Position numbers and translations under genes: made by a program. The notes below the pieces were generated by a model. It saw nothing but the letters and a program-made list of their open reading frames with translations. It had not been told where the DNA came from and ran no database searches. This document shows, piece after piece, positions 1 through 64,000 of a stretch of DNA of 64,000 bases (its first letter is position 1; every line of letters begins with the position of its first letter). This DNA comes from Curtobacterium sp. MCPF17_002 (GTDB lineage Bacteria > Actinomycetota > Actinomycetes > Actinomycetales > Microbacteriaceae): assembly GCF_003234115.2 (NCBI RefSeq), contig NZ_CP126251.1:1302001-1366000 (forward strand), read 5' to 3'.

Positions 1-115
1 CCTCCACGCAACGTTCCACGACGCAGCGCCTCCTCTCGTCGCAGGATGAGACGAGCGGCACGAAGCCCGCGTTTCGATGGCCGATCCTCGTACGCACACT
101 CGGTGCTGGGGGTGC

Positions 116-421
116 TTACGTAAGTGGTCGTCGTCGGATCCAGACGTTGACCCACACGTGAGTGAGTCCGGTCGCAGCAAGGCAGATCATCGCCCACCCG
201 AGGATGCTGTGCCTTGTCGCCACCAAGGAGATTCCGAAGGTGAAGGCGAGCGCGACCAGGAGTGCGCCGAGTGCGAGCATGAGCAGGCTGATCACGGGGC
301 TGGCGTTCTGGGTGAGTTGTGCGTCACGGACCCAGGTCGGGTTCCGCACACGCCACACGAGGAGTGCGGCGGTGCCGACCAAGATCGCGACGCTCGCCGC
401 GAGAAGACCTGCTTCAGCCAC
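116..421 (-). CDS. Small three-helix membrane protein, function unknown
   Basis: The 101-residue product is almost entirely hydrophobic. Predicted membrane segments lie at about residues 5-23, 43-66 and 70-92, with a basic Arg-rich tail after the last one. The start is GTG and the reading frame has typical high-GC third positions. I do not recognise a named family. It lies downstream of the MarR/hydrolase pair and is probably transcribed alone or with the small ORF at 524-670. It is an integral membrane protein by composition; no catalytic residues are visible. Confidence 0.6.
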   Translation of the reverse strand: MAEAGLLAASVAILVGTAALLVWRVRNPTWVRDAQLTQNASPVISLLMLALGALLVALAFTFGISLVATRHSILGWAMICLAATGLTHVWVNVWIRRRPLT

Positions 422-523
422 GACGCGATGGTAACTCGACCTGGAACCATGCCCGAAGCGGGCTTCCGAGCCACCGGGCTGCGTACCCGTCAGGGCGGTC
501 CTTCGTGCGCGGTCTCCGGGCCG

Positions 524-670
524 TCAGCGTCTGAGGAGCTCGACGACCAGTGTCACTGCAGCGATCACGCCTCCGAGCACGAATGCGCAGAGCGTACCCA
601 GCGGCTGAGCAGGGCTGTCGGACGCCACCCGAGACCCGGTGGCGGGGGGCTGGTGACTTGCATCATCCAA
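524..670 (-). CDS. Possible 48-residue single-pass membrane protein
   Basis: A short reading frame follows the MarR gene, overlapping its last 8 bases if read from a TTG at 670. The C-terminal half is one hydrophobic segment (about residues 23-43) ending in Glu-Leu-Leu-Arg-Arg, as in small tail-anchored proteins. A GTG further upstream inside the MarR gene would lengthen it. The overlap suggests translational coupling to the regulator. No family is recognised, and the ORF could be spurious; the hydrophobic block is the only positive evidence. Confidence 0.35.
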   Translation of the reverse strand: MDDASHQPPATGSRVASDSPAQPLGTLCAFVLGGVIAAVTLVVELLRR

Positions 671-1133
671 CCGGCAGGCCGAGCCGGTCACGCTCCAGAC
701 CGGCTCGGAGCGTGTGAAGGAGTGCGCCGACGGCCTCCACCTGATCGTCGTCGACGCTCCGGGCCACGAGTTCGGCAAGGCGGCGACGGAAGGTCACGTC
801 CGCCGCAGCGACGAGCGCGGCACCCGTGTCAGTCAAGGACACAAGAGTCGATCGTCCGTCTGCGGGATTCGGTCGACGATCGACCCAGCCGCGCGCGGCG
901 AGTCGATCCACCCCCTTGCTGATCGCCCCGACTCCGGCAGCGAAGTTCGTGGCGACGTCTGCGATCCGCGACTCCGGGTGATCCTGGAAGTAGAGGAGGA
1001 ACTCGTACTGCGTCGCCACGATGCCGTGCTCGCGACGCAGGGTGTCACTCACTGCGTTGTAGAGACGCGTCTCGACGCGAACCAGGTCGTCGAAGAGCTG
1101 CACGAGATCATCGCTTGCCGTTTTGGTTGCCAC
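663..1133 (-). CDS. MarR-family transcriptional regulator
   Basis: The 156-residue protein has the MarR winged helix: a dimerising N-terminal helix (about residues 8-35), the recognition region around residues 55-80 (Ile-Ala-Asp-Val-Ala then Val-Gly-Ala-Ile-Ser-Lys-Gly-Val-Asp-Arg-Leu) and the beta wing Arg-Arg-Pro-Asn-Pro-Ala-Asp-Gly-Arg-Ser near residue 90. I chose the GTG at 1133 because upstream residues do not fit the family and a -10 box TAGACT sits 7 nt before it, implying a leaderless message. It is divergent from a hydrolase and both promoters lie inside a 49-bp inverted repeat, so it very likely represses itself and the hydrolase in response to a small lipophilic or phenolic ligand (family knowledge). 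Confidence 0.85.
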   Translation of the reverse strand: MATKTASDDLVQLFDDLVRVETRLYNAVSDTLRREHGIVATQYEFLLYFQDHPESRIADVATNFAAGVGAISKGVDRLAARGWVDRRPNPADGRSTLVSLTDTGAALVAAADVTFRRRLAELVARSVDDDQVEAVGALLHTLRAGLERDRLGLPVG

Positions 1134-1170
1134 GGCATACAGTCTACCGTTGCATGCCGCGGCAACCAAA
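1122..1170. promoter_or_regulatory. Divergent promoters embedded in a MarR operator
   Basis: Two 17-bp arms (1122-1138 and 1154-1170) are reverse complements with one mismatch and a 15-nt spacer. Each arm contains a TTGGTT -35 hexamer. Leftward: -35 at 1169-1164, 17-nt spacer, -10 TAGACT at 1146-1141, reaching the GTG of marR. Rightward: -35 at 1123-1128, 16-nt spacer, -10 TACCGT at 1145-1150, reaching the hydrolase. A dimer on either arm would cover a -35 box, giving co-repression of both genes. Confidence 0.75.
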
Positions 1171-1191
1171 CCGCCCGGCGGGAGGAGCACC

Positions 1192-2112
1192 ATGAGCCGA
1201 GAACAACGACAGGCACTCAACGACACGCTTCGGGCAGCGCCGCAGGCCGGCGGGCCGGTGCCCGTCGAACAAATGCGGCAGGGGTTCGCGCGCTTCATGA
1301 GCCAGTTCCCGGTCCCCGAGGGCGTCACGCGAACGCCGATCGAACTCGGCGGACGAGACGCTGTCCGCGTCGAACCGAGCGCTGACGCCCGTCCCGGCAT
1401 CATCCTGTACTTCCACGGTGGATCGTTCTCGCTCGGTTCCCCCGAGACCGCGATGGCGTTGACCGCGCACCTCGTGGAACGCACAGGCGTGCCTGCGGTC
1501 TCGGTCGACTACCGGCTTGCTCCGGAGCACCCGTTCCCGGCGGCCATCAACGACTGCCTGTCCGCGTACCGCGACCTGCTCGATCACGACGTCGTCCCGG
1601 CGAGCATCGTGTTCGCGGGCGATTCCGCAGGAGGGGGCCTCGCGGTGACAACGACCCTCGCCGCCCGGGATGCCGGGCTCCCCGTCCCTGCGGGGATCGT
1701 CGCGTTCTCACCCGGACTGGACCACACGCGTACCGGTGCGTCGATGACGTCGAAGGAGGGCATCGACCCGCTCTTCACCCGCGCCGGGATGGAGCGCACC
1801 GGCGCCCTGTACCTCGACGGTCAAGACCCGGAGCAGCCGCTGCTCGCTCCAGCGGTGCACGCCGACCTCAGGGGGTTCCCGCCGATGCTCCTGCAAGTCG
1901 GGACGAACGAGCTCCTCCTCGACGACGCCGTCCGACTCGCCGACCTGGCACGCGCCGCCGAAACGGACGTCATCCTCGACGTCGTCGCCGGCGTGCCCCA
2001 CGTGTTCCCCGCGTTCGTCGGACTGATCGACGAAGCCGACGAGGCAATCGACCGGGCAACCCTGTTCATCGAACAGCGCCTTCGGATCAGGTCAGGAGGC
2101 CACGTCCTATAA
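1192..2112 (+). CDS. Alpha/beta hydrolase, hormone-sensitive-lipase (esterase) family
   Basis: This 306-residue enzyme shows the HSL hallmarks: the oxyanion-hole motif His-Gly-Gly at about residue 73 (Tyr-Phe-His-Gly-Gly-Ser), the nucleophile elbow Gly-Asp-Ser-Ala-Gly-Gly near 143-148, and a late Asp and the Pro-His-Val catalytic histidine near residue 270. The ATG follows a strong GGAGGAG. It should hydrolyse short-chain esters or lactones in the cytoplasm; no signal peptide is present. Its control by the divergent MarR regulator suggests induction by an aromatic or ester compound. The substrate cannot be read from sequence. Confidence 0.88.
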   Translation: MSREQRQALNDTLRAAPQAGGPVPVEQMRQGFARFMSQFPVPEGVTRTPIELGGRDAVRVEPSADARPGIILYFHGGSFSLGSPETAMALTAHLVERTGVPAVSVDYRLAPEHPFPAAINDCLSAYRDLLDHDVVPASIVFAGDSAGGGLAVTTTLAARDAGLPVPAGIVAFSPGLDHTRTGASMTSKEGIDPLFTRAGMERTGALYLDGQDPEQPLLAPAVHADLRGFPPMLLQVGTNELLLDDAVRLADLARAAETDVILDVVAGVPHVFPAFVGLIDEADEAIDRATLFIEQRLRIRSGGHVL

Positions 2113-2142
2113 CCGATCGACAAGCGGACGCGGCTGCGCCGC

Positions 2143-2718
2143 TCAGACGGTGTGCGGTGTCGCCGTGGTCGAATGCCAGCGGAAGCGATTCAGGATCGTG
2201 GACAGGACCGGGACACGCGACAGCAGAACGAAGGCCGCGTAGCCGACGGCCCCGCCGAAGGTGTTCCACATGAAGTCGTTCACGTCCGCGACGTGACCGC
2301 CAGAGAACAGCCTCTGAGCGGCGAGTTGCAGGAGTTCGATCGTCAGGCTCACCGCGGCGGCGGTGACCAGCACCTTCCAGCGGGATGGACGCCGCATCAG
2401 AAGCGGGATCAGGACGCCCAGCGGCACGAACACCAGCACATTGGCGAGGGCATCTGCGACCTCATAGTCGTGGAACGGGATGAGTGCCAGCGCCGGTGAC
2501 CATGGCTCCTCGCTCTGAGCCGGGCTGAGGAAGATCGGGAACACCGTGTTCGCGACGATCCCCGCGGCGTACACGGCGATCCCTGCAGCGACGGCAGCGC
2601 GGGACCAGCTGAAGCGCCCTCCCCAAAGGAGGAGAACCAGCTGGACGACGAAGGCGACGACACCGACAGCAAGGGCGACGGGCAGGGCAGGAACCTCGCC
2701 GGGCGGGTTGAAAGACAT
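2143..2718 (-). CDS. VanZ-like integral membrane protein
   Basis: The 191-residue protein has five predicted membrane helices and the VanZ-domain signature: an Asn-Val-Leu-Val-Phe-Val-Pro-Leu-Gly segment at about residues 92-100, then Glu-Leu-Leu-Gln in the next helix and Asp-Val-Asn-Asp near residue 146. VanZ gives low-level teicoplanin resistance in enterococci, but most actinobacterial homologues have no proven role. There is no van cluster nearby. The ATG at 2718 lies 7 nt after a TAGGCT -10 box, so the gene is probably leaderless and single. Confidence 0.85.
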   Translation of the reverse strand: MSFNPPGEVPALPVALAVGVVAFVVQLVLLLWGGRFSWSRAAVAAGIAVYAAGIVANTVFPIFLSPAQSEEPWSPALALIPFHDYEVADALANVLVFVPLGVLIPLLMRRPSRWKVLVTAAAVSLTIELLQLAAQRLFSGGHVADVNDFMWNTFGGAVGYAAFVLLSRVPVLSTILNRFRWHSTTATPHTV

Positions 2719-2811
2719 CCGTTGGAGCCTAGCGACGACGAGGATTTCCCCAGGACCGGGATCAGCGCGAGATGCCTCGACAGCCGATGTTCCACCGGAC
2801 AGCGCTCGGAC

Positions 2812-3090
2812 CTACAGTCCCTTGCGCCTGTTCGTCTCCAAGTAGCCGAGTACGACGTCATCTTCCGCCGGTAGCTCCCGTTCAACGAGAAGCAGCAAGC
2901 GACGTGCTTGACGTTCGTGGGAGCGGGCAGCGGCCTCCGTCGGCCAGCCCGCTTCGATGGAGTAGTTCTCGGTGAAGTCACGGGCCCAGGCCAGGATCTC
3001 ACTCGCAAGTCGGGGTGAGAAGGACGGTGTGCCCTCGGGGCACAGCCCCTCTTCATCCCACAGCGGCCAATCGACGCTGTACTCGTTCAT
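2812..3090 (-). CDS. Hypothetical 92-residue soluble protein
   Basis: A short, charged protein with no signal or membrane segment. It begins with a Trp- and acid-rich stretch (Asp-Trp-Pro-Leu-Trp-Asp-Glu-Glu) and continues as mostly helical sequence with a basic Arg-Gln-Ala-Arg-Arg patch around residues 63-67. I recall similar uncharacterised proteins in actinobacteria but no named domain. The ATG at 3090 is preferred; a GTG at 3105 is possible. It stands alone between the VanZ gene and a membrane-protein gene on the other strand. Confidence 0.6.
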   Translation of the reverse strand: MNEYSVDWPLWDEEGLCPEGTPSFSPRLASEILAWARDFTENYSIEAGWPTEAAARSHERQARRLLLLVERELPAEDDVVLGYLETNRRKGL

Positions 3091-3379
3091 CAACCGGTAG
3101 TGCACATCGGAAGGATCGCACAGACGTTGGAAACCCGTTCGGTAGCCGATCCTTCATCACGCGCGGGGTCCGCTGCGAAGAGAACCCCCAGGGTTGCCAA
3201 TCTCACTTCGGCGGTGCGGTCCCGGTGTGTCGACGAGTCAGCCGAGCGTCGTGGTCAGAGACAACGTCGGCGTTCCCGTGTCCGATCGACCAGCAAGCGA
3301 GCCTGCCGCAGTTCGTGGTGCTCGCAGAGGTGACCGCTGCAGCTGCCCGACCAGGGTCTGGAGGGAGCAATATCAACGC

Positions 3380-4069
3380 ATGAGCAATGGTGGCTTCATC
3401 CATGGGTGGAAGGTCGTCAGAGCCCGCCGTTCAGAGTTCCGCGACCCGGGGCAGGTGCGGCGGCGAACCGTGGTGTGCGGGCTCGTCGCCGTTGGAGTCG
3501 GCGTGTTTCTTGTCATCGCGGATCGCTTCTGGGGTCTGTTCGACGGCTCGCTGTTGCAGCAGGCTGTCGCTGTAGTGCTCTTCTCCGCTGCGGTGGGGTG
3601 TTTCGGCGCGGCTTTCCTGCGGGTGACCGGGCGTTCCGTATCTGCGTCGCCCGGGCGGCAGCTCGGTGACTGGCGGAGGAGCGAACGTATCGACCGCCAA
3701 TTCGCCGCGCGGCCGCCGGCGATGCTGGCGGAGGATCGCGACGAGGTGATCGCTCGCGCAGAGCGCTCGGTTGGACTGTCGGTAGTCGCAGCCACACGGT
3801 TCGTCTGGATTCCGGTCGGCTGGGTCCTCGCGTGGGTAGCCCTTCTGGTGTCCGGATTTGCGACGGCGGATCAGCTGACGCTGTTGGTGATCCCGCCGGT
3901 GTTCGCCCTGCTGCAATCCGCGGCATTCGTCGCGGCCGTGACCGCGGCCGGCCGTGCGGATGCTGCGCGGAGTCGCGCGCTGAGGCTTCCTGCAACCGCA
4001 CTGCTGGAATCGCCACCGCAGCACAACCGTGACCCTCGCGGCTCGAAACTGGAACTCCCGAACGACTGA
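3380..4069 (+). CDS. Membrane protein with two helical hairpins, unknown function
   Basis: The 229-residue product has a basic N-terminus, two helices at about residues 30-48 and 60-80, a cytoplasmic central stretch of roughly 60 residues rich in Arg and Glu, then two more helices near 142-163 and 166-190, and a polar tail. The start ATG follows GGGAG. The longer open frame upstream lacks a ribosome site and is unlikely. No family is recognised. The preceding 290 bases (3091-3379) hold no convincing gene. Confidence 0.6.
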   Translation: MSNGGFIHGWKVVRARRSEFRDPGQVRRRTVVCGLVAVGVGVFLVIADRFWGLFDGSLLQQAVAVVLFSAAVGCFGAAFLRVTGRSVSASPGRQLGDWRRSERIDRQFAARPPAMLAEDRDEVIARAERSVGLSVVAATRFVWIPVGWVLAWVALLVSGFATADQLTLLVIPPVFALLQSAAFVAAVTAAGRADAARSRALRLPATALLESPPQHNRDPRGSKLELPND

Positions 4070-4193
4070 TCCAATGCACTGTCCGCCCGCAGGCAGTCGC
4101 AGATCCCAGGTGCGCGTCCGTTGCGACCGCAAGCCCTCCTCGCGACCTGAGAGCAAATGGACCTCCGGAGCGCCGTGTCTGGTCGGCGATCGT

Positions 4194-4651
4194 CTACCGG
4201 GCGGCCTTCGTCCGGACGAGCAAGGAGAGGCCGAATACGAGCACTCCCAAGCCGAGCGGGACGAGTATGACCAAGAACGGCGCAGCCGCTCCTTCGGCGG
4301 CGAGCATCATCGCGAGCCAGAAGAACGCGATGATGCCTGTTCCCGTGCTGATCGTCCCGAACGTGATTTCGGCGCCCCATCGCGAAGTGTCCGATGACAA
4401 CGGGACCACGAGCAGACTGCACACGAGTGCTCGACGATGCCCGGCACGATGCACGACCACAAGGCAGCGTCCGCCGAGGCCCACTGATCCGGGCCTGCTC
4501 CCGTCCAGTGCACGGGCACACGAGCGGGAGGATCCGTCCACGCCAGGCGGAGCGCGACCACGGACGCAGGAGCGACCCAGGCCATCAGCGCAGCCACGAT
4601 GAGCGCAGCGCTCACGGGCGCCCGCGGCTCGACGACGCGAGTACTCGACAC
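4194..4651 (-). pseudogene. DUF1648-type membrane protein, disrupted by a -1 frameshift
   Basis: The N-terminal part (from a GTG at 4651) has one helix, then the DUF1648 pattern Val-Pro-Val-His-Trp-Thr-Gly-Ala-Gly-Pro-Asp-Gln-Trp-Ala-Ser, and a second helix that loses sense after about residue 78. The expected continuation, with two further helices (Phe-Gly-Thr-Ile-Ser through Leu-Ser-Leu-Leu-Val-Arg-Thr-Lys), is intact in the -1 frame down to 4194. The junction lies around 4410-4440, with no slippery heptamer visible, so a one-base deletion (mutation or sequencing error) is likelier than programmed shifting. The promoter looks intact: TACCGT at 4663-4658, 6 nt before the GTG. Confidence 0.7.
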
Positions 4652-4746
4652 CCCTGCACGGTATCGCTGCCGAACGCGCCCGGTGACGGATGCCGTCGGC
4701 GGGCGCGGACTGACTCGACCTGCGATCGGCGCCGGGACGGCCCGGG

Positions 4747-5934
4747 TCAGGGGGTGGTGAGGGGCGGCAGGGCGCGGTCAGTCTCAGCGACTTGGGTGAG
4801 CTTCGCCGTCAACGGCCGGAATGCTCGTGACGTCATGACCTTGTCGACGACTCTCCGGAGCGCGAGGCCGGCGCGGGTCTGGGGGTACGCGAACGCCTTG
4901 AGGCCGCGAGGCAGATCCTGGACGTCGTCGACGAGCGGTCGCATCCAGGCGTCGTAGGCGGCGAGGGCCGCGTCGTGATCGTCGGTGTTCGCGAGCTCGG
5001 CAGTGAGGACGCGCCCGGCAGTGAGGGCGAGGGAGGCGCCGCCTCCTCCCATGGGCGTGACGCACCACGCCGCGTCACCGGCCATCACGACGTGCCCACG
5101 GTGCCAGGTCGTCATGCGGACCTGCTGGAGCTGGTCGACGTAGACGTCCGGCGACGTCGCGAGGGCGTCCAGTATCCGGGGAGCCTCCCATCCGACGTCG
5201 GCGTACCGCGCCCGGACCAGCGCGAGCGTCTCGTCGCGGGTCGTGCCGAGGACGTCGTCGCCGGGGGAGTAGGCCAGGATCGCCCGGATGGTGCCGTAGG
5301 GGTCGGGGCGGAGGTGGATCTGTCGGCCTCGGACGGCGGTGTGCCAACGCCACCGGTCGTCGTCCCGGTCGAGGCGCGGGATGGTGCCGAACACCATCGT
5401 CACGTCCAGATCTCGCTCCTCGACCTCGCCGTCGTCGAAGACGAAGGCCCTGGTCCTCGACCGGACGCCTTCTGCGATGACGAGCAGGTCGGCGTGCAGG
5501 TGCTGACCGCCCGCGGTCGTGACCGTGACGCCGTCGAGCTCGTCGTCGACGCTGGCGATCGTGTCGCCGTAGACGAACTCGACGCCGTCCGGGAGGTCGT
5601 CGAAGAGCGTGCGCGCGAGGTCGCCCCGGAGGATCTCGAGCTCGGCCGTCGCTCCACCGGACCCGTCGGAGGGCAGTTCGGCAGTGACGGCGCCTCGTGC
5701 GTCGACCAGGACGGTGCCGGTCTCCGTGGTGTTGCGCGCTGCCACGGCGTCGAACAGCCCCATCTCACGGAGGACGTCGCGTGCCACTCCTCGAACGTCG
5801 ACGTTCTGGCCGCCGTCGCGGAAGGCCGGGGCCCGCTCGATCACGGTGACGTCCCACCCCGTCCGGTGCAGCCACCACGCCGTGGACAAGCCTGCGATGC
5901 TGGCTCCTGAGATGACGGCAGTGCGGTTCTTCAT
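4747..5934 (-). CDS. FAD-dependent monooxygenase (PHBH/TetX-like class A)
   Basis: The 395-residue flavoprotein carries the N-terminal Rossmann fingerprint Ser-Gly-Ala-Ser-Ile-Ala-Gly (about residues 9-15), a mid Arg-Gly-Asp-Leu near 103, and the second FAD motif Gly-Asp-Ala-Ala-Trp-Cys-Val-Thr-Pro near 290, as in tetracycline-inactivating and antibiotic-tailoring hydroxylases. It would hydroxylate a small aromatic or polyketide-like molecule using NAD(P)H and O2. It is divergent from a MarR regulator with only 58 bp between them, typical of an inducible detoxification pair. Substrate unknown. Confidence 0.87.
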   Translation of the reverse strand: MKNRTAVISGASIAGLSTAWWLHRTGWDVTVIERAPAFRDGGQNVDVRGVARDVLREMGLFDAVAARNTTETGTVLVDARGAVTAELPSDGSGGATAELEILRGDLARTLFDDLPDGVEFVYGDTIASVDDELDGVTVTTAGGQHLHADLLVIAEGVRSRTRAFVFDDGEVEERDLDVTMVFGTIPRLDRDDDRWRWHTAVRGRQIHLRPDPYGTIRAILAYSPGDDVLGTTRDETLALVRARYADVGWEAPRILDALATSPDVYVDQLQQVRMTTWHRGHVVMAGDAAWCVTPMGGGGASLALTAGRVLTAELANTDDHDAALAAYDAWMRPLVDDVQDLPRGLKAFAYPQTRAGLALRRVVDKVMTSRAFRPLTAKLTQVAETDRALPPLTTP

Positions 5935-5954
5935 GGTTCTCCTCGGTCCGGTTG

Positions 5955-5971
5955 AGCTTTATATTGAAGCT
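5955..5971. promoter_or_regulatory. Candidate MarR operator between monooxygenase and regulator
   Basis: The short AT-rich intergenic region holds AGCTT and AAGCT arms separated by 7 nt, followed by a second TTGAAG-type half-site near 5980. The AT content stands out against GC-rich surroundings. Binding by the adjacent MarR protein is inferred only from position. Confidence 0.35.
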
Positions 5972-5992
5972 ACTGCACATTGAAGGAGAATG

Positions 5993-6499
5993 ATGACCGA
6001 CGTGTTCGAGACCTCCTGGCGGGCTCCCGAGATCGAGGTGATGGAGGCGCTGCGCGGCTGGGCCGTGGCCTTCGCCGAGCTGAACCAGCACATGGCGTCG
6101 TGGATGGATCTGCCGACCACGGACGCGCAGGCGCTCGGGCAGGTGCTCTGGGCCGCGTCCGACGGCGATCCGCTGTCGCCGGCGCGGCTCGGTCAGCGCA
6201 TCGGGATGACGTCGGGTTCGGTGACCGTCCTCGTCAACCGGCTCGAGGCGGCTGGCCTGCTCGAGCGCAGCCGCGAGCACACGGACCGACGACGCGTCAC
6301 GCTCCGTCCGACGGCGGCCGCGCAGGAGCGGGCTCGTGCGTTCACGGAGACCTCCGTCACGGAGATGGCTGCTGCCCTCCATGAGACCGCGCCCTCGGAC
6401 CTCGCTTCGTCCACCGTCTTTCTCCGGCGGATGGTCGAGGCCGCGACAGCCGCCGCAGACCGGCTCCGGGCAGGACGCCCTCCCGCTGCTGACGGATGA
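5993..6499 (+). CDS. MarR-family transcriptional regulator
   Basis: The 168-residue protein has the winged-helix core: Leu-Gly-Gln-Arg-Ile-Gly-Met-Thr-Ser-Gly-Ser-Val-Thr-Val-Leu-Val-Asn-Arg-Leu near residues 66-84 and the wing Thr-Asp-Arg-Arg-Arg-Val near 98-103. Two ATGs are adjacent; I prefer the second because GGAG is then 4 nt away rather than 1. It probably represses the divergent FAD monooxygenase and itself. Confidence 0.86.
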   Translation: MTDVFETSWRAPEIEVMEALRGWAVAFAELNQHMASWMDLPTTDAQALGQVLWAASDGDPLSPARLGQRIGMTSGSVTVLVNRLEAAGLLERSREHTDRRRVTLRPTAAAQERARAFTETSVTEMAAALHETAPSDLASSTVFLRRMVEAATAAADRLRAGRPPAADG

Positions 6500-6540
6500 T
6501 CCCGCCTCGCGCGGCGTGAGGGGGGAAGATCCGTACGTGA

Positions 6541-6563
6541 CTGACTGATCAGTCAGGTATAGA
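6541..6563 (+). promoter_or_regulatory. TetR autoregulatory operator and leaderless promoter
   Basis: A perfect 16-bp palindrome, CTGACTGATCAGTCAG (6541-6556), is followed directly by a TATAGA -10 box at 6558-6563. Transcription would start at about 6570-6572, at the ATG of the TetR gene. The operator therefore occupies the spacer between -35 and -10, a classical arrangement for a self-repressing TetR protein. Confidence 0.75.
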
Positions 6564-6571
6564 GTGGCGTC

Positions 6572-7144
6572 ATGCCCCGACAGAGAAGCGATGAGAAGCG
6601 CACTGCGCTCCTCGAGTCCGCCGCACGTGTCATCAGCAGGCAGGGCTTGGCGTCTGCGGCCACGTCGGCGATCGCGAAGGACGCAGGAGTGTCGACCGGG
6701 TCGCTCTTCGTCTACTTCGAGTCGAAGACCGTGCTCCTGAACGCGCTGTACGTCGCGCTCAGGTCCGAGATGGGTGCAGCCGCGGCCGCCACGCTGCCGA
6801 CGCAAGAACCGGTCCGTGCCCAGATCCACCTGATGTGGACGCAGTGGTTGGCGTGGGCGGTCGCGCACCCGGACAAGCGTCGCGCGCTCGCGCAGTTGGA
6901 GGTCGCAGAGGAGATCTCACCGGAGAGTCACCTCTGGGTGGATCCGACACAACGCGTGATGGCGGACCTGGTCGAACAGGCTCGGGCTGACGGCCCCCTC
7001 GCGGCGACACCGCTGTCGTTCGTGATGGCACTGACGAGCGCGATCGCCGACACCACCATGGACGCCCTCATCCGTGACCCCGCAGGCGGCGAGGAACGTG
7101 CAGACGCAGCGTTCGACGCCGTCTGGCGCGTCCTCGCGGGCTGA
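6572..7144 (+). CDS. TetR/AcrR-family regulator
   Basis: The 190-residue protein has the TetR helix-turn-helix at residues 10-55 (Thr-Ser-Ala-Ile-Ala-Lys-Asp-Ala-Gly-Val-Ser-Thr-Gly-Ser-Leu-Phe-Val-Tyr-Phe) and a ligand-binding all-helical C-terminal part. Its gene starts directly at a promoter with a palindromic operator, so it is autoregulated. The SDR gene 36 nt downstream is probably cotranscribed and controlled by it. Confidence 0.88.
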   Translation: MPRQRSDEKRTALLESAARVISRQGLASAATSAIAKDAGVSTGSLFVYFESKTVLLNALYVALRSEMGAAAAATLPTQEPVRAQIHLMWTQWLAWAVAHPDKRRALAQLEVAEEISPESHLWVDPTQRVMADLVEQARADGPLAATPLSFVMALTSAIADTTMDALIRDPAGGEERADAAFDAVWRVLAG

Positions 7145-7179
7145 CCCCACAGAACCTCGACCCAGGAAAAGGAACCACC

Positions 7180-8112
7180 GTGCCGAACAACACCAGCAAG
7201 CCGACGAAGGCGTGGGTCATCACCGGCCCCACGTCGGGCATCGGCAGAGAAGCGGCCCTGCAATTGGCCGAGCACGGCACTGTCGTGCTCGTCGGCCGTG
7301 ATCTCGGCCGTCTCCGCGAGGTGGAGCGGGAGATCACGGCGCTTCCGAACGGCAACGCCGTGTCGGTCGTCGCTGACTTCGCCGACGTCCGCAGTGCCCG
7401 CCGCGCCGCTGACGAGATCGGCGCGCTCGGCCTGACGATCGGTGGTGTCGCCAACAACGCCGGCGGCATGCAGACCAAGGGCGGCAGCAGCGCACAGGGG
7501 TGGGACATCGCCTTCGCGACGAACCACCTCGGCCCCTTCGCCTTCACCGAGGCCCTGCTGCCGTACCTCGCGGACGGCACGCCGGTCCTGTTCACCGTGT
7601 CCGGGGTGGAAGACCCCGAACGGAAGCCCGCGACTGCGTCGGGCTTCCGCGGGGGCCGCTACATCTCCGCCGAGGCCAGCGCCCGCGGAGAGTGGAAGGA
7701 GGGCGGCTCGAAGAACGTCGGGTTCGACGCCTACGCCACCTCCAAGCAGGGCAACCTCGCGACGGTCTTCACGCTCGCACGCGAAGTGCCGCGGTTGCGG
7801 TTCATGGCCCTCGAGCCGGGCTTCAACCCGGGCACCGGGCTCTCCCGTGACGCCAGCCCGGTCATGCAGTTCGTCGCCAAGCGCATCATGCAGCCCTTGG
7901 CGCCGATGATCAAGTACTGGAGCACGCCCCGGCGGGCAGGGAAGCTCATCGCGGAGAAGTTGACCACGCCGTCGACTGGGACCGGCGTCTACTCCGACGA
8001 GAACGGCAGGCCGATGCAGGCGTCGAAGCAGGTCTCCGACCCCGCCTTCAGCGGCCGCTACATCGCCGAGACCCGCGCGCTGCTCGCGCAGGTCCCGGCG
8101 GAAGCAGGGTGA
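7180..8112 (+). CDS. Short-chain dehydrogenase/reductase (retinol-dehydrogenase-like)
   Basis: The 310-residue protein begins with the SDR cofactor motif Thr-Gly-Pro-Thr-Ser-Gly-Ile-Gly (about residues 15-22), has Asn-Asn-Ala-Gly-Gly at 89-93 and the catalytic Tyr-x-x-x-Lys as Tyr-Ala-Thr-Ser-Lys near residue 185. A GTG start follows GGAAAAGGAA. It follows the TetR gene and is likely its target. NADP-linked reduction of an aldehyde, ketone or quinone is the family role; the substrate is not evident. Confidence 0.86.
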   Translation: MPNNTSKPTKAWVITGPTSGIGREAALQLAEHGTVVLVGRDLGRLREVEREITALPNGNAVSVVADFADVRSARRAADEIGALGLTIGGVANNAGGMQTKGGSSAQGWDIAFATNHLGPFAFTEALLPYLADGTPVLFTVSGVEDPERKPATASGFRGGRYISAEASARGEWKEGGSKNVGFDAYATSKQGNLATVFTLAREVPRLRFMALEPGFNPGTGLSRDASPVMQFVAKRIMQPLAPMIKYWSTPRRAGKLIAEKLTTPSTGTGVYSDENGRPMQASKQVSDPAFSGRYIAETRALLAQVPAEAG

Positions 8113-8148
8113 ACCAGCCCGCTGGCGTCCGACCATCCGGCACCGATC

Positions 8149-9174
8149 TCAGACCGCCGGCTTCGGCGCCCAGCCGAGTTCCGGGCCGAGACGCTCCGCG
8201 ATGTCCGTGATGATCTGGGCGTAGTCGTCGGGCTCGAATGAGAAGGGCAGTGCGAAGGCGACCTCGGTGACCGCCTGGTAGCCGGCGTCGGCGAGCAGCC
8301 GGTCCGCGATCTCAGCGGAGGAGCCGACGAGGTCGGCGGCGAAGAGCATGCCCGCTGGGCCCATCGGCACGCCGACGCGACCCGAGCGCGCCTCGGCGTA
8401 GGCGCGGTAGCGGGCCTCCTGCTCGCGCGTCGCGGTGTCGGTCGGGATGACCACCAGGCCCTGCGAGACGCGTGCCCTGGTGCGGTCGGGGTGGGCCTCG
8501 AGGTAGGCGTCGATCTGCGCCCGTTGGTTCGTGGCGAAGTCGGTGCCGTTCTCGCTGCGCGTGACGCTCGAGGTCAGCAGGTGGAAACCGTTCTCGCCGG
8601 CCCACACCGCCGACTTGGTGCTGCCGGTCCCGTACCAGATGCGGTCGACCAGGCCGGCGCTGTGCGGCTGCACGGTCTGCGCGAACTCCTCGATGCCACG
8701 CCGCTCGACGGTGTCGGTGACCGGGTCGCCGCGCACGAGGTCGCGGAACCGCAGGAGCCGGTCGTTCCCGAGGTCTTCCTGGTCCGCGGTGTCGGGGTAG
8801 AGCGCCTCGCGGTACAGGTCGTAGTGCATCGGGGTGCCGACGGAGAACCCGGGGTTCAGTCGTCCGCCCAGGAGGACGTCGACGGTGCTGAGGTCCTCGG
8901 CGAGCCGGAAGGGGTTCTCCGCGCCGATCGGCGTGACGGCTGTGCCGAGGTCGATCCGCGCGGTCCGCTGCGAGGCGGCGGCGATCAGCGCCACCGGAGA
9001 GGAGATGCCGTGCTGCAGGTGTCGGTGCCGGAGCCAGGCGCTGTCGAAGCCGAGTGCCTCGGCGCGCTCGATGACCCGGATCGTGTCCTCGTGGCCCCGT
9101 GACGGCCGGGCCGGGTCGAACGACCCGATGGTCAGGAAGCCGAGCCGTTCCAGGGGAGTTCCGTCGAGGGGCAT
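8149..9174 (-). CDS. LLM-class (luciferase-like) flavin-dependent oxidoreductase
   Basis: The 341-residue TIM-barrel protein shows the bacterial luciferase-like pattern: Leu-Gly-Phe-Asp-Ser-Ala-Trp-Leu-Arg-His-Arg-His near residue 40, then Arg-Ile-Asp-Leu-Gly-Thr-Ala-Val-Thr-Pro, and Tyr-Gly-Thr-Gly-Ser. It would use F420H2 or FMNH2. The ATG at 9174 matches the family start and has GGAG upstream; the longer open frame overlaps a palindromic repeat and is rejected. It converges with the SDR gene. Confidence 0.85.
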   Translation of the reverse strand: MPLDGTPLERLGFLTIGSFDPARPSRGHEDTIRVIERAEALGFDSAWLRHRHLQHGISSPVALIAAASQRTARIDLGTAVTPIGAENPFRLAEDLSTVDVLLGGRLNPGFSVGTPMHYDLYREALYPDTADQEDLGNDRLLRFRDLVRGDPVTDTVERRGIEEFAQTVQPHSAGLVDRIWYGTGSTKSAVWAGENGFHLLTSSVTRSENGTDFATNQRAQIDAYLEAHPDRTRARVSQGLVVIPTDTATREQEARYRAYAEARSGRVGVPMGPAGMLFAADLVGSSAEIADRLLADAGYQAVTEVAFALPFSFEPDDYAQIITDIAERLGPELGWAPKPAV

Positions 9175-9226
9175 GCTCCGATCGTCCCAGACGAGGAGGG
9201 CCGGAGGACCCGGACGCACGAGATGG

Positions 9227-9270
9227 CGGACTGGAGGCGCGGGGCGGGCCCGCACCGTGCCTCCAGTCCG
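9227..9270. repeat. Family A palindrome (CTGGAGGC type)
   Basis: Perfect 12-bp inverted arms, CGGACTGGAGGC at 9227-9238 and GCCTCCAGTCCG at 9259-9270. This is one of several related elements in the window. Here it sits between two divergent genes, so it cannot be a terminator for either. Confidence 0.75.
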
Positions 9271-9435
9271 TCAGGTGGTCGCGTCCGGCGCGACCGGGTC
9301 CGGCGAAGTGCCGACCAGCGCAATCCGGACTCACAGGCCAACACGCATCTTCGGCACCTAGGGTCATGCCAAGCGCAACAGCGTGAACTCACTCGCATTG
9401 GTTGAAGGACCGATCCGTACCGGAAGGCGGTCCTC

Positions 9436-10545
9436 ATGACCACCACTCCGCTCGCACCGGGTTACACCCGCACTCGTCCCGGGACGGGGAGCCGCAACGG
9501 CACCTCGACCTACTCCTCGCTCCTGGCGCAGGTGAAGGAGAACGGCCTCCTCCGCCGTCGCACCGGTTTCTACTGGGCACTGTTCGGCTCCCTGGCCGGC
9601 ACGCTCGCCCTCGCCTGGGTCGCGTTCGCGTTCCTCGGCGACTCCTGGTTCCAGCTCATCGTGGCGGGCGCGCTCGGCGTGCTCTTCACGCAGTTCGCGT
9701 TCCTCTCGCACGAGGCCGCGCACCGTCAGGTCTTCGCATCGCAGCGGTGGAACGACCACGCCGGCCGCTACATCGGCACGTTCCTCGTCGGCCTCAGCTA
9801 CTCGTGGTGGATGAACAAGCACACGCGCCACCACGGCAACCCGAACACCGTCGGCAAGGACCCGGACATCGCGCCGGACGGCATCCGGTTCCTGCCGGAG
9901 GACGCCGCCGCCGTGAAGGGCCCGCTCATGACGACGTTCATGCGCTTCCAGGGCTGGCTGTTCTTCCCCCTGCTGACGCTCGAGGGCCTCAACCTGCACC
10001 GCTACGCCGTGATGTCGATCGTCACCGGCAACGGCACCAAGGCCGACGTCAAGCACCGCCTGATCGAGGGCGCGCTGCTCGTCGCCCGCTTCGCGATCTA
10101 CCTCACCATCGTGTTCTGGTTCCTGCCGTTCGGCATGGCGTGCGCCTTCCTCGGCGTGCAGCTCGCCGTCTTCGGCGTGATGATGGGTGCCTCGTTCGCC
10201 CCGAACCACAAGGGCATGCCGACGATCGCGCACGACGCGAAGGTCGACTTCTTCTCCCGCCAGGTCCGCACCTCCCGCAACATCCGCGGTGGATGGTGGG
10301 TGTCGTTCCTCATGGGCGGCCTGAACTACCAGGTCGAGCACCACCTCTTCCCGTCGATGCCGCGTCCGGCGCTCAAGCAGGCCCGCCTGCTCGTCCGCGA
10401 CCACTGCGACACGCTCGACGTGCCCTACACGGAGACCACGCTGCTGCGCTCGTACGGCATCGTCGTCCGCTACCTCAACCGGGTCGGCCTCGCCGCTCGT
10501 GACCCGTTCGCCTGCCCGATGGTCGCGCAGCTGCGCATCCACTGA
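9436..10545 (+). CDS. Membrane fatty acid desaturase (acyl-lipid/acyl-CoA type)
   Basis: The 369-residue integral membrane di-iron enzyme has all three histidine boxes: His-Glu-Ala-Ala-His near residue 96, His-Thr-Arg-His-His near 132 and Gln-Val-Glu-His-His near 303, with four to five membrane helices between them. The Gln-x-x-His-His third box is that of front-end (delta-6-like) desaturases, though many actinobacterial homologues act at delta-9 or are unassigned. It would introduce a double bond into membrane fatty acids using ferredoxin and O2. A cold-shock gene follows 16 nt later, suggesting joint expression during membrane adaptation to cold. Confidence 0.92.
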   Translation: MTTTPLAPGYTRTRPGTGSRNGTSTYSSLLAQVKENGLLRRRTGFYWALFGSLAGTLALAWVAFAFLGDSWFQLIVAGALGVLFTQFAFLSHEAAHRQVFASQRWNDHAGRYIGTFLVGLSYSWWMNKHTRHHGNPNTVGKDPDIAPDGIRFLPEDAAAVKGPLMTTFMRFQGWLFFPLLTLEGLNLHRYAVMSIVTGNGTKADVKHRLIEGALLVARFAIYLTIVFWFLPFGMACAFLGVQLAVFGVMMGASFAPNHKGMPTIAHDAKVDFFSRQVRTSRNIRGGWWVSFLMGGLNYQVEHHLFPSMPRPALKQARLLVRDHCDTLDVPYTETTLLRSYGIVVRYLNRVGLAARDPFACPMVAQLRIH

Positions 10546-10561
10546 CGCCGTGCTGACGACC

Positions 10562-10771
10562 ATGCCCACCGGCACCGTGAAGTGGTTCGACCACAACAAG
10601 GGCTTCGGGTTCATCACGCCCGACGACGGGTCAGAAGACCTGTTCGCCCACTTCTCCAGCATCGTGGTGACGACGGGCTACCGCTCACTCGAGGAGCGCG
10701 ACCGCGTCCGGTTCGACGTCGGCCCCGGCAAGAAGGGGCCCGAGGCGGCCAACATCTCGATCATCCGCTGA
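10562..10771 (+). CDS. Cold-shock-domain protein (CspA family)
   Basis: The 69-residue protein is a single cold-shock domain with RNP1 Lys-Gly-Phe-Gly-Phe-Ile (about residues 13-18) and the second RNA-binding patch Asp-Leu-Phe-Ala-His-Phe at 26-31. It binds single-stranded RNA or DNA as a chaperone. Although 63 more in-frame bases are open upstream, the ATG at 10562 gives the canonical length. It follows the desaturase and is followed by a strong hairpin. Confidence 0.93.
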   Translation: MPTGTVKWFDHNKGFGFITPDDGSEDLFAHFSSIVVTTGYRSLEERDRVRFDVGPGKKGPEAANISIIR

Positions 10772-10792
10772 GACAGAGCAGCAACCGCACCA

Positions 10793-10840
10793 CAGCCGGG
10801 GTCCCCGCTGAGCCAGAAGGCGCAGCGAGGGCCCCGGCTG
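10793..10840 (+). terminator. Probable transcription terminator hairpin
   Basis: CAGCCGGGG (10793-10801) pairs with CCCCGGCTG (10832-10840), and inner CGCTG/CAGCG extend the stem. There is no U-tract, as is common in high-GC actinobacteria. It closes the desaturase/cold-shock unit. Confidence 0.55.
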
Positions 10841-10913
10841 CGGTATGTCGCAGCGTTCAGCGGCTTCCCGCACACGGCCCCGAGTGGGGTCCCGGGCGTC
10901 GTGGGGCCCGGGT

Positions 10914-10941
10914 TACGTTCGGACGAACCACCCGTCCGAAC
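10914..10941 (+). promoter_or_regulatory. Promoter and inverted repeat before the NRPS-like gene
   Basis: GTTCGGACG (10917-10925) and CGTCCGAAC (10933-10941) form a perfect inverted repeat with a 7-nt spacer, overlapping a candidate -10 TACGTT (10914-10919). A regulator bound here would cover the transcription start. No regulator gene adjoins it. Confidence 0.45.
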
Positions 10942-10963
10942 TGCAGCATGGTGAGGGGACCAC

Positions 10964-13753
10964 GTGCTCATCTCGACCGATACCCAGCCTTCCACGGCGT
11001 CGACGACGTCCGCTCTTCCCCGGTCCGACTCCGAGGGCAGCACCCCTGAGACCTCGCTCCTGCACGCGCTGGCCGAGGTCGCTGACCGGGTGCCCGACGC
11101 CCTGGCCGTCACCGACGAGCGCACCGCGATGAACCACCGCGAACTGCACCGGGTCACGAAGGCCCTCGGCATCGTCCTCGACGGTCGGCTCACGCCGGAC
11201 GACCACTCCGGTCGCGGCGTCGGGGTCACTCCCGGCGGGGACTCCGTGCCGGTCGGCGTCATGGTGGCGCACGGGACGGACTCGGTCGTCGCGATCCTCG
11301 GACTCGTCCACGCCGGCCGCATCGTGGTCGCGCTCGACCCGTTCCTGCCGGAGGCCCGACTCCACCACGTGATGTCCCTCGCCGGCATCGTCGACGTGGT
11401 CGCGGACGCCGAGCACGCCGAGCGAGCCGCCGCGTTGGTCACCGACCCGAGCACCGTCGTCCCGCTGGCCGAGGTGCTCGCCGAGGCCCGCGAGCTCGCC
11501 GGTGGCGACGCGGCGATCCCGACGGTCCCGGCCGCCGAGTCGCGCGGCGGCCGCGATGCGCTCGACATCATCTTCACGTCCGGTTCGACCGGGGCACCGA
11601 AGGGCGTCGTGGTGACGCACCGTCAGGTCGTGGCCGACACGATCGCCCAGCGGTCGTCGTTCCGCCTCGTGCCGGAGGACCGCATCGCGTCGGTGCTCCC
11701 GCACGGGTTCGCAGCGGGCATGATGCTCGTGTTCGCCACGCTGCTCGCCGGCGCCTCCGTGCACGTCGCGGACCCGCGCCGAACCGGCATCGACCGGCTC
11801 GCGACGTGGATCGAGCGCTCGGCACTCACGACGCTCCACACGACGCCGCACCTGGTGCGCTCGCTCGTCGGTGCCCTCGAACCGACCGACGTCCGGCTGC
11901 GCGGCCTGCGCCTCGTCGCCACCGTCGGCGAGGCCATCACCGGCACCGACGTGGCCGCCCTCCGCCCGCTGCTCGGGTCGACGGCGTCGTTCTTCAACTG
12001 GACCGGTTCCAGTGAGACCTGCGTCTACGCGGTCAACGAGATCGCCGCGGGGGACCCGATCCCCGAGCGGAGCATCCCGTCCGGTCGCATCGTCGTCGGC
12101 AAGCGCATCGAGGTGCGTCGCCCCGACGGTTCCCTGGCCGACGTCGGCGAGGCCGGCGAGGTCGTCTGCGTCTCGGACGCCATGACGAGCGGCTACTGGG
12201 GTGCGCCCGAGCAGACCGCGACCCGTGCCGGCACCGCCCCGGACGGCACCCCGACGTGGGCGATCGGCGACCTCGGACGCTTCGACGAGGCCGGTCGGCT
12301 GACCCTCCTCGGCCGCGCCGACGACGCCGTGAAGGTCCGCGGGTACCTCGTCGAGCCGAGCGAGGTCGAGGCAGCGCTCCGCACCGTCGACGCCGTGCAC
12401 GAAGCCGTCGTCATCGCCGTGAAGGCGCCGCCCGCCCCGACCCGGCTCGTCGCGTACGTCGTCACGAGCAAGGGCCGTCGCTCGCCGTCGCCCGCGGCGA
12501 TCCGCAAGGCCCTCCGCGACCTGCTGCCCGACTACATGGTGCCGACGAACATCGTGCCGATGCCCGCCCTGCCCCGGAACGAGCGCGGCAAGGTCGACCG
12601 TGCGGCGCTCCCCGAGGCACCGGCGCTCGGCACGACGATCGGCGAGGACGGTCAGGCGCTCGCCGAGGACACCTACGACCAGTGGGAGCTCGCCGTCGGC
12701 CAGATCTGGGCCGACGTGCTCGGGCTGCCCACGGTCGGGCCCCTCCGGCTGCCGGCCGTCGGGCTCGACAACGACTTCTCCGCGCTCGGCGGCGACTCGC
12801 TCTCCGCGGAGGAACTGCTCGCCGCCGTCAGCGACCGCCTCGGCGTCGACCTGCCGTCGTCGGAGCTCCTCGAGCACCCCACCCTCCGGCTGTTCGCCGC
12901 CCGGATCCGTCAGGGTTCGGCAGCGAGCCCGAGCCACCCGGACATCGTGACGCTCGCGCAGCGGTCCGAGGGGACGGGCGAGGCGATCTTCTGCGTCGCC
13001 GGTGCCGGTGCCCTCGCGCTCACGTACGTCCCGCTCACCCGTCGGCTCGGCGACCGCCCGGTGTACGCGTTCCAGCAGCACGGCATCGAGCGGCGCTCCG
13101 TCCCGGACTGGAGCATCCCCGCGATGGCCCGCCGGTACATCGAGCTCATGCGCATCGCCCAGCCGAGCGGTCCCTACACGCTCGTCGGGCACTCGTTCGG
13201 TGGCCTCGTCGCCGTCGAGATGGCCGCGCTGCTCACCGCTGCCGGGCACGAGGTCCGCCGTGTCGTCCTCCTCGACACGTACCTGCCCGAGCACGCTGCC
13301 GAGCAGGCGGACTCCGTCGAGTTCGGCGAGCTCGACCTCGGTTCCTCCGGCCGGTCCGCACGCGGCGGTGTCGGCCGTGCGGTCCTCGAGCGGACGAGTG
13401 CCTTCCGGAGCCGGGTCGTCGGCCCGTTCGGGCAGGTCGGCCGGCACGCGCGTGCGTACGGTGCCGGGATGTTCCGTTGGGACGGGCAGCGCCAGTTCCG
13501 GGCGTTCTTCGACCACGCCCTCGTCGTCTCACGCGGGTACCGCCCGCCGACGTTCGACGGCCCGGTGACCATCGTCGTCGCCGACGGCAACGAGATGGGC
13601 GTCGAGCGGTGGAAGCCGTTCCTGCCGGGCACGGTCGACGAGGTGCGCCTGCACTGCGAGCACAACTCGGTGCTGCGCGAGCCGCACGTCGAGGAGCTGG
13701 CAGCAGCGCTCGCCGAGCGCTTCACCGCGGACGCCGCGACCGTCACCGCCTGA
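10964..13753 (+). CDS. NRPS-like single-module enzyme: adenylation-thiolation-thioesterase
   Basis: The 929-residue protein has an adenylation domain (about residues 30-545) with A3 core Phe-Thr-Ser-Gly-Ser-Thr-Gly-Ala-Pro-Lys-Gly (near 205), an A5-like Asn-Trp-Thr-Gly-Ser-Ser-Glu-Thr (near 346), A7 Gly-Asp-Leu-Gly-Arg and A10 Asn-Glu-Arg-Gly-Lys-Val-Asp-Arg; a carrier domain with Leu-Gly-Gly-Asp-Ser-Leu (Ser about 613); and a thioesterase with Gly-His-Ser-Phe-Gly-Gly (near 744). No condensation domain is present. By hand alignment the Asp that usually anchors the amino group of the substrate (FDxS motif) is Ala here (His-Gly-Phe-Ala-Ala-Gly), so an aryl, hydroxy or keto acid is possible. The carrier needs a phosphopantetheinyl transferase, absent nearby. 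GTG start after a purine-rich site. Confidence 0.88.
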   Translation: MLISTDTQPSTASTTSALPRSDSEGSTPETSLLHALAEVADRVPDALAVTDERTAMNHRELHRVTKALGIVLDGRLTPDDHSGRGVGVTPGGDSVPVGVMVAHGTDSVVAILGLVHAGRIVVALDPFLPEARLHHVMSLAGIVDVVADAEHAERAAALVTDPSTVVPLAEVLAEARELAGGDAAIPTVPAAESRGGRDALDIIFTSGSTGAPKGVVVTHRQVVADTIAQRSSFRLVPEDRIASVLPHGFAAGMMLVFATLLAGASVHVADPRRTGIDRLATWIERSALTTLHTTPHLVRSLVGALEPTDVRLRGLRLVATVGEAITGTDVAALRPLLGSTASFFNWTGSSETCVYAVNEIAAGDPIPERSIPSGRIVVGKRIEVRRPDGSLADVGEAGEVVCVSDAMTSGYWGAPEQTATRAGTAPDGTPTWAIGDLGRFDEAGRLTLLGRADDAVKVRGYLVEPSEVEAALRTVDAVHEAVVIAVKAPPAPTRLVAYVVTSKGRRSPSPAAIRKALRDLLPDYMVPTNIVPMPALPRNERGKVDRAALPEAPALGTTIGEDGQALAEDTYDQWELAVGQIWADVLGLPTVGPLRLPAVGLDNDFSALGGDSLSAEELLAAVSDRLGVDLPSSELLEHPTLRLFAARIRQGSAASPSHPDIVTLAQRSEGTGEAIFCVAGAGALALTYVPLTRRLGDRPVYAFQQHGIERRSVPDWSIPAMARRYIELMRIAQPSGPYTLVGHSFGGLVAVEMAALLTAAGHEVRRVVLLDTYLPEHAAEQADSVEFGELDLGSSGRSARGGVGRAVLERTSAFRSRVVGPFGQVGRHARAYGAGMFRWDGQRQFRAFFDHALVVSRGYRPPTFDGPVTIVVADGNEMGVERWKPFLPGTVDEVRLHCEHNSVLREPHVEELAAALAERFTADAATVTA

Positions 13754-13794
13754 TCACCACGGCGGCCGCCGGCCCGGCGCGACCAGCCGACGGC

Positions 13795-13830
13795 CTGGAG
13801 GCGCGGTACCAGCCGGTACCGCGCCTCCAG
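13795..13830. repeat. Family A palindrome, convergent-gene boundary
   Basis: CTGGAGGCGCGGTACC (13795-13810) and its exact reverse complement (13815-13830) leave a 4-nt loop, giving a 16-bp stem. It lies between the convergent NRPS-like and oxidoreductase genes, where it could terminate both transcripts. Confidence 0.8.
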
Positions 13831-13847
13831 TCCGTCACCGGCCCTGC

Positions 13848-14876
13848 TCAGGGCGTCAGCACGATCCGTCCGAACACGTCACCTGCGTCCATCCGGCGGT
13901 GGGCCTCCGCAGCCTGCGCGAGAGGGAGGACATCGTCGACGATGGGTGTCAGCCGGCCGGCGACCGCATCGCGGAACAGCTCTTGCCGAGCCGTCGCGAG
14001 CGTGTCGCGCGGGACGGTGTCGAGACTGAACGTCGCGAACGACCGCGACTGCTGGAAGGCCGCGAGCAGGCGTCCGCCGAAGTCGGCGGGTGGCATGCCG
14101 GCGACGGCGCCGACCAGGACGAGCCGGCCGTTCGGGGCGAGCCGGTCGAGGAAGTCGGGCATCGCGGGGCCGCCGACGATGTCGACGACGACGTCGAACG
14201 CCTCCGGGGTGTCGCCCTGCTCCGGCTCGTGCCCCTGCTCCGGCTCGTGCCCCGGTTCCTGCTCCGGTTCCTGCTCCGGCTCCGGCCTCCGGCCCTGCCG
14301 GTCGAGGACGTGCGTGGCGCCGAGGGACCGGAGCCGCGCGCCACGTTCCGCCGAGCCGGTCGTCACGGCGACGGCCGACGCTCCGGTCCGGACTGCCAGC
14401 TCGACGGCCGCGATCCCGATGCTGCCCGCGGCACCGCGCACCAGGACCCGCTCGCCCGCGGCGAGGTGCGCGTGCGCCAGCGTGAACCGGGCGACCGGAG
14501 CCGCGGAGCCCAGCGCGACCGCGTCGACCGAGCTGAGCTCGTCGCCGAGCGGTGTGAGGTCACCGATCCGTGCGACGACCTGTTCGGCGTACGCGCCGCC
14601 GACGCCCGTGAAGGCCCAGACCCGTCGGCCGAGCCATGCCCGGTCGACTCCGTCGCCGACCGCGACGACGGTGCCCGCGGCCTCGCTGCCGGGCACGTAC
14701 CCGGGGGCGATGCCGGGGCGGCCGAGCGTGCCCCGGCGGATGACGGCGTCCACTCCGCCGACGCCGATCGCCTCGGTCGCGATGACGACCTGGCCGGGGC
14801 CCGCGGAGGGTTCCGGAAGGTCGGTCGGGACGAGGCCGTCCGGTGGGCCGAACGTCTGGATGGTCACACCGTGCAT
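13848..14876 (-). CDS. Zinc-independent quinone oxidoreductase (MDR superfamily)
   Basis: The 342-residue protein is a medium-chain reductase: GroES-like N-terminal half, then the NADPH-binding motif Gly-Ala-Ala-Gly-Ser-Ile-Gly-Ile-Ala-Ala-Val near residues 144-154. No structural zinc cysteines are visible. A Glu/Pro-rich stretch of about 28 residues (DNA 14213-14294, built of 12- and 18-bp repeats) is inserted after the Rossmann beta-alpha units, where homologues have a short loop. The ATG at 14876 has AAGGAG upstream. It is divergent from a TetR gene and probably under its control. Confidence 0.86.
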   Translation of the reverse strand: MHGVTIQTFGPPDGLVPTDLPEPSAGPGQVVIATEAIGVGGVDAVIRRGTLGRPGIAPGYVPGSEAAGTVVAVGDGVDRAWLGRRVWAFTGVGGAYAEQVVARIGDLTPLGDELSSVDAVALGSAAPVARFTLAHAHLAAGERVLVRGAAGSIGIAAVELAVRTGASAVAVTTGSAERGARLRSLGATHVLDRQGRRPEPEQEPEQEPGHEPEQGHEPEQGDTPEAFDVVVDIVGGPAMPDFLDRLAPNGRLVLVGAVAGMPPADFGGRLLAAFQQSRSFATFSLDTVPRDTLATARQELFRDAVAGRLTPIVDDVLPLAQAAEAHRRMDAGDVFGRIVLTP

Positions 14877-14954
14877 GGCGACTCCTTCGGTGCCCGGTCG
14901 CACCGGGCGTGCCCGGTCGGTCCGGGCGGTGCCGACGCTAACGGACGCCCGCGT

Positions 14955-14971
14955 CCACTTGCGTAAAGTGG
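14955..14971. promoter_or_regulatory. TetR operator over a leaderless promoter
   Basis: Perfect arms CCACTT and AAGTGG flank GCGTA. The right arm overlaps a -10 box TAAAGT (14964-14969), which lies 7 nt before the GTG of the TetR gene. The oxidoreductase promoter (TAGCGT, read leftward at 14940-14935) is only 15 bp away, so one bound dimer could affect both. Confidence 0.6.
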
Positions 14972-14976
14972 GACGG

Positions 14977-15606
14977 GTGACCGACGAGATGCCTCACCTC
15001 CGCGCCGACGCCCGCGAGAACCGCGACCGCGTGCTGCAGGCCGCGCGGGACCTCTTCGGCCAGCGCGGCCTCGAGGTCACGATGCGCGACGTCGCCCGGC
15101 ACGCCGACGTCGGCCCCGCCACCCTCTACCGGCGCTTCCCGACGCGGCAGCACCTCGTCGACGCGGCCTTCGAGGACGAACTCGAGCTGTGCCGGTCGAT
15201 CGTGTTCGAGGGTGCGCAGGAGCACGACCCGTGGACCGGTTTCCGGGCCGTCGTCGAGCGGATCGTCGAGCTCAACGCGCGGAACCAGGGCTTCGTCGAC
15301 GCCCTCGTCGCCGAGGGGCAGGTCTCCGAGCGGCTCGCCCGGCACCGCGCCGAACTGCTCCGGGCGCTCGCCGAACTGTCGCTCCGCGCCAAGGCCGACG
15401 GGACGCTCCGGCAGGACTTCGTCGTCGACGACCTGCTGCTCGTGCTGTTGGCCGCGCGGGGCCTCCGCGGCGACGATGCGGGGGAGCGGTTGATCGCGGC
15501 TCGACGGTTCGCCGCGCTGGCGCTCGACTCGTTCCGCGAGGCGGACACGAACGCCCGGCTGCCGGAGCCCGCCCGCGTGGCGGCCGTCGCGCTGCGCGGG
15601 GTCTGA
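14977..15606 (+). CDS. TetR/AcrR-family regulator
   Basis: The 209-residue protein has the TetR DNA-binding domain in its first 60 residues (Met-Arg-Asp-Val-Ala-Arg-His-Ala-Asp-Val-Gly-Pro-Ala-Thr-Leu-Tyr-Arg-Arg-Phe) and a helical C-terminal region like that of SbtR-type regulators. The GTG at 14977 is 7 nt from a -10 box, so the mRNA is probably leaderless. The much longer open frame upstream on this strand is the shadow of the NRPS-like gene. Its likely target is the divergent quinone oxidoreductase. Confidence 0.86.
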   Translation: MTDEMPHLRADARENRDRVLQAARDLFGQRGLEVTMRDVARHADVGPATLYRRFPTRQHLVDAAFEDELELCRSIVFEGAQEHDPWTGFRAVVERIVELNARNQGFVDALVAEGQVSERLARHRAELLRALAELSLRAKADGTLRQDFVVDDLLLVLLAARGLRGDDAGERLIAARRFAALALDSFREADTNARLPEPARVAAVALRGV

Positions 15607-15709
15607 CGGGGCGGACGCGCGGTGCGGGCGCGCGCTGCGGGCGCGCGCTGCGCTGTGGGCGCGCGTTGCGCGCGCTGCGGGCGCGCGCGGCGCGCGGCTG
15701 CGCGGTGTG

Positions 15710-15779
15710 CCGAGTCTCGGCAGGGCGGACAGTTTGTGCGCTGCGCGAGCCGCAGTTTGTCCGCCTGGCCGAGTCTCGG
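15710..15779. repeat. Family B palindrome bounded by CCGAGTCTCGG
   Basis: The element starts and ends with CCGAGTCTCGG, itself a near-palindrome, and holds inner arms GGCGGACA (15724-15731) and TGTCCGCC (15758-15765). A second copy is at 55638-55707. It follows a GC-alternating low-complexity stretch (15607-15709) after the TetR gene. Confidence 0.7.
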
Positions 15780-15823
15780 GTCGGCGCCACGCGGCGGCCA
15801 CCGGCCCGGCGTGACCAGCGGGC

Positions 15824-15865
15824 GGCCTGGAGGCGCGGTGCCAGCTGGTGTCGCGCCTCCAGGCC
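15824..15865. repeat. Family A palindrome
   Basis: GGCCTGGAGGCGCG (15824-15837) and its exact reverse complement (15852-15865) form a 14-bp stem with a 14-nt loop. It belongs to the same family as 13795-13830. Confidence 0.75.
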
Positions 15866-15920
15866 GTCGCACGGTCTCGCCGTGACCTTCCTGCCCAGCG
15901 TCCGGACGGGAGCGGGGGCG

Positions 15921-16065
15921 GAATCGCGCGTAGGGGGCTGAATCGCTCGTAGGAGGCAGGAAGTTCTGACTGCCTACGCGCGGAACGGCCTCCTACGAGC
16001 GGAACGACCTCCTACGAGCGGAACTGCCCCAACGAGCGGAACGGCCCCCTACGAGCGGAACGGCC
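15921..16065. repeat. Short tandem and inverted repeats of a TACGAGCGGAAC unit
   Basis: Four head-to-tail units of about 18-19 bp (CTCCTACGAGCGGAAC with small changes) run from about 15988 to 16062, preceded by two inverted copies (near 15924-15957). Together they can fold as a long hairpin. The 656-nt gap between the TetR and GH16 genes holds no gene beyond these repeats and a candidate -10 TAGCGT near 16178. Confidence 0.65.
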
Positions 16066-16262
16066 CGGAACGGCCTCGGGCGGGCGGAGGACAGACCGGG
16101 CCGCACACCCTCGGAATGGGGACCGGCGCCCCCTCAGACTGGGGACGGAGCAGCCCGGATCTGGCCCCGCACGCCAACTAGCGTTCACGGCGAACGGTCG
16201 ACGCCCGGCCGTTCCGGCGTCCAGGGGACGGACGCCGCAGGTCACTGAGGGAGTGGCAGCGC

Positions 16263-17024
16263 ATGCAGAAACGCTCATCGTTCCGGGTCACGGTCGCGGC
16301 CGTGCTCCTCACCGCCACGCTCGTCGCCGTGCCGCTCGGCCAGGGCTCGACGGCCGAGGCGGCAGCCGGAGCGCCGATCGGGAACATCGGCAAGTTCAAG
16401 CAGCGTGTCGTCGAGAACTTCACGACGCCGGCGGTCGCGGCGAAGGGGAAGTTCACGAAGACCTACGCCAAGAACTGGCAGCCGTACCCGGACGGCACCG
16501 GGGGGATGTACTTCTCCGGCTCGCAGATCAGCGGCCACGACGGGGTGATGGACGTCCTGCTCGACGGGAAGAAGGGTGCCGCCGGCACGTTCGGCACGGC
16601 GGCGGACGCCTGGACCCACGTGGGCGGGAAGTTCACCGTCCGTGCCCGGGCGACCGGCGGCGACGGGAACGGTGCGGCCTTCATGCTCTGGCCGAACTCG
16701 AACCGCTGGGCGGACGGCGAGATCGACTACCCCGAGGGGAACTTCGAGACGTCGCCGATGGTCTTCCAGCACTCGATGGTCCCCGGCAGCGAGATGAACG
16801 CCACCGAGCACTGGACGGGTGCCTCCTGGCGGAGCTGGCACACGTACTCGATCGAGTGGATCCCCGGGAAGTCGGTGAGCTACCAACTCGACGGCAAGGT
16901 CATCAAGACGATCACCCGTGACGTGCCGAAGACCGGGCACCGCTACATGTTCCAGGTCGGGAACTGGGGCAAGACGGGGCACCTCTACATCGACTGGTTC
17001 ACCACGTACGACTACGTGAAGTGA
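16263..17024 (+). CDS. Secreted GH16-like glycoside hydrolase
   Basis: The 253-residue protein has a Sec signal peptide (basic start, hydrophobic residues about 8-28, then Ala-Glu-Ala-Ala-Ala). The mature part is a concanavalin-type jelly roll with the retaining motif Glu-Ile-Asp-Tyr-Pro-Glu (about residues 157-162) matching the GH16 E-x-D-x-x-E catalytic pattern. It would cleave a beta-glucan or similar plant or fungal polysaccharide outside the cell. A close paralogue lies at 17699-18457; the two share leader sequences around the start codon, so the pair is a duplication. Confidence 0.8.
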   Translation: MQKRSSFRVTVAAVLLTATLVAVPLGQGSTAEAAAGAPIGNIGKFKQRVVENFTTPAVAAKGKFTKTYAKNWQPYPDGTGGMYFSGSQISGHDGVMDVLLDGKKGAAGTFGTAADAWTHVGGKFTVRARATGGDGNGAAFMLWPNSNRWADGEIDYPEGNFETSPMVFQHSMVPGSEMNATEHWTGASWRSWHTYSIEWIPGKSVSYQLDGKVIKTITRDVPKTGHRYMFQVGNWGKTGHLYIDWFTTYDYVK

Positions 17025-17045
17025 CCCGCCGCGCGGTGGCCGTCG

Positions 17046-17456
17046 TCAGTTGATGATCGCGCCGCGCTCGTCGGCGGCCAGCACGGCGAGCCGGTCCCGC
17101 CACGCCTGCAGGGCCTCGGGGGACAGCCGGGGCCAGTCGGTGACCTCGCGGACGACGCGGATCGGGTCGGTGCTGCGGTAGGAGCGCGTCGGGTTGCCGG
17201 GGAACTTCCGATCGGTGACGTTCGGGTCGTCCTCGAAGGCGCCGGTCGGCTCGACCTCGTACACGCGGGGGAGTCCGTCGCCCGCGGCGAGCTCGGCGGC
17301 GAGGCCGGCACCGTCCTGCACCGCCGTGAAGTACACGTGGTTCATCACGACCTCGGGCCGGTAGTTGGACCGGAACCCGGCGGTCAGCAGGCCGCCGACC
17401 GGCAGGTCCGCCTTGGTGCCGTGGAAGAAGGGGCCGTCGTCGAGTGCGTCGCTCAC
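17046..17456 (-). CDS. arr: Rifampin ADP-ribosyltransferase (Arr)
   Basis: The 136-residue protein matches Arr throughout: Phe-Phe-His-Gly-Thr-Lys-Ala-Asp-Leu near residue 9, Arg-Ser-Asn-Tyr, His-Val-Tyr-Phe-Thr, Tyr-Glu-Val-Glu-Pro-Thr-Gly, and Asp-Pro-Asn-Val-Thr-Asp-Arg-Lys-Phe-Pro-Gly-Asn-Pro-Thr-Arg-Ser-Tyr-Arg-Ser. It transfers ADP-ribose from NAD to rifampicin, inactivating it. The GTG at 17456 lies 6 nt after a TACCCT -10 box, so the message should be leaderless. Length is typical. It sits antisense between the two GH16 paralogues. Chromosomal arr genes are common in actinobacteria; no mobile element is seen here. Confidence 0.92.
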   Translation of the reverse strand: MSDALDDGPFFHGTKADLPVGGLLTAGFRSNYRPEVVMNHVYFTAVQDGAGLAAELAAGDGLPRVYEVEPTGAFEDDPNVTDRKFPGNPTRSYRSTDPIRVVREVTDWPRLSPEALQAWRDRLAVLAADERGAIIN

Positions 17457-17698
17457 GGCGCCAGGGTAGCGCCGTGCGCGCGGGCCGGTGCCGTCAGAGC
17501 AAGCCGGTGCCGTCAGAGCAGGCCGGCGTCGTCGGACCGGTGCCTGCACCCCCGAGCCTGCGAGCACGTGCTCCCCGGCGATGTCAACCCCCAATAGGCG
17601 TTGCAAATAACAACTACGCTCCCTCGACGGGCGACCGAGATGCGGTCGTCCTGGCGTCCGGACCAGACGCCACGAGTCACGTCAGGGAGTGACAGCTC

Positions 17699-18457
17699 AT
17701 GCACAAACGCACCACCAAGCGAGCCACGCTCGCCGCCGTGCTCCTCAGCGCCGCGCTCATCGCCGTGCCGCTGGGACAGGGAAGCGCCGCCTTCGCAGGG
17801 ACGTCGGCACCGCGCGGGAACGTCGGATCCTTCCAGCAGCAGTTCGTCGAGAACTTCAGCACCACCGCGTCGGCGAAGGGGCAGTTCGCGAAGACCTACG
17901 CGAAGTCCTGGCAGCCGTACCCGGACGGCAGCGGAGGCATGTACTCCGCCGGCACCCAGGTCAGCTCGCACGACGGCCTCATGGACGTCGTGCTCGACGG
18001 CAAGAACGGTACGGCGGGCACCTTCGGGACCCCGACCGACGCATGGACGCACGTCGGCGGGAAGTTCTCGGTCCGTGCCAAGGCGACGGGCGGGACCGGG
18101 AACGGCGCGGCCTTCATGCTGTGGCCGACCTCCGACAAGTGGTCCGACGGGGAGATCGACTTCCCGGAGGGCAACTTCGAGTCCACGCCGATGGCGTTCC
18201 ACCACTCGATGACGCCCGGGAACGAGGCCAGCGCGACCAGCGCATCGACGGGGGTGTCCTGGCGCAGCTGGCACACCTACTCCGTCGAGTGGATCCCCGG
18301 GAAGTCGGTGACCTACCTGGTCGACGGCAAGGTCGTCCAGAAGGTCACGAAGGACGTCCCGAAGACCGCGCACCGGTACATGTTCCAGGTGGGCAACTGG
18401 GGCGCGACCGGACACCTCTTCATCGACTGGGTCAGCACGTACGACTACGTGGGGTGA
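17699..18457 (+). CDS. Secreted GH16-like glycoside hydrolase, second copy
   Basis: A 252-residue paralogue of the gene at 16263, with a signal peptide (cleavage near Ala-Phe-Ala-Gly, residue 31) and the same Glu-Ile-Asp-Phe-Pro-Glu motif near residues 155-160. The two mature proteins are alike over their whole length, and the bases before the ATG are also similar. A -10-like TACGCT is present near 17618. Divergent substrate preference or dosage could explain retention of both. Confidence 0.8.
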   Translation: MHKRTTKRATLAAVLLSAALIAVPLGQGSAAFAGTSAPRGNVGSFQQQFVENFSTTASAKGQFAKTYAKSWQPYPDGSGGMYSAGTQVSSHDGLMDVVLDGKNGTAGTFGTPTDAWTHVGGKFSVRAKATGGTGNGAAFMLWPTSDKWSDGEIDFPEGNFESTPMAFHHSMTPGNEASATSASTGVSWRSWHTYSVEWIPGKSVTYLVDGKVVQKVTKDVPKTAHRYMFQVGNWGATGHLFIDWVSTYDYVG

Positions 18458-18541
18458 CCCGACGGGTCCGCCGTCCGGCGCAGGGCATCTCCGCCCTGCG
18501 GTGGACGCGGGCGGCGGGCCCCCTCCCATAGCGTTGCCGCC

Positions 18542-19462
18542 GTGATCGAAGTTGAGCACCTCACCAAACAGTACGGTCCCAAGACCGCCGTCGACGACGT
18601 CTCGTTCGTCGTCCGGCCGGGTAGTGTGACCGGCTTCCTGGGCCCGAACGGCGCCGGGAAGTCCACCACGATGCGCATGATCATGGGGCTCGACCGCCCC
18701 ACCGCGGGACGGGCGACGGTCAACGGCCAGCCGTACCAGAGCTTCCGTGACCCGCTGCGGCAGGTCGGCGCCCTCCTCGAGGCGAAGGCCGTCCACCAGG
18801 GCCGGAGCGCGTACAACCACCTCCTCTCGCTCGCGGCGACGCACGGCATCCCGAAGTCCCGCGTGCACGAGGTCATCGACCTGACCGGGCTGGACTCGGT
18901 CGCGAAGAAGCGGGTCGGTGGGTTCTCCCTCGGCATGGGCCAGCGGCTCGGCATCGCGGCGGCGCTCCTCGGCGACCCGAAGACCCTCATCCTCGACGAG
19001 CCGGTCAACGGTCTCGACCCGGACGGCGTGGTCTGGGTGCGGCAGCTCGCCCGGCGGATGGCCGCCGACGGCCGGACCGTGTTCCTGTCCAGCCACCTCA
19101 TGAGCGAGATGGCCCAGACGGCCGACCGCGTCGTCGTCCTCGGCCGCGGCAAGGTGCTGGCGGACGCCCCGATCGCCGAGTTCCTCGCCGCGGGCGAAGC
19201 GAACGGCGGCGGCTCACGGGTGGTCGTCCGCACGCCCGCCCCGGACCAGCTGTTCCAGGCGATCGGGCCGAACGCGACGGTGACCCCGCGCGACGACGGC
19301 TCGTTCCTCGTGGTCGGGCCGGACGCCACGACGGTGGGGAACATCGCCGCGCAGGTCGGCGTCCCGCTGCACGAGCTCACCCCGAGCGGCGCGAGCCTCG
19401 AGGAGGCCTACATGGCCCTCACCCGGGACGACGTCGAGTACCGATCGGAGGAGACCCGATGA
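18542..19462 (+). CDS. ABC transporter ATP-binding protein (bacitracin/lantibiotic-exporter type)
   Basis: The 306-residue ATPase has Walker A Gly-Pro-Asn-Gly-Ala-Gly-Lys-Ser-Thr (about residues 34-42), the signature Phe-Ser-Leu-Gly-Met-Gly-Gln-Arg, Walker B Leu-Ile-Leu-Asp-Glu-Pro and the switch His in Ser-Ser-His. The signature has Leu-Gly-Met-Gly instead of Leu-Ser-Gly-Gly, usual for this DrrA/BcrA-like group. A GTG start lies 7 nt after TAGCGT (18529-18534), so it is probably leaderless. Its 3' end overlaps the permease gene by 4 nt. It powers export of a peptide antibiotic, drug or lipid. Confidence 0.92.
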   Translation: MIEVEHLTKQYGPKTAVDDVSFVVRPGSVTGFLGPNGAGKSTTMRMIMGLDRPTAGRATVNGQPYQSFRDPLRQVGALLEAKAVHQGRSAYNHLLSLAATHGIPKSRVHEVIDLTGLDSVAKKRVGGFSLGMGQRLGIAAALLGDPKTLILDEPVNGLDPDGVVWVRQLARRMAADGRTVFLSSHLMSEMAQTADRVVVLGRGKVLADAPIAEFLAAGEANGGGSRVVVRTPAPDQLFQAIGPNATVTPRDDGSFLVVGPDATTVGNIAAQVGVPLHELTPSGASLEEAYMALTRDDVEYRSEETR

Positions 19463-20295
19463 CCGCCACCACCACCCTGCCGGACACCGTCCGCCTCGGC
19501 TTCGGCCGCCTCGTCCGGAGCGAGTGGATCAAGCTCCGCAGCATCCGGTCCACGCTCTGGTGCTACGCGATCCTCGTCGTCGTGACGATCGCGATGGCGC
19601 TGCTCCTCGGGAGCGCGCTCGAACCGAACGGCCCGCTCGCGACGGACGACGCGAACGAGACCCTCGTCACGATCAACACCGCGAGCGTCGCGTTGACGGC
19701 GCTCGTCGTCGCGGTCCTCGGCGTGCTCATCATCACGGGCGAGTACGGCACCGGGCAGATCCGGTCCACCTTCACCGCCGACCCGGGTCGCACCGGCGTG
19801 ATCCTGGCGAAGGCCGCGGTCCTCGCGGTCTCGACCTTCGTGGTCAGCGCGGTCTCGATCTGGATCGGCGTCATCGCCTCCGCGGCGCTGCAGGCCGGCA
19901 AGGGCGTGCACGTGGACCTCGCCGACCCGTCGGTGTTCATGCCGCTCCTCGGTGCGTCGGTGTACGTCACGCTCCTCGCCCTGCTCGCCTACGGCTTCGG
20001 GCTGCTCGCCCGGTCGAGCGCGGGTGGCATCGCGATCACCCTCGGGCTCCTCCTGGTGCTGCCCGGTGTGCTCTCCCTGGCGGCGGGCGCGATCAACGCG
20101 CAGTGGCTGATGGACGTGGTCGAGTTCCTGCCGGCCCAGGCCGGCGGGCACCTGTTCGCGTACTCGTCCGGCGCGGGCGCGCCGCAGCAGCCCGGCGTCG
20201 TCCTCGACGGGTGGGGCGGGTTCGCCGTCCTCCTGGCCGAGGTGGTCGTCGTGGGCGCGGTCGCGCTCACGGTCGCACGTCGACGCGACGTCTGA
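19459..20295 (+). CDS. ABC transporter permease (ABC-2 type)
   Basis: The 278-residue membrane protein has about six helices and the early amphipathic segment Ser-Glu-Trp-Ile-Lys-Leu-Arg-Ser typical of ABC-2 permeases partnered with BcrA-like ATPases. It overlaps the ATPase gene by ATGA, so translation is coupled. The pair is a minimal exporter; the substrate is unknown. Confidence 0.9.
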   Translation: MTATTTLPDTVRLGFGRLVRSEWIKLRSIRSTLWCYAILVVVTIAMALLLGSALEPNGPLATDDANETLVTINTASVALTALVVAVLGVLIITGEYGTGQIRSTFTADPGRTGVILAKAAVLAVSTFVVSAVSIWIGVIASAALQAGKGVHVDLADPSVFMPLLGASVYVTLLALLAYGFGLLARSSAGGIAITLGLLLVLPGVLSLAAGAINAQWLMDVVEFLPAQAGGHLFAYSSGAGAPQQPGVVLDGWGGFAVLLAEVVVVGAVALTVARRRDV

Positions 20296-20308
20296 CGCGA
20301 CCACGATC

Positions 20309-20336
20309 CGGACTGGAGGCGCGGTGCCAGCTGGCA
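20309..20336. repeat. Half of a family A palindrome
   Basis: The left arm and centre (GGACTGGAGGCGCGG and TGCCAGCTGGCA) are intact but the expected right arm (CCGCGCCTCCAG) is missing and replaced by unrelated sequence. It sits between the convergent permease and RibD-like genes and shows that these elements decay or recombine. Confidence 0.6.
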
Positions 20337-20414
20337 CTCCTCCCTCGCAGGCTCGGTCGGCGCGCCCCGCGTGACGCTGGCGCGTCAGCGCTCAGCGGGG
20401 CGCGCTCCCGTCCG

Positions 20415-21014
20415 TCATCTCCGCAGGATCTCGTACCGGTGGAGCGTCACGCCGTTGTCGAACGTCCGGTGCTCCAGCAGGTCCAGCAGCAGCGGCTGCT
20501 GGATCGCGTCGGCAGGGGAGTCGAAGAGCGGGCGCCCCGCGCCCAGCAGGGCGGGGTGCGTGAAGATCATGAGCTCGTCGAGCAGCCCCGCGGCGAGCAG
20601 CTGCGTCGCGATGTCCGCACCACCGACGCCGATGTCGCCCTCGGACTCGTCGCGGAGCGTCGCGAGCCGGGCGATGGCGCCCTCGCCGAAGATCGTCGTG
20701 TTGTGGTCGGCCGCCGTCCGCGAGCGGGACACGAGCACCTTCGGCATCGCCGTCCAGATCTCGCCGTACTCGCGGAGGTAGTCGGGCAGCGACTCGTCCG
20801 TCCGGGCATCCGGCCAGAACGGGTCCATCATGTCGTGGATCACGCGGCCCTCGACGCCCATCGTCATCGCCGCCGCCCGCTCGTTGAAGAAGCGGTGCAG
20901 CGGCTCGTCGATGCGGATCCACTCGGGCTCCCCGAGCTCGCCCGCCGTTCCGGGACGGCCCTCGATGAACCCGTCGAGCGAGACGTTCATCCAGTACACG
21001 AATCGAGCGGGCAC
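20415..21014 (-). CDS. RibD C-terminal/dihydrofolate-reductase-fold protein
   Basis: The 199-residue protein matches the stand-alone RibD-C family: an N-terminal Val-Ser-Leu-Asp-Gly-Phe-Ile strand, central Val-Leu-Val-Ser-Arg-Ser, and Ile-Gly-Val-Gly-Gly-Ala-Asp near residue 130 for NADPH binding. The GTG at 21014 follows AAGGAG. The family is NADPH-dependent but largely uncharacterised; the gene is usually monocistronic, as here. Confidence 0.87.
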   Translation of the reverse strand: MPARFVYWMNVSLDGFIEGRPGTAGELGEPEWIRIDEPLHRFFNERAAAMTMGVEGRVIHDMMDPFWPDARTDESLPDYLREYGEIWTAMPKVLVSRSRTAADHNTTIFGEGAIARLATLRDESEGDIGVGGADIATQLLAAGLLDELMIFTHPALLGAGRPLFDSPADAIQQPLLLDLLEHRTFDNGVTLHRYEILRR

Positions 21015-21103
21015 GTCGGACTCCTTCGTCGAACCGGCCAGTGGCAGCGAGGCTACGCCCGCCCGGGGCCGGACGACAGGATCGTTCGGTACCGGAACCA
21101 AGC

Positions 21104-21132
21104 GTGACAACGTCTCAGGGAAGTCATAGGGT
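21104..21132 (+). promoter_or_regulatory. Promoter for the ScyD/ScyE-like gene
   Basis: GTGACA (21104-21109), a 17-nt spacer and TAGGGT (21127-21132) predict a start near 21138 and a 5' leader of about 188 nt. The 311-nt gap before the gene otherwise holds no convincing gene. Confidence 0.5.
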
Positions 21133-21325
21133 GCCCCGTGTCGGCCCTGAACCCGCCGACGCCCACGGAACCCGCGAGCGGCCACGACGTCGTGCCCGCC
21201 CACCCGTGGTGCCCGACGCGACGGCCGGCGCTCTTCTCGCCGCAGCCGCCTCCAGACTCCCCGACCGCCTCGTTGTGCGGTCGCGCGTCTTCGTACCCGG
21301 ATCCTCCACCAAGGAGCGCATCACC

Positions 21326-22522
21326 ATGAAACGCACCATCCTCGTCGGCGCCGTCGCCGCGCTCGCACTCGCGACCGTGGCCGTCGGCGCCCCCGCCCAA
21401 GCGGGCGGCAGCGACCACCGGTTGCCCGGCCTCCGGCTCGGCACCGCCACCACCCTCGCGACCGGACTCGTCTCGCCGCTCAGCCTCGAGGTCGACCAGC
21501 GCGGTCGGGTCGACGTCGCGCAGAACTTCGCCGGTCAGCTGACCCGGGTCGGTCCCGGCGCGACCCGGACGACCCTCGCGACCGCTCCCACCGGGCTGGA
21601 GATCGGCGCGGTGTCCTCGCGCGCCGACTCGGTCTACTACGCCCAGAACGACCAGCCGAACGGCGTCGCACGCCTCATGGTGCTGCCGCCGCGCGGGGCG
21701 GCACGGCAGCTCGCTGACCTCGGCGCGTACGAGGCCCGGGTGAACCCGGACCGCGTCAACGGCTACGGCTTCCGCGGACTGCCGTCGGCCTGCGCGGCGC
21801 AGGTCGACCCGACGGGTCCGGCCGGGCCCGCGCGGTACCGCGGGGTGGTCGACTCGCACCCGTACGCGTCCCTCGCCCAGCGTGAGGGCGTGTACGTCGC
21901 CGACGCCGGTGGGAACGACGTCCTCCGGGTGGGCTACGACGGTCGCGTCTCGACCGTCGCCGTGCTGCCGCCCCAGCCGCCGATCCGCGTCGACGCTGCC
22001 ACGGCCGCTGAATTCGGGTTCCCCGCGTGCGTGGTCGGCTACGGGTACGCCTTCGAGCCGGTCCCGACCGACGTCGAGCGCGGCCCCGACGGCTGGCTCT
22101 ACGTGTCGACCCTGCCGGGTGGCCCGGAGAGTGCCTCCCTCGGAGCACGCGGGAGCGTCTACAAGGTGAACCCGTGGAACGGCGCCGTGCAGCGCGTCGC
22201 GACCGGGTTCGTCGGCGCGACGAACCTCGCGGTCGACCAGCGGTCCGGCGCAGTGCTCGTCACCGAGCTGTTCGGCGGCGCAGCCGGTACCGGTCAGATC
22301 TCGGTCGTCTCGCCGTGGTCGGGTCGCACGGTGCAGACCTTCGCGGTGAGCTCGCCCGCCGCGATCGAACTCCGGAACGGCGCCGTGTACGCCACCACCG
22401 ACGCGTTCGTGCCGGACGAGACCGGCAACCCGCAGCCCATCGGGAAGGTGGTCCGCTGGAGCATCAGCGACAGCCACAACCACTCCCGCTGGGGTGACGA
22501 CGGGGCGCGCGGCTGGCAGTGA
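21326..22522 (+). CDS. Secreted ScyD/ScyE-family beta-propeller protein
   Basis: The 398-residue protein has a signal peptide (residues 1-25, ending Ala-Pro-Ala-Gln-Ala) and repeated beta-propeller blades with Asp-Val-Glu-Arg-Gly-Pro-Asp-Gly-Trp-Leu-Tyr-Val-Ser-Thr-Leu-Pro-Gly-Gly near residue 250, characteristic of the ScyD/ScyE family named after cyanobacterial scytonemin genes. In actinobacteria these are exported proteins of unknown function. The ATG follows AAGGAG. The next gene starts 30 nt downstream, so the two may be cotranscribed. Confidence 0.82.
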   Translation: MKRTILVGAVAALALATVAVGAPAQAGGSDHRLPGLRLGTATTLATGLVSPLSLEVDQRGRVDVAQNFAGQLTRVGPGATRTTLATAPTGLEIGAVSSRADSVYYAQNDQPNGVARLMVLPPRGAARQLADLGAYEARVNPDRVNGYGFRGLPSACAAQVDPTGPAGPARYRGVVDSHPYASLAQREGVYVADAGGNDVLRVGYDGRVSTVAVLPPQPPIRVDAATAAEFGFPACVVGYGYAFEPVPTDVERGPDGWLYVSTLPGGPESASLGARGSVYKVNPWNGAVQRVATGFVGATNLAVDQRSGAVLVTELFGGAAGTGQISVVSPWSGRTVQTFAVSSPAAIELRNGAVYATTDAFVPDETGNPQPIGKVVRWSISDSHNHSRWGDDGARGWQ

Positions 22523-22552
22523 GGGACCGGGCGGACGACGGGAACTGACGTC

Positions 22553-24013
22553 GTGGAGATCGATCCGAGCGAGTACCGCCGCACGCTGGACCGTGCGGCG
22601 GTGCACGCGCTCGACTGGATCACCAGCCTGCCCGACCGGACGGTCCGACCGGAACTGGACGTCGAGGGCGTGCTCGCTGCCCTCGACCGTCCGCTCCCGG
22701 CCGGGCCGTCCGACCCGGCCGGGGTCGTCGACGAGCTCGCGGCGCTCGCCGGACCCGGGCTCATGGCGATGCCGTCCGGGCGGTTCTTCGGGTGGGTGAT
22801 CGGCGGGACGCTGCCCGCCGCGATGGGTGCTGACTGGCTGGTGAGCGCCTGGGACCAGAACGCAGCCATGCGCTACCCGACGCCGGCCACCGCCGCGCTC
22901 GAACAGGTCGCGGGCACGTGGCTGCTCGACGTGCTCGGGCTGCCACCGGAGTCCGACGTCGGCTTCACGACCGGCGCGACGATGGCCAACTGGACCGGGC
23001 TCGCGGCGGCTCGCGCCTGGGTGCTCGACGGCGTCGGGTGGGACGTCAACACCGCCGGGCTCACCGGTGCGCCGCAGGTGACCGTCCTCGCCGGCGCGGA
23101 ACGGCACACCTCCCTCGACCTCGCACTCCGCTACCTGGGGTTCGGGACGCCGACGCTCGTCGACGCGGACGACCAGGGACGGATCCTCGTCGACGACCTC
23201 CGGGCACACCTCGACCGGGTCGACGGGCCGGTGATCGCCTGCCTGCAGGCGGGCAACCTGCACTCCGGGGCGTTCGACCCGATGCGCGCCGCGATCGCGC
23301 TCGCCCACGAGCACGGTGCGTGGGTGCACGTCGACGGCGCGTTCGGGTTGTGGGCGGCCGCGAGTCCGGCGTTCCGAGCGGCGGTCGGAGGCGGTTCCGG
23401 TTCCGGTCCCGGTTCCGGCGACGGCGAGGGTTCCGACGGCGGTGCCGGTTCCGGCCTGGACGGGATCGAGACGGCGGACTCGTGGGCGACCGACGCGCAC
23501 AAGACCCTCAACGTGCCCTACGACTGCGGGGTCGCGATCGTCTCCCGGCCGTCCGTCACCCGAGCCGCACTCGGGACGAGCACGGCGTACCTCATCCGCG
23601 ACCCGGCGGACGTCTCCGAACCGTTCGACCTCGTGCCCGAGATGTCCCGGCGGGCCCGGGGCGTCCCGGTGTGGGCGGCACTCCGCCAGCTCGGACGGAG
23701 CGGCGTCGTCGACCTCGTCGACGGCCTCGTCGCGAACGCCCGAGCCCTGGCCGACGGACTCCGGGCGCTCCCCGGCGCGCAGGTCGTCAACGACGTCGTG
23801 TTCACCCAGGTGTGCGTGACGTTCGGCTCCGACGAGCGCACCAGGGCCGTCACCGCCCGGCTCATCGAGGAGGGAGCGGTGTGGATGTCCGGCTCGCGGT
23901 GGCGCGGGCTCGACGTCCTCCGCATCTCCGTCAGCAACTGGTCGACGGACGACGACGACGTGCGGTTCGCGATCGAGGCGGTGCGCCGCGCGGTCGACGC
24001 GACCGCGCGGTGA
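22553..24013 (+). CDS. PLP-dependent decarboxylase, group II-like
   Basis: The 486-residue enzyme has the fold type I pattern: Thr-Thr-Gly-Ala-Thr-Met-Ala-Asn for phosphate binding (near residue 140), His-Val-Asp-Gly-Ala-Phe-Gly with the PLP-contacting Asp (near 261), and the Schiff-base lysine in Ser-Trp-Ala-Thr-Asp-Ala-His-Lys-Thr-Leu-Asn near 320. It resembles the aromatic amino acid and glutamate decarboxylase group. A Gly/Ser-rich insert of about 23 residues (DNA 23388-23456) lies between the Asp and Lys motifs, where relatives have a short loop. GTG start. Substrate not predictable. Confidence 0.85.
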   Translation: MEIDPSEYRRTLDRAAVHALDWITSLPDRTVRPELDVEGVLAALDRPLPAGPSDPAGVVDELAALAGPGLMAMPSGRFFGWVIGGTLPAAMGADWLVSAWDQNAAMRYPTPATAALEQVAGTWLLDVLGLPPESDVGFTTGATMANWTGLAAARAWVLDGVGWDVNTAGLTGAPQVTVLAGAERHTSLDLALRYLGFGTPTLVDADDQGRILVDDLRAHLDRVDGPVIACLQAGNLHSGAFDPMRAAIALAHEHGAWVHVDGAFGLWAAASPAFRAAVGGGSGSGPGSGDGEGSDGGAGSGLDGIETADSWATDAHKTLNVPYDCGVAIVSRPSVTRAALGTSTAYLIRDPADVSEPFDLVPEMSRRARGVPVWAALRQLGRSGVVDLVDGLVANARALADGLRALPGAQVVNDVVFTQVCVTFGSDERTRAVTARLIEEGAVWMSGSRWRGLDVLRISVSNWSTDDDDVRFAIEAVRRAVDATAR

Positions 24014-24168
24014 GGGACAGCACGGTTTCGGACGGCGTGGTTTCGGACGGTGCGGTGCGGTGCGGTGCGGGGACGGCGCGGTGCGGGGACGAACCGGTCC
24101 CCGATCTCCGCGGCGGGCGTACGCTCGCGCTCGTCAGCACGCTCCTCGACGACGAGAGCAGGTCCACC

Positions 24169-26058
24169 GTGCGCCGATCAACCAAGGCACTCCTCGCGAT
24201 CGTGACGGTCGCCGGTCTCGCGACCACGTTCCTCCAGGCCGGTGCCGACGCGGTACCAGCGCTCGCCGCGGGCACGACGTCCGCACCTGGCGGGGCCCTG
24301 ACCCACCAGGGCGGCGCGGCACCCACGCACCAGAACCCGATGGCGCTCGCGCTGCCCGACGGGCAGACGGCGGCGAGCTGCGCGGACCCGACCGTCATCC
24401 GCGGCGCCGGGCGCGACCGGAACTGGTACCTGTACTGCACGACCGACGCGCTGACCGCGAGCGAGCAGAACCCGGACGGTTCCCTCGTGCAGCACGGCGT
24501 GCCGACCTACCGGTCCACCGACCTCACCCACTGGACGTACGTGAACGACGCCTTCCCGACGAAGCCCGCATGGGTGGGGAACGCCAACGGCATCTGGGCC
24601 CCCGACGTCGTGTACCGCGCCGGCAGTCACGGCAGCGCCGGGACCTGGTACCTCTACTACGCCGCGTCGGACACCCCGACCGCGACGGCCCCCACCGGCG
24701 GTGGATCGGCAGTGGGCGTGGCGACGAGCTCCAGCCCGACCGGGCCGTGGACCGACTCCGGCGGACCCGTGGTCGCTCCGGGAGGGCGTTGGGAGTTCGA
24801 CCCGGAGGTCATCACCGACGGGGGGAGCACCTACGTGTACTTCGGCAGCTACTTCGGCGGCGTGAACGTCCGGCGTCTGACTGCCGACGGCCTGCGCTCC
24901 GACCCGTCGACGGAGCGGCAGATCGCGATCGACAACCGGTACGAGGGCGCGTACCTGATGCACCACGACGGGTGGTGGTACTTCATGGGATCCGCCACGA
25001 ACTGCTGCAACGGCGCCCTCACCGGGTACGGCGTCTTCGTCGCCCGATCCCGCAGCCCGCTCGGCCCGTTCACCGACCAGGACGGGGTCGCCATCACCAG
25101 CACCCGGGTCGGCGGCACACCGATGCTCGCGCAGAACGGGAACCGCTGGGTCGGGACCGGGCACAACACCGTCGTCACCGACTTCGCCGGGCAGGACTGG
25201 ATCGTCTACCACGCGGTCGACCGGAAGGACCCGTACTACGCGGGGCAGGCGACCTACACGAAGCGTCCGGTGCTCATCGACCCGCTCGACTGGGTACGGG
25301 GCTGGCCGGTGGTCCGCGGAGGCGCCGGACCCTCCGACACCGTGCAACCGGGCCCCGTGGCGCAGCCGGGGCAGCGGGCGACGTACCGCGCGTCGATCGC
25401 CACAGTGGACGTGCCGGGGCGGTTGATCCGCTCGGCCTCGACGTCGTTCGACGGCTCCGCGCTGCCACCCGCGCTCACCTGGACCCGCGAACCCGCCGCG
25501 TCGACCTGGACCGTCAGCGGCGGTGCGTTCCGCTGGCAGACGCAGGCCGCCGACATCCACCCGCCGGCGACGCCGCTCGCCTCGGTGCTCACCGAACCGG
25601 CGCCGCGCGGCGACTACGTCCTCCAGACGACCGTCGCCGTCGACACCCCGGCCACCGGCGACGGGGTGAACTACGTGCAGGGCGGGCTCATCGTGTACGG
25701 GGACGACGGCAATTACGTCCGCCTGACCTCGAACTCGATCTTCAACACGCGGCAGACGGAGTTCGGGAAGGAGGTCTCGCCGCAACCCGCGGGAGCGCCG
25801 AACTACGGGAACATGGTCGTCGGGCCGGTGGGGGACCGGACGACGCTGCGGATCGTGCACCGTGTCGTCGGCGGGGACGACCGGTACACCGCGTACACCA
25901 GCGTCGACGGTCGGCACTTCGTCCGGGGTGGGACCTGGACCGCGGACCTCGGGTCGAGCCCGCGGGTCGGGCTGATCTCGCTCGGTGGGGCGGGGTTCAC
26001 GAGCACGTTCGACGACCTGCGGGTGAGCACGGTGCGGACGGCGGACTCTGCGCGGTGA
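24169..26058 (+). CDS. Secreted GH43-like arabinanase/xylosidase
   Basis: The 629-residue protein has a signal peptide, then a five-bladed propeller typical of GH43/GH117-type enzymes: Cys-Ala-Asp-Pro-Thr-Val-Ile with the catalytic base Asp near residue 68, Gly-Ile-Trp-Ala-Pro-Asp-Val with the pKa-modulating Asp near 145, and a Phe-Asp-Pro-Glu-Val acid region near 208. The C-terminal 200 residues form a beta-sandwich (LamG/GH43 C-terminal domain-like). It would release arabinose or xylose from plant hemicellulose or pectin. I chose the GTG at 24169. Its stop codon lies in the stem of a 22-bp palindrome. Confidence 0.85.
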   Translation: MRRSTKALLAIVTVAGLATTFLQAGADAVPALAAGTTSAPGGALTHQGGAAPTHQNPMALALPDGQTAASCADPTVIRGAGRDRNWYLYCTTDALTASEQNPDGSLVQHGVPTYRSTDLTHWTYVNDAFPTKPAWVGNANGIWAPDVVYRAGSHGSAGTWYLYYAASDTPTATAPTGGGSAVGVATSSSPTGPWTDSGGPVVAPGGRWEFDPEVITDGGSTYVYFGSYFGGVNVRRLTADGLRSDPSTERQIAIDNRYEGAYLMHHDGWWYFMGSATNCCNGALTGYGVFVARSRSPLGPFTDQDGVAITSTRVGGTPMLAQNGNRWVGTGHNTVVTDFAGQDWIVYHAVDRKDPYYAGQATYTKRPVLIDPLDWVRGWPVVRGGAGPSDTVQPGPVAQPGQRATYRASIATVDVPGRLIRSASTSFDGSALPPALTWTREPAASTWTVSGGAFRWQTQAADIHPPATPLASVLTEPAPRGDYVLQTTVAVDTPATGDGVNYVQGGLIVYGDDGNYVRLTSNSIFNTRQTEFGKEVSPQPAGAPNYGNMVVGPVGDRTTLRIVHRVVGGDDRYTAYTSVDGRHFVRGGTWTADLGSSPRVGLISLGGAGFTSTFDDLRVSTVRTADSAR

Positions 26059-26113
26059 GATCGCACTTTCGCGGCCCTCGCCGGCCCCGTCGGCCGCGAA
26101 AGTGCGATCTCAC
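26055..26113. repeat. Family C palindrome at the GH43 stop codon
   Basis: Two 22-bp arms (26055-26076 and 26092-26113) are exact reverse complements with a 15-nt loop; they contain GAGATCGCACTT. The stem begins inside the last sense codon and covers the stop codon, so it can end transcription or block 3' exonucleases. Related elements are at 36579-36850. Confidence 0.85.
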
Positions 26114-26241
26114 GCGTCAGAAACCCGCCCCGAGGCGGCGTCCTCGCCCCCGTTGAGCCGGAGAACGAAGTCCGGTCGGCCCCCGCTCCGCCGCGATGCG
26201 ATGATGCATCGTTGCGTGCTGCTGCCGAGAACGAGGGTGTG

Positions 26242-27714
26242 ATGGGTCCGAGTGAAGGACACGAGGGGCGATCACCGCTCCTCGACGGGCGGTACCGCCT
26301 CGAAGCGGCGATCGGGCAGGGCGGGATGTCCGTCGTGTACCGCGGGGTGGACGAGAGCCTCCACCGCCCGGTCGCGATCAAGGTCTTCCACGCCGGCATC
26401 GTCGACATCGCCCGGCAGGAGGCCGAGCTCGGCGTCCTCGCCTCCCTCGAGCACCACAACCTCGTCAGCCTGCTCGACGCCGGCATCGTCACCGGCCAGG
26501 ACGGCACGCAGCAGCGCTTCATCGTGATGGCGCTCGTCGTCGGCCAGGACCTCGAGGCCCGACTGTCCGTCGGCCCGCTCGCGTCGCGGCACATCGCCGA
26601 GATCGGCTACGACATGGCCGAGGCGCTCCACTACATCCACGCCCACGGTGTCGTGCACCGCGACATCAAGCCGTCGAACATCCTGCTCGTCGACTACGGC
26701 AACGACTCCGACCGTGCCCGTGCCCGGCTGACGGACTTCGGCATCGCGCTCGCCGCAGGGGTCGAGCGGCTGACGGCCGACGGCGTGACGACGGGCACGG
26801 CCGCCTACCTCAGCCCGGAGCAGGCGCGCGGTGGCGACGTCGGGCCGGCGAGCGACGTGTACTCGCTCGGCCTCGTCCTGTTGCAGTGCTTCACCCGGCG
26901 CCGGGAGTTCCCCGGCTCACTGGTCGAGTCCGCCGTCGCACGGCTCTCCCGCGACCCCGTCGTCCCCGAGCCCCTGCCCGAGCACTGGAAGCAGCTGCTC
27001 CGCGCGATGACCGCGCAGGACCCGGCCGCGCGCCCACTCGGTGCCGAACTCGTCACGCTGCTGCGGGACGTCGTCATCGCCGAGACCTCCGGCAGCGACC
27101 ACGTCGTCGACCCCACGGTCGACACCGCGCCGATGCCCGCCGAGCCCCGGCCCGGCACCGACGCCGGCAGCACCGGCACCGGCACCGGCACCGGGACCCG
27201 CACCGGCACCGACCCCGACGCGGCCCGCCCCGCCACGCTCGACTCCCTACCCAACGAGTCCCTGCAGCGCACGACGGCGATGGCTGCCCGGCTCTTCGAC
27301 GCTCCGATCGCCCTGGTCGAGGTGCTCGACGAGGACCGCGAGTGGTCGCAGTCCTACATCGCCGAAGGTGTCGACGAGTCCGCACGGAGCATCAGCTTCC
27401 GGAACGGCTTCGCACCCGTGCCGATCCCGGTCGTCATCCCGGACGGCTCCACGCACCCGGAGATGCAGCACAGCCCGCTCGTCACCGGTCCGCTCGGCAT
27501 CCGGTTCTACGTCAGCGTGCCGCTGGTCAAGCACGACGGGACCGCGATCGGCACCCTCGCCGTGCTCGACACCCGTGCTCGCCAGGCGACCGAGGCGGAC
27601 CTCGAGAACCTCCGTGACCTGGCCGCGCTGGCCGTCACGCAGCTCGAGCTCCGGCAGGAGTCGCTCCGCACCACGAGCGAGTCCATCCCGCTCGGGCAGC
27701 GGACCGGCAACTAG
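26242..27714 (+). CDS. Soluble Ser/Thr protein kinase with C-terminal GAF domain
   Basis: The 490-residue protein has a complete PknB-type kinase domain (residues about 18-285): Gly-Gln-Gly-Gly-Met-Ser-Val-Val-Tyr loop, Val-Ala-Ile-Lys, His-Arg-Asp-Ile-Lys-Pro-Ser-Asn, Asp-Phe-Gly and Ser-Pro-Glu-Gln-Ala. A linker of Thr-Gly repeats (DNA 27164-27214) leads to a GAF domain (about residues 340-480; Leu-Phe-Asp-Ala-Pro-Ile-Ala-Leu-Val). No membrane helix or PASTA domain is present, unlike housekeeping PknB. A GAF ligand or redox signal could gate the kinase. It ends 3 nt before the convergent TPR gene. Confidence 0.9.
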   Translation: MGPSEGHEGRSPLLDGRYRLEAAIGQGGMSVVYRGVDESLHRPVAIKVFHAGIVDIARQEAELGVLASLEHHNLVSLLDAGIVTGQDGTQQRFIVMALVVGQDLEARLSVGPLASRHIAEIGYDMAEALHYIHAHGVVHRDIKPSNILLVDYGNDSDRARARLTDFGIALAAGVERLTADGVTTGTAAYLSPEQARGGDVGPASDVYSLGLVLLQCFTRRREFPGSLVESAVARLSRDPVVPEPLPEHWKQLLRAMTAQDPAARPLGAELVTLLRDVVIAETSGSDHVVDPTVDTAPMPAEPRPGTDAGSTGTGTGTGTRTGTDPDAARPATLDSLPNESLQRTTAMAARLFDAPIALVEVLDEDREWSQSYIAEGVDESARSISFRNGFAPVPIPVVIPDGSTHPEMQHSPLVTGPLGIRFYVSVPLVKHDGTAIGTLAVLDTRARQATEADLENLRDLAALAVTQLELRQESLRTTSESIPLGQRTGN

Positions 27715-27717
27715 CCG

Positions 27718-28266
27718 TCAGCCCTCGGTGAGCGCCGCCGCGTAGGCACGGACCGACCGGTTGTAGCGCGGCAGCGTCGGCTCGACAGCCTCGATCGCCA
27801 CGCGGAGGGCTTCGTCGTGCCGCCCGGCGCTGTGCAGCGCGAGCGCGAGGAACACCCGCGGCGCGGCACCGGTCGCCGGGTGCTCGGGGGCGTCTCGGAG
27901 CATCGCGATCGCTTCCTCGACACGACCGAGGTTCCTCAGGGTCGATGCGTGCTGCACGACGAGCTGCGCGGCGCGCACCGGGTCGACGTCCGCCAGACCG
28001 GCGGCCGTCGCGGCCGTGTAGTGCACGTCCGCCTCGGCCTCGTGCCCCGCGGAGTCGAGCGCCCCGCCCAGTTCGAACGCACCGAGCGCGGGGTGCGGTG
28101 CACGCGCCGCCAGGTCGCGCATGCGCGCGGTGCGCGCCGCGTCGTCGACGGTCTCGTCACTCCAGAGAGCGGCGATCTGGTGCTCCCAATCACCGGCCTG
28201 GAGGCGCGTCACATCTCCGCCACGCGCCTCCCGTCCGGTGGTGGTCGCGTCGTGCGTCTCGGTCAT
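27718..28266 (-). CDS. Tetratricopeptide-repeat protein
   Basis: The 182-residue soluble protein is helical with TPR-like units: Gly-Ala-Phe-Glu-Leu-Gly-Gly-Ala-Leu-Asp-Ser-Ala-Gly near residue 65, a second near 107 (Leu-Arg-Asn-Leu-Gly-Arg-Val-Glu-Glu-Ala-Ile) and a third near 143 (Leu-Ala-Leu-His-Ser-Ala-Gly-Arg-His-Asp-Glu-Ala). It probably mediates protein contacts. The ATG lies 7 nt after TACCCT (28279-28274), so it is leaderless. Codons 8-22 are formed by a family A palindrome (28201-28232), evidently absorbed into the gene. Confidence 0.78.
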   Translation of the reverse strand: MTETHDATTTGREARGGDVTRLQAGDWEHQIAALWSDETVDDAARTARMRDLAARAPHPALGAFELGGALDSAGHEAEADVHYTAATAAGLADVDPVRAAQLVVQHASTLRNLGRVEEAIAMLRDAPEHPATGAAPRVFLALALHSAGRHDEALRVAIEAVEPTLPRYNRSVRAYAAALTEG

Positions 28267-28379
28267 GCGGACCAGGGTAGTGGCGCGGACGGCGGGGCCG
28301 GCGTGGTCGTTGCGCGCGCGGCCTTGCGACGTCGCGGTTGTCGTACGACTGCGGCTTCGACGCTGGTTGCGCGCGGCGG

Positions 28380-30290
28380 TCAGCGCTGGGGGAGGAGGCC
28401 GTCGGCGACCGTCGCGCGGAAGGACCGCACGAGGGGGATGTCCGGGCGGACGAGGGCCGGCTGCTGCCAGGCGAGCGCGGAGCCGACGGCGGGGTACTCG
28501 GCGGCGCGGACGAACCACGGGTCGTGGTGGTCGAGCGCTTCGAGCCGGATCGAGGCCGGGCTGCCGTCGAAGACCGCTGACCACTCGACCCAGGGTGCGA
28601 CCGACCCGTGCACGGCGTCCTCGCCCTCCGCGTTGGCGGTGCGGACGGTGATGTCGTCGCAGGCGGCGAACCGCCAGAAGAACCCGCCGTAGCCCGCGCC
28701 GACCCGGCCGTTGCTGCCCGGGCCGCCGAGGTGGACCACGTGCGGGCCGGGGGAGCGGAACGACGACGACCAGGTCAGCTCCCAGCCGCTGTCGACCGTT
28801 CGCCACGCGAGGAGGCGGTCCTCGTGGAGGACCACCGCGCGGTCCGGCCCGCGCCAGACGAGCTCCTGCGTGGTCGTCCCACCGTGCTGCCCACCGTGCT
28901 GCTCGGCGTGCACGACCTCGACGCTGCCGTGGTCATCCCGCCAGACGTAGCCCTGGCCGTGCACGTACGTCCGACCACCCCAGCAGTTGACGCCCTCCAC
29001 GTCGGGGACGGCGAACCCGACACCGCAGTGCCAGTCGTGGTCGGCGGGGTGGTGCGCCGTGACGACGGAGCCGCCGAGCGTCCGGACGGGGTGCAGGTAC
29101 GGACGGGGGGAGGACGTGGCGATGGTGCCGGCGCCGTCACGTTCGGTGGCGACCTCCGCCCCGTCGACGCGCAGGACCTGCAGCACCTCGTCCGTGGCGG
29201 TGTGGGCCCAGGGGGCGCCGACCTCGGAGAACAGCGCGCGTTCGTCCGCCGCGCGGTCGACGATCGCCTCGATGTCGGTCACCAGCGGTCGTCGGTCGGG
29301 GCCCTCGCCCTCCCACGTCACCCAGGGGTGGTCGATCTGGACGGGTTCGGTGGCGCGGACGGCCTCGAGGACCTCGACGAACGCCCCCGTGGAGACGAGC
29401 GGCACGAGCAGCTCGTCGCCGGACGACCGGTGCGCGAGGAGGTTCTCGAGCAGGTCGGTCCGGCCCACGGCCTCGGTGACGCCGTCCACCGTGACCTCGT
29501 CCGACGTGTAGTGCAGGACCGCGCTGCCGGTCGTGCCGCGGACCCGCACGGTGGGGAGTACCTCGCTCGGCCCGCAGAGCGTGAGGGCGGCGGTCGCCTC
29601 GAGCCCGGCGGCCGAGGTGACCCGGACAGCCGAGGTGTCGTCACCGTCGATCGCGTTCGCCCGGTACAGCTCGACCTCGACCCGCGCGACGTCGGCCGCG
29701 CGACGGCAGCCGACCAACGCCAGGGCGGTCGCGACGGCGTGCGCGAGGGGGTTCGTGACGACGCCGTCGAGCACGTCGACCCCGCCGACCCGGCGCCGTC
29801 CGGCCCACCCGGAGCGGTCCCAGTACGCACGGCTCCGCGTCCAGGTGCCGACGGCGGCGGCGGAGCGGACCGTGCCGACGAGCGACCCGTCGCGGAAGGC
29901 GGGGAGCGCATCGGAGCCGAGACTCTGGAACCCGACCTGGACGACACGGCCGGTCCGGCGCTCGGCGTCGAGCAGGCTGGCGAGGGCCTCACGGGTGGTC
30001 ACCGGCGGCTTCTCGAGGAGGACGTCCGCGCCGGACTCGAGCGCGGCGACGGCGAGGGGCAGGTGCGCGCCGATCGGGGCCGCGATCACGACGACGTCGA
30101 CGGGACCGTGCTCGCGGGCGGCGACGACGTCGGTCGCGACGGGGCTGCCACCGTCCGTCGCGGCGCCGAGCGTGGGGTCGACGACGGCGGTCAGCGTGCA
30201 CACGCCCGAGGCGACCAGTCGGTCGATGTTCGCGCGGTGGTGCAGGCCGTACCCGCGCGCCCCGACGAGCACCACGCCCGGCAGGGTCAT
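28380..30290 (-). CDS. Gfo/Idh/MocA oxidoreductase fused to a PmoA (DUF6807) domain
   Basis: The 636-residue protein starts with a Rossmann domain (Val-Gly-Ala-Arg-Gly-Tyr-Gly near residues 9-15) and the Gfo/Idh motif Glu-Lys-Pro-Pro (near 95), with the usual C-terminal alpha/beta domain to about residue 335. The last 270 residues match the PmoA/DUF6807 family (His-Pro-Ala-Asp-His-Asp-Trp-His, then Gly-Val-Asn-Cys-Trp-Gly-Gly), usually a separate protein next to sugar oxidoreductases. It likely oxidises a sugar or sugar acid with NAD(P). It is last in the ABC-transporter operon, overlapping the gene before it by 4 nt. Confidence 0.82.
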   Translation of the reverse strand: MTLPGVVLVGARGYGLHHRANIDRLVASGVCTLTAVVDPTLGAATDGGSPVATDVVAAREHGPVDVVVIAAPIGAHLPLAVAALESGADVLLEKPPVTTREALASLLDAERRTGRVVQVGFQSLGSDALPAFRDGSLVGTVRSAAAVGTWTRSRAYWDRSGWAGRRRVGGVDVLDGVVTNPLAHAVATALALVGCRRAADVARVEVELYRANAIDGDDTSAVRVTSAAGLEATAALTLCGPSEVLPTVRVRGTTGSAVLHYTSDEVTVDGVTEAVGRTDLLENLLAHRSSGDELLVPLVSTGAFVEVLEAVRATEPVQIDHPWVTWEGEGPDRRPLVTDIEAIVDRAADERALFSEVGAPWAHTATDEVLQVLRVDGAEVATERDGAGTIATSSPRPYLHPVRTLGGSVVTAHHPADHDWHCGVGFAVPDVEGVNCWGGRTYVHGQGYVWRDDHGSVEVVHAEQHGGQHGGTTTQELVWRGPDRAVVLHEDRLLAWRTVDSGWELTWSSSFRSPGPHVVHLGGPGSNGRVGAGYGGFFWRFAACDDITVRTANAEGEDAVHGSVAPWVEWSAVFDGSPASIRLEALDHHDPWFVRAAEYPAVGSALAWQQPALVRPDIPLVRSFRATVADGLLPQR

Positions 30291-31963
30291 CGACCGGTGC
30301 CGATCCTGATGCGGGTCCGGCCGGGGGAGCGACCGGTGACCTGGACGTGCTCGCCGTCGGGTCGGTCCGTGCCGCCGAGGAACGCGTAGTCCTGCCCCGG
30401 CGCGTAGAACGCCGGCTGCTCCGGACCGCTGCCGTTGCCCGGCCCGAACGTGATCGACGAGGAGCCAGCGCGGTAGCGCCCGTCGCCCGCGACGAGGACG
30501 CGCTCCCGGGTCGCGGCGTCGGTGCTCACACCCGAGAAGGTACCCCCGGCGCGGAAGGTGAGTTGCAACGACCACGGCACGTCGGCGCCCTCGGTCACGA
30601 CGTCGAGCACGACCGCGTCGGGCGTGACGGCGACCTCGACCGTCGTGGTGAGCGAGACCCGGTCCTGGTCTCGTGCGTCGAAGGCCATCGACGCCGAGAA
30701 CCGTCCCTCGTCGCCGAGCTCGTACGCGCCGTCGCTCCGCCGGGCAGCGGTCGGCAGCGGCTGGTGGTAGCCGGCGGACACCGTCTCGGTGAGGCGGAAG
30801 CGCCCGTCCCCCAGGTCGTCCAGCACGGTCGGCCGGAAGGGGCCGAGGCCGAAGAACTCCCGCGACAGCCGGACGTCCGACAGCACGACGTCGCCCGCGA
30901 GGACGCGGAGGAACGTCGGGCTGTTGGCGAGGCCGGAGCGGACGTGACCGGTGGCGGGGACGTCCGACCCGGCGAACAGCACGACGCTCCGGTCGGCCTC
31001 GCGGACGTGCACGACTCGGGCAGCGGCGAAGTGCGCGGTCCCGAGGGGGAGCGGAGCCGCCTCGGGGAGTGGACGGGCGAGGATCGGGTCGGTCATGGCG
31101 CGGGCGGCGACGGCTCCCGGCTGCCACATCTCGGCGACCGCGGCCCGGGCGGCGACCGCGGCCAGGTCAGCACGCCCGTCGAGGACGGCGACGTGCCACA
31201 GCAGCGGAGCGAAGGCGCCGATGCCGAACGGCTTCGACTGGTCCTGCCGGCGGGACTGCACGGTCTCGACGGTGTCGTCGGGCAGGAGGAGCGCGAGCGT
31301 GGCGTCGAGGGACCGGCGGACCGGATCGAGCAGGGCCGGGCGTTCGAGCACCTCCGCGAGCACGAGGAACGACGGGCACGACACCGCCGCCGCGTAGTTC
31401 GGGCTCCGCTCCGACCAGAGGCCGTCCGCGTCGATGTCGGGCCCCTCGGCGAGCCACTCGTCGATCCGGGCGACGAGCGCGGCGTCCGGGTGGAGTCGGT
31501 GGATCCTGGCGAGTGCGGCCGCGATCTCCCACCGGTGGTTCGGCGTGTGCACGCCGCCGGTCAGGAGCGCCGGGGCCGCTCGCCGGACGATCGCGTCGAG
31601 GTCGTCAGCGAGTTCCGCCGCTGCCGGGACGGAGTCCCGGTAGGGGGCCAGCAGCTGGAGGGCGTCGCAGACGTCGTTGACGGTGAACGCCGAGTCCGGC
31701 GGCGAGAGCACGTTGTCACCGCCGACGAACGTGCCGCCCGGTGACTGCCGGGCCGCGAGGTGCCGGACCCAGCCGTGCGCGGTGGCGAGGTCCGGGTCGT
31801 GGTGATCCGTTCCTCCAGGCCCGCTCCGGACCCACGCACCGACCAAGGTGAGCGCGCGTGCCATCAGTTCACGGTGTTGGAGCGTCGCTGGGTCGTCGTC
31901 GGCGAGCCGGAGGCGGGCGGCCTCCGCGTCGGCGGCCGGGCCGACGGCGTCGAGGAAGCCCAT
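30287..31963 (-). CDS. Toroid polysaccharide-lyase-like protein (heparinase II/III-like)
   Basis: The 558-residue cytoplasmic protein has a helical N-terminal half (about residues 1-300) resembling an alpha/alpha toroid, with Asn-His-Arg-Trp-Glu near 133 and Arg-Ser-Pro-Asn-Tyr near 178, and a beta-sandwich C-terminal half, the arrangement of heparinase II/III-type lyases and related enzymes. I am not certain of the family. No signal peptide is present, so it would act on imported oligosaccharides. Both ends overlap neighbouring genes by ATGA, so it is tightly coupled to the permease and the oxidoreductase. Confidence 0.6.
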   Translation of the reverse strand: MGFLDAVGPAADAEAARLRLADDDPATLQHRELMARALTLVGAWVRSGPGGTDHHDPDLATAHGWVRHLAARQSPGGTFVGGDNVLSPPDSAFTVNDVCDALQLLAPYRDSVPAAAELADDLDAIVRRAAPALLTGGVHTPNHRWEIAAALARIHRLHPDAALVARIDEWLAEGPDIDADGLWSERSPNYAAAVSCPSFLVLAEVLERPALLDPVRRSLDATLALLLPDDTVETVQSRRQDQSKPFGIGAFAPLLWHVAVLDGRADLAAVAARAAVAEMWQPGAVAARAMTDPILARPLPEAAPLPLGTAHFAAARVVHVREADRSVVLFAGSDVPATGHVRSGLANSPTFLRVLAGDVVLSDVRLSREFFGLGPFRPTVLDDLGDGRFRLTETVSAGYHQPLPTAARRSDGAYELGDEGRFSASMAFDARDQDRVSLTTTVEVAVTPDAVVLDVVTEGADVPWSLQLTFRAGGTFSGVSTDAATRERVLVAGDGRYRAGSSSITFGPGNGSGPEQPAFYAPGQDYAFLGGTDRPDGEHVQVTGRSPGRTRIRIGTGR

Positions 31964-32943
31964 CAGTCCTTGAGACCCGCGTTGAGGTCCGCGCCGTTCA
32001 CGTACTTCTGGAACACCAGGTACAGGAGCAGCAGCGGGATGATCGAGATCACCGAGGCGCCGAGCAGGACCGTCCAGTTGACGTTCTCGGCCCCGACGAT
32101 GCTCTGCAAGGCGATCTGGATCGTGAACTGGTGCGGGTCGTTGAGGACCAGCAGCGGCCAGATGTAGTCGTTCCAGCGCCACTGGAACGAGAAGATCGCG
32201 AGCGTCAGCATGATCGGCCGGGAGATCGGCAGCATGATGCGCCAGAAGATCCCGAACTCGCTTGCACCGTCGATGCGGGCGGCCTCGACGAGGTCGTCCG
32301 GCACCGTGATGAAGAACTGCCGGAACATGAAGATGCCGGTCGCGGTGATGACCGACGGCACGATGATGCCGGCCAGCGAGTCGTACATGCCGAGGTCGCG
32401 GATCACGATGAACGTCGGCGCGAGGATGACCTCCGTGGGGAGCATCGTCGTCGCGAGGATGCAGACGAAGAACACCTTGAGCCACTTGTTGTCGTACTTC
32501 GCCAGGGCGTACCCGGTGGCGGCGCTCGCCAGGACGGTCAGGACCGTGGTGACGAGGGCGACGATGATCGTGTTGCCGAAGTACCGGGCGAAGTCGTAGC
32601 TCGACCAGGCCTCGACGAAGCCGCTGATCGACCACGTCTTCGGGAGCAGGGTGAGCGGGTACGAGAACAGTTCGCCGCCGGGCTTGAAGGCGCTCAGGAC
32701 GAACCAGAGGACCGGGAAACCGAACGCGATGATGAAGACCCAGAGGAGGGCGGTCGCCGCGATGGCCTTGGGGCGGGGCGGGCCCTGGTGGGCCTGCTTG
32801 CGGGCGCGCTTGGAGTTCGTGCGCGCCGTGGCCGTCGTGCCTCGGGTCGCTGTGCCCCGGGTGCCGGGGGTGCCCGGGGTGCCGGGGGTGCCCGGGGTGC
32901 CGGGGGTGCCCGGGGTGCCGGGTGCGGGCATGGTGGCGGTCAT
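31963..32943 (-). CDS. Carbohydrate ABC transporter permease (MalG type)
   Basis: The 326-residue inner-membrane protein has six helices and the CUT1 EAA loop Glu-Ala-Ala-Arg-Ile-Asp-Gly-Ala-Ser-Glu (near residue 230). Its cytoplasmic N-terminus carries an unusual run of Pro-Gly-Thr triplets (about residues 8-25), coded by 9-bp repeats at 32858-32929, which homologues lack. It overlaps both neighbours by 4 nt. With the MalF-type partner it forms the channel for an oligosaccharide; the ATPase is not in this operon and is probably a shared MsmK/MsiK-like protein encoded elsewhere. Confidence 0.92.
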   Translation of the reverse strand: MTATMPAPGTPGTPGTPGTPGTPGTPGTRGTATRGTTATARTNSKRARKQAHQGPPRPKAIAATALLWVFIIAFGFPVLWFVLSAFKPGGELFSYPLTLLPKTWSISGFVEAWSSYDFARYFGNTIIVALVTTVLTVLASAATGYALAKYDNKWLKVFFVCILATTMLPTEVILAPTFIVIRDLGMYDSLAGIIVPSVITATGIFMFRQFFITVPDDLVEAARIDGASEFGIFWRIMLPISRPIMLTLAIFSFQWRWNDYIWPLLVLNDPHQFTIQIALQSIVGAENVNWTVLLGASVISIIPLLLLYLVFQKYVNGADLNAGLKD

Positions 32944-33914
32944 CGACGGGCCTCCGTCCGACGGTTCACGGCCAGCTGGATGAGCGCGATGGCCATGAGG
33001 ATGAGCATGAGGACCATCGACGCCGCACTCGCGTAGCCGATGTGGGCGTTCTGGAACCCGTTCGTGTAGATGTACTGCACGAGCAGGTTGTTGTCGGTAC
33101 CGGGGCCGCCGCCGTTGAGCGCCTGGATCGTGGCGAACTCCTTGAAGGCGCCGAGCGACGACAGCAGGATCACGATGAAGGACGTCGGCGCGATGCTCGG
33201 CAACGTGATGTAGCGGAACTGGTGCCAGGCGCCGGCACCGTCGAGCGACGCGGCCTCGTAGTACGACGGCGGCACGTTCCGGATCGCGGCGACGAACAGC
33301 AGCATGTTGAACGCCGCCCCGGCCCACGCGGTGGCGAACACCACGACGAGCAGCGACAGGTCCGCGTTCGACTGCCACGGCACCGCCTTGCCGCCGAAGG
33401 ACTCGATGACGAAGTTCGCCAGGCCGAAGTTCTCGCCGAACATCCACCGCCAGATCACACCGGTGACGATGGGGGAGATGAGCCACGGCACGAAGAACAC
33501 GATGCGGGCGACGCTCCTGCCCTTCGCCGCGGGGCTCGTGAGCATGAGGGCCATCGACAGCGCCAGGACGAAGCCGAGCGGCACCGCGACGATGGCGTAG
33601 ACGAACGTGCGGAGCAGCGCCGCGTAGAAGGTGTTGTCGGCGAAGAGCTCGAAGTAGTTCTCGAGGCCGATGAACTTCGGGTCGACGACACCGTTGTAGT
33701 CGGTGAACGAGTAGCCGAGGCCGATGACGGCGGGCCAGACGAAGAACACCACGAACAGGACGGCGTTGACGCTCACGAACAGGATCGGGGCGAGGACGGG
33801 TCGGCTGACGCCGGAGCGGCGGCGCTTCGTCGTCCGAGCGGCGCCGGGCCTGCCGGGCGGGACCGGGGTGGGCACGGCGGTCTGCACGTCGCCGGCTGCG
33901 GTGGGGATGCTCAC
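32940..33914 (-). CDS. Carbohydrate ABC transporter permease (MalF type)
   Basis: The 324-residue membrane protein has six helices and the EAA motif Glu-Ala-Ala-Ser-Leu-Asp-Gly-Ala-Gly-Ala (near residue 224). A GTG start at 33914 follows GAAGAGGA and gives the usual length; the longer frame is not used. It lies 87 nt after the binding-protein gene and overlaps the MalG-type gene. Confidence 0.92.
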   Translation of the reverse strand: MSIPTAAGDVQTAVPTPVPPGRPGAARTTKRRRSGVSRPVLAPILFVSVNAVLFVVFFVWPAVIGLGYSFTDYNGVVDPKFIGLENYFELFADNTFYAALLRTFVYAIVAVPLGFVLALSMALMLTSPAAKGRSVARIVFFVPWLISPIVTGVIWRWMFGENFGLANFVIESFGGKAVPWQSNADLSLLVVVFATAWAGAAFNMLLFVAAIRNVPPSYYEAASLDGAGAWHQFRYITLPSIAPTSFIVILLSSLGAFKEFATIQALNGGGPGTDNNLLVQYIYTNGFQNAHIGYASAASMVLMLILMAIALIQLAVNRRTEARR

Positions 33915-34001
33915 GATGATCCTCTTCGTTCGTCGTGCGGTGGTTCGGCTGTCAGGACCGAGCAGCGCGGCCGGGTGCTGCCACACCCGGCCACGCGCAC
34001 G

Positions 34002-35282
34002 TCACCCGACGTGGTCCTCGTAGTACTTCGTGATCGTCGACAGGGTCTCCTTGGCGGACTGCTGACCGTTGATGAGCTTGCCGACCTCGGCCGTGGTCGG
34101 GTCGGTGCCGAGTTCCTTGCCCTCGACGGCCCACTTGGCGCTCTCCTTGGCGTAGGAGCTCGAGATGGGATCGGCTGCGTCGATCTCCTTCTGGTACAGC
34201 GCGAACGAGTCCTTCGCGGCCTGCGACTCGAACGGGTAGGAGATGTCCAGCCCGGTCTCGACCGGCAGGAAGCCGTTCGTCGTCACGAGCTTCGCGTAGT
34301 TCGTCGGGTCGTACATGAAGTCGATGAACTTCTTCGCTGCCTTCCCGCGGGCGTCCGAGTTCTCGAAGCCGACGATGTTGCCGCCGTAGTTGATCTCGGT
34401 CGCGTGCGTCGGGTCGGCCGGGGTCGCAGCGCTCGCCCAGTCGAAGTCGGTGATGTTCGACGCGAAGTCCGAGGACTGCCAGACGCCGGAGAAGTACGCC
34501 ACGACCTGGCCGCTCTTGAACAGGGCGTTCGGGTCCTGCCCGCTCGTCCACACCGACTTCGGCATGGTCGAGTCGTCGTTCATGTCGGCGAAGTCCTGCA
34601 GCGCGGCGACGGTCTTCGCGTCGTTCGGGAACGAGCCGTCCTTCTTCTGCTGCATGAAGTCGGTGCCCTTGGTGAACATGTAGGCGCGCAGTCGCGAGGG
34701 CGACGAGTCGAACACGAGGTCGTACTTCGCGCCGGTCTTCGCCTTCACCTGGTCGGCGGCCTTGAGGAACTCGTCCCAGCTCCACGCCTTCGCCGGGTCG
34801 GTCGGGTAGGCCACGCCGGCCTTCTCGAACAGCGACTTGTTCACGAACAGACCCGCTGCGGTGACGTCGGACGGGATCGAGGTGACCTTGCCGTCGTCGT
34901 CCTTCGCGATGATGTCGGTGTCGATCTTGTTGGCCTTGTCGTCGACGATCGAGGACAGGTCGACGGTCTTGCCGGTCCAGATCGGGTCGATGCCCGCGGC
35001 GCGGACGACGTCGGGCAGCGACTTCGCCTGCGCGGATTCGCGGAGCTTCGTCTGCAGGCCGTCGTACGGCAGGTTCACGATCTTCACCGCGACGCCGGTC
35101 TTCTTCTCGTAGTCCGTCGCGAGGTCCTGGTAGCCCTTCTCCTGCGCCGTCGAGGTCGACAGCCAGAACGTCAGGCTGTCCACCTTGCCGCTGTCGCCGG
35201 AGCTGCCGGACGCACAACCGCTGAGGAGCGCGAGTGCGGCGATCCCGCTGGCGAGTGCCAGCATTCTCTTGGATGACTTCAT
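34002..35282 (-). CDS. Sugar ABC transporter solute-binding lipoprotein
   Basis: The 426-residue protein has a lipoprotein signal with lipobox Leu-Leu-Ser-Gly-Cys (Cys about residue 23) and the cluster B solute-binding fold (Leu-Thr-Phe-Trp-Leu-Ser, later Trp-Ser-Trp-Asp-Glu-Phe). It captures an oligosaccharide outside the membrane for the two permeases downstream. It heads the leftward operon; its promoter overlaps a LacI operator at 35381-35394. Confidence 0.93.
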   Translation of the reverse strand: MKSSKRMLALASGIAALALLSGCASGSSGDSGKVDSLTFWLSTSTAQEKGYQDLATDYEKKTGVAVKIVNLPYDGLQTKLRESAQAKSLPDVVRAAGIDPIWTGKTVDLSSIVDDKANKIDTDIIAKDDDGKVTSIPSDVTAAGLFVNKSLFEKAGVAYPTDPAKAWSWDEFLKAADQVKAKTGAKYDLVFDSSPSRLRAYMFTKGTDFMQQKKDGSFPNDAKTVAALQDFADMNDDSTMPKSVWTSGQDPNALFKSGQVVAYFSGVWQSSDFASNITDFDWASAATPADPTHATEINYGGNIVGFENSDARGKAAKKFIDFMYDPTNYAKLVTTNGFLPVETGLDISYPFESQAAKDSFALYQKEIDAADPISSSYAKESAKWAVEGKELGTDPTTAEVGKLINGQQSAKETLSTITKYYEDHVG

Positions 35283-35356
35283 CGTCACTGCTTTCGTTCG
35301 GGGCCACGGGCTGCTGCCGCGGGCGAGCGTTCGGGGTGTCTCGGCCGAGGACACAA

Positions 35357-35394
35357 GGTCTACACGAGGACGGCCCGTCTGGCAAGCGCTTTCC
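35357..35394 (-). promoter_or_regulatory. Operon promoter with LacI operator GGCAAGCGCTTTCC
   Basis: Reading leftward: -35 TTGCCA (35385-35380), 17-nt spacer, -10 TAGACC (35362-35357). The operator GGCAAGCGCTTTCC (35381-35394), built on the AAGCGCTT core typical of LacI-family sites, overlaps the -35 box. The identical 14-mer occurs at 36972-36985. Confidence 0.75.
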
Positions 35395-35527
35395 TGACGA
35401 ATGTCCCGACATGGTGGCGTCCCCGTCTCCGGTCCGTCAGCAACAGGGCGGAGCCGCCCCGCGCCTCCTGGAAATCGCTATCCTCACCACAGACCGCGCG
35501 CTGCGCGGATCGGACTGGAGGCACGAC

Positions 35528-36568
35528 ATGCCCGAGCGAGGCACCGTCACCCTGGCCGACGTGGCTGAGCGGGCAGGCGTGTCGCTCGCGACCGCCTCGC
35601 GGGCACTCAACGGCAGCACGCGGAAGGTCCGACAGGAGTCGGTCGACCGCGTCCACGCCGCCGCGCAAGAGCTCCGGTACACCGCCAACGTGCAGGCGCA
35701 GGCAGTGGCCCGCGGGACGACCACGACCCTGGCGCTCGTCGTCGGCGACATCGCCGACCCCTACTTCGCGGCCATCGCGGCCGGCGCCATCCGTGCGGCG
35801 GACGAGGCGGGGCTGGTCGTCACGATCACCTCGACCGGCGGTGACCCCGCACGCGAGGCCGACGTGCTCGGCGTCGTCGCCGGCCTGCGCCCGCGGGCCG
35901 TCGTGCTGGCGGTCAGCCGGCACCTCGGGGGCGACGCAGACCTCGGCGCCGCCGTCTCCGGGCTCATCGCGGCCGGGGCCGGTGTGTCCGCGCTCGTGTC
36001 CGACCTCGACGGCGCGGTCGCCGGGGTCCGGGGCGTGCAGCCGCTCGTCATCCGCAACCTCAGCGGGGCGGCGTCCCTCGCCGGGGCGCTCGTCGAGCAG
36101 GGGCACGACTCGTTCGCCGTGCTCGCCGGCGACCCCGACCTCGTGACGGCGCACGCCCGGGTCGAGGGGTTCGTGGCGGGACTCGCTGCGCACGGGCTCC
36201 GCCTGCCGGACGCGTCGATCGTCACGTCCGAGTTCTCCCGCGACGGCGGCCACCGGGCGATGTCCGTGCTCCTCGACCGCGCGGCCGCCGGGCTCGCGGC
36301 GCTGCCGCGGTGCGTGTTCGCGGTGACGGACCTCATGGCGGTCGGCGCGGTGGCGGCGATCCGGGAGCGCGGGCTGGTCCCCGGCGTGGACGTCGGCGTG
36401 GCGGGGTTCGACGACGTGCGGATGCTCGCCGACGTCGTGCCGGCGCTCAGTACCGTGCGGCTCCCGCTCGAGGAGATCGGCGCGCTGGCGGTGCGGCGGG
36501 CGCTCGGGCTCGAGGCCGACGGCGCGATCGACGGCGAGGTCGTGCTGCGCGCGAGTACCGCGCGGTAG
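35528..36568 (+). CDS. LacI-family transcriptional regulator of the carbohydrate locus
   Basis: The 346-residue protein has the LacI headpiece (Thr-Leu-Ala-Asp-Val-Ala-Glu-Arg-Ala-Gly-Val-Ser-Leu-Ala-Thr-Ala-Ser-Arg-Ala-Leu-Asn at about residues 8-28), the hinge helix, and a periplasmic-binding-like domain with Ala-Val-Thr-Asp-Leu-Met near 265. It lies between the ABC operon (divergent) and the Idh/DUF993 operon (downstream). Identical operators at both promoters point to it as the shared repressor, released by a sugar from the imported substrate. Confidence 0.92.
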   Translation: MPERGTVTLADVAERAGVSLATASRALNGSTRKVRQESVDRVHAAAQELRYTANVQAQAVARGTTTTLALVVGDIADPYFAAIAAGAIRAADEAGLVVTITSTGGDPAREADVLGVVAGLRPRAVVLAVSRHLGGDADLGAAVSGLIAAGAGVSALVSDLDGAVAGVRGVQPLVIRNLSGAASLAGALVEQGHDSFAVLAGDPDLVTAHARVEGFVAGLAAHGLRLPDASIVTSEFSRDGGHRAMSVLLDRAAAGLAALPRCVFAVTDLMAVGAVAAIRERGLVPGVDVGVAGFDDVRMLADVVPALSTVRLPLEEIGALAVRRALGLEADGAIDGEVVLRASTAR

Positions 36569-36578
36569 CGCCGCGGCG

Positions 36579-36850
36579 GGCGGCGCGTCGTGTGACTTCG
36601 GCGGGCCTGACTCCGCCGCCGGCCGCCGCGCGCTGAGATCGCACTTCGTGCCGGTTGGCGTCGCCGCTTCCTGCACGAAGTGCGATCTCGGCGGACCTGA
36701 GCGGCGCGTCGTGTGACTTCGGCGGGCCTGAGCCTGCTGGCGGCTGCCGCGCGCTGAGATCGCACTTCGTGCCGGTTGGCGTCGCCGCTTCCTGCACGAA
36801 GTGCGATCTCGGCGGACCTGAGCGGCGCGTCGTGCGACCTCGGCGAGCCT
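36579..36850. repeat. Family C palindromes in a 121-bp tandem duplication
   Basis: A unit of about 121 bp is repeated a little over twice. Each copy contains 17-bp perfect arms (GAGATCGCACTTCGTGC and its reverse complement, first copy starting at 36634). The 459-nt gap after the LacI gene holds these repeats, a C-rich stretch (36850-36920) and then the promoter and operator at 36962-36985. Confidence 0.75.
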
Positions 36851-36961
36851 GACCCGCCCACCCAGCCCGACCCGACCCCGCCCGGCCCGACCCGTCCCGA
36901 CCGCCCCCAGCCCCGACGCGGCAACGGGTGCAACCAGGTGCGCGGAACGCGACACGTGGTG

Positions 36962-36985
36962 TACGGTTCCCGGCAAGCGCTTTCC
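36962..36985 (+). promoter_or_regulatory. Second LacI operator GGCAAGCGCTTTCC
   Basis: The 14-mer at 36972-36985 is identical to the site at 35381-35394. It lies just after a candidate -10 TACGGT (36962-36967), so a bound repressor would cover the transcription start of the Gfo/Idh-DUF993-epimerase operon. Confidence 0.72.
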
Positions 36986-37027
36986 AGCCCGTCGGGAAGC
37001 CGGCCACAGCGAGCAAGGGAGCACGCG

Positions 37028-38302
37028 TTGACCACGCGAACCATCGGCATCATCATGAACGGCGTCACCGGACGCATGGGCTACCGGCAGCACCTCGTCC
37101 GGTCGATCCTCGCCATCCGGGACGACGGCGGACTCCTGCTCCCCGACGGCACCCGCGTGCAGCTCGAACCCCTCCTGGTCGGCCGGAACGCCGCGAAGCT
37201 CGAGGAGATCGCGAACCGGCACGGCCTCGAGCACTGGACGACCGACCTCGACACCGCGCTCGCCGACCCCCGCTGGGACGTCTTCGCCGACTTCGCCGTG
37301 ACGAGCGCCCGCGCCGACGCCCTCCGCAAGGCGATCGCCGCCGGCAAGGCGATCTACACCGAGAAGCCGACGGCCGAGACCTCCGCCGAGGCGCTCGAAC
37401 TCGCGCAGCTGGCCGCCGACGCCGGGGTCCCGAACGGCGTCGTGCACGACAAGCTCTACCTGCCGGGCCTCCGGAAGCTCCGCCGTCTGATCGACTCCGG
37501 GTTCTTCGGCCGGGTCCTCAGCGTCCGCGGGGAGTTCGGCTACTGGGTGTTCGAGGGGGACTGGCAGAGCGCGCAGCGTCCGAGCTGGAACTACCGCCGC
37601 GAGGACGGCGGCGGCATCGTCGTCGACATGTTCCCGCACTGGAACTACGTGCTCGAGCAGCTCTTCGGCCGCGTCGAGTCGGTGTACGCCCGCGCGGTGA
37701 CGCACATCGAGCACCGCACCGACGAGCAGGGCCACGAGTACCCGGCGACGGCGGACGACGCCGCCTACGGGGTGTTCGACCTCGCGGGTGGTGTCACCGC
37801 GCAGATCAACTCGAGCTGGGCGGTCCGCGTCGACCGCGACGAGCTCGTGGAGTTCCAGGTCGACGGCACGGACGGCAGCGCGGTGGCGGGCCTGTTCGGG
37901 TGCCGGATCCAGCCGCGGACCGCCACGCCGAAGCCGGTGTGGAACCCCGACCTCAAGGACGAGCGGGACTACCGCGGGCAGTGGCTCGAGGTCCCCGACA
38001 ACGAGGAGTTCGGCAACGGCTTCCGTGCGCAGTGGGAGGACTTCCTCCGCGACCTCCTGGCCGGGCGCCCGCACCCCTACGACCTGCTCTCCGGTGCCCG
38101 CGGCGTCGCACTGGCCGAGGCCGGTCTGCGCTCGAGCGCCGAGGGTCGACGAGTCGACCTGCCGGAGCTCGACCTGCCGGAGCTCGACCTGCCGGAGGCG
38201 GACCTGCCGGAGCGGCGCCTGTCCACCGGGGCCGAGCCGCGCCTCCAGGCAGAGACGCCGGAGGTCGCCCAGCGCACGGAGACCGTCGGAGCCCGCGCGT
38301 GA
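37028..38302 (+). CDS. Gfo/Idh/MocA-family oxidoreductase
   Basis: The 424-residue protein has a Rossmann N-terminus (Ile-Ile-Met-Asn-Gly-Val-Thr-Gly-Arg-Met-Gly) and the Glu-Lys-Pro-Thr motif near residue 116. The only sensible start is a TTG at 37028 after AGGGAG. The C-terminal tail has a fivefold Asp-Leu-Pro-Glu repeat (DNA 38154-38215) beyond the usual family end. It should oxidise a sugar or polyol hydroxyl with NAD(P). Its 3' end overlaps the DUF993 gene by 4 nt. Confidence 0.85.
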   Translation: MTTRTIGIIMNGVTGRMGYRQHLVRSILAIRDDGGLLLPDGTRVQLEPLLVGRNAAKLEEIANRHGLEHWTTDLDTALADPRWDVFADFAVTSARADALRKAIAAGKAIYTEKPTAETSAEALELAQLAADAGVPNGVVHDKLYLPGLRKLRRLIDSGFFGRVLSVRGEFGYWVFEGDWQSAQRPSWNYRREDGGGIVVDMFPHWNYVLEQLFGRVESVYARAVTHIEHRTDEQGHEYPATADDAAYGVFDLAGGVTAQINSSWAVRVDRDELVEFQVDGTDGSAVAGLFGCRIQPRTATPKPVWNPDLKDERDYRGQWLEVPDNEEFGNGFRAQWEDFLRDLLAGRPHPYDLLSGARGVALAEAGLRSSAEGRRVDLPELDLPELDLPEADLPERRLSTGAEPRLQAETPEVAQRTETVGARA

Positions 38303-39498
38303 CCGACTCCTTCACCCTCCTCGCCGCGGACGGCACGACGCGGACGGAAGCCGCACGCGAGCCGGCCGTGACCGCGGCGGCGAAGCCGACCGGTCCGCTC
38401 ACCGAACGGGTCGTCTACGCAGCCGCACACGTCGTCCCACGGGTCGCCGCCGACAACACGCCGGGAGCCCCGGCCGACCTCGACTGGGACGCCACCCTCG
38501 CGTTCCGGCACCACCTCTGGTCGTGGGGGCTCGGCGTCGCCGACGCGATGGACACCGCGCAGCGGAACATGGGCCTCGACCCCGCCGCCACCCGCGAGCT
38601 CGTCACCCGCAGTGCGCACGAAGCGCAGTCCGTCGGAGGCCGCATCGTCGTCGGCGTCAACACGGACGACCTGCTCGACGAGACGGCGAGCGAACAGCAG
38701 ATCGTTGACGCGTACGTCCGGCAGCTCCACCACGCCGAGGACGCCGGCGCCGGGGTGGTGCTCATGGCCAGCCGGCACCTCGCCCGGTTCGCGACCTCCG
38801 CCGCGGACTACCGCCGCGTGTACGCCCGGGTCATCGAGCGGGCGAGTGCGCCCGTGGTGCTGCACTGGCTGGGGGAGGCGTTCGACCCCGCGCTCGCCGG
38901 GTACTTCGGCGGCGCGGACGGGCCGGACACCGTCCTCGCGATCATGCGCGACGCTGGATCCCGGGTCTCGGGCATCAAGATGAGCCTGCTCGACGCGAGC
39001 GCCGAGGTCGCCCTGCGCGACCGGCTCCCGGAGACCGCCCGCATGTTCACCGGCGACGACTTCCACTACGTGGACCTCATCGCCAGCGGGAGCGACGCCC
39101 TCCTCGGCGCCTTCGCCGCCGTCGGCCCCATCGCGTCCGCCGCCGTGCGCGCCCTGCCCGACGAGGCCTGCTACCGCGCCCTCCTCGGTCCCACCGAAGC
39201 CCTCTCACGCCACGTCTTCAGCGCCCCCACCTGGCACTACAAGACCGGCATCGCCTTCCTCGCCTGGCTGAACGGCCACCAGCCCGCGTTCGCCATGGTG
39301 GGCGGCCAGCACGCGGGCCGGTCCCTGCCGCACCTGTCCGAGACGGTGCGGCTCGCGAACGCCTGCGGCGCCCTCGAGGACCCGTCGCTCGCCGCCTCGC
39401 GCTGGCACGACCTGCTCACGTCGGCCGGTGTGCCGGTGACGGCCTGGAGGCCCGGATCACCCGCCGCCGAACCCGCCGTCGCCGAGGTGGTCGCGTGA
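38299..39498 (+). CDS. DUF993 protein (DHDPS-like TIM barrel)
   Basis: The 399-residue protein matches DUF993, a branch of the dihydrodipicolinate synthase/aldolase superfamily: Leu-Trp-Ser-Trp-Gly-Leu-Gly-Val-Ala-Asp-Ala-Met-Asp-Thr-Ala-Gln-Arg near residue 75, and a probable Schiff-base lysine in Gly-Ile-Lys-Met-Ser-Leu near 233. The family has no established reaction; an aldolase or dehydratase step on a keto-sugar is plausible. Starts (GTG) and ends overlap both neighbours. Confidence 0.85.
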   Translation: MTDSFTLLAADGTTRTEAAREPAVTAAAKPTGPLTERVVYAAAHVVPRVAADNTPGAPADLDWDATLAFRHHLWSWGLGVADAMDTAQRNMGLDPAATRELVTRSAHEAQSVGGRIVVGVNTDDLLDETASEQQIVDAYVRQLHHAEDAGAGVVLMASRHLARFATSAADYRRVYARVIERASAPVVLHWLGEAFDPALAGYFGGADGPDTVLAIMRDAGSRVSGIKMSLLDASAEVALRDRLPETARMFTGDDFHYVDLIASGSDALLGAFAAVGPIASAAVRALPDEACYRALLGPTEALSRHVFSAPTWHYKTGIAFLAWLNGHQPAFAMVGGQHAGRSLPHLSETVRLANACGALEDPSLAASRWHDLLTSAGVPVTAWRPGSPAAEPAVAEVVA

Positions 39499-40400
39499 GC
39501 ACCGCAGCAGGCGCGGTGGTCCCCGTGCGGCCGGGTGCGGTCGCACCGCACCCACGCCTCTCGATCAACCAGGCGACGATCAAGTACGCCGCGCTGTCCG
39601 ACGCGCTCGACACCGTGCGGGCCGCCGGGGTCGGGGCGATCGGCACGTGGCGGGAGCCCGTCGCCGAGGTCGGGCTCGACGAGGCCGTCCGCATGGTCGC
39701 CGACTCCGGGCTCCGGGTCTCGTCGCACTGCCGGGGCGGGTTCTTCACCCTGCCCCCGGGGGCCGACCGCCAGCGCGCGCTCGACGACAACCGTCGGGCG
39801 ATCGACGAGACCCGTGCCCTCGCCGCAGCCGGCGCCGGGGGATCGGCAGCGGTCCTCGTGCTCGTCGCCGGGGGACTGCCCGACGGGTCGCGGGACCTCG
39901 CCGGGGCGCGAGGCCGCGTGGCCGATGCCCTCGCCGACCTCGTGCCGCACGCGCTCGACGCCGGCGTGCAGCTCGCCGTGGAGCCCCTGCACCCGATGTA
40001 CGCCGCCGACCGGGCCGTGGTGTCGACCCTGGCGCAGGCGCTCGACCTCGCAGCGCCGTTCCCGGCCGCTGCCGTCGGTGTCGTCGTGGACACGTTCCAC
40101 GTGTGGTGGGACCCGGCGCTCGCCGCGTCCGTGGCCCGCGCCGGAGCCGCCGGCCGGATCGCGTCGTTCCAGGTGTGCGACTGGCTCACGCCGATCGCCG
40201 CCGACCCGCTGCTGTCCCGGGGTGTGATGGGCGACGGGCACATCGACTTCGGGCCGGTGACCGCAGCGGTCTCGGCCACGGGCTACTCGGGTGACGTCGA
40301 GGTGGAGATCTTCAACCAGGCGGTGTGGGACACGCCCGCGGCGTCGGTCGTGGAGCGGGTCGTGCGGGCCTTCGCGTCCGAGGTGCCCCTGCCCGCCTGA
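39495..40400 (+). CDS. Sugar phosphate isomerase/epimerase-like TIM barrel
   Basis: The 301-residue protein has the xylose-isomerase-like barrel metal ligands: Glu in Val-Glu-Pro-Leu-His-Pro-Met-Tyr (near residue 161), Asp/His in Asp-Thr-Phe-His-Val-Trp-Trp-Asp (near 200) and a final Glu in Glu-Val-Glu-Ile-Phe-Asn (near 276). GTG start, 4-nt overlap with DUF993. Gfo/Idh plus TIM-barrel pairs often act on 3-keto-glycosides or inositol-like compounds, a possible role here. Confidence 0.87.
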   Translation: MSTAAGAVVPVRPGAVAPHPRLSINQATIKYAALSDALDTVRAAGVGAIGTWREPVAEVGLDEAVRMVADSGLRVSSHCRGGFFTLPPGADRQRALDDNRRAIDETRALAAAGAGGSAAVLVLVAGGLPDGSRDLAGARGRVADALADLVPHALDAGVQLAVEPLHPMYAADRAVVSTLAQALDLAAPFPAAAVGVVVDTFHVWWDPALAASVARAGAAGRIASFQVCDWLTPIAADPLLSRGVMGDGHIDFGPVTAAVSATGYSGDVEVEIFNQAVWDTPAASVVERVVRAFASEVPLPA

Positions 40401-40410
40401 CCCGGCCCTC

Positions 40411-40574
40411 CCTCGCACCGTGCGAGGCCGCCCGGCTCCGCCCCCCTCGCACCGTGCGAGGTGGGGCTCCGACGGTGCGAGGTTCCGCACTCGGTGGGAC
40501 CCCGGGCGCCTCGCACGGAGTCCGGGACCTCGCACCGGACGCCGACGCGCGCCGCGACCTCGCACCGTGCGAGG
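40411..40574. repeat. Family E palindromes CCTCGCACCGTGCGAGG
   Basis: The perfect 17-nt palindrome occurs three times (40411-40427, 40445-40461, 40558-40574) with partial copies between. The block separates the convergent epimerase and methyltransferase genes. Related sequence recurs at 63138-63198. Confidence 0.8.
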
Positions 40575-40586
40575 TCCGCCCGCGCC

Positions 40587-41315
40587 TCAGCGCCGCCGGA
40601 CGAGCACCACGCTGTCGACGACCTCGTGCGGCTCGCCCTCGGGTGTGCTCGCCGTGCGCGGCCGGAGCTCGGCGGCGAGCACCTCCCAGGTGGCGTCGAG
40701 CCCGAGCGCCGCGAGGTCCTCCGCCGGCGTCGGGAACCGGTACGCCCGCAGCTCCTCGGGCAGGTCCCCGTGCGGCGGTGCGGCATGCGCGGTGACGAGC
40801 AGGTGTCCTCCCGGCGCGACGAAGTCGGTCGCCCGCCGCAGGACGGCCTCGCGGGGGATCGCCACCGGCCACGACTGCAGGAACGACGCCGTGACGAGGT
40901 CGAACAGCGCCGCCGTCGTCCACCGCGCGAGATCGGCCGCGACGAACGCCGTCCGCTCCTCCAGCCCCGAGGCGACGGCGGCCCGTGATCCACGCTCGAG
41001 GGCGGTGACGGACAGGTCGATGCCCGTCGCGTCCCACCCCTGCCCGGCGAGCCAGACGACGTCGCCGCCCTCACCGCACCCGAGGTCGAGCGCTCGCCCG
41101 GGCCGCAGCGTGTCCGCCACCGAGGCGAGCACGGCGTTCACCCGACCCGACCAGATGCCGTCACGTTCGGAGTACCGCGCCTCCCACCAGTCCCGGGCCG
41201 AGGCCGCAGCCGGCGCGGGAACACCGGAAGCGGGAACACCGGAAGCGGGAACACCGGAAGCGGGAACACCGGAAGCAGGAGCAGCGGACGCGGGAACAGC
41301 GGAGCCAGTGTGCAT
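40587..41315 (-). CDS. SAM-dependent methyltransferase (class I, small-molecule)
   Basis: The 242-residue protein has motif I Ala-Leu-Asp-Leu-Gly-Cys-Gly-Glu-Gly-Gly-Asp (about residues 74-84) and Ala-Thr-Gly-Ile-Asp-Leu-Ser next, as in thiopurine- or TehB-like methyltransferases. The N-terminal 35 residues are an Ala-Ser-Gly-Val-Pro tandem repeat (15-bp DNA repeats, 41211-41290) that homologues lack. The ATG at 41315 lies downstream of a 27-nt palindrome at 41352-41378. Confidence 0.85.
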   Translation of the reverse strand: MHTGSAVPASAAPASGVPASGVPASGVPASGVPAPAAASARDWWEARYSERDGIWSGRVNAVLASVADTLRPGRALDLGCGEGGDVVWLAGQGWDATGIDLSVTALERGSRAAVASGLEERTAFVAADLARWTTAALFDLVTASFLQSWPVAIPREAVLRRATDFVAPGGHLLVTAHAAPPHGDLPEELRAYRFPTPAEDLAALGLDATWEVLAAELRPRTASTPEGEPHEVVDSVVLVRRR

Positions 41316-41351
41316 CCGCGCAGTCCACCGCACCCCGCGTCCGCCGGACAA

Positions 41352-41378
41352 GATCCGTTGCCGGACCGGCAACGGATC
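41352..41378. promoter_or_regulatory. Perfect 27-nt palindrome upstream of the methyltransferase
   Basis: GATCCGTTGCCGG (41352-41364) and its exact reverse complement (41366-41378) flank a single base. The size and near-absence of a loop suit a protein-binding operator rather than an RNA hairpin. No regulator gene adjoins it. Confidence 0.55.
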
Positions 41379-41567
41379 GGGCTGATCCAGGCGACGAAGT
41401 CCACGGGCGGGCGCACGAGGGGGACAGCGTCCGATCGGCATCGCGCTGCCGAACCCCTCCGTGACGCCCGGTCAGGACGAGCGAACTGTCCCCCGGTCGA
41501 GGGGCATACTGCCAGGTCGACGTAACCCTCTGGTCACGCACCATGGCCGAGGAACGATCACCATCGA

Positions 41568-41790
41568 ACCACGCAGCACGGACGCGACCACGCAGCACGC
41601 GATCGCGAAGCACCCGCAGTACCCGCAGTACCCGCGGCACCCGCAGTCAACGCAGCAAGCGAAGCAAGCGCAGCACCCGAACACGCAGCACGCACGCAGC
41701 ACGCGAACACCCGCAGCACGCACGCGAACACGCGACACGCCTGCGAACACGCACCCGCACCGCACCCGCACCGTACCCGCACCACTGCAA
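41568..41790. repeat. G-poor, C/A-rich degenerate repeat region
   Basis: About 220 bp made of degenerate CGCAGCACGC, CCCGCAGTAC and CGCGAACAC units, strongly depleted in T and G runs on the plus strand. It fills most of the 512-nt gap before the glycosyltransferase gene. Reading frames on both strands give repetitive peptides (Thr/Arg/Pro/His or Val/Cys/Arg) with no start signals, so I do not call a gene. Confidence 0.55.
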
Positions 41791-41827
41791 CGCCATTCGT
41801 CACGCCTGAACCAGGGGAAGGCCCGAC

Positions 41828-44800
41828 ATGACGTCCACGGACACGGTGGCCGACGCGCGCCACGACGCATCGACCACGAGCACGACCACCACGACCACGA
41901 CCACCACCGATCAGGAACACCGGCCGCCACAGAGCGGCACGGAGGACCCGCAGTACCTCCCGGCGCCGCCGACGGACCGCGAGAAGTACTGGTACATGGG
42001 CCGACAGCACCGCTGGATGCTGTTCGCCCAGGCCGCCGCGTTCGCGCTCATCGCGTCGAGCATCTGGCGCTTCTCCACATCGGCTCCGGGACTGTTGCTG
42101 TTCCTCATCCCGACGACGCTGTACTGCCTGACCCTGGTGATCTCGCTCACGACGAGTTCCCGGAGCAAGCGGTTCCGGAAGCGCGACCACGTCGAGCGGA
42201 TCCGCACGTGGGCGCCGGACCGGTACCCGACGGTGGACGTGTTCCTGCCGACCGCGGGGGAGCCGATCGCGATCCTCGAGAACACCTACTACTGGGTGTC
42301 GAAGCTCCGGTGGCCGACGACCCTGACCGTGTACGTGCTCGACGACGGGGACCGCCCCGAGGTCGCCGACCTCGCGCGCCGCTACGGCTACCGGTACGAG
42401 GTGCGCCCGAACCGCGGCCACCTCAAGAAGGCCGGCAACCTGCGGCACGGCTACGAGCAGTCGGAGGGCGACCTCATCGCGGTGTTCGACGCCGACTTCG
42501 TGCCGCGCGCCGACTACCTGCACGAGCTGGTGCCGTACTTCGACGACCAAGGCCTCGGCATCGTGCAGTCGCCGCAGTTCTTCGACGCCCGCAAGGGGAT
42601 GCACTGGCTGCAGCGCACCGCCGGTGCGACGCAGGAGCTCTTCTACCGCTGGATCCAGCCGGCCCGCGACCGGTCGAACGCGGCCATCTGCGTCGGCACG
42701 TGCGCGATCTACCGTCGTGCCGCACTGGAGCAGGCGGGCGGCTTCGCCCAGATCGGCCACTCCGAGGACGTCCACACCGGGGTGAACCTCATGCGCGTCG
42801 GGTTCCTGGTCCGGTACGTGCCGATCCTGGTGTCGAAGGGCATGTGCCCGGACGACCTGGCATCGTTCCTCAACCAGCAGTACCGCTGGTGCACGGGGTC
42901 GATGTCGCTCCTCGCCGACACGAGCTTCCACGAGAACCCGCACATCAGCCTGCGGCAGCGGATGTGCTTCTGGTCGGGCTTCCTCTACTACATCTCGACC
43001 GCGGTCAACGTGTTCCTGTCGCCGCTCCCGGGCCTCGTGATGCTCTTCGGGCTGCCGCAGTGGATCATGCCGCAGAACTCGGTCTGGCTGCTCGGCGCGA
43101 TGTTCATGTGGCTCGTGGTCGTCCCGATCATGTACAAGTCCCGCTGGCGCATCGACGTCCTGCGGATCCAGTCGCTGTACTCGTTCGCCCACGCCGTCGC
43201 GATCGTGCACGTCCTCACCGGCAAGACGAAGGAGTGGGTGCCCACCGGCGCCGCGAAGAAGGTCACGACGCCGCTCGGCACGCAGATCGCCCGGGTGATG
43301 CGGATCACGGTCACGTCGTCCCTGCTCGTCACGTGGACGGGGCTCGCGTGGGCGACGGTCCGGTTCGGCTTCGACGTGCTCTGGGCGATGTGGATCCTCG
43401 CCGCGATCCACGCCTACGTGCAGGTCCCGATGCTCTTCCTGTCGGTCCCGTCGGCACCGGGGCGCGCGGTCCGGAAGGCGGCTCGGGCGGACCGCCGGGA
43501 GGCGCGACTCGCCGCCCGCAGGCCGGCCCGCCCCGTCGGGGCGTCGGCTTCCACCCCCGCACTCGCCTCCGTCACGGCGGCGGACGCGACCGATGCCGCC
43601 CTGCCGGCACCGCCGCTCTCGCCGGCGGTGAGCCCGTCGTCCCCCGTCGGTTCCGTGCCGGAGCCGAGCCGCGCCTCCCGGCAGGACCGTCCTGCGTTCG
43701 GTGAGCGACTCGACCCGGTCGCGCTGCCGGCTGCTGCCGCCCCCGTCGAGGTGCCGGTCCAGGCCGAGCGTCCGCAGGCGGTCGGACCGCGCGTGTTCCG
43801 GCCGGACATCCAGGGGCTCCGCGCGATCGCGGTGCTCCTCGTCGTCATCTACCACACGGGTGCGCCGGTCCTGAGTGGCGGCTACGTCGGGGTGGACGTG
43901 TTCTTCGCGATCTCCGGGTTCCTCATCACGGGGCAGCTGCTCCGTGAGGTCGACCGCAAGGGCCGGATCGACTTCGGCGCCTTCTACGCCGGGCGCATCC
44001 GGCGGCTGCTGCCGACCGCGCTCCTCGTCATCGCCGTGACCGTGGTGGCGACCCGCGTGTTCGACTCGATCCTGCGCGCCTCGAACGTGGCGTGGGACGG
44101 TGTCGCGGCGACGTTCTTCGCCCTCAACTACCGGCTCGCCGCGCAGGGGGTCGACTACCAGGCCGCGGACGGTCCGGCCTCGCCGCTCGAGCACTTCTGG
44201 TCGCTCGGCGTCGAGGAGCAGTTCTACCTGCTCTGGCCGCTCGTGCTGACGCTGGCGATCGTGCTGTGGAAGCGGCACCGCCGGCTCGCGATGGCCGCCG
44301 TCGTGACGCTCGTGTTCGCCGGCTCGATGTGGGCCTCCGTCACGATCACCGCGCACGACTCGCCGTTGGCGTACTTCTCGATGCAGACCCGTGCGTGGGA
44401 GCTCGCCGCCGGGGCGTTCCTGGCGATCGGCGCCCGATGGCTGAACCGCATCCCCGCGATGCTGCAGGTCGCGCTGACCTGGCTCGGTCTCGGAGCGGTG
44501 CTGGCGAGCGCGTTCGTGTACTCGGACGAGACGCCGTTCCCGGGGACCGCCGCGCTCCTGCCGGTCCTGGGCGCCTGCGCGGTGATCGCCGGCGGCGGCG
44601 TGTACCGCCGGGGTTCGGTCGAGACCGTGCTGCAGCTGAAGCCCTTCCAGGCGATCGGCAAGGTGTCCTACGGCTGGTACCTCTGGCACTGGCCGATGGT
44701 CGTGCTCGTCCCCGTGATGGTGAACCGCGACCTCGGTTGGCTCGAGAAGCTCGAGGTGATGGCGGTCGCACTCTGGGTCGCCACGATCACCTACCACCTC

Positions 44801-45796
44801 ATCGAGTCGCCCTCGGCCCGGGCCAGGTGGAAGCGGATCCGCTGGGCCGCGGTCGGCGCGGCAGCGGCTGCGGTGACGACGGCGACCGCGGTGGTGGTCG
44901 TGTTCTCGGTGCCGGCGCTCGTCGGCAGCGGTGGCACGGTGCAGGCGGCGACGCTCGACCAGGGCAACACGAAGGAGATCCAGTCGTCGATCCAGTCGGC
45001 GCTGAAGACCTCGGACGTGCCGGCGAACCTCACCCCGGGGCTCACCGACGCCGCCGACGACCAGCCGGACTCCACCGACAACGGCTGCCACGCCGGCTAC
45101 CTGCAGATCCAGCAGAAGGCGTGCGTGTACGGCGACCCGACCGGTTCCCGCACCGTCGTGCTCTGGGGCGACTCGCACGCACAGCAGTGGCTGCCCGCGT
45201 TCGACGCCGCCGGCAAGTCCGAGGGCTGGAAGGTCGTCGCGTGGACCAAGGCCGCGTGCCCGGTCGCGCAGGACGTCGAGCTGTTCAACTCGTCGCTGAA
45301 GCGGACCTACACGGAGTGCCCGACCTGGCGCGACGCGTCGATGAAGCGGATCGAGGCGCTCGACCCGGACCTCGTCGTGATGGCGCAGTCGGACAACGTG
45401 CCGGGCAAGCAGGTGTCGAACACGACGTGGGCCGACGGCACCGCCGAGACCGCGGCGACGATGCGGGCCTCGGGCGTGAAGACCGTGTACATGCTCGACA
45501 CGCCGGTGCCGAACGGCGACGCCGTGTCGTGCGTGGCCGAGCACCTCGACACCGTGGGGGAGTGCAACCAGTCGGAGAAGCAGGCGTACGCGGTGTCCGG
45601 CCGCCACGAGGACGTCGCCGAGACCGTGCGTGCCGCGGGCGTGCCGACCGTGGAGCCGCGCGACTGGTTCTGCACGGACGACGGGTGCCCGGTGGTGGTG
45701 CAGGACAAGCTCGTGTACCGCGACCAGACGCACATGTCGACGGCGTACAGCCGGTGGCTCGAGCCGCTCGTGGCGCCGCTGCTGCGGACGTCGTAG
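41828..45796 (+). CDS. Fusion of cellulose-synthase-like GT2 with OafA-type acyltransferase and SGNH domain
   Basis: The 1322-residue membrane protein has three parts. (1) Processive GT2 (about residues 50-560): two N-terminal helices, Asp-Asp-Gly-Asp near 172, Phe-Asp-Ala-Asp-Phe near 220, Ser-Glu-Asp near 312, Gln-Gln-Tyr-Arg-Trp near 350, then several helices; this is the full cellulose/hyaluronan-synthase motif set. (2) A Pro/Ala-rich linker (about 570-655). (3) Acyltransferase-3 (from Arg-Pro-Asp-Ile-Gln-Gly-Leu-Arg-Ala near 657) with about ten helices, followed by an extracytoplasmic SGNH domain with Gly-Asp-Ser-His near 1114 and Asp-Gln-Thr-His near 1299. It should polymerise and extrude a beta-glycan and O-acylate it. 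No PilZ domain or BcsB-like neighbour is present. The first 30 residues include a Thr run. ATG after GGGGAAGG. Confidence 0.88.
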   Translation: MTSTDTVADARHDASTTSTTTTTTTTTDQEHRPPQSGTEDPQYLPAPPTDREKYWYMGRQHRWMLFAQAAAFALIASSIWRFSTSAPGLLLFLIPTTLYCLTLVISLTTSSRSKRFRKRDHVERIRTWAPDRYPTVDVFLPTAGEPIAILENTYYWVSKLRWPTTLTVYVLDDGDRPEVADLARRYGYRYEVRPNRGHLKKAGNLRHGYEQSEGDLIAVFDADFVPRADYLHELVPYFDDQGLGIVQSPQFFDARKGMHWLQRTAGATQELFYRWIQPARDRSNAAICVGTCAIYRRAALEQAGGFAQIGHSEDVHTGVNLMRVGFLVRYVPILVSKGMCPDDLASFLNQQYRWCTGSMSLLADTSFHENPHISLRQRMCFWSGFLYYISTAVNVFLSPLPGLVMLFGLPQWIMPQNSVWLLGAMFMWLVVVPIMYKSRWRIDVLRIQSLYSFAHAVAIVHVLTGKTKEWVPTGAAKKVTTPLGTQIARVMRITVTSSLLVTWTGLAWATVRFGFDVLWAMWILAAIHAYVQVPMLFLSVPSAPGRAVRKAARADRREARLAARRPARPVGASASTPALASVTAADATDAALPAPPLSPAVSPSSPVGSVPEPSRASRQDRPAFGERLDPVALPAAAAPVEVPVQAERPQAVGPRVFRPDIQGLRAIAVLLVVIYHTGAPVLSGGYVGVDVFFAISGFLITGQLLREVDRKGRIDFGAFYAGRIRRLLPTALLVIAVTVVATRVFDSILRASNVAWDGVAATFFALNYRLAAQGVDYQAADGPASPLEHFWSLGVEEQFYLLWPLVLTLAIVLWKRHRRLAMAAVVTLVFAGSMWASVTITAHDSPLAYFSMQTRAWELAAGAFLAIGARWLNRIPAMLQVALTWLGLGAVLASAFVYSDETPFPGTAALLPVLGACAVIAGGGVYRRGSVETVLQLKPFQAIGKVSYGWYLWHWPMVVLVPVMVNRDLGWLEKLEVMAVALWVATITYHLIESPSARARWKRIRWAAVGAAAAAVTTATAVVVVFSVPALVGSGGTVQAATLDQGNTKEIQSSIQSALKTSDVPANLTPGLTDAADDQPDSTDNGCHAGYLQIQQKACVYGDPTGSRTVVLWGDSHAQQWLPAFDAAGKSEGWKVVAWTKAACPVAQDVELFNSSLKRTYTECPTWRDASMKRIEALDPDLVVMAQSDNVPGKQVSNTTWADGTAETAATMRASGVKTVYMLDTPVPNGDAVSCVAEHLDTVGECNQSEKQAYAVSGRHEDVAETVRAAGVPTVEPRDWFCTDDGCPVVVQDKLVYRDQTHMSTAYSRWLEPLVAPLLRTS

Positions 45797-45827
45797 GGCG
45801 CGGCGCGGCGGCGCGCGCGTATTCGCG

Positions 45828-45871
45828 TTGAGCGACACTTCACGCGTGCATCACGGCGTGAAGTGTCGCTC
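45828..45871. repeat. Family D palindrome (TGAGCGACACTTC type)
   Basis: TGAGCGACACTTCACGC (45828-45844) and its exact reverse complement (45855-45871) leave a 10-nt loop. It lies between the convergent glycosyltransferase and GntR genes and could terminate both. Confidence 0.8.
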
Positions 45872-45945
45872 AGCGCGTGATGTCGCGCGCCGGGCGTCGG
45901 GCACGGGCGCCGCGCGCCGCGGCCGCGCGCCGCGCGCCCGACGGC

Positions 45946-46704
45946 TCAGGCGACGGACTCGTCCTCGGGGACCGGCTCGGCGTTCTCGATGCGGGCGCTC
46001 GCCGTGGCCATGTGCTCGTCCATCGCCCGCTGCACGGCGAGCACGTCGCCCGCCCGGAGCGCCTCGAAGATCGCACGGTGCTCGTCGTACGCCGCCTCGG
46101 TCGCCTGGCGCGTCCGGACCCGGCGTCCGACCCACACGCTGAGCATCGACCGGAGGCTCTGCAGCAGGTCGGCGAGCACGTCGTTCCCGGCGGCGCGGGC
46201 GAGCAGAACGTGGAACCGCACGTCGGCGTCGATGAACGCGTCGGGGTCGTCGAGCGCGGTCTCCTGGCGGTCGAGGTAGGTCTGCAGTTCGTCGAGCTGC
46301 GCCGGGGTCGCGCGCTGGGCGGCGAGGATCGCGGCGGTCCGTTCGAGCGACGACCGGATCTCGAGCAGTTCGCGCGTGCGGTTCGAGGCGAGCATGAGCC
46401 CCCACGACAGCGTCGTCGGGAGCAGGTCCGACATCCCGCCGCGCAGGTACGTGCCGGAACCGGGGCGGATCTGCACGATGCCGAGGATCTCGAGGGCGGC
46501 GAGGGCCTCGCGCACGGCGGACCGGCCGACCCCGAGCCGCTCGGCGAGGACCCGCTCGGACGGCAGCCGCGACCCCGGTGCGAGGTCCCCGGCGGTCAGC
46601 AGGGAGACCAGCTGTCGGGCGACCTCGGACGCAGGGGACCCGGCCGGGACGGACTCGAGTTCGAGCCGGATGTTGAGGGGGTCGTTCTCGCTGAACGCGG
46701 GCAT
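45946..46704 (-). CDS. FadR-subfamily GntR regulator of the apiose-type locus
   Basis: The 252-residue protein has a GntR winged helix (about residues 22-90: Leu-Pro-Ser-Glu-Arg-Val-Leu-Ala-Glu-Arg-Leu-Gly-Val-Gly-Arg-Ser-Ala-Val-Arg-Glu-Ala-Leu) and an all-helical FCD ligand domain with metal ligands around Asp and His in Asp-Ala-Asp-Val-Arg-Phe-His. A -10 TACGCT (46716-46711) 6 nt before the ATG implies a leaderless mRNA. The half-palindrome at 46723-46737 lies behind it, so it is autoregulated. It probably senses a pathway sugar acid. Confidence 0.9.
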   Translation of the reverse strand: MPAFSENDPLNIRLELESVPAGSPASEVARQLVSLLTAGDLAPGSRLPSERVLAERLGVGRSAVREALAALEILGIVQIRPGSGTYLRGGMSDLLPTTLSWGLMLASNRTRELLEIRSSLERTAAILAAQRATPAQLDELQTYLDRQETALDDPDAFIDADVRFHVLLARAAGNDVLADLLQSLRSMLSVWVGRRVRTRQATEAAYDEHRAIFEALRAGDVLAVQRAMDEHMATASARIENAEPVPEDESVA

Positions 46705-46710
46705 GCAGTG

Positions 46711-46737
46711 AGCGTACCGGTCGGTCAACCGGTTACC
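46711..46737 (-). promoter_or_regulatory. GntR autoregulatory site GGTCAACCGGTTACC and -10 box
   Basis: The site 46723-46737 shares GGTCAACCGGTT with those at 46761-46772 and 54801-54812. It sits immediately upstream of the TACGCT -10 of the regulator gene. Confidence 0.7.
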
Positions 46738-46761
46738 GGGGACGTCGGATCGCGCCGAATG

Positions 46762-46799
46762 GTCAACCGGTTGACAAGTTGAAGGGGACCGCGCACACT
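46762..46799 (+). promoter_or_regulatory. Operon promoter with perfect GntR operator GTCAACCGGTTGAC
   Basis: The 14-bp perfect palindrome (46762-46775) overlaps a consensus -35 TTGACA (46771-46776). A 17-nt spacer leads to a -10-like CACACT (46794-46799). The regulator would block RNA polymerase at the MFS-kinase operon. Confidence 0.75.
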
Positions 46800-46887
46800 G
46801 GTCTCCGGCGCACCGATGCGCCCACTCCGTGCCGGGCGCAGCAGCCCGTGCCAGGAGTCGAACCATCCCCACCGAGCAGGAGTCATC

Positions 46888-48273
46888 GTGGACATCCCCG
46901 CCACGCGAGGCATCCCCACCTCGGTCGTCGAGAAGACGGCCATCCGCAAGATCGCGATCCGCATCGTGCCGTTCGTCGCACTGATGTTCTTCATCAACTT
47001 CCTCGACCGCACCGCGATCTCCTTCGCCGCCCCGAACGGCATGGAGGCGGACCTCGGTCTGACCGCCGCCCAGTTCGGGTTCGCATCGGGTGTGTTCTTC
47101 GTCGGCTACCTCGTGCTCGAGGTGCCGTCCAACCTGGCGCTCCACAAGTTCGGCGCCCGGATCTGGCTCGCCCGCATCATGATCACGTGGGGCCTCGTCT
47201 CGCTGCTGTTCACGTGGGTGCAGAACTACCCGCAGCTCGTCGGCCTGCGCTTCCTGCTCGGCATCGCCGAGGCCGGCTTCTTCCCCGGCGCGATCCTGTT
47301 CCTGTCGACCTGGGTCCCGGCACGGCACCGCGGCAAGATGCTCGCGCTGTTCTACCTGGCGCAGCCACTCACCAGCGTGATCGGGTCGCCGCTCGCCGGC
47401 TGGCTGATGACGCACGAGGGCCTGCTCGGGGGACTGGCCGGCTGGCGCTTCATGTTCCTCTGCGTCTCGATCCCGGCGATCATCGTCGGCATCCTGTGCC
47501 TGTTCGTGCTCAAGGACAAGCCGTCGCAGGCGAAGTGGCTCGACGAGGACGAGAAGACCTGGCTCGAGGGTGCGCTCGCGAAGGAGAACGCCGCGAAGAG
47601 CGGGAACGGCCACGCCAAGGGCGGCCTCCGCGCGGCCTTCGGCTCCGGGCGTGTCTGGATGCTCGCCGCGGTGTACTTCGGCTTCATCTACGGCCTCTAC
47701 GCGCTGAGCTTCTTCCTGCCGACGATCATCGACGGCTTCCAGGAGCAGTTCGGCACGACGTTCGACCTCTTCCAGAAGGGCCTCATCACGGCGATCCCGT
47801 ACGTGCCCGCCGCGGTCGTCCTCTACTTCTGGTCGCGTGACGCCTTCCGCCGCGGTGTCCGGGTGTGGCACATCGCCGTCCCGGCCCTCGTGGGCGGTCT
47901 GAGCATCCCCGTCGCCCTCTACATGAACAGCCCGGCGGCCACCGTCGCCGTCATCGCGATCACGGCCTCCGCCATCTTCGCGGCGCTGCCGAACTTCTGG
48001 ACGGTGCCGACGCAGTTCCTGACCGGTGCCGCTGCGGCCGCCGGCGTCGCACTCATCAACACCATCGGCAACCTCGGCGGCTTCGCGGCCCCGTACATCA
48101 CGGGTGCGGTCAGCGAGTGGACCGGCGGCTACCAGGTGCCGATGTTCATCGTCGGCTTCTTCATGGTGCTCTCCAGCGTCCTGATGTTCGTCCTCGGCCG
48201 GAACACCAAGAAGCGCGACCAGCAGGACGCAGCAGCGACCGGCGCCGCGACGACCGTGCAGGAGACCGCATGA
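46888..48273 (+). CDS. MFS transporter, anion:cation symporter (ACS) family
   Basis: The 461-residue protein has 12 membrane helices with the ACS-type segment Asn-Phe-Leu-Asp-Arg-Thr-Ala-Ile-Ser-Phe-Ala in helix 1, and Gly-Ile-Ala-Glu-Ala-Gly-Phe-Phe-Pro-Gly in helix 4, as in glucarate, galactonate and tartrate symporters. It should import a sugar acid or lactone such as D-apionate by proton symport. GTG start after CAGGAG. It overlaps the kinase gene by 4 nt. Confidence 0.9.
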   Translation: MDIPATRGIPTSVVEKTAIRKIAIRIVPFVALMFFINFLDRTAISFAAPNGMEADLGLTAAQFGFASGVFFVGYLVLEVPSNLALHKFGARIWLARIMITWGLVSLLFTWVQNYPQLVGLRFLLGIAEAGFFPGAILFLSTWVPARHRGKMLALFYLAQPLTSVIGSPLAGWLMTHEGLLGGLAGWRFMFLCVSIPAIIVGILCLFVLKDKPSQAKWLDEDEKTWLEGALAKENAAKSGNGHAKGGLRAAFGSGRVWMLAAVYFGFIYGLYALSFFLPTIIDGFQEQFGTTFDLFQKGLITAIPYVPAAVVLYFWSRDAFRRGVRVWHIAVPALVGGLSIPVALYMNSPAATVAVIAITASAIFAALPNFWTVPTQFLTGAAAAAGVALINTIGNLGGFAAPYITGAVSEWTGGYQVPMFIVGFFMVLSSVLMFVLGRNTKKRDQQDAAATGAATTVQETA

Positions 48274-49991
48274 CCCGCCTGTTCAACGACCCCGCGGACT
48301 TCGCGGACGAGATGGTCGACGGCTTCGTCGCCGCCAACCGGGCGTGGGTCCGGAAGGTCCACGGCGGGGTGGCCCGCGCCACGACGAGCCCGGAGGGCAC
48401 CGTCGCACTCGTCGTCGGGGGCGGCTCCGGCCACTACCCGGCCTTCGGTGGACTCGTCGGACACGGACTCGCCGCCGGTGCCGCGATGGGGAACCTCTTC
48501 GCGAGCCCCAGCGCCCAGCAGGTCACCGCGGTCGCGAAGGCGTCCGAGCACGGCGCGGGCGTCCTCCTCTCCTACGGCAACTACGCCGGCGACGTCCTCA
48601 ACTTCGACGCCGCGGCCCGTGCGCTGACCGAGGCCGGCATCGCGGTCCGCACGGTCCGCGTGACCGACGACGTCGCATCAGCACCGGCCGCCGAGGCGCA
48701 CAAGCGCCGTGGCATCGCGGGCGACCTCTGCGTCTTCAAGGTCGCCGGCGCCGCCGCCGAGCAGGGCCGGACCCTGGACGATGTCACCGCCGTCGCCGAG
48801 CGTGCCAACGACCGCACCCGCAGCTTCGGCGTCGCCTTCTCCGGCTGCTCGTTGCCCGGTGCCGACGAGCCGCTCTTCACCGTCCCCGAGGGCCGCATGG
48901 CCATCGGCATGGGCATCCACGGCGAGCGGGGCATCGACGAGGCGGACGTCCCCACCGCGGACGGCCTGGCCGACCTGCTGGTCGACAAGCTCCTCACCGA
49001 GGTGCCGGACGGCGTCACGACCGACGGCGCCCGCGTCGTCCCGATCCTCAACGGTCTCGGCTCGGTGAAGTACGAGGAGCTCTTCGTCGTCTTCAACGCC
49101 GTGCAGCGGAAGCTCGCCGACGCGGGGGTCGTCATCGTCGAACCCGAGGTCGGCGAACTCGTCACGAGCTTCGACATGGCGGGCGTCTCGCTGACCCTGT
49201 TCTGGCTCGACGACGAACTCGAGCAGCTCTGGGCCGCTCCCGCCGACAGCCCCGCCTTCCGCAAGGGCGGTGCGGTCCCGCAGGAGCGCCTCCCCGAGCA
49301 CGTCCTCACCGCCGACGTCCAGGCCCCGGTCACCCCGGGCACCCCGGAGTCCCAGGAGTCCGCGCGCGTCGTCGCCGCCGCGATCACCGCCATCCGGACG
49401 ACGATCGACCAGCACGCCGACGAGCTCGGCCGGATCGACGCGGTCGCCGGCGACGGCGACCACGGCATCGGCATGCAGCGCGGTTCCACCGCCGCCGACG
49501 CGGCCGCCGGCGACGCCGCCGACCGCGGTGCCGGTGCCGGCAGCGTGCTCGCCATCGCGGGCGACGCCTGGTCCGACAAGGCCGGTGGCACGTCCGGCGC
49601 GATCTGGGGTGCCGCCCTGGAGGCACTGGGTCGCGTCCTCGGCGACGACTCCCGTCCGACGGCTGCCACCGTCCAGAGCGCGGTGCACGCCGCCGCCGAC
49701 GCGGTCCTCGCCTTCGGTGCGGTGCCCGGCGACAAGACGATGGTCGATGCGCTCGTCCCGTTCGACGAGGTCCTGACCGCACGCGTCGGCGCGGGCGACG
49801 ACCTCGTCACCGCGTGGGCGGCCGCTTCCGCCGCCGCGAGCACCGCGGCCGACGCCACGGCCGCCCTGCTGCCGCGGATGGGGCGCGCCCGTACCCACGG
49901 CGAGGACGCCGTCGGCACCCCCGACGCCGGCGCGGTCTCGTTCGCGCTCATCACCGCCGCGGTCCTCTCCACGATCGCCGTCCCGGCCTGA
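48270..49991 (+). CDS. lerK: DhaK-DhaL fusion kinase, probable L-erythrulose 1-kinase
   Basis: The 573-residue protein joins a DhaK domain (residues 1-330; Gly-Gly-Gly-Ser-Gly-His-Tyr-Pro near 50 and the substrate-hemiaminal histidine in Gly-Ile-His-Gly-Glu-Arg-Gly near 213) to a DhaL ATP domain (about 370-570; Gly-Asp-Gly-Asp-His-Gly near 395), the ATP-dependent dihydroxyacetone-kinase layout. Dihydroxyacetone is possible, but RpiB-like, TIM-like and OiaC-like genes follow, the context of the erythrulose kinases LerK/DerK known from Mycolicibacterium. I infer L-erythrulose as substrate. Confidence 0.82.
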
Positions 49992-50022
49992 AGTCCGATC
50001 CACACCACGAAGGGCAATCCGC

Positions 50023-50523
50023 ATGAGTGAGCAGCAGTTCCGCATCGTCGTCGGCTCGGACGACGCCGGGTTCGACTACAAGGAGATCATCAAGGCCGAC
50101 CTGGCGAAGGACCCCCGGGTCGCGTCCGTGGTCGACGTCGGTGTCGACGCCGACGGACACACCGCGTACCCGCACGTGGCCGTCGACGCGGCGGAGCTCG
50201 TCGCAGCCGGTGAGGCCGACCGCGCGATCCTCGTCTGCGGCACCGGGCTCGGCGTCGCGATCGCGGCGAACAAGGTCCCCGGCATCCGTGCCGTGACTGC
50301 GCACGACTCGTTCTCCGTCGAGCGCTCGATCCTGTCGAACGACGCCCAGGTCCTCTGCATGGGCCAGCGCGTCGTCGGTGTCGAGGTCGCCCGCCGGATG
50401 GCGAAGGAGTGGCTCGGCTACACCTTCGACCCGTCGTCCGCCAGCGCCGAGAAGGTCAACGCCATCTGCGCCTACGAAACAAGCACTGCCGACGGCTCCG
50501 CACCGGTCGGCGCCGACGCATGA
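50023..50523 (+). CDS. eryI: RpiB-family isomerase, probable D-erythrulose 4-phosphate isomerase
   Basis: The 166-residue protein is a LacAB/RpiB fold enzyme: Gly-Ser-Asp-Asp-Ala-Gly-Phe near residues 7-13, the active-site Cys in Leu-Val-Cys-Gly-Thr-Gly-Leu-Gly near 70, and Asn-Asp-Ala-Gln-Val-Leu-Cys-Met-Gly near 106. RpiB homologues in erythritol and threitol clusters (EryI/DerI) convert D-erythrulose 4-phosphate to D-erythrose 4-phosphate. It follows the kinase by 31 nt and overlaps the TIM-like gene. Confidence 0.82.
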
Positions 50524-51320
50524 GCGCCGCCACGGCGACCGCCCCACTGACGATCGGGGTGTCGCTCAAGATGTACTTCTCGCACGCCCGGACGCTCGAG
50601 TGGGCGGCCGCCGTGGCCGACATCGCCCGGAACCACCCGGCGGTGCAGTCCGGAGCGGTCGAGCTCTTCGTCATCCCGACCTTCCCGTCGCTCGTGCCGG
50701 TCGGCGCCGTGCTCGAGGGCACGCCCGTGCTCCTCGGCGCGCAGGACCTGGCCTGGGCCGACGAGGGCGCGTTCACCGGCGAGGTCTCCGGCACCGAGCT
50801 CCGTGAGATCGGTGTCGACCTCGTCGAGATCGCGCACGCCGAGCGTCGCTCCCTCTTCCACGAGACCGACGACGAGGTCGCCGGCAAGGTCCACGCGGCC
50901 TTCCGCAACCACCTGCGGCCGCTGATCTGCGTCGGCGAGACAGAGCAGGCGGCCGACGGGGGCACGACCGCCGCCGTCGCCGAGGTCACCGCGCAGCTCG
51001 ACCGGTTCGTGTCCACGGCCGTCGCGGACCGCATCGCCGGTCCGGTCATCGTCGCCTACGAGCCGGTCTGGGCGATCGGTGCCCCGCAGCCCGCCCCGGA
51101 CGCGCACATCGTCGCGGTCCTCGCGGGGATCGAGCAGCACCTGGCGACCCGGCCGGAGCTCGCCGGCTCCGTCGTGATCTACGGGGGCAGTGCCGGTCCG
51201 GGCCTCCTCACCCGGGGAGCGGGACGCATCGGCGGTCTGTTCCTCGGACGGTTCGCGCACGACCCCGAGGCGATCCGCACGATCCTCGACGAAGCCGAGC
51301 AGCTGGGAGCACGAGCATGA
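50520..51320 (+). CDS. lerI: TIM-like isomerase, probable L-erythrulose 1-phosphate isomerase
   Basis: The 266-residue protein is a triosephosphate isomerase homologue with active-site Lys in Ser-Leu-Lys-Met-Tyr-Phe (near 18), His in Ile-Ala-His-Ala-Glu-Arg-Arg (near 104) and Glu in Ala-Tyr-Glu-Pro-Val-Trp-Ala-Ile-Gly (near 181). The housekeeping loop residues differ (Lys-Met-Tyr instead of Lys-Met-Asn; His-Ala-Glu instead of His-Ser-Glu), as in LerI, which isomerises L-erythrulose 1-phosphate to D-erythrulose 4-phosphate. It overlaps both neighbours by 4 nt. Confidence 0.84.
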
Positions 51321-52162
51321 CCTCCCTCCTCGGCCTCTCCACCTACGCCTACTTCTGGCGCATGTCCGACCGCGTCCCGTCGCCGATGTCCCTCGACGAC
51401 GCGCTCCGCGACGCTGCCTCCCACGACGGCGTCGACCTCTTCCAGATCTGCGACCACCTGCCGCTCGACACCGCGACCGACGAGCGCCTGGCCTCGATCC
51501 GGTCCCTGGCCGCCGACCTCGGTCTCACACTCGAGGTCGGAACCCGCGGCACCCGGCCCGAGCACCTCGCCCGGTACCTGCACGTCGCGCAGCAGCTCGG
51601 CGCGACGCTCGTGCGCAGCATGTGGACGAGCGGCGACGACCAGCCCGACGCGGCCGAGACCGAACGACGCCTGCGGCAGGCGCTCCCCGCCTACGAGCGC
51701 GCGGGCGTGACCCTCGCGCTGGAGACCTACGAGGTCGTCGCCACCGCCGACCTCGTCGCCGTCGTCAAGACGATCGGCTCCGACAGCCTCGGCATCTGCC
51801 TCGACCCAGCCAACACCGTCGCCCGGCTCGAACACCCGGGGGACGTCGTGGCGATGACCGCCCCGTTCGTCGTCAACTGGCACGTCAAGGACTCGGCGTT
51901 CACCCGGTCCCCGGGCTGGGTCGGGTTCCAGTACACCGGCGTCCGCACCGGCACCGGGCTCCTCGACCACGACGCCGTCCGCGCCGCGATCGACCCCGAA
52001 ACCCGTGGCATCAACCGCGTCGTCGAGTTCTGGCTGCCGTGGCAGGACGAGCACGCGGGCGCCGAACCGCGACCGGGCGAGACGCCCGCCGAGACCACCA
52101 CCCGCATCGAGGCGGAGTGGACCGAACACACCATCGAGTACATCAGGAGCAGGGAATCATGA
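51317..52162 (+). CDS. oiaC: Xylose-isomerase-like TIM barrel, probable 3-oxo-isoapionate decarboxylase
   Basis: The 281-residue protein begins Leu-Gly-Leu-Ser-Thr-Tyr-Ala-Tyr-Phe-Trp and carries metal-site residues in Ala-Leu-Glu-Thr-Tyr-Glu (near 137), Cys-Leu-Asp-Pro-Ala-Asn (near 160) and Asn-Trp-His-Val-Lys-Asp (near 185). This pattern recalls OiaC, which decarboxylates 3-oxo-isoapionate to L-erythrulose; it could otherwise be a generic sugar phosphate epimerase. The product would feed the kinase upstream. ATGA overlaps on both sides. Confidence 0.75.
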   Translation: MTSLLGLSTYAYFWRMSDRVPSPMSLDDALRDAASHDGVDLFQICDHLPLDTATDERLASIRSLAADLGLTLEVGTRGTRPEHLARYLHVAQQLGATLVRSMWTSGDDQPDAAETERRLRQALPAYERAGVTLALETYEVVATADLVAVVKTIGSDSLGICLDPANTVARLEHPGDVVAMTAPFVVNWHVKDSAFTRSPGWVGFQYTGVRTGTGLLDHDAVRAAIDPETRGINRVVEFWLPWQDEHAGAEPRPGETPAETTTRIEAEWTEHTIEYIRSRES

Positions 52163-53076
52163 CCGACACCGCCATCACCACCCACACCGTCGCTGCCGGC
52201 TCGGGCACCGCCGACGTCACCGTCGCCGTGATCGGCGCCGGCGGCAAGATGGGCACCCGCGTCTCGAACAACTTCGCGAAGAGCGAGTACACGACGCTCT
52301 ACAGCGAGGCCTCGCCCGCCGGCCAGGAGCGCATCCAGGAGCTCGGGCGCGAGCTCACCGACAGCGTCGAGGCCGCGAAGGTCGCCGACGTCGTCATCCT
52401 CGCCGTGCCGGACGTCGTCCTCGGCAAGGTCTCCGAGCAGCTCGTCCCCGTGATGAAGCCCGGCGCGTCGATCCTGACGCTCGACCCGGCCGCCGCCTAC
52501 GCGGGGCTCCTCGCCAAGCGTGAGGACATCCACTACGCCGTGGCGCACCCGTGCCACCCGTCGGTGTTCCTCGAGCGCACCTCGAAGGAGGAGTGGGACG
52601 ACACCTTCGGTGGCATCGCCGCCCCGCAGGAGGTCATCGCGGCCTTCGACGCGTCCGAGTCCCTCGGCGACGAGGGCGAGCGCGCGAAGGCGATCGCCGA
52701 GGCCGTCATCACGACGATGTACGCGCCGGTCATCCGGGTGCACTGGGTCACCGTGAAGCAGCTCGCCGTGCTCGAGCCGACCCTCGTCGAGACCATCGCC
52801 TGCATGATCGGCGACTTCCTCAACGACGCGCTCGAGGAGACCGTGACCGGTGTCGGGGTGCCCCGCGAGGCCGCGCGCGCCATGCTCTACGGCCACACCT
52901 GGATCGCGCTGACGAACGGCCTCCGCGGCTCGAACCCGTTCTCGGACGCCTGCCACATCGCGATGGGCTACGGCCGCGAGAAGCTCATCAAGGAGGACTG
53001 GAAGCAGGTCTTCGACGACAGCGAGCTCGACTCCGTCATCGCCAAGATGCTCAAGATCGACGCCGTCAAGCGCTGA
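52159..53076 (+). CDS. apnO: Phosphogluconate-dehydrogenase-like oxidoreductase, probable D-apionate oxidoisomerase
   Basis: The 305-residue protein has a Rossmann motif Val-Ile-Gly-Ala-Gly-Gly-Lys-Met-Gly-Thr-Arg-Val-Ser-Asn-Asn (near residue 25) and a long helical C-terminal domain ending Asp-Asp-Ser-Glu-Leu-Asp-Ser-Val-Ile-Ala-Lys-Met-Leu-Lys. It resembles ApnO, which oxidises and rearranges D-apionate to 3-oxo-isoapionate. My assignment rests on remembered family features plus the operon partners (OiaC-, LerK-, LerI- and EryI-like). It is the last gene before a strong terminator. Confidence 0.75.
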   Translation: MTDTAITTHTVAAGSGTADVTVAVIGAGGKMGTRVSNNFAKSEYTTLYSEASPAGQERIQELGRELTDSVEAAKVADVVILAVPDVVLGKVSEQLVPVMKPGASILTLDPAAAYAGLLAKREDIHYAVAHPCHPSVFLERTSKEEWDDTFGGIAAPQEVIAAFDASESLGDEGERAKAIAEAVITTMYAPVIRVHWVTVKQLAVLEPTLVETIACMIGDFLNDALEETVTGVGVPREAARAMLYGHTWIALTNGLRGSNPFSDACHIAMGYGREKLIKEDWKQVFDDSELDSVIAKMLKIDAVKR

Positions 53077-53102
53077 CCCGCGCTGACCCGCGCTGACAGA
53101 CC

Positions 53103-53139
53103 GGAACGCCCCGCCGACCCCCTTCCGGCGGGGCGTTCC
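53103..53139 (+). terminator. Strong terminator hairpin ending the operon
   Basis: GGAACGCCCCGCCG (53103-53116) pairs perfectly with CGGCGGGGCGTTCC (53126-53139) around a 9-nt loop, a 14-bp stem. It lies between the convergent apnO-like and apnL-like genes and can serve both. Confidence 0.85.
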
Positions 53140-53156
53140 CCTTGCCCAAGGCGCAG

Positions 53157-54782
53157 TCAAGGCCGTCGGAACACCCGGGCAGCGGGGGAGCGGGTCCCGT
53201 CCGAGGTGACCACGCCCCGCGGCCCCCAGGCCTCGGCGAGCGTGATCGACGCGACGCCGGACACCGTGAGCGCTGCCACCGACGCCGCGAACCAGTCATC
53301 GGCGGCCCGCGAGTGCTGCCCCGGGTCGGTCGCGTCCGGCACGTCCTGCGGTCCGTACCCGTCCACCGTCGACGGGTCCGTCACCACCCGACCGGGCGCC
53401 GTCGCGACCGCGTTGAACCGTGGCCGCAGCGTCACCGGTCCGATGTGGAGCTGCCTGCCGGCGGCCAGCCTGGAGGCGCTGCTCACCACCCAGCGCTGCA
53501 TCCGCACCGACTCGGTCACCTGGGCACGGGACCGGTCGTGCATCTGCGGCGTGAGAGCGAACGTGAGCGGGCCGTCCCACCCGCCGAAGACGTCGATCGA
53601 ACGGTTCAGCTCGGTGAAGTGGGCGCGGGTACCGGCGACGGCCGCGAGGCCACCGTGTGCGCCCGCCGCTGCCCGCAGCGCGTCCTGCAGTGCGGGCGTG
53701 GTCACGTGCGACACGGGGTCGTACGCACCGACCCGGGCGACCGGCCCGTCGGCGAGGACCGCGTCGATCGCGGCCCGCAGCAGCGCCGGGTCGTCGGTCA
53801 CGAACCGGACGTCGAGCGGTGCCCCGCCGGCGTCCCGACGGGCCGAGGCCAGCACCGCGGCGACGTTCGGGTCGCCGAGCACCGGCTCGACCAGGATCGG
53901 CACGTCGCGGAGCAGCGCGGCGTCGTCCGGACGCGCTGCAGTCGGTGCGGAGCCCGCGAGGAGCTGGAGCGTCGGTGGCGGGGTGACCACGGTGGTGGGA
54001 GCCGGCCCGTCCAGCAGGGCGAGGGCCGGGGCGGGGGAGGCCGCGCCTCCCGGCGGGAACGCACCTGCCGGACCGCAGTCCAGCGCGACGGACTGGTGGA
54101 TCGTGGTGCCCGCCTCGAGCGCGACCGGGAACGGCTCGGACAGCGGCGTCGAGTAGGTCTTGTACGAGGCGTCGGTCCAGTTGCGCTGGTCCTCCATCTC
54201 GAAGCCGTCGCCGAGGAGGGAGACGTCGACGTCCACGCCGCCGGTCGTCCACGTGTACCCGACCACGTCGGTGGCGGGCTGGTGCGGTGCGATCCAGGTC
54301 GGGAACACGTGGTCGGTCGGGCCGCTGAACGGGTGCCGGACCGTGAACGGTGTGCCCGCCAGGGTCGGCGGGTGCAGGACGACGAGTCCGATGCGGTTGC
54401 GGCGGAACGCCCTGGTCGTCGTGCCGACGGCGTCGACCACCACGGTGCCGCCCGCGACGGACACGTCGAGCACGACGTCGAGGACCGGAACGGCGTCGTA
54501 CGTGCTCGTCGCCTCGATCCGGACGTGCGCGCTCGAGTCGTCGTGCACCTCGACCGTGCGACGTCGGACCGTGTCGTCGGCGGTGCGCCAGTTGTGGTCG
54601 CGGGTGACGAACCGGATCGCCCGCAGGACCGTGACGCCGCGGTGCTGCACGTCCGCGACCTCGGCTCCGCGGAGGGTCAGCCGCCACGGCCCGACGGTGA
54701 CGACCTCGTCGGCGTCGGCGTCGGCGTTGACATCGGTCGGCCGGTCCCACACGTCGTCGTCGGGCACTTCGTCGTCGGTCAC
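53157..54782 (-). CDS. apnL: Probable D-apionate lactonase (ApnL-like)
   Basis: The 541-residue protein lacks a signal peptide. Its N-terminal 240 residues are beta-rich (Trp-Arg-Leu-Thr-Leu-Arg-Gly-Ala-Glu; repeated Thr/Val strands), and the C-terminal half contains Phe-Thr-Glu-Leu-Asn-Arg, Leu-Thr-Phe-Ala-Leu-Thr-Pro-Gln-Met-His-Asp-Arg-Ser and Pro-Arg-Phe-Asn-Ala-Val-Ala, features I associate with the large ApnL lactonase that opens D-apionolactone. The GTG at 54782 is preceded by the shared GntR operator at 54801. Confidence in the exact family is moderate. Confidence 0.65.
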   Translation of the reverse strand: MTDDEVPDDDVWDRPTDVNADADADEVVTVGPWRLTLRGAEVADVQHRGVTVLRAIRFVTRDHNWRTADDTVRRRTVEVHDDSSAHVRIEATSTYDAVPVLDVVLDVSVAGGTVVVDAVGTTTRAFRRNRIGLVVLHPPTLAGTPFTVRHPFSGPTDHVFPTWIAPHQPATDVVGYTWTTGGVDVDVSLLGDGFEMEDQRNWTDASYKTYSTPLSEPFPVALEAGTTIHQSVALDCGPAGAFPPGGAASPAPALALLDGPAPTTVVTPPPTLQLLAGSAPTAARPDDAALLRDVPILVEPVLGDPNVAAVLASARRDAGGAPLDVRFVTDDPALLRAAIDAVLADGPVARVGAYDPVSHVTTPALQDALRAAAGAHGGLAAVAGTRAHFTELNRSIDVFGGWDGPLTFALTPQMHDRSRAQVTESVRMQRWVVSSASRLAAGRQLHIGPVTLRPRFNAVATAPGRVVTDPSTVDGYGPQDVPDATDPGQHSRAADDWFAASVAALTVSGVASITLAEAWGPRGVVTSDGTRSPAARVFRRP

Positions 54783-54800
54783 GGTCTCTTGCTACCAGTC

Positions 54801-54813
54801 GGTCAACCGGTTG
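54801..54813. promoter_or_regulatory. Third GntR operator GGTCAACCGGTTG
   Basis: This site lies 19 bp before the lactonase start and 51 bp before the SDR start, in the divergent intergenic region. It matches the 12-mer GGTCAACCGGTT of the other two sites, placing these genes in the same regulon as the main operon. Confidence 0.75.
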
Positions 54814-54863
54814 CGCAATGATGGGTTCGTGGAGCGACGGCGCTCCGAGGACGGAGTGCCCGC

Positions 54864-55628
54864 ATGACCGCACGACTGACCGGCAGGACCGCACTGGTGA
54901 CGGGAGCCGGGTCCGGCATCGGCCGCGCGATCGCCGACCGCTTCGTCGACGAGGGGGCACGTGTGGTCTACGCCGACCGCGACACCGCCGCCGCCGTTGC
55001 AGCAGCGGCAGCGTCAGCGGCAGGCGAGCACGCCGTCTCGTTGACGATGGACATCGCCGACGAGGCCAGCGTCGAAGCCGGGTACGCCGCCCTCGCCGCC
55101 CGGGGAGCGACGCCGGACGTGGTCGTCGCCAACGCCGGCGTGCAGCTGTTCGGCCACGACGCGAAGGTCGCCGACGTCTCGCTCGAGACCTGGAGCCGGA
55201 CGCTCGCGGTCAACCTCACCGGCACCTTCCTCACGGTGAAGCACGCGGTGCGGGCGATGCTCCCGGCCGGCGGAGGATCGATCATCGCGACCGGTTCCCC
55301 GACGGGCCTCAACGGGGAGGGGGCCGACTTCGCCGCGTACTCGTCCACGAAGGGCGGCATCCACGCCCTCGTCCGCGCGACCGCGATGGCGTACGCACGC
55401 GACGGCATCCGGGTGAACACCGTCGTGCCGGGCTACACCGAGACGTCGCTCGTGTCGTCGATCTCGGGCGACCCGGCGTCACGCGCGGCGATCGTGTCCC
55501 GGATCCCGCTCGGCCGCCCCGGCACCCCGGACGACGTCACCGGGATCATGGTCTACCTGGCGAGCGACGAGTCGGCGTACGCCACCGGCGCCGAGTTCCG
55601 CGTCGACGGCGGCATGACGACCCTGTAG
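54864..55628 (+). CDS. SDR-family dehydrogenase, candidate D-apiose or polyol dehydrogenase
   Basis: The 254-residue classical SDR has Thr-Gly-Ala-Gly-Ser-Gly-Ile-Gly (residues 13-20), Ala-Asn-Ala-Gly (near 90), and catalytic Ser and Tyr-Ser-Ser-Thr-Lys (near 157). Length and motifs fit sugar or polyol dehydrogenases that use NAD. By regulation and position it should perform the first oxidation, for example D-apiose to D-apionolactone, although the known D-apiose dehydrogenase belongs to the Gfo/Idh family. This substrate is inferred. Confidence 0.85.
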
Positions 55629-55637
55629 CCCCGCGCC

Positions 55638-55707
55638 CCGAGTCTCGGCTCGGCGGACGTTTCGCGCCCTCCAGGAGCCCGAAACTGTCCGCCGGCCCGA
55701 GTCTCGG
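55638..55707. repeat. Family B palindrome bounded by CCGAGTCTCGG
   Basis: Copies of CCGAGTCTCGG at 55638-55648 and 55697-55707 flank inner arms beginning GGCGGAC and ending GTCCGCC, with GTTTCG/CGAAAC next to the loop. It follows the SDR stop codon by 10 nt and matches the element at 15710-15779. Confidence 0.75.
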
Positions 55708-55887
55708 CAGGCCACGGCGCGCGGTCCGTCCATCATGCGCAGTTCTGCAGTCCGGACCGCGCGGGGTGGGACACGTCCGCGTACGTTCCCGTGCAACGGC
55801 ATTCGTTTTGCGTCCCGTCGTGACGCGGACTGTCCTGAGGATCTGGTCCGGTCACGCGCGGGGAGCAACGTGATCAGGGAGCACGAA

Positions 55888-56052
55888 ATGACGAAGTACG
55901 AATCGAACGACGACGTCCAGCCGGTCCGTGTGACCACGTACCGCCACGTCCGGAAGGCCACCAAGCGCGGGTGGCCGTTGCCCACTGACTCCGAGCCGTC
56001 GCTCGGTGACCTCGTGCGGATCCAGGACGGTCGTGGACGGGGACGCAGATGA
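55888..56052 (+). CDS. Small basic 54-residue protein coupled to the AraC gene
   Basis: The ATG follows GGGAG at good spacing, and the stop overlaps the start of the AraC gene by ATGA, which argues for real translation. The peptide is charged (Lys/Arg/Asp), ends Arg-Gly-Arg-Gly-Arg-Arg and has no recognisable domain. It may be a regulatory peptide or a leader that couples translation to the activator. Confidence 0.5.
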   Translation: MTKYESNDDVQPVRVTTYRHVRKATKRGWPLPTDSEPSLGDLVRIQDGRGRGRR

Positions 56053-57101
56053 GCCCCCCGGTGACCACTGTCACGCCCAGCCCCGCCGACACCGAACTCC
56101 GCCGGACGCACGTCGGCGAGTTCGTCCGGCGCGGGACCGACCCGGAGGAGGCGCTGTCCTTCTACCAGGAGGTCTACGACGGCCGCGACCTCGCCTTCGC
56201 GCCGGGCCCGATGCCGTTCGGCTTCCGGTACCGCGCGACCGGCGACGGCCGTGTGAGCCTCCGCACGTCGTCGGTGTCCGCGCAGCGCTCCGGCGTGCTC
56301 GCGCCCGACCGCCAGTACATCCTGGCGTGGTCGGTCGAGGGGGGCATCGTCCTCGACGACGACCGCGAGGACGCGGTGGTCCTCCGGCCCGGCGTCCCGG
56401 TGATGTACCCGGCCGGTCGCCCGTTCCACGCATCGGCCCCGCCGGGGACCCAGCACCTCGTGCACTTCGACGCGGACTTCCTCGAGGCCGTCGCCGTCGT
56501 CGGCACCGATGCGCCGCCGACGCCCCTGGCCTTCCCGGTCCAGGTACCGCCGGAGCGCCTCGGGCCCCTCGTGTCGGTCCTCCGCGAGATCGCACCGACG
56601 ATGCTCGATCCCCTCGTGGTCGACGGGGACCGCGCCGTGCTCGACCTCCGGCTCGCCGAGGCGGCGGTGGAGGCATTCCGTCCCGTCGACGAGGCTGCCG
56701 CCCGGAACACCCCGATCACCACGGTCGAGCGGGCGAAGGCCTTCATGTACGCGCACTTCGACCGTTCGCTCGCCGCGACGGACATCGCCGCCGCCGCGGA
56801 GGTCAGCGTGCGCACCCTGCAGGAGGCCTTCCAGCGCTACGAGTGCAGCACCCCGACGGCGTGGCTCCGTGACCTCCGCCTCGAGAAGGCCCGGCTCGGC
56901 CTGCAGCTCGCCGACGTCCGGGAGACGTCGGTCGCAGCGGTCGCGCAGTCCTGCGGGTTCCGGCACATGGGGCGGTTCTCGGGTGCGTACTACCGCCGGT
57001 ACGGCGAGTACCCGGGGGACACGCTGCGCGGGCAGCGCCGGCTCATCGCCGTCGCCGCGCGCACGGTCGAGCCCGAGCGGGCCGAGACGGTCCTGACCTG
57101 A
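56049..57101 (+). CDS. AraC-family transcriptional regulator
   Basis: The 350-residue protein has an N-terminal AraC-type sensor region (about 1-215) and two C-terminal helix-turn-helix motifs (about 235-330), with Asp-Ile-Ala-Ala-Ala-Ala-Glu-Val-Ser-Val-Arg-Thr-Leu-Gln and Ser-Cys-Gly-Phe-Arg-His-Met-Gly-Arg-Phe-Ser. Its target is not evident; a 54-codon ORF precedes it in the same transcript. Confidence 0.9.
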   Translation: MSPPVTTVTPSPADTELRRTHVGEFVRRGTDPEEALSFYQEVYDGRDLAFAPGPMPFGFRYRATGDGRVSLRTSSVSAQRSGVLAPDRQYILAWSVEGGIVLDDDREDAVVLRPGVPVMYPAGRPFHASAPPGTQHLVHFDADFLEAVAVVGTDAPPTPLAFPVQVPPERLGPLVSVLREIAPTMLDPLVVDGDRAVLDLRLAEAAVEAFRPVDEAAARNTPITTVERAKAFMYAHFDRSLAATDIAAAAEVSVRTLQEAFQRYECSTPTAWLRDLRLEKARLGLQLADVRETSVAAVAQSCGFRHMGRFSGAYYRRYGEYPGDTLRGQRRLIAVAARTVEPERAETVLT

Positions 57102-57161
57102 CCGTCGGGCCCGGCCTGACCGTCGGTCCTGACCTGACCGTCGGTCCTGAACCGACCATCA

Positions 57162-57202
57162 GGGCGGACGGGAGGCGCGGCGCGGTTCCGCCCCGTCCGC
57201 CC
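57162..57202. repeat. Variant family A palindrome after the AraC gene
   Basis: GGGCGGACGGG (57162-57172) and CCCGTCCGCCC (57192-57202) flank a GAGGCGCGG-like centre. Upstream, 57102-57150 holds tandem CTGACCGTCGG copies. It may terminate the AraC transcript. Confidence 0.6.
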
Positions 57203-57237
57203 AGCCCGCCCCGTGCTCGCGTGGGTACCGTCGGGTG

Positions 57238-58161
57238 ATGCAGTCCGAGAGGCACCCGGCCGGTGCCGGTGCGAGCGCCAGTGCCAGTGCCAGTCCCGGT
57301 GCCGGTCCCGGTGCCCGGGTCGAGGTCGCCGTCCGCGGGCACGGTGCACCCGTCCTCGTCGTGCACGGCACTCCCGGCGGGATCGACGGTGCCGAGATCA
57401 TGGCGCGGTTCCTGCCCTCCGACGGATTCCGGGTCGTCACGGTGTCCCGTCCGGGCTACCTCGGCACGCCGCTCGACCCCGACCGGTCCTCGCTCGACGA
57501 CGAGGCGGACCGGTTCGCCGCCGTGCTCGACGACCTCGGGATCGACCGGGCCGCCGTGCTCGCGTGGTCGGGCGGTGGTCCCGCCGCGTACCGCTTCGCG
57601 GTCCGCCACCCCGACCGCATCCGGTCGCTCGTCGTCGCAGCCGGCCTCTCCGGACCCTGGGTCCCGCCGCACCCCGGCCCGCTCGAGTGGATCGTGACGC
57701 ACACCGTCGCCGGGGCCGCCCTCGCCCGCGCGGCGGCACGGCTGGCCCCGGCCGCGGTCGTCCGCTTCGCCGAGGCCGGGGTGAGCTCCCTCCGCGGTGC
57801 GGCACTCCGCGAGCACGTGCGGGGCGTCCTCGCCGACCCGCTGCGACGTGCGTTCGTGCTCGACCTCGCGACGACCGGCAACACGTCCGGGCGGCACCGT
57901 CCCGGGTGGGACAACGACGTGCGGAACCTCGGCGCGGCGCTCGACCTCGGCCTCCGCGACGTCCGCACCCCGACCCTGCTCGTGCACGGCGCCGCCGACA
58001 CCGACGTCGACCCGTCGCACAGTGCACGGGCCGCGGCGGAGGTCCCCGGTGCCGAACTCGTCACGCTGCCCGGCGGGACCCACTTCGCACTGTGGGCGCA
58101 CCGCGACGCCGCGGCCGTGCAGGAGCGTGTCCGAGCGCACCTGCGGTCCGGCCAGGCCTGA
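57238..58161 (+). CDS. Alpha/beta hydrolase
   Basis: The 307-residue enzyme has the oxyanion motif His-Gly-Thr-Pro-Gly-Gly (near 43), nucleophile elbow Ala-Trp-Ser-Gly-Gly-Gly-Pro-Ala (Ser near 105), and late Asp and His (Val-His-Gly-Ala-Ala-Asp-Thr-Asp; Gly-Gly-Thr-His-Phe). An Ala/Ser/Gly repeat near residues 9-24 (DNA 57259-57318) precedes the fold. A -10 TACCGT (57226-57231) 6 nt before the ATG implies a leaderless message. Substrate unknown. Confidence 0.84.
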   Translation: MQSERHPAGAGASASASASPGAGPGARVEVAVRGHGAPVLVVHGTPGGIDGAEIMARFLPSDGFRVVTVSRPGYLGTPLDPDRSSLDDEADRFAAVLDDLGIDRAAVLAWSGGGPAAYRFAVRHPDRIRSLVVAAGLSGPWVPPHPGPLEWIVTHTVAGAALARAAARLAPAAVVRFAEAGVSSLRGAALREHVRGVLADPLRRAFVLDLATTGNTSGRHRPGWDNDVRNLGAALDLGLRDVRTPTLLVHGAADTDVDPSHSARAAAEVPGAELVTLPGGTHFALWAHRDAAAVQERVRAHLRSGQA

Positions 58162-58164
58162 CGG

Positions 58165-58240
58165 GGCCGCCCGCACGCCGGGCCGCCCGCACGCCGGGCC
58201 GCCCGCACGCCGGGCCGCCCGCACGCCGGCCCGCCCGCAC
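58165..58240. repeat. 16-bp tandem repeat GGCCGCCCGCACGCCG
   Basis: Nearly five exact head-to-tail copies lie between the convergent hydrolase and MocR genes, filling the 87-bp gap. The 16-bp period is not a multiple of 3, consistent with a non-coding position. Confidence 0.8.
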
Positions 58241-58248
58241 ACCGAGCC

Positions 58249-59769
58249 TCAGCTCGCCGAACCCACCCCGACCCCGAGCGCCCCGAGCAGCGCGTCGAGC
58301 GCCCGGTCGAGCTGCGGGGTCGTCAGCGCGCCGTACCCGAGGACGACGCCGTCCGGCGCGCTCCCCGGCGCGACCTCGTACTCGTCGAGCGCACTGACGA
58401 GGACCCCGGCCGCGACCATCCGCGTGACCACGGCCCGCGCGGTCACCGGAGCCGACCACGTCACCACCGCGTGCAGACCGCCGTTCAGGGCACGTGCCTC
58501 CAGGCCCGCGACCCCGTCGAGACGTGCCGCGATCTGCTCACGGCGGTGCGTGTAGTCGCGCCGGACCCGGCCGAGGTGACGACGGAGCGCGCCCGTCCGC
58601 AGCAGGTGCGCGAGGGCGACCTGGACGGACTCCGCGACGACCGGGCCGCGTGCCCTCCTGGCGGTCGCGACGGCGTCCGGCGCGGCGCCGGGCGGCAGGG
58701 CCAGGAACGCCACCCGGAGCCGCGGGTCGAGCGTCTTCGAGAAGGTGCCGAGGTGCAGGACGACACCGCCCGTGTCGAGCGCCGCGAGGGCCGGCACCGG
58801 GGTCCCGCGGTGCCGGAACTCCGAGTCGTAGTCGTCCTCGACCACCAGACTGCCGGACCGCGCGGCCCACTCGAGCAGCCGGAGGCGCTGGGCCACCGGC
58901 ATCACCGAGCCGAGCGGGTACTGGTGCGTGGGGGTGACGACGACGGCGTCCACCGGGCCGACCGCCCGCAGTGCGTCGAGGTCGAGGCCGTCGTCGTCCA
59001 CCCGGACCCCGACGAGCTCGGCGCCGGCGCTCGTCATCGCCCGTCGGCCGGACCGGTAGCCGGGGTCCTCGACGACGATCCGCGGCGTCCGCCCGAGGTG
59101 CGTGCGGAGCCCCTCGACGACGAGGGACAGCGCCTCGGCGGCCCCGGCCGTTACGACGACGCGCGCGACGTCGGGCGCGAAGCCACGGCTCAGTCCGGCC
59201 TGCGCGGCGATCCGGGCGCGGAGCTCCGGCATCCCGAGGGGGTCGGACAGGGTGTTCTGCAGCGGGGCGTCGGCTGCCGCGCGCCAGGCGGCCCGCCAGT
59301 CCCGCTGGGCGATCGCGGTCACGGCGGGGATGCCCGGTCGGCAGTAGAGCAGGGCGGGGGAGTGCGCGTGCGCGGGGGAGTGCGGGTGCGCGGGGGAGTG
59401 CGCGTGCGCGTGGGGGTCCACCGCCCCGTCCCGCGCCGGGCCGCCCACGGTGCCCGCCCGGTCGCCCGTCACGGGCACGCCTGGCACCCCCTCGGCCACG
59501 CGCGCCACCGCCCCGTGCCGCGTCCGGATCCACCCCTCGCCGTCGAGCTGCTCGTACGCCGCGACGACCGTGCCGCGGGCGACCCCGAGCTCGGCGGCCA
59601 GCGCCCGGGTGGAGGGCAGTGCTTCCCCGGCCGCGAGCGTGCCGTCCTGCACCATCGCGCGCACCCGCGCGACCACCCCCGCGGTCTTGCCCGTAGCGTG
59701 CACGTGGCCCTCGGTCTCGCTCGACTGGTCCACCGGGCCTCCGCTGATCTGGTCCACCAACCGGACCAC
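58249..59769 (-). CDS. MocR-family GntR/aminotransferase regulator
   Basis: The 506-residue protein has a GntR winged helix (about residues 25-90: Leu-Pro-Ser-Thr-Arg-Ala-Leu-Ala-Ala-Glu-Leu-Gly-Val-Ala-Arg-Gly-Thr-Val) and a class I aminotransferase-like domain with Thr-Pro-Thr-His-Gln-Tyr-Pro-Leu-Gly and the PLP lysine in Gly-Thr-Phe-Ser-Lys-Thr-Leu (near 375). The linker contains a His-Ala/Ser-Pro repeat (DNA 59343-59424). Start is uncertain: the GTG at 59769 lies 5 nt after TAGGCT (59780-59775); GTGs at 59757 or 59733 are alternatives. PLP-sensing MocR proteins such as PdxR control vitamin B6 genes, and the divergent gene is PNPOx-like. Confidence 0.87.
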   Translation of the reverse strand: MVRLVDQISGGPVDQSSETEGHVHATGKTAGVVARVRAMVQDGTLAAGEALPSTRALAAELGVARGTVVAAYEQLDGEGWIRTRHGAVARVAEGVPGVPVTGDRAGTVGGPARDGAVDPHAHAHSPAHPHSPAHAHSPALLYCRPGIPAVTAIAQRDWRAAWRAAADAPLQNTLSDPLGMPELRARIAAQAGLSRGFAPDVARVVVTAGAAEALSLVVEGLRTHLGRTPRIVVEDPGYRSGRRAMTSAGAELVGVRVDDDGLDLDALRAVGPVDAVVVTPTHQYPLGSVMPVAQRLRLLEWAARSGSLVVEDDYDSEFRHRGTPVPALAALDTGGVVLHLGTFSKTLDPRLRVAFLALPPGAAPDAVATARRARGPVVAESVQVALAHLLRTGALRRHLGRVRRDYTHRREQIAARLDGVAGLEARALNGGLHAVVTWSAPVTARAVVTRMVAAGVLVSALDEYEVAPGSAPDGVVLGYGALTTPQLDRALDALLGALGVGVGSAS

Positions 59770-59784
59770 TCGCGAGCCTAGCGT
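59725..59784. promoter_or_regulatory. MocR direct-repeat operator with overlapping divergent -10 boxes
   Basis: CTGGTCCACC occurs at 59725-59734 and 59749-59758 as exact direct repeats 24 bp apart, with an inverted GGACCA at 59763-59768. MocR regulators often bind such direct repeats. The leftward -10 TAGGCT (59780-59775) and rightward -10 TAGCGT (59779-59784) share their TA. Confidence 0.65.
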
Positions 59785-59791
59785 TGCCCGC

Positions 59792-60526
59792 ATGCGCACC
59801 ACGAGCCTCCCGTCCGACCCGTCGCTCACCGTCCGTCGCCTGCGCGACCGGCAGTCCCACGACCCCGCGGACCTGTCCGCGGTCCTCGCCGAGGCGATCG
59901 TCGCCCACGTCGGCTTCGTCCGCGGAGGCCACCCGATCGTCCTGCCCTTCCTCTGCGGCGTCGGCGACCTCGGTGCCGGTCCGGTCCTGCTGCTGCACGG
60001 CTCCACCGGTGGGGGACTGTTCCTCGACGCCGGCGCGGACGGGATCCCGGTGTCCGCGACCGTCACCCACGTCGACGGTCTCGTGTTCGCGCGCTCGACG
60101 TTCGACAGCTCGGCGAACTACCGGAGCGCGATGGTGGTCGGTCGAGCGGCCGTCGTCCCCGAGGAGCTCCGCACGGAGGCGCTGTGGCAGATCGCCGACC
60201 ACCTCATGCCCGGCCGCCGCGACGAGGTGCGGGAGATGACCGCGAAGGAGGTCCGCGCCACCCAGGTCCTGCAGCTCCCGCTCGACCGTGCCAGCGTGAA
60301 GATCCGTGCGGCGGGCGTCGGCGAGGGCATCGACGACGGTGAGGACCACGGCGTCTGGGCGGGCGTCCTGCCGCTCGCGGTCCGGGCCGGGGCACCGATC
60401 GCGGGGGACGTCTCGGGGGACGCGCCGGTCGATGCCTCGGTGCGTGCGCTCGCGGCTCGCCTCGACGAACTGGCGGGCGGCCGGGAGGCGCGGATCGCCG
60501 CCGTCATGCGGCCGACGCCCGCCTGA
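59792..60526 (+). CDS. Pyridoxamine 5'-phosphate oxidase-family flavoprotein
   Basis: The 244-residue protein has the split-barrel FMN fold: His-Val-Gly-Phe-Val-Arg-Gly-Gly-His-Pro-Ile-Val-Leu-Pro near residue 38, Leu-Leu-His-Gly-Ser-Thr-Gly-Gly near 63, and Tyr-Arg-Ser-Ala-Met-Val-Val-Gly-Arg near 108. It is the flavin-nucleotide-binding (NimA-like) branch rather than PdxH itself. The ATG lies 7 nt after TAGCGT, so it is leaderless. Regulation by the divergent PLP-type MocR protein suggests a vitamin B6-linked or redox role. Confidence 0.86.
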   Translation: MRTTSLPSDPSLTVRRLRDRQSHDPADLSAVLAEAIVAHVGFVRGGHPIVLPFLCGVGDLGAGPVLLLHGSTGGGLFLDAGADGIPVSATVTHVDGLVFARSTFDSSANYRSAMVVGRAAVVPEELRTEALWQIADHLMPGRRDEVREMTAKEVRATQVLQLPLDRASVKIRAAGVGEGIDDGEDHGVWAGVLPLAVRAGAPIAGDVSGDAPVDASVRALAARLDELAGGREARIAAVMRPTPA

Positions 60527-60694
60527 CGGCCGGGTCCAGGGCTGCGGGCGGGCTGCGAGGAGAGCCGCTCCCTGTGACGAACCGCAGGAACCGGGGGGCA
60601 TCGCCCAGCCGGGAACAGGTTCGTGACCAATACGTTATCTTTCCGAGTCGCCTGATCACCTGCTCGGGTCAGCTCGTCCGACCCGGAAGGAACC

Positions 60695-61714
60695 ATGGGA
60701 CGCCACGCACTCCCCGCAGTACCCGACGCCGTCGTCGCTCCTGCTCCCACCCCCGTTGTTCCGGCTGCTGTTGCTCCGGCCGCTGTTGCACCCGCTCCTG
60801 TTGCGCCTGCCGCTCTTGCACCTGCTCCTGTTGCTCCGGCTCCTGTTGCTCCGGCCGAGCTGCGCCGTCCGCGTGGTCGTCGATCCGCGTTCGGTCCCGC
60901 CGTCGCACGGTCCACCTTCGTGGAGCACACCAAACCGGCCCGGACCGTCTCGCTCTCCCAGGCCCGACCCGTGGCCTCGACCGCCGTCGCCGGTACCGCC
61001 GTGCTGAGCCGGACGGCCACACTCCGCGCCGAGCGGGCCGTCGATCCCCGGCACGTCCGCCGCGCCGCCAACGCGAAGCGCGCCGCCGTCCTCCTCGCAC
61101 CGGCCCTGGCCGTCACCTCGAGCCTGACCCTCGCGCTCCCGGCGAACGCCGCCACCCCGTCCACCGAGGCGCACCACGGCGTCACCACCTCCGAGCAGGC
61201 GCAGACGTACACCGTCGCCCGGGACGTCCAGGTCCCCGTGGTCTCCACCGACGGCATGACCACCACGACGACGATCGTGTCCTACCCGACCATCGTGACG
61301 AAGTTCGGCGTGAGCACGCAGCAGGCCGAGGACGCCATCTCGAAGGTCCTCTCCGCCGGCGGCGACCGGGCGACGATCGTGTCCACCGCGTTGCAGTACA
61401 TGGGCGACCCGTACGTCGAGGGCGGCGCGAGCCACGAGGGCATCGACTGCTCCGGGCTCACGATGGTGGCGTACGCCGCCGTCGGCATCCCGCTCGTGCA
61501 CTACGTCCCGACCCAGGACGCCGCCGCGACGACGATCCCGGAGTCCGAGGGTCAGCCCGGCGACCTCGTCGTGTACGACGACGAGGACCACGTCGGCATC
61601 TTCCTCGGCGACGGACTCGTGCTGCAGGCGCCGCACCCCGGCGACCCGGTCGACATCGTGCCGATGTACTCGGCGGCGCACCACTTCGCGCGGGTGCTGC
61701 CGGCGGGCAGCTGA
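60695..61714 (+). CDS. NlpC/P60 endopeptidase-domain cell-wall protein
   Basis: The 339-residue protein ends in an NlpC/P60 domain with catalytic Cys in Gly-Ile-Asp-Cys-Ser-Gly-Leu-Thr (near 254) and His in Glu-Asp-His-Val-Gly-Ile-Phe (near 295), which would cut peptidoglycan stem peptides. The N-terminus is unusual: an Ala-Pro-Val repeat of about 40 residues (DNA 60728-60852), a basic region, and only then a hydrophobic segment (about 129-152, Ala-Asn-Ala-Ala end) acting as signal peptide or anchor. An AT-rich stretch near 60622-60641 contains a possible -10 TATCTT. Confidence 0.85.
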
Positions 61715-61736
61715 CGGGATCACGTATCCTGGAGTG

Positions 61737-62969
61737 ATGGCCTCCGACACCCGCACCCCGTTCGAACAGCAGCAGTCTGCTCGGCCGCAGGTGCGTCCGC
61801 GCACCGAGGGCTGGAAACAGGCGACCGACACCGACGGCCGACCGCTCCTGCAGTTCGCGTCCCCGAAGCGGGGCAAGCCGCCGGTGCACCTCGCCGACCT
61901 GACGGCCGAGGAACGCGTCGCCCGCGTCAAGGAACTCGGCCTGCCGGGCTTCCGGGCCAAGCAGCTGTCCACGCACTACTTCACGCACTACACGTCCGAC
62001 CCGGCGAAGATGACCGACCTGCCGGCCGCCCAGCGCGACGAACTCGTCGCCGGGATGCTGCCGCCGCTCCTCACCGAGACCCGGCGTCTCGCGACGGACA
62101 AGGGCGACACGATCAAGTTCCTCTGGAAGCTGCACGACGGCGCCCTGGTCGAGTCGGTGCTCATGCGCTACCCCGGCCGCATCACGTTGTGCGTGTCGTC
62201 GCAGGCGGGGTGCGGCATGAACTGTCCGTTCTGTGCCACCGGGCAGGCCGGGCTCACCCGGAACATGTCGACCGCCGAGATCATCGAGCAGATCGTCCGG
62301 GCCAACGCCGCGATCGCCGCCGGGGAGCTCGGCGGTGACCCGCGCAAGGGCGGAGCCGACCGCGTCGATGCCGAACGCGTCACGAACATCGTGTTCATGG
62401 GCATGGGGGAGCCGCTCGCGAACTACAAGCGGGTGATGGACGCCGTGCGGATCATGGTCGCGCCGCAGCCGGACGGCCTCGGCATGAGCGCTCGGGGCAT
62501 CACGATCTCGACCGTGGGGCTGGTCCCCGCGATCAACAAGCTCGCCGACGAGGACATCCCCGTCACCTTCGCGCTCTCGCTGCACGCGCCCGACGACGAA
62601 CTCCGCGACGAGCTCATCCCGGTGAACTCGAAGTGGAAGGCCGACGAAGCGATCGACGCGGCCCACAACTACTTCGTGAAGACCGGCCGTCGTGTTTCGA
62701 TCGAGTACGCGCTCATCAAGGACATGAACGACCACGCCTGGCGTGCCGACCTGCTGGCGGAGAAGCTCAACAAGCGCGGCAAGGGCTGGGTGCACGTCAA
62801 CCCGATCCCGCTCAATCCGACGCCCGGCTCGGTGTGGACCTCGTCCGAGGTGCACGTGCAGGACGAGTTCGTCCGCCGACTCAACGCCGCCGGCATCCCG
62901 ACGACCCTCCGCGACACCCGCGGCAAGGAGATCGACGGGGCGTGCGGCCAGTTGGCCGCGGCCGAGTAG
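61737..62969 (+). CDS. rlmN: Dual-specificity 23S rRNA/tRNA adenosine-C2 methyltransferase RlmN
   Basis: The 410-residue radical-SAM enzyme has the cluster motif Cys-Gly-Met-Asn-Cys-Pro-Phe-Cys (near 161-168), Gly-Met-Gly-Glu-Pro-Leu-Ala-Asn (near 222), and the conserved Cys in Ile-Asp-Gly-Ala-Cys-Gly-Gln-Leu near the C-terminus (about 403). It methylates A2503 of 23S rRNA and A37 of some tRNAs. A -10 TATCCT (61725-61730) 6 nt before the ATG implies a leaderless message. It is upstream of, and co-oriented with, the rRNA operon. Confidence 0.96.
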
Positions 62970-63137
62970 GCGCTGCCCCCGCTCGCTCTGTCGTCGTTGG
63001 TCGATCGGTCCGGTCAGGTTCAGGTTCGTGCAGAGGCACGGTGTGAGGTCCGCACCGTGCCTCTCGTCGTTCCCGGGCGCCGGCGGAGGTCCGTGTGGTG
63101 CGAGGGAGGTCCGCGTGGTGCGCGGGAGGTCCGTGTG

Positions 63138-63198
63138 GTGCGAGGTTGCGCACTCGGTGCGGCCTCGACGGGGTCGCACCGAGTGCGGAACCTCGCAC
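63138..63198. repeat. Family E palindrome upstream of the rRNA promoter
   Basis: Two 24-bp arms (63138-63161 and 63175-63198) pair with one mismatch, beginning GTGCGAGGTT and reading on to CACTCGGTGCG. The left side is preceded by tandem GGAGGTCCGTGTGGTGCG copies (63085-63135). The 650-nt gap after rlmN holds this repeat, the rRNA promoter and the rRNA leader. Confidence 0.8.
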
Positions 63199-63263
63199 CG
63201 AGTTGCCGCGACCCGCGTGGTTCCGGGCCTCGGAGGATCGACACGCCCGGGATGTGGGGCAGG

Positions 63264-63293
63264 TTGGCGCTCCCGTTCACCTCTGCGTAAAGT
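63264..63293 (+). promoter_or_regulatory. Candidate rRNA operon promoter
   Basis: TTGGCG (63264-63269), an 18-nt spacer and TAAAGT (63288-63293) fit a vegetative sigma promoter about 330 nt before the 16S gene. Further promoters may exist in the AT-rich leader (63476-63620). Confidence 0.6.
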
Positions 63294-63452
63294 AATCACT
63301 CGTTGCCGCTGAGGCGGAGAACGGAACGGCCGAGACGGTCACCGGGTCACAGACTCGGAGATCATGTCCACCACGGTTCTTCCCCGGGCAACGAAAGCCA
63401 AAGCCTCTCTGGCGGAGCACCATCACGGTGCCGAGCGGGGAGTGCGTCTGGT

Positions 63453-63476
63453 CCTTGAGAACTCAACAGCGTGCAC
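63453..63476 (+). promoter_or_regulatory. Conserved rRNA leader motif (CTTGAGAACTCAACAG)
   Basis: This motif is familiar from actinobacterial rRNA leaders and spacers; TTGAG/CTCAA forms a tiny hairpin. It probably takes part in antitermination or RNase processing. The leader composition shifts to AT-rich after it. Confidence 0.55.
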
Positions 63477-63623
63477 ATTGTCAATGCCAATTTATTGATT
63501 GACCTCGTGCCTGGTCGGCTTGCTGACCGGGTCATGAAGCAATTCCTTTTGGATTGAAGATTGTCAGTAGACAGTCAACAGTCAGAATCAACTCGCTGAC
63601 ACTTCGGTGTTGGTTGTAATTTT

Positions 63624-64000
<377 letters not shown>

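Follow-up and report, generated by a model that had tools for sequence, protein, structure and literature searches.

Can Curtobacterium sp. MCPF17_002 convert D-apiose to D-erythrose 4-phosphate with the products of one chromosomal locus, and which enzyme would then take the first step? The locus lies at 45946..55628 of the window, that is, the whole 64,000-nt stretch of DNA analyzed, on which all coordinates are based. The preliminary description had placed a complete pathway in a single regulon here. Our reading, to which we give a probability of roughly 0.8, is a two-unit D-apiose catabolic regulon leading to D-erythrose 4-phosphate, in which an SDR would replace ApsD. The pathway and its single regulon draw support from the protein families, from co-occurrence and conserved order of the genes and from an operator in common; the part of the claim that held less well concerns individual enzymes, as no close ApsD-like protein was detected, ApnL scores below its cut-off, the OiaC- and ApnO-like proteins lack equivalog matches and RpiB fits an ordinary Rpi model.

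Gene families and layout of the locus

The locus comprises nine reading frames, each open end to end. Six genes form a run (MFS transporter, DhaKL kinase, RpiB, TIM-like protein, OiaC-like barrel and ApnO-like oxidoreductase), with a GntR/FCD regulator gene divergent before the MFS gene; the run closes at a 14-bp hairpin, opposite the divergent ApnL-like/SDR pair. Starts were set by choice of start codon at 46888 (GTG) for the MFS gene and at 46704 for the regulator, and given these choices a 641-aa frame from 45946 was rejected as over-long. Adjacent genes overlap by 4 bases at four junctions (MFS/DhaKL, RpiB/TIM, TIM/OiaC and OiaC/ApnO), while 31 bases separate DhaKL from RpiB, which bears out the overlapping or nearly abutting genes described before. 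Pfam (GntR+FCD, MFS, Dak1+Dak2, LacAB_rpiB, TIM, AP_endonuc_2, PGDH_C and SDR) likewise agrees with the families that had been named, the ApnL-like protein being recognized through NCBIfam NF049900. The gene order is seen again in Curtobacterium and outside the genus, and the core genes also occur in Erwinia, Pantoea and many Actinobacteria.

The hairpin, a proposed terminator at 53103..53139, where the ApnO and ApnL genes converge, proved real: its 14-bp stem and 9-nt loop fold at -38.8 kcal/mol, versus -22.9 (sd 2.8) in 200 shuffles (z -5.7). A simple hairpin scan misses it because the loop limit of the scan is 8 and a strong T run is absent.

Proposed steps from apionolactone to L-erythrulose

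We infer the activities of the enzymes as follows. The proposed D-apionolactonase (53157..54782, - strand) would open apionolactone to D-apionate. This protein has no Pfam match; it matches the NCBIfam D-apionate lactonase model NF049900 in two stretches (6.2e-50, 170 bits), under the curated cut-off of 750 bits. It is homologous but below that threshold, and we therefore term it ApnL-like. A Salipiger homologue encoded beside a Gfo/Idh gene also stays under the cut-off, at 633 bits. Identity to homologues in other actinobacterial genera is 31-45%. In an alignment of 19 sequences that covers L036 and L039, 40 columns stay unchanged between the window protein and its alphaproteobacterial counterparts. 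The structure model (pLDDT 90.0) consists of a mutarotase-like N-domain and a glycosidase-like barrel, and the fold-search matches listed all fall on these two domains; they include no solved ApnL and give no evidence of a new fold. Because the predicted fold is common to glycoside hydrolases, it does not reveal the substrate.

D-apionate would be oxidized and rearranged to 3-oxo-isoapionate by a PGDH_C-family oxidoreductase, the proposed D-apionate oxidoisomerase ApnO (52159..53076, + strand; PF16896, 6.8e-54). The protein has NAD-binding and PGDH_C domains, adjoins ApnL and OiaC or OiaK, and is 63.5% identical to its Erwinia homologue and about 41% to alphaproteobacterial ones, two of which sit beside ApnL and a Gfo/Idh gene. 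The adjoining xylose-isomerase-like barrel of the AP_endonuc_2 family (51317..52162, + strand; PF01261, 2.9e-18) is the proposed decarboxylase OiaC, which would turn 3-oxo-isoapionate into L-erythrulose. Its identity to the cluster barrels of Erwinia and Pantoea is 49% and 46%, respectively, and its residues E136, D163, H189 and E237, which we take to be metal-binding, are invariant in 18 sequences. Neither protein matches an equivalog model for OiaC or ApnO function. Since ApnL is also far under its equivalog cut-off, all three functions are assigned from context.

Proposed transporter and erythrulose module

The MFS transporter (46888..48273, + strand; PF07690, 5.6e-49; TIGR00893, 281 bits for a cut-off of 395) would bring in apiose, or apionate. 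The DhaK-DhaL fusion kinase (48270..49991, + strand; Dak1 3.9e-110, Dak2 4.5e-40) scores over the cut-off of the dihydroxyacetone kinase family model NF011049 and is the proposed L-erythrulose 1-kinase LerK, yielding L-erythrulose 1-phosphate. Two isomerases, TIM-like (LerI) and RpiB-like (DerI), would then convert this to D-erythrose 4-phosphate, with D-erythrulose 4-phosphate as the intermediate.

The best PDB match of the TIM-like protein (50520..51320, + strand; PF00121, 8.5e-51) is a "putative triosephosphate isomerase" and the second-best, 11ef (2.1e-37), is named L-erythrulose-1-phosphate isomerase. Two other homologues in the genome are 80% (a paralogue) and 41% identical to it; with the more distant TIM available, a housekeeping role of this gene is unlikely. 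The RpiB-like protein (50023..50523, + strand; PF02502, 5.2e-46) looks like an ordinary ribose-phosphate isomerase: it passes the cut-off of the actinobacterial ribose-5-phosphate isomerase model TIGR02133 (RPI_actino) and misses that of the D-erythrulose-4-phosphate isomerase model NF051858 (147 of 240 bits). As the latter model is rhizobial by name, the miss is compatible with D-erythrulose-4-phosphate isomerase activity. RpiB is 87% identical to the second RpiB of the genome, and may have a housekeeping role. Elsewhere in the same genome, a second cluster (L205) contains AP_endonuc_2, 3HCDH, SDR and MFS genes together with DhaKL (80%) and TIM (79%).

An SDR as candidate first enzyme

ApsD, the usual D-apiose dehydrogenase, is a Gfo/Idh/MocA protein. 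Pfam finds no member of this family among the nine locus genes, and no close ApsD-like protein was detected in the genome, where the best of 20 matches reaches 32% to a Salipiger query; a divergent ApsD could be overlooked because one alphaproteobacterial query was used. Our candidate for the first step is a classical SDR (54864..55628, + strand; PF13561, 3.3e-59), an unrelated stand-in that would oxidize D-apiose at C1 to apionolactone. The preliminary description had given this SDR no step. The protein carries the TGxxxGIG motif and the N-S-Y-K residues of classical SDRs; N117, S145, Y159 and K163, presumably catalytic, are invariant together with D38 in 32 sequences. In the PDB it best matches SDRs of various kinds.

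In the family (398 genomes), each of the 59 SDR-bearing genomes also has ApnL, which is present in 64, five of them without the SDR. At the order level (327 genomes, compared by eye), ApnL accompanies the SDR in 23 of 24 genomes, the one exception (G751) giving no ApnL match at 1e-20, and the SDR is absent from 4 of the 27 genomes that have ApnL; a single family (f14) shows this in 3 of its 5 ApnL genomes. Within the genus, 25 of 66 genomes have ApnL. The two genes are also physically close, with 62 of the 65 SDRs of at least 80% coverage lying within 400 bp of ApnL.

Analysis of 80 ApnL loci showed an SDR (at least 55% identity) at 66, a Gfo/Idh gene at one, neither at 13 and both at none. 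Several Arthrobacter are among the 13. Ten neighbors scanned at 8 of these 13 loci included no dehydrogenase; they were three arginases, two SMP-30 lactonases, a DUF4143 protein, an MGH1-like glycosidase, an HTH_18/GyrI regulator, a LacI regulator and a binding protein. In G307 (same contig as L152), an SDR is encoded on a different contig. The 78 strong ApnO carriers divide into 58 with ApnL and SDR, 4 with ApnL only, 16 with neither and none with the SDR only, and Fisher statistics on these counts ignore genome relatedness.

Comparison with related clusters

The D-apiose pathway of Carter et al. 2018 reportedly reaches L-erythrulose by way of apionate, with ApnO and OiaC as enzymes. Like that pathway, the Curtobacterium locus clusters ApnL-, ApnO- and OiaC-like proteins with a DhaK-type kinase and TIM-like and RpiB-like isomerases; it differs in being actinobacterial, in its GntR/FCD regulator and MFS transporter, and in the SDR at the place expected for ApsD. 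The Carter et al. 2018 route is cited in an excerpt of PMC6302742. Plasmid clusters of Erwinia sp. E602 (L034) and Pantoea sp. At-9b (L035) share the order MFS-DhaKL-TIM-OiaC-ApnO, plus RpiB, at 44-67% identity, but are without ApnL and SDR, their RpiB is divergent and their regulator is annotated as a sugar-binding transcriptional regulator. Like Curtobacterium, Salipiger (L039) has ApnL and ApnO homologues; a regulator annotated NanR adjoins ApnL in Salipiger. Unlike Curtobacterium it uses a Gfo/Idh dehydrogenase, a four-carbon acid sugar kinase and an ABC transporter.

An erythrulose kinase is not known to be needed in the OiaK/OiaX version of the pathway. This version is represented by strain LCG007, where, unlike in Curtobacterium, OiaK and OiaX replace OiaC and the erythrulose module; its cluster is annotated ApnL, ApsD, ApnO, OiaK and OiaX, and it grew on D-apiose (PMC11747546, in excerpt). 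Locus L097 is of the same type, with ApnL-, ApnO-, OiaK- and OiaX-like genes together (OiaK 387 and OiaX 468 of 700 bits, both under the curated cut-offs); the SDR is present there (65%) and the ApsD-like query gives no match. ApnL-, ApnO- and OiaK-like genes also stand together with a RuBisCO-like gene in L197.

Because the SDR tracks ApnL and accompanies the OiaK/OiaX version, we regard the locus as encoding a known pathway whose first enzyme is probably non-orthologous, the SDR in the Gfo/Idh/MocA place being what is new here. It also seems likely to us that in Actinobacteria an SDR-type D-apiose 1-dehydrogenase has independently replaced the Gfo/Idh-type ApsD, and that together with ApnL it forms an entry module of two genes, movable and controlled from a conserved operator, which feeds either downstream route (OiaC/erythrulose or OiaK/OiaX), with ApnL a lactonase on a glycoside-hydrolase-like scaffold.

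Alternative substrates

The core might instead use imported D-apionate or apionolactone, with the SDR acting elsewhere, for example from a tetritol to L-erythrulose, which we consider improbable. The core does occur without ApnL and SDR in Erwinia, in Pantoea and in 16 of the 78 ApnO carriers, and the mixed PDB matches of the SDR would suit such a role. According to an excerpt of PMC10733421, LerK, LerI and DerI serve tetritols too, the tetritol pathway module carrying out the same three reactions as proposed here, fed by a tetritol dehydrogenase rather than by OiaC. However, the SDR follows ApnL and not the erythrulose genes: none of the 16 core-only genomes carries it at 1e-75. The seven of these loci viewed with context have TIM and RpiB beside ApnO in 7/7 and DhaKL in 5/7, two being cut by contig ends. 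Moreover, it adjoins ApnL in L128 and L136, stretches without a LerK/LerI match, and is found in the OiaK/OiaX version. In a second alternative, the SDR and ApnL would have a different aldose and its lactone as substrates, and the ApnO- and OiaC-like proteins would convert the corresponding acid to a tetrulose. This would fit the low ApnL identities and score, the glycosidase-like fold of ApnL and the second cluster, which suggests that the erythrulose module handles other compounds too, but is very unlikely given the apiose gene sets of L097 and L197 and the invariant ApnL columns.

Suggested source of apiose

Rhamnogalacturonan II and flavonoid glycosides had been put forward as the source of apiose; this part of the preliminary description is unsupported because a search of the genome with PF13204 yielded no apiosidase. 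Three relatives (L116, L100 and L166) have a rhamnosidase, GH43 or MGH1-like gene near the module, scattered cases too few to carry an argument.

Apiose use has been reported in proteobacteria and gut anaerobes (PMC11747546, PMC13001218, both in excerpt). The excerpt of PMC13001218 describes an E. coli D-apiose pathway of another type, without an apiose isomerase gene, in which its authors think that two putative oxidoreductases replace the isomerase. No SDR-type or actinobacterial apiose enzyme appears among the matches listed in the open-access literature, which leaves subscription papers mostly outside and is not proof of absence. If our D-apiose reading is correct, apiose use would reach plant-associated and soil Actinobacteria, the SDR would be a first enzyme open to testing, and annotation based on ApsD alone would overlook the pathway here.

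Regulator and operator-like palindromes

The GntR/FCD protein (45946..46704, - strand; PF07729 2.4e-30, PF00392 2.9e-19) is the proposed repressor of both transcription units and would act at TCAACCGGTTGA palindromes, a putative pairing. Three operator-like copies were found: copy 1 at 46723..46738 (core TCAACCGGTTAC, 2 mismatches to TCAACCGGTTGA), copy 2 at 46761..46776 (core TCAACCGGTTGA, exact) and copy 3 at 54801..54816 between the divergent ApnL and SDR genes (core TCAACCGGTTGC, 1 mismatch). The palindrome is present at both promoters here, and it recurs at the same genes in other genera. If the pairing is correct, this operator could be used to find remaining members of the regulon. One palindrome control shuffled 141 stretches by mononucleotide, and some genome regions occur twice in that set. 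With at most 1 mismatch, the palindrome lies in the 300 bp upstream of 43 of 81 distinct regulators, counting those of at least 45% identity. For distinct SDRs the figure is 33 of 93, against 0.1 expected from mononucleotide shuffles; only loci with identical leading protein stretches were removed from these counts.

A nine-gene cluster for predicted D-apiose use

The genome containing the window is a single contig of 3,822,211 bases. Reading frames and profile searches showed nine genes, all intact, arranged as two units. The first comprises the MFS, DhaKL, RpiB, TIM-like, OiaC-like and ApnO-like genes, with the GntR/FCD regulator gene divergent from them; the second is a divergent ApnL/SDR pair facing the first, and a 14-bp hairpin parts their convergent ends. 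The preliminary description, which proposed a complete-looking pathway from D-apiose or D-apionate to D-erythrose 4-phosphate, is right in substance, all enzyme activities being predicted. The D-apiose pathway itself is already known; our literature search found no report of the SDR entry enzyme, the operator or the actinobacterial spread.

LerK, LerI and DerI connect L-erythrulose with D-erythrose 4-phosphate (PMC10733421). The TIM-like protein matched a solved L-erythrulose-1-phosphate isomerase at 132 bits, and its top structure match was a 'putative triosephosphate isomerase' (162 bits). The assignment of the RpiB protein as DerI is the weakest step.

An SDR as candidate first enzyme

The known D-apiose dehydrogenase, ApsD, is a Gfo/Idh/MocA protein, and a gene of this family adjoins ApnL in one Salipiger and one Sinorhizobium locus. 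According to Pfam, none of the window cluster's nine genes belongs to it, and the closest of 20 genome matches to an ApsD-like query was 32% identical. The SDR is the candidate for ApsD's step, and an SDR in place of ApsD is the simplest account.

Among 398 family genomes, all 59 with the SDR also carry ApnL, and the SDR is missing in 5 of the 64 ApnL genomes, one of which holds an SDR fragment (Fisher p 4e-65, relatedness of genomes ignored). Three more ApnL matches (G079, G428, G439; E 7-8e-4) were discarded as noise. In the order sample (327 genomes, four SDR genomes shared with the family sample), ApnL occurs in 23 of 24 SDR genomes, the exception being G751, and the SDR is missing from 4 of the 27 genomes with ApnL. 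The best 80 of at least 588 candidate ApnL loci in genome contigs, a selection that for this reason favours the window's relatives, include 66 with the SDR (one a fragment), one with a Gfo/Idh gene (L197, a Sphaerobacteraceae MAG), 13 with neither and none with both.

SDR identities are either 58-89% or at most 38%, with nothing between, and at 1e-50 the SDR was absent from plasmid records. The N-S-Y-K residues, catalytic in classical SDRs, and an Asp typical of NAD+ binding are invariant in 32 sequences.

The same SDR (65%) is present in L097, a locus with the other pathway version (ABC transporter, OiaK-, ApnO- and ApnL-like genes and a RuBisCO-like OiaX-type gene) and no match to the Gfo/Idh query. 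An OiaC-like gene was also seen at about 13.5-14.5 kb in the OiaK-type loci L097 and L098 (47% and 49%), which may therefore have two decarboxylases. SMP-30/gluconolactonase genes next to ApnL in loci L152 (8834-9745) and L192 (9054-9953) perhaps encode an additional lactonase acting at ApnL's step.

One Erwinia and one Pantoea plasmid carry, as in the window, the MFS, DhaKL, TIM, OiaC, ApnO and RpiB genes, but lack ApnL and the SDR and have a different regulator. This fits a core that would use apionate, with an optional front end that would make apionate from apiose.

A palindrome shared by both units

The 13-mer GGTCAACCGGTTG has two exact copies in the whole chromosome, both in the cluster: one in the regulator-MFS gap and one in the ApnL-SDR gap. 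At up to one mismatch, both strands gave 19 matches versus 3 for the reversed pattern, so further operator-like sites exist. Away from the cluster, at G000:C1:3316987-3317002, another operator-like, near-palindromic site was hit on both strands and possibly marks a further regulon member.

Of 81 distinct regulator genes in relatives, 43 have the 12-mer core in the 300 bp before them at up to one mismatch (71 at up to two). Among 93 distinct SDRs, 33 have it there at up to one mismatch. Shuffling predicts at most 0.4 for each count. In L128 and L136 it precedes the SDR, though these stretches give no regulator match. The remaining 60 SDRs had no core within this distance at up to one mismatch. 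Many Microbacterium loci have the SDR downstream of ApnO on the same strand, and these SDRs may need no site of their own.

Conservation and spread

Within the genus, 66 genomes were searched and 25 carry ApnL, the window's genome among them, so the cluster is patchy there. All nine genes occur in order in 17 of 20 fetched ApnL loci of the genus; L058 retains the full set, with broken frames, and in L057 and L059 the cluster is rearranged or cut. A strong ApnO match was present in 78 of the 398 family genomes (a cut-off of E <= 1e-3 gave 89, 11 of them weak). One locus, L104, combines the SDR with ApnL, OiaC and ApnO; the 20 kb fetched gave no match to DhaKL or TIM.

Other clusters in the same genome

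A second cluster (G000:C1:70001-90000, at 3445-11010 of this stretch) contains GntR/FCD, AP_endonuc_2 barrel, 3-hydroxyacyl-CoA-dehydrogenase-like, SDR, MFS, DhaKL and TIM-like genes, its DhaKL and TIM-like proteins being 80% and 79% identical to their window counterparts. A parallel sugar-acid route may run here, through oxidation and decarboxylation to erythrulose. At 36776-40400 of the window, a Gfo/Idh/MocA gene is followed by an AP_endonuc_2 barrel gene, in another, putative sugar or cyclitol cluster; the matches of the ApsD-like query did not include this Gfo/Idh/MocA gene. A single open reading frame of 1322 aa at 41828-45796 combines glycosyltransferase 2, acyltransferase 3 and SGNH domains.
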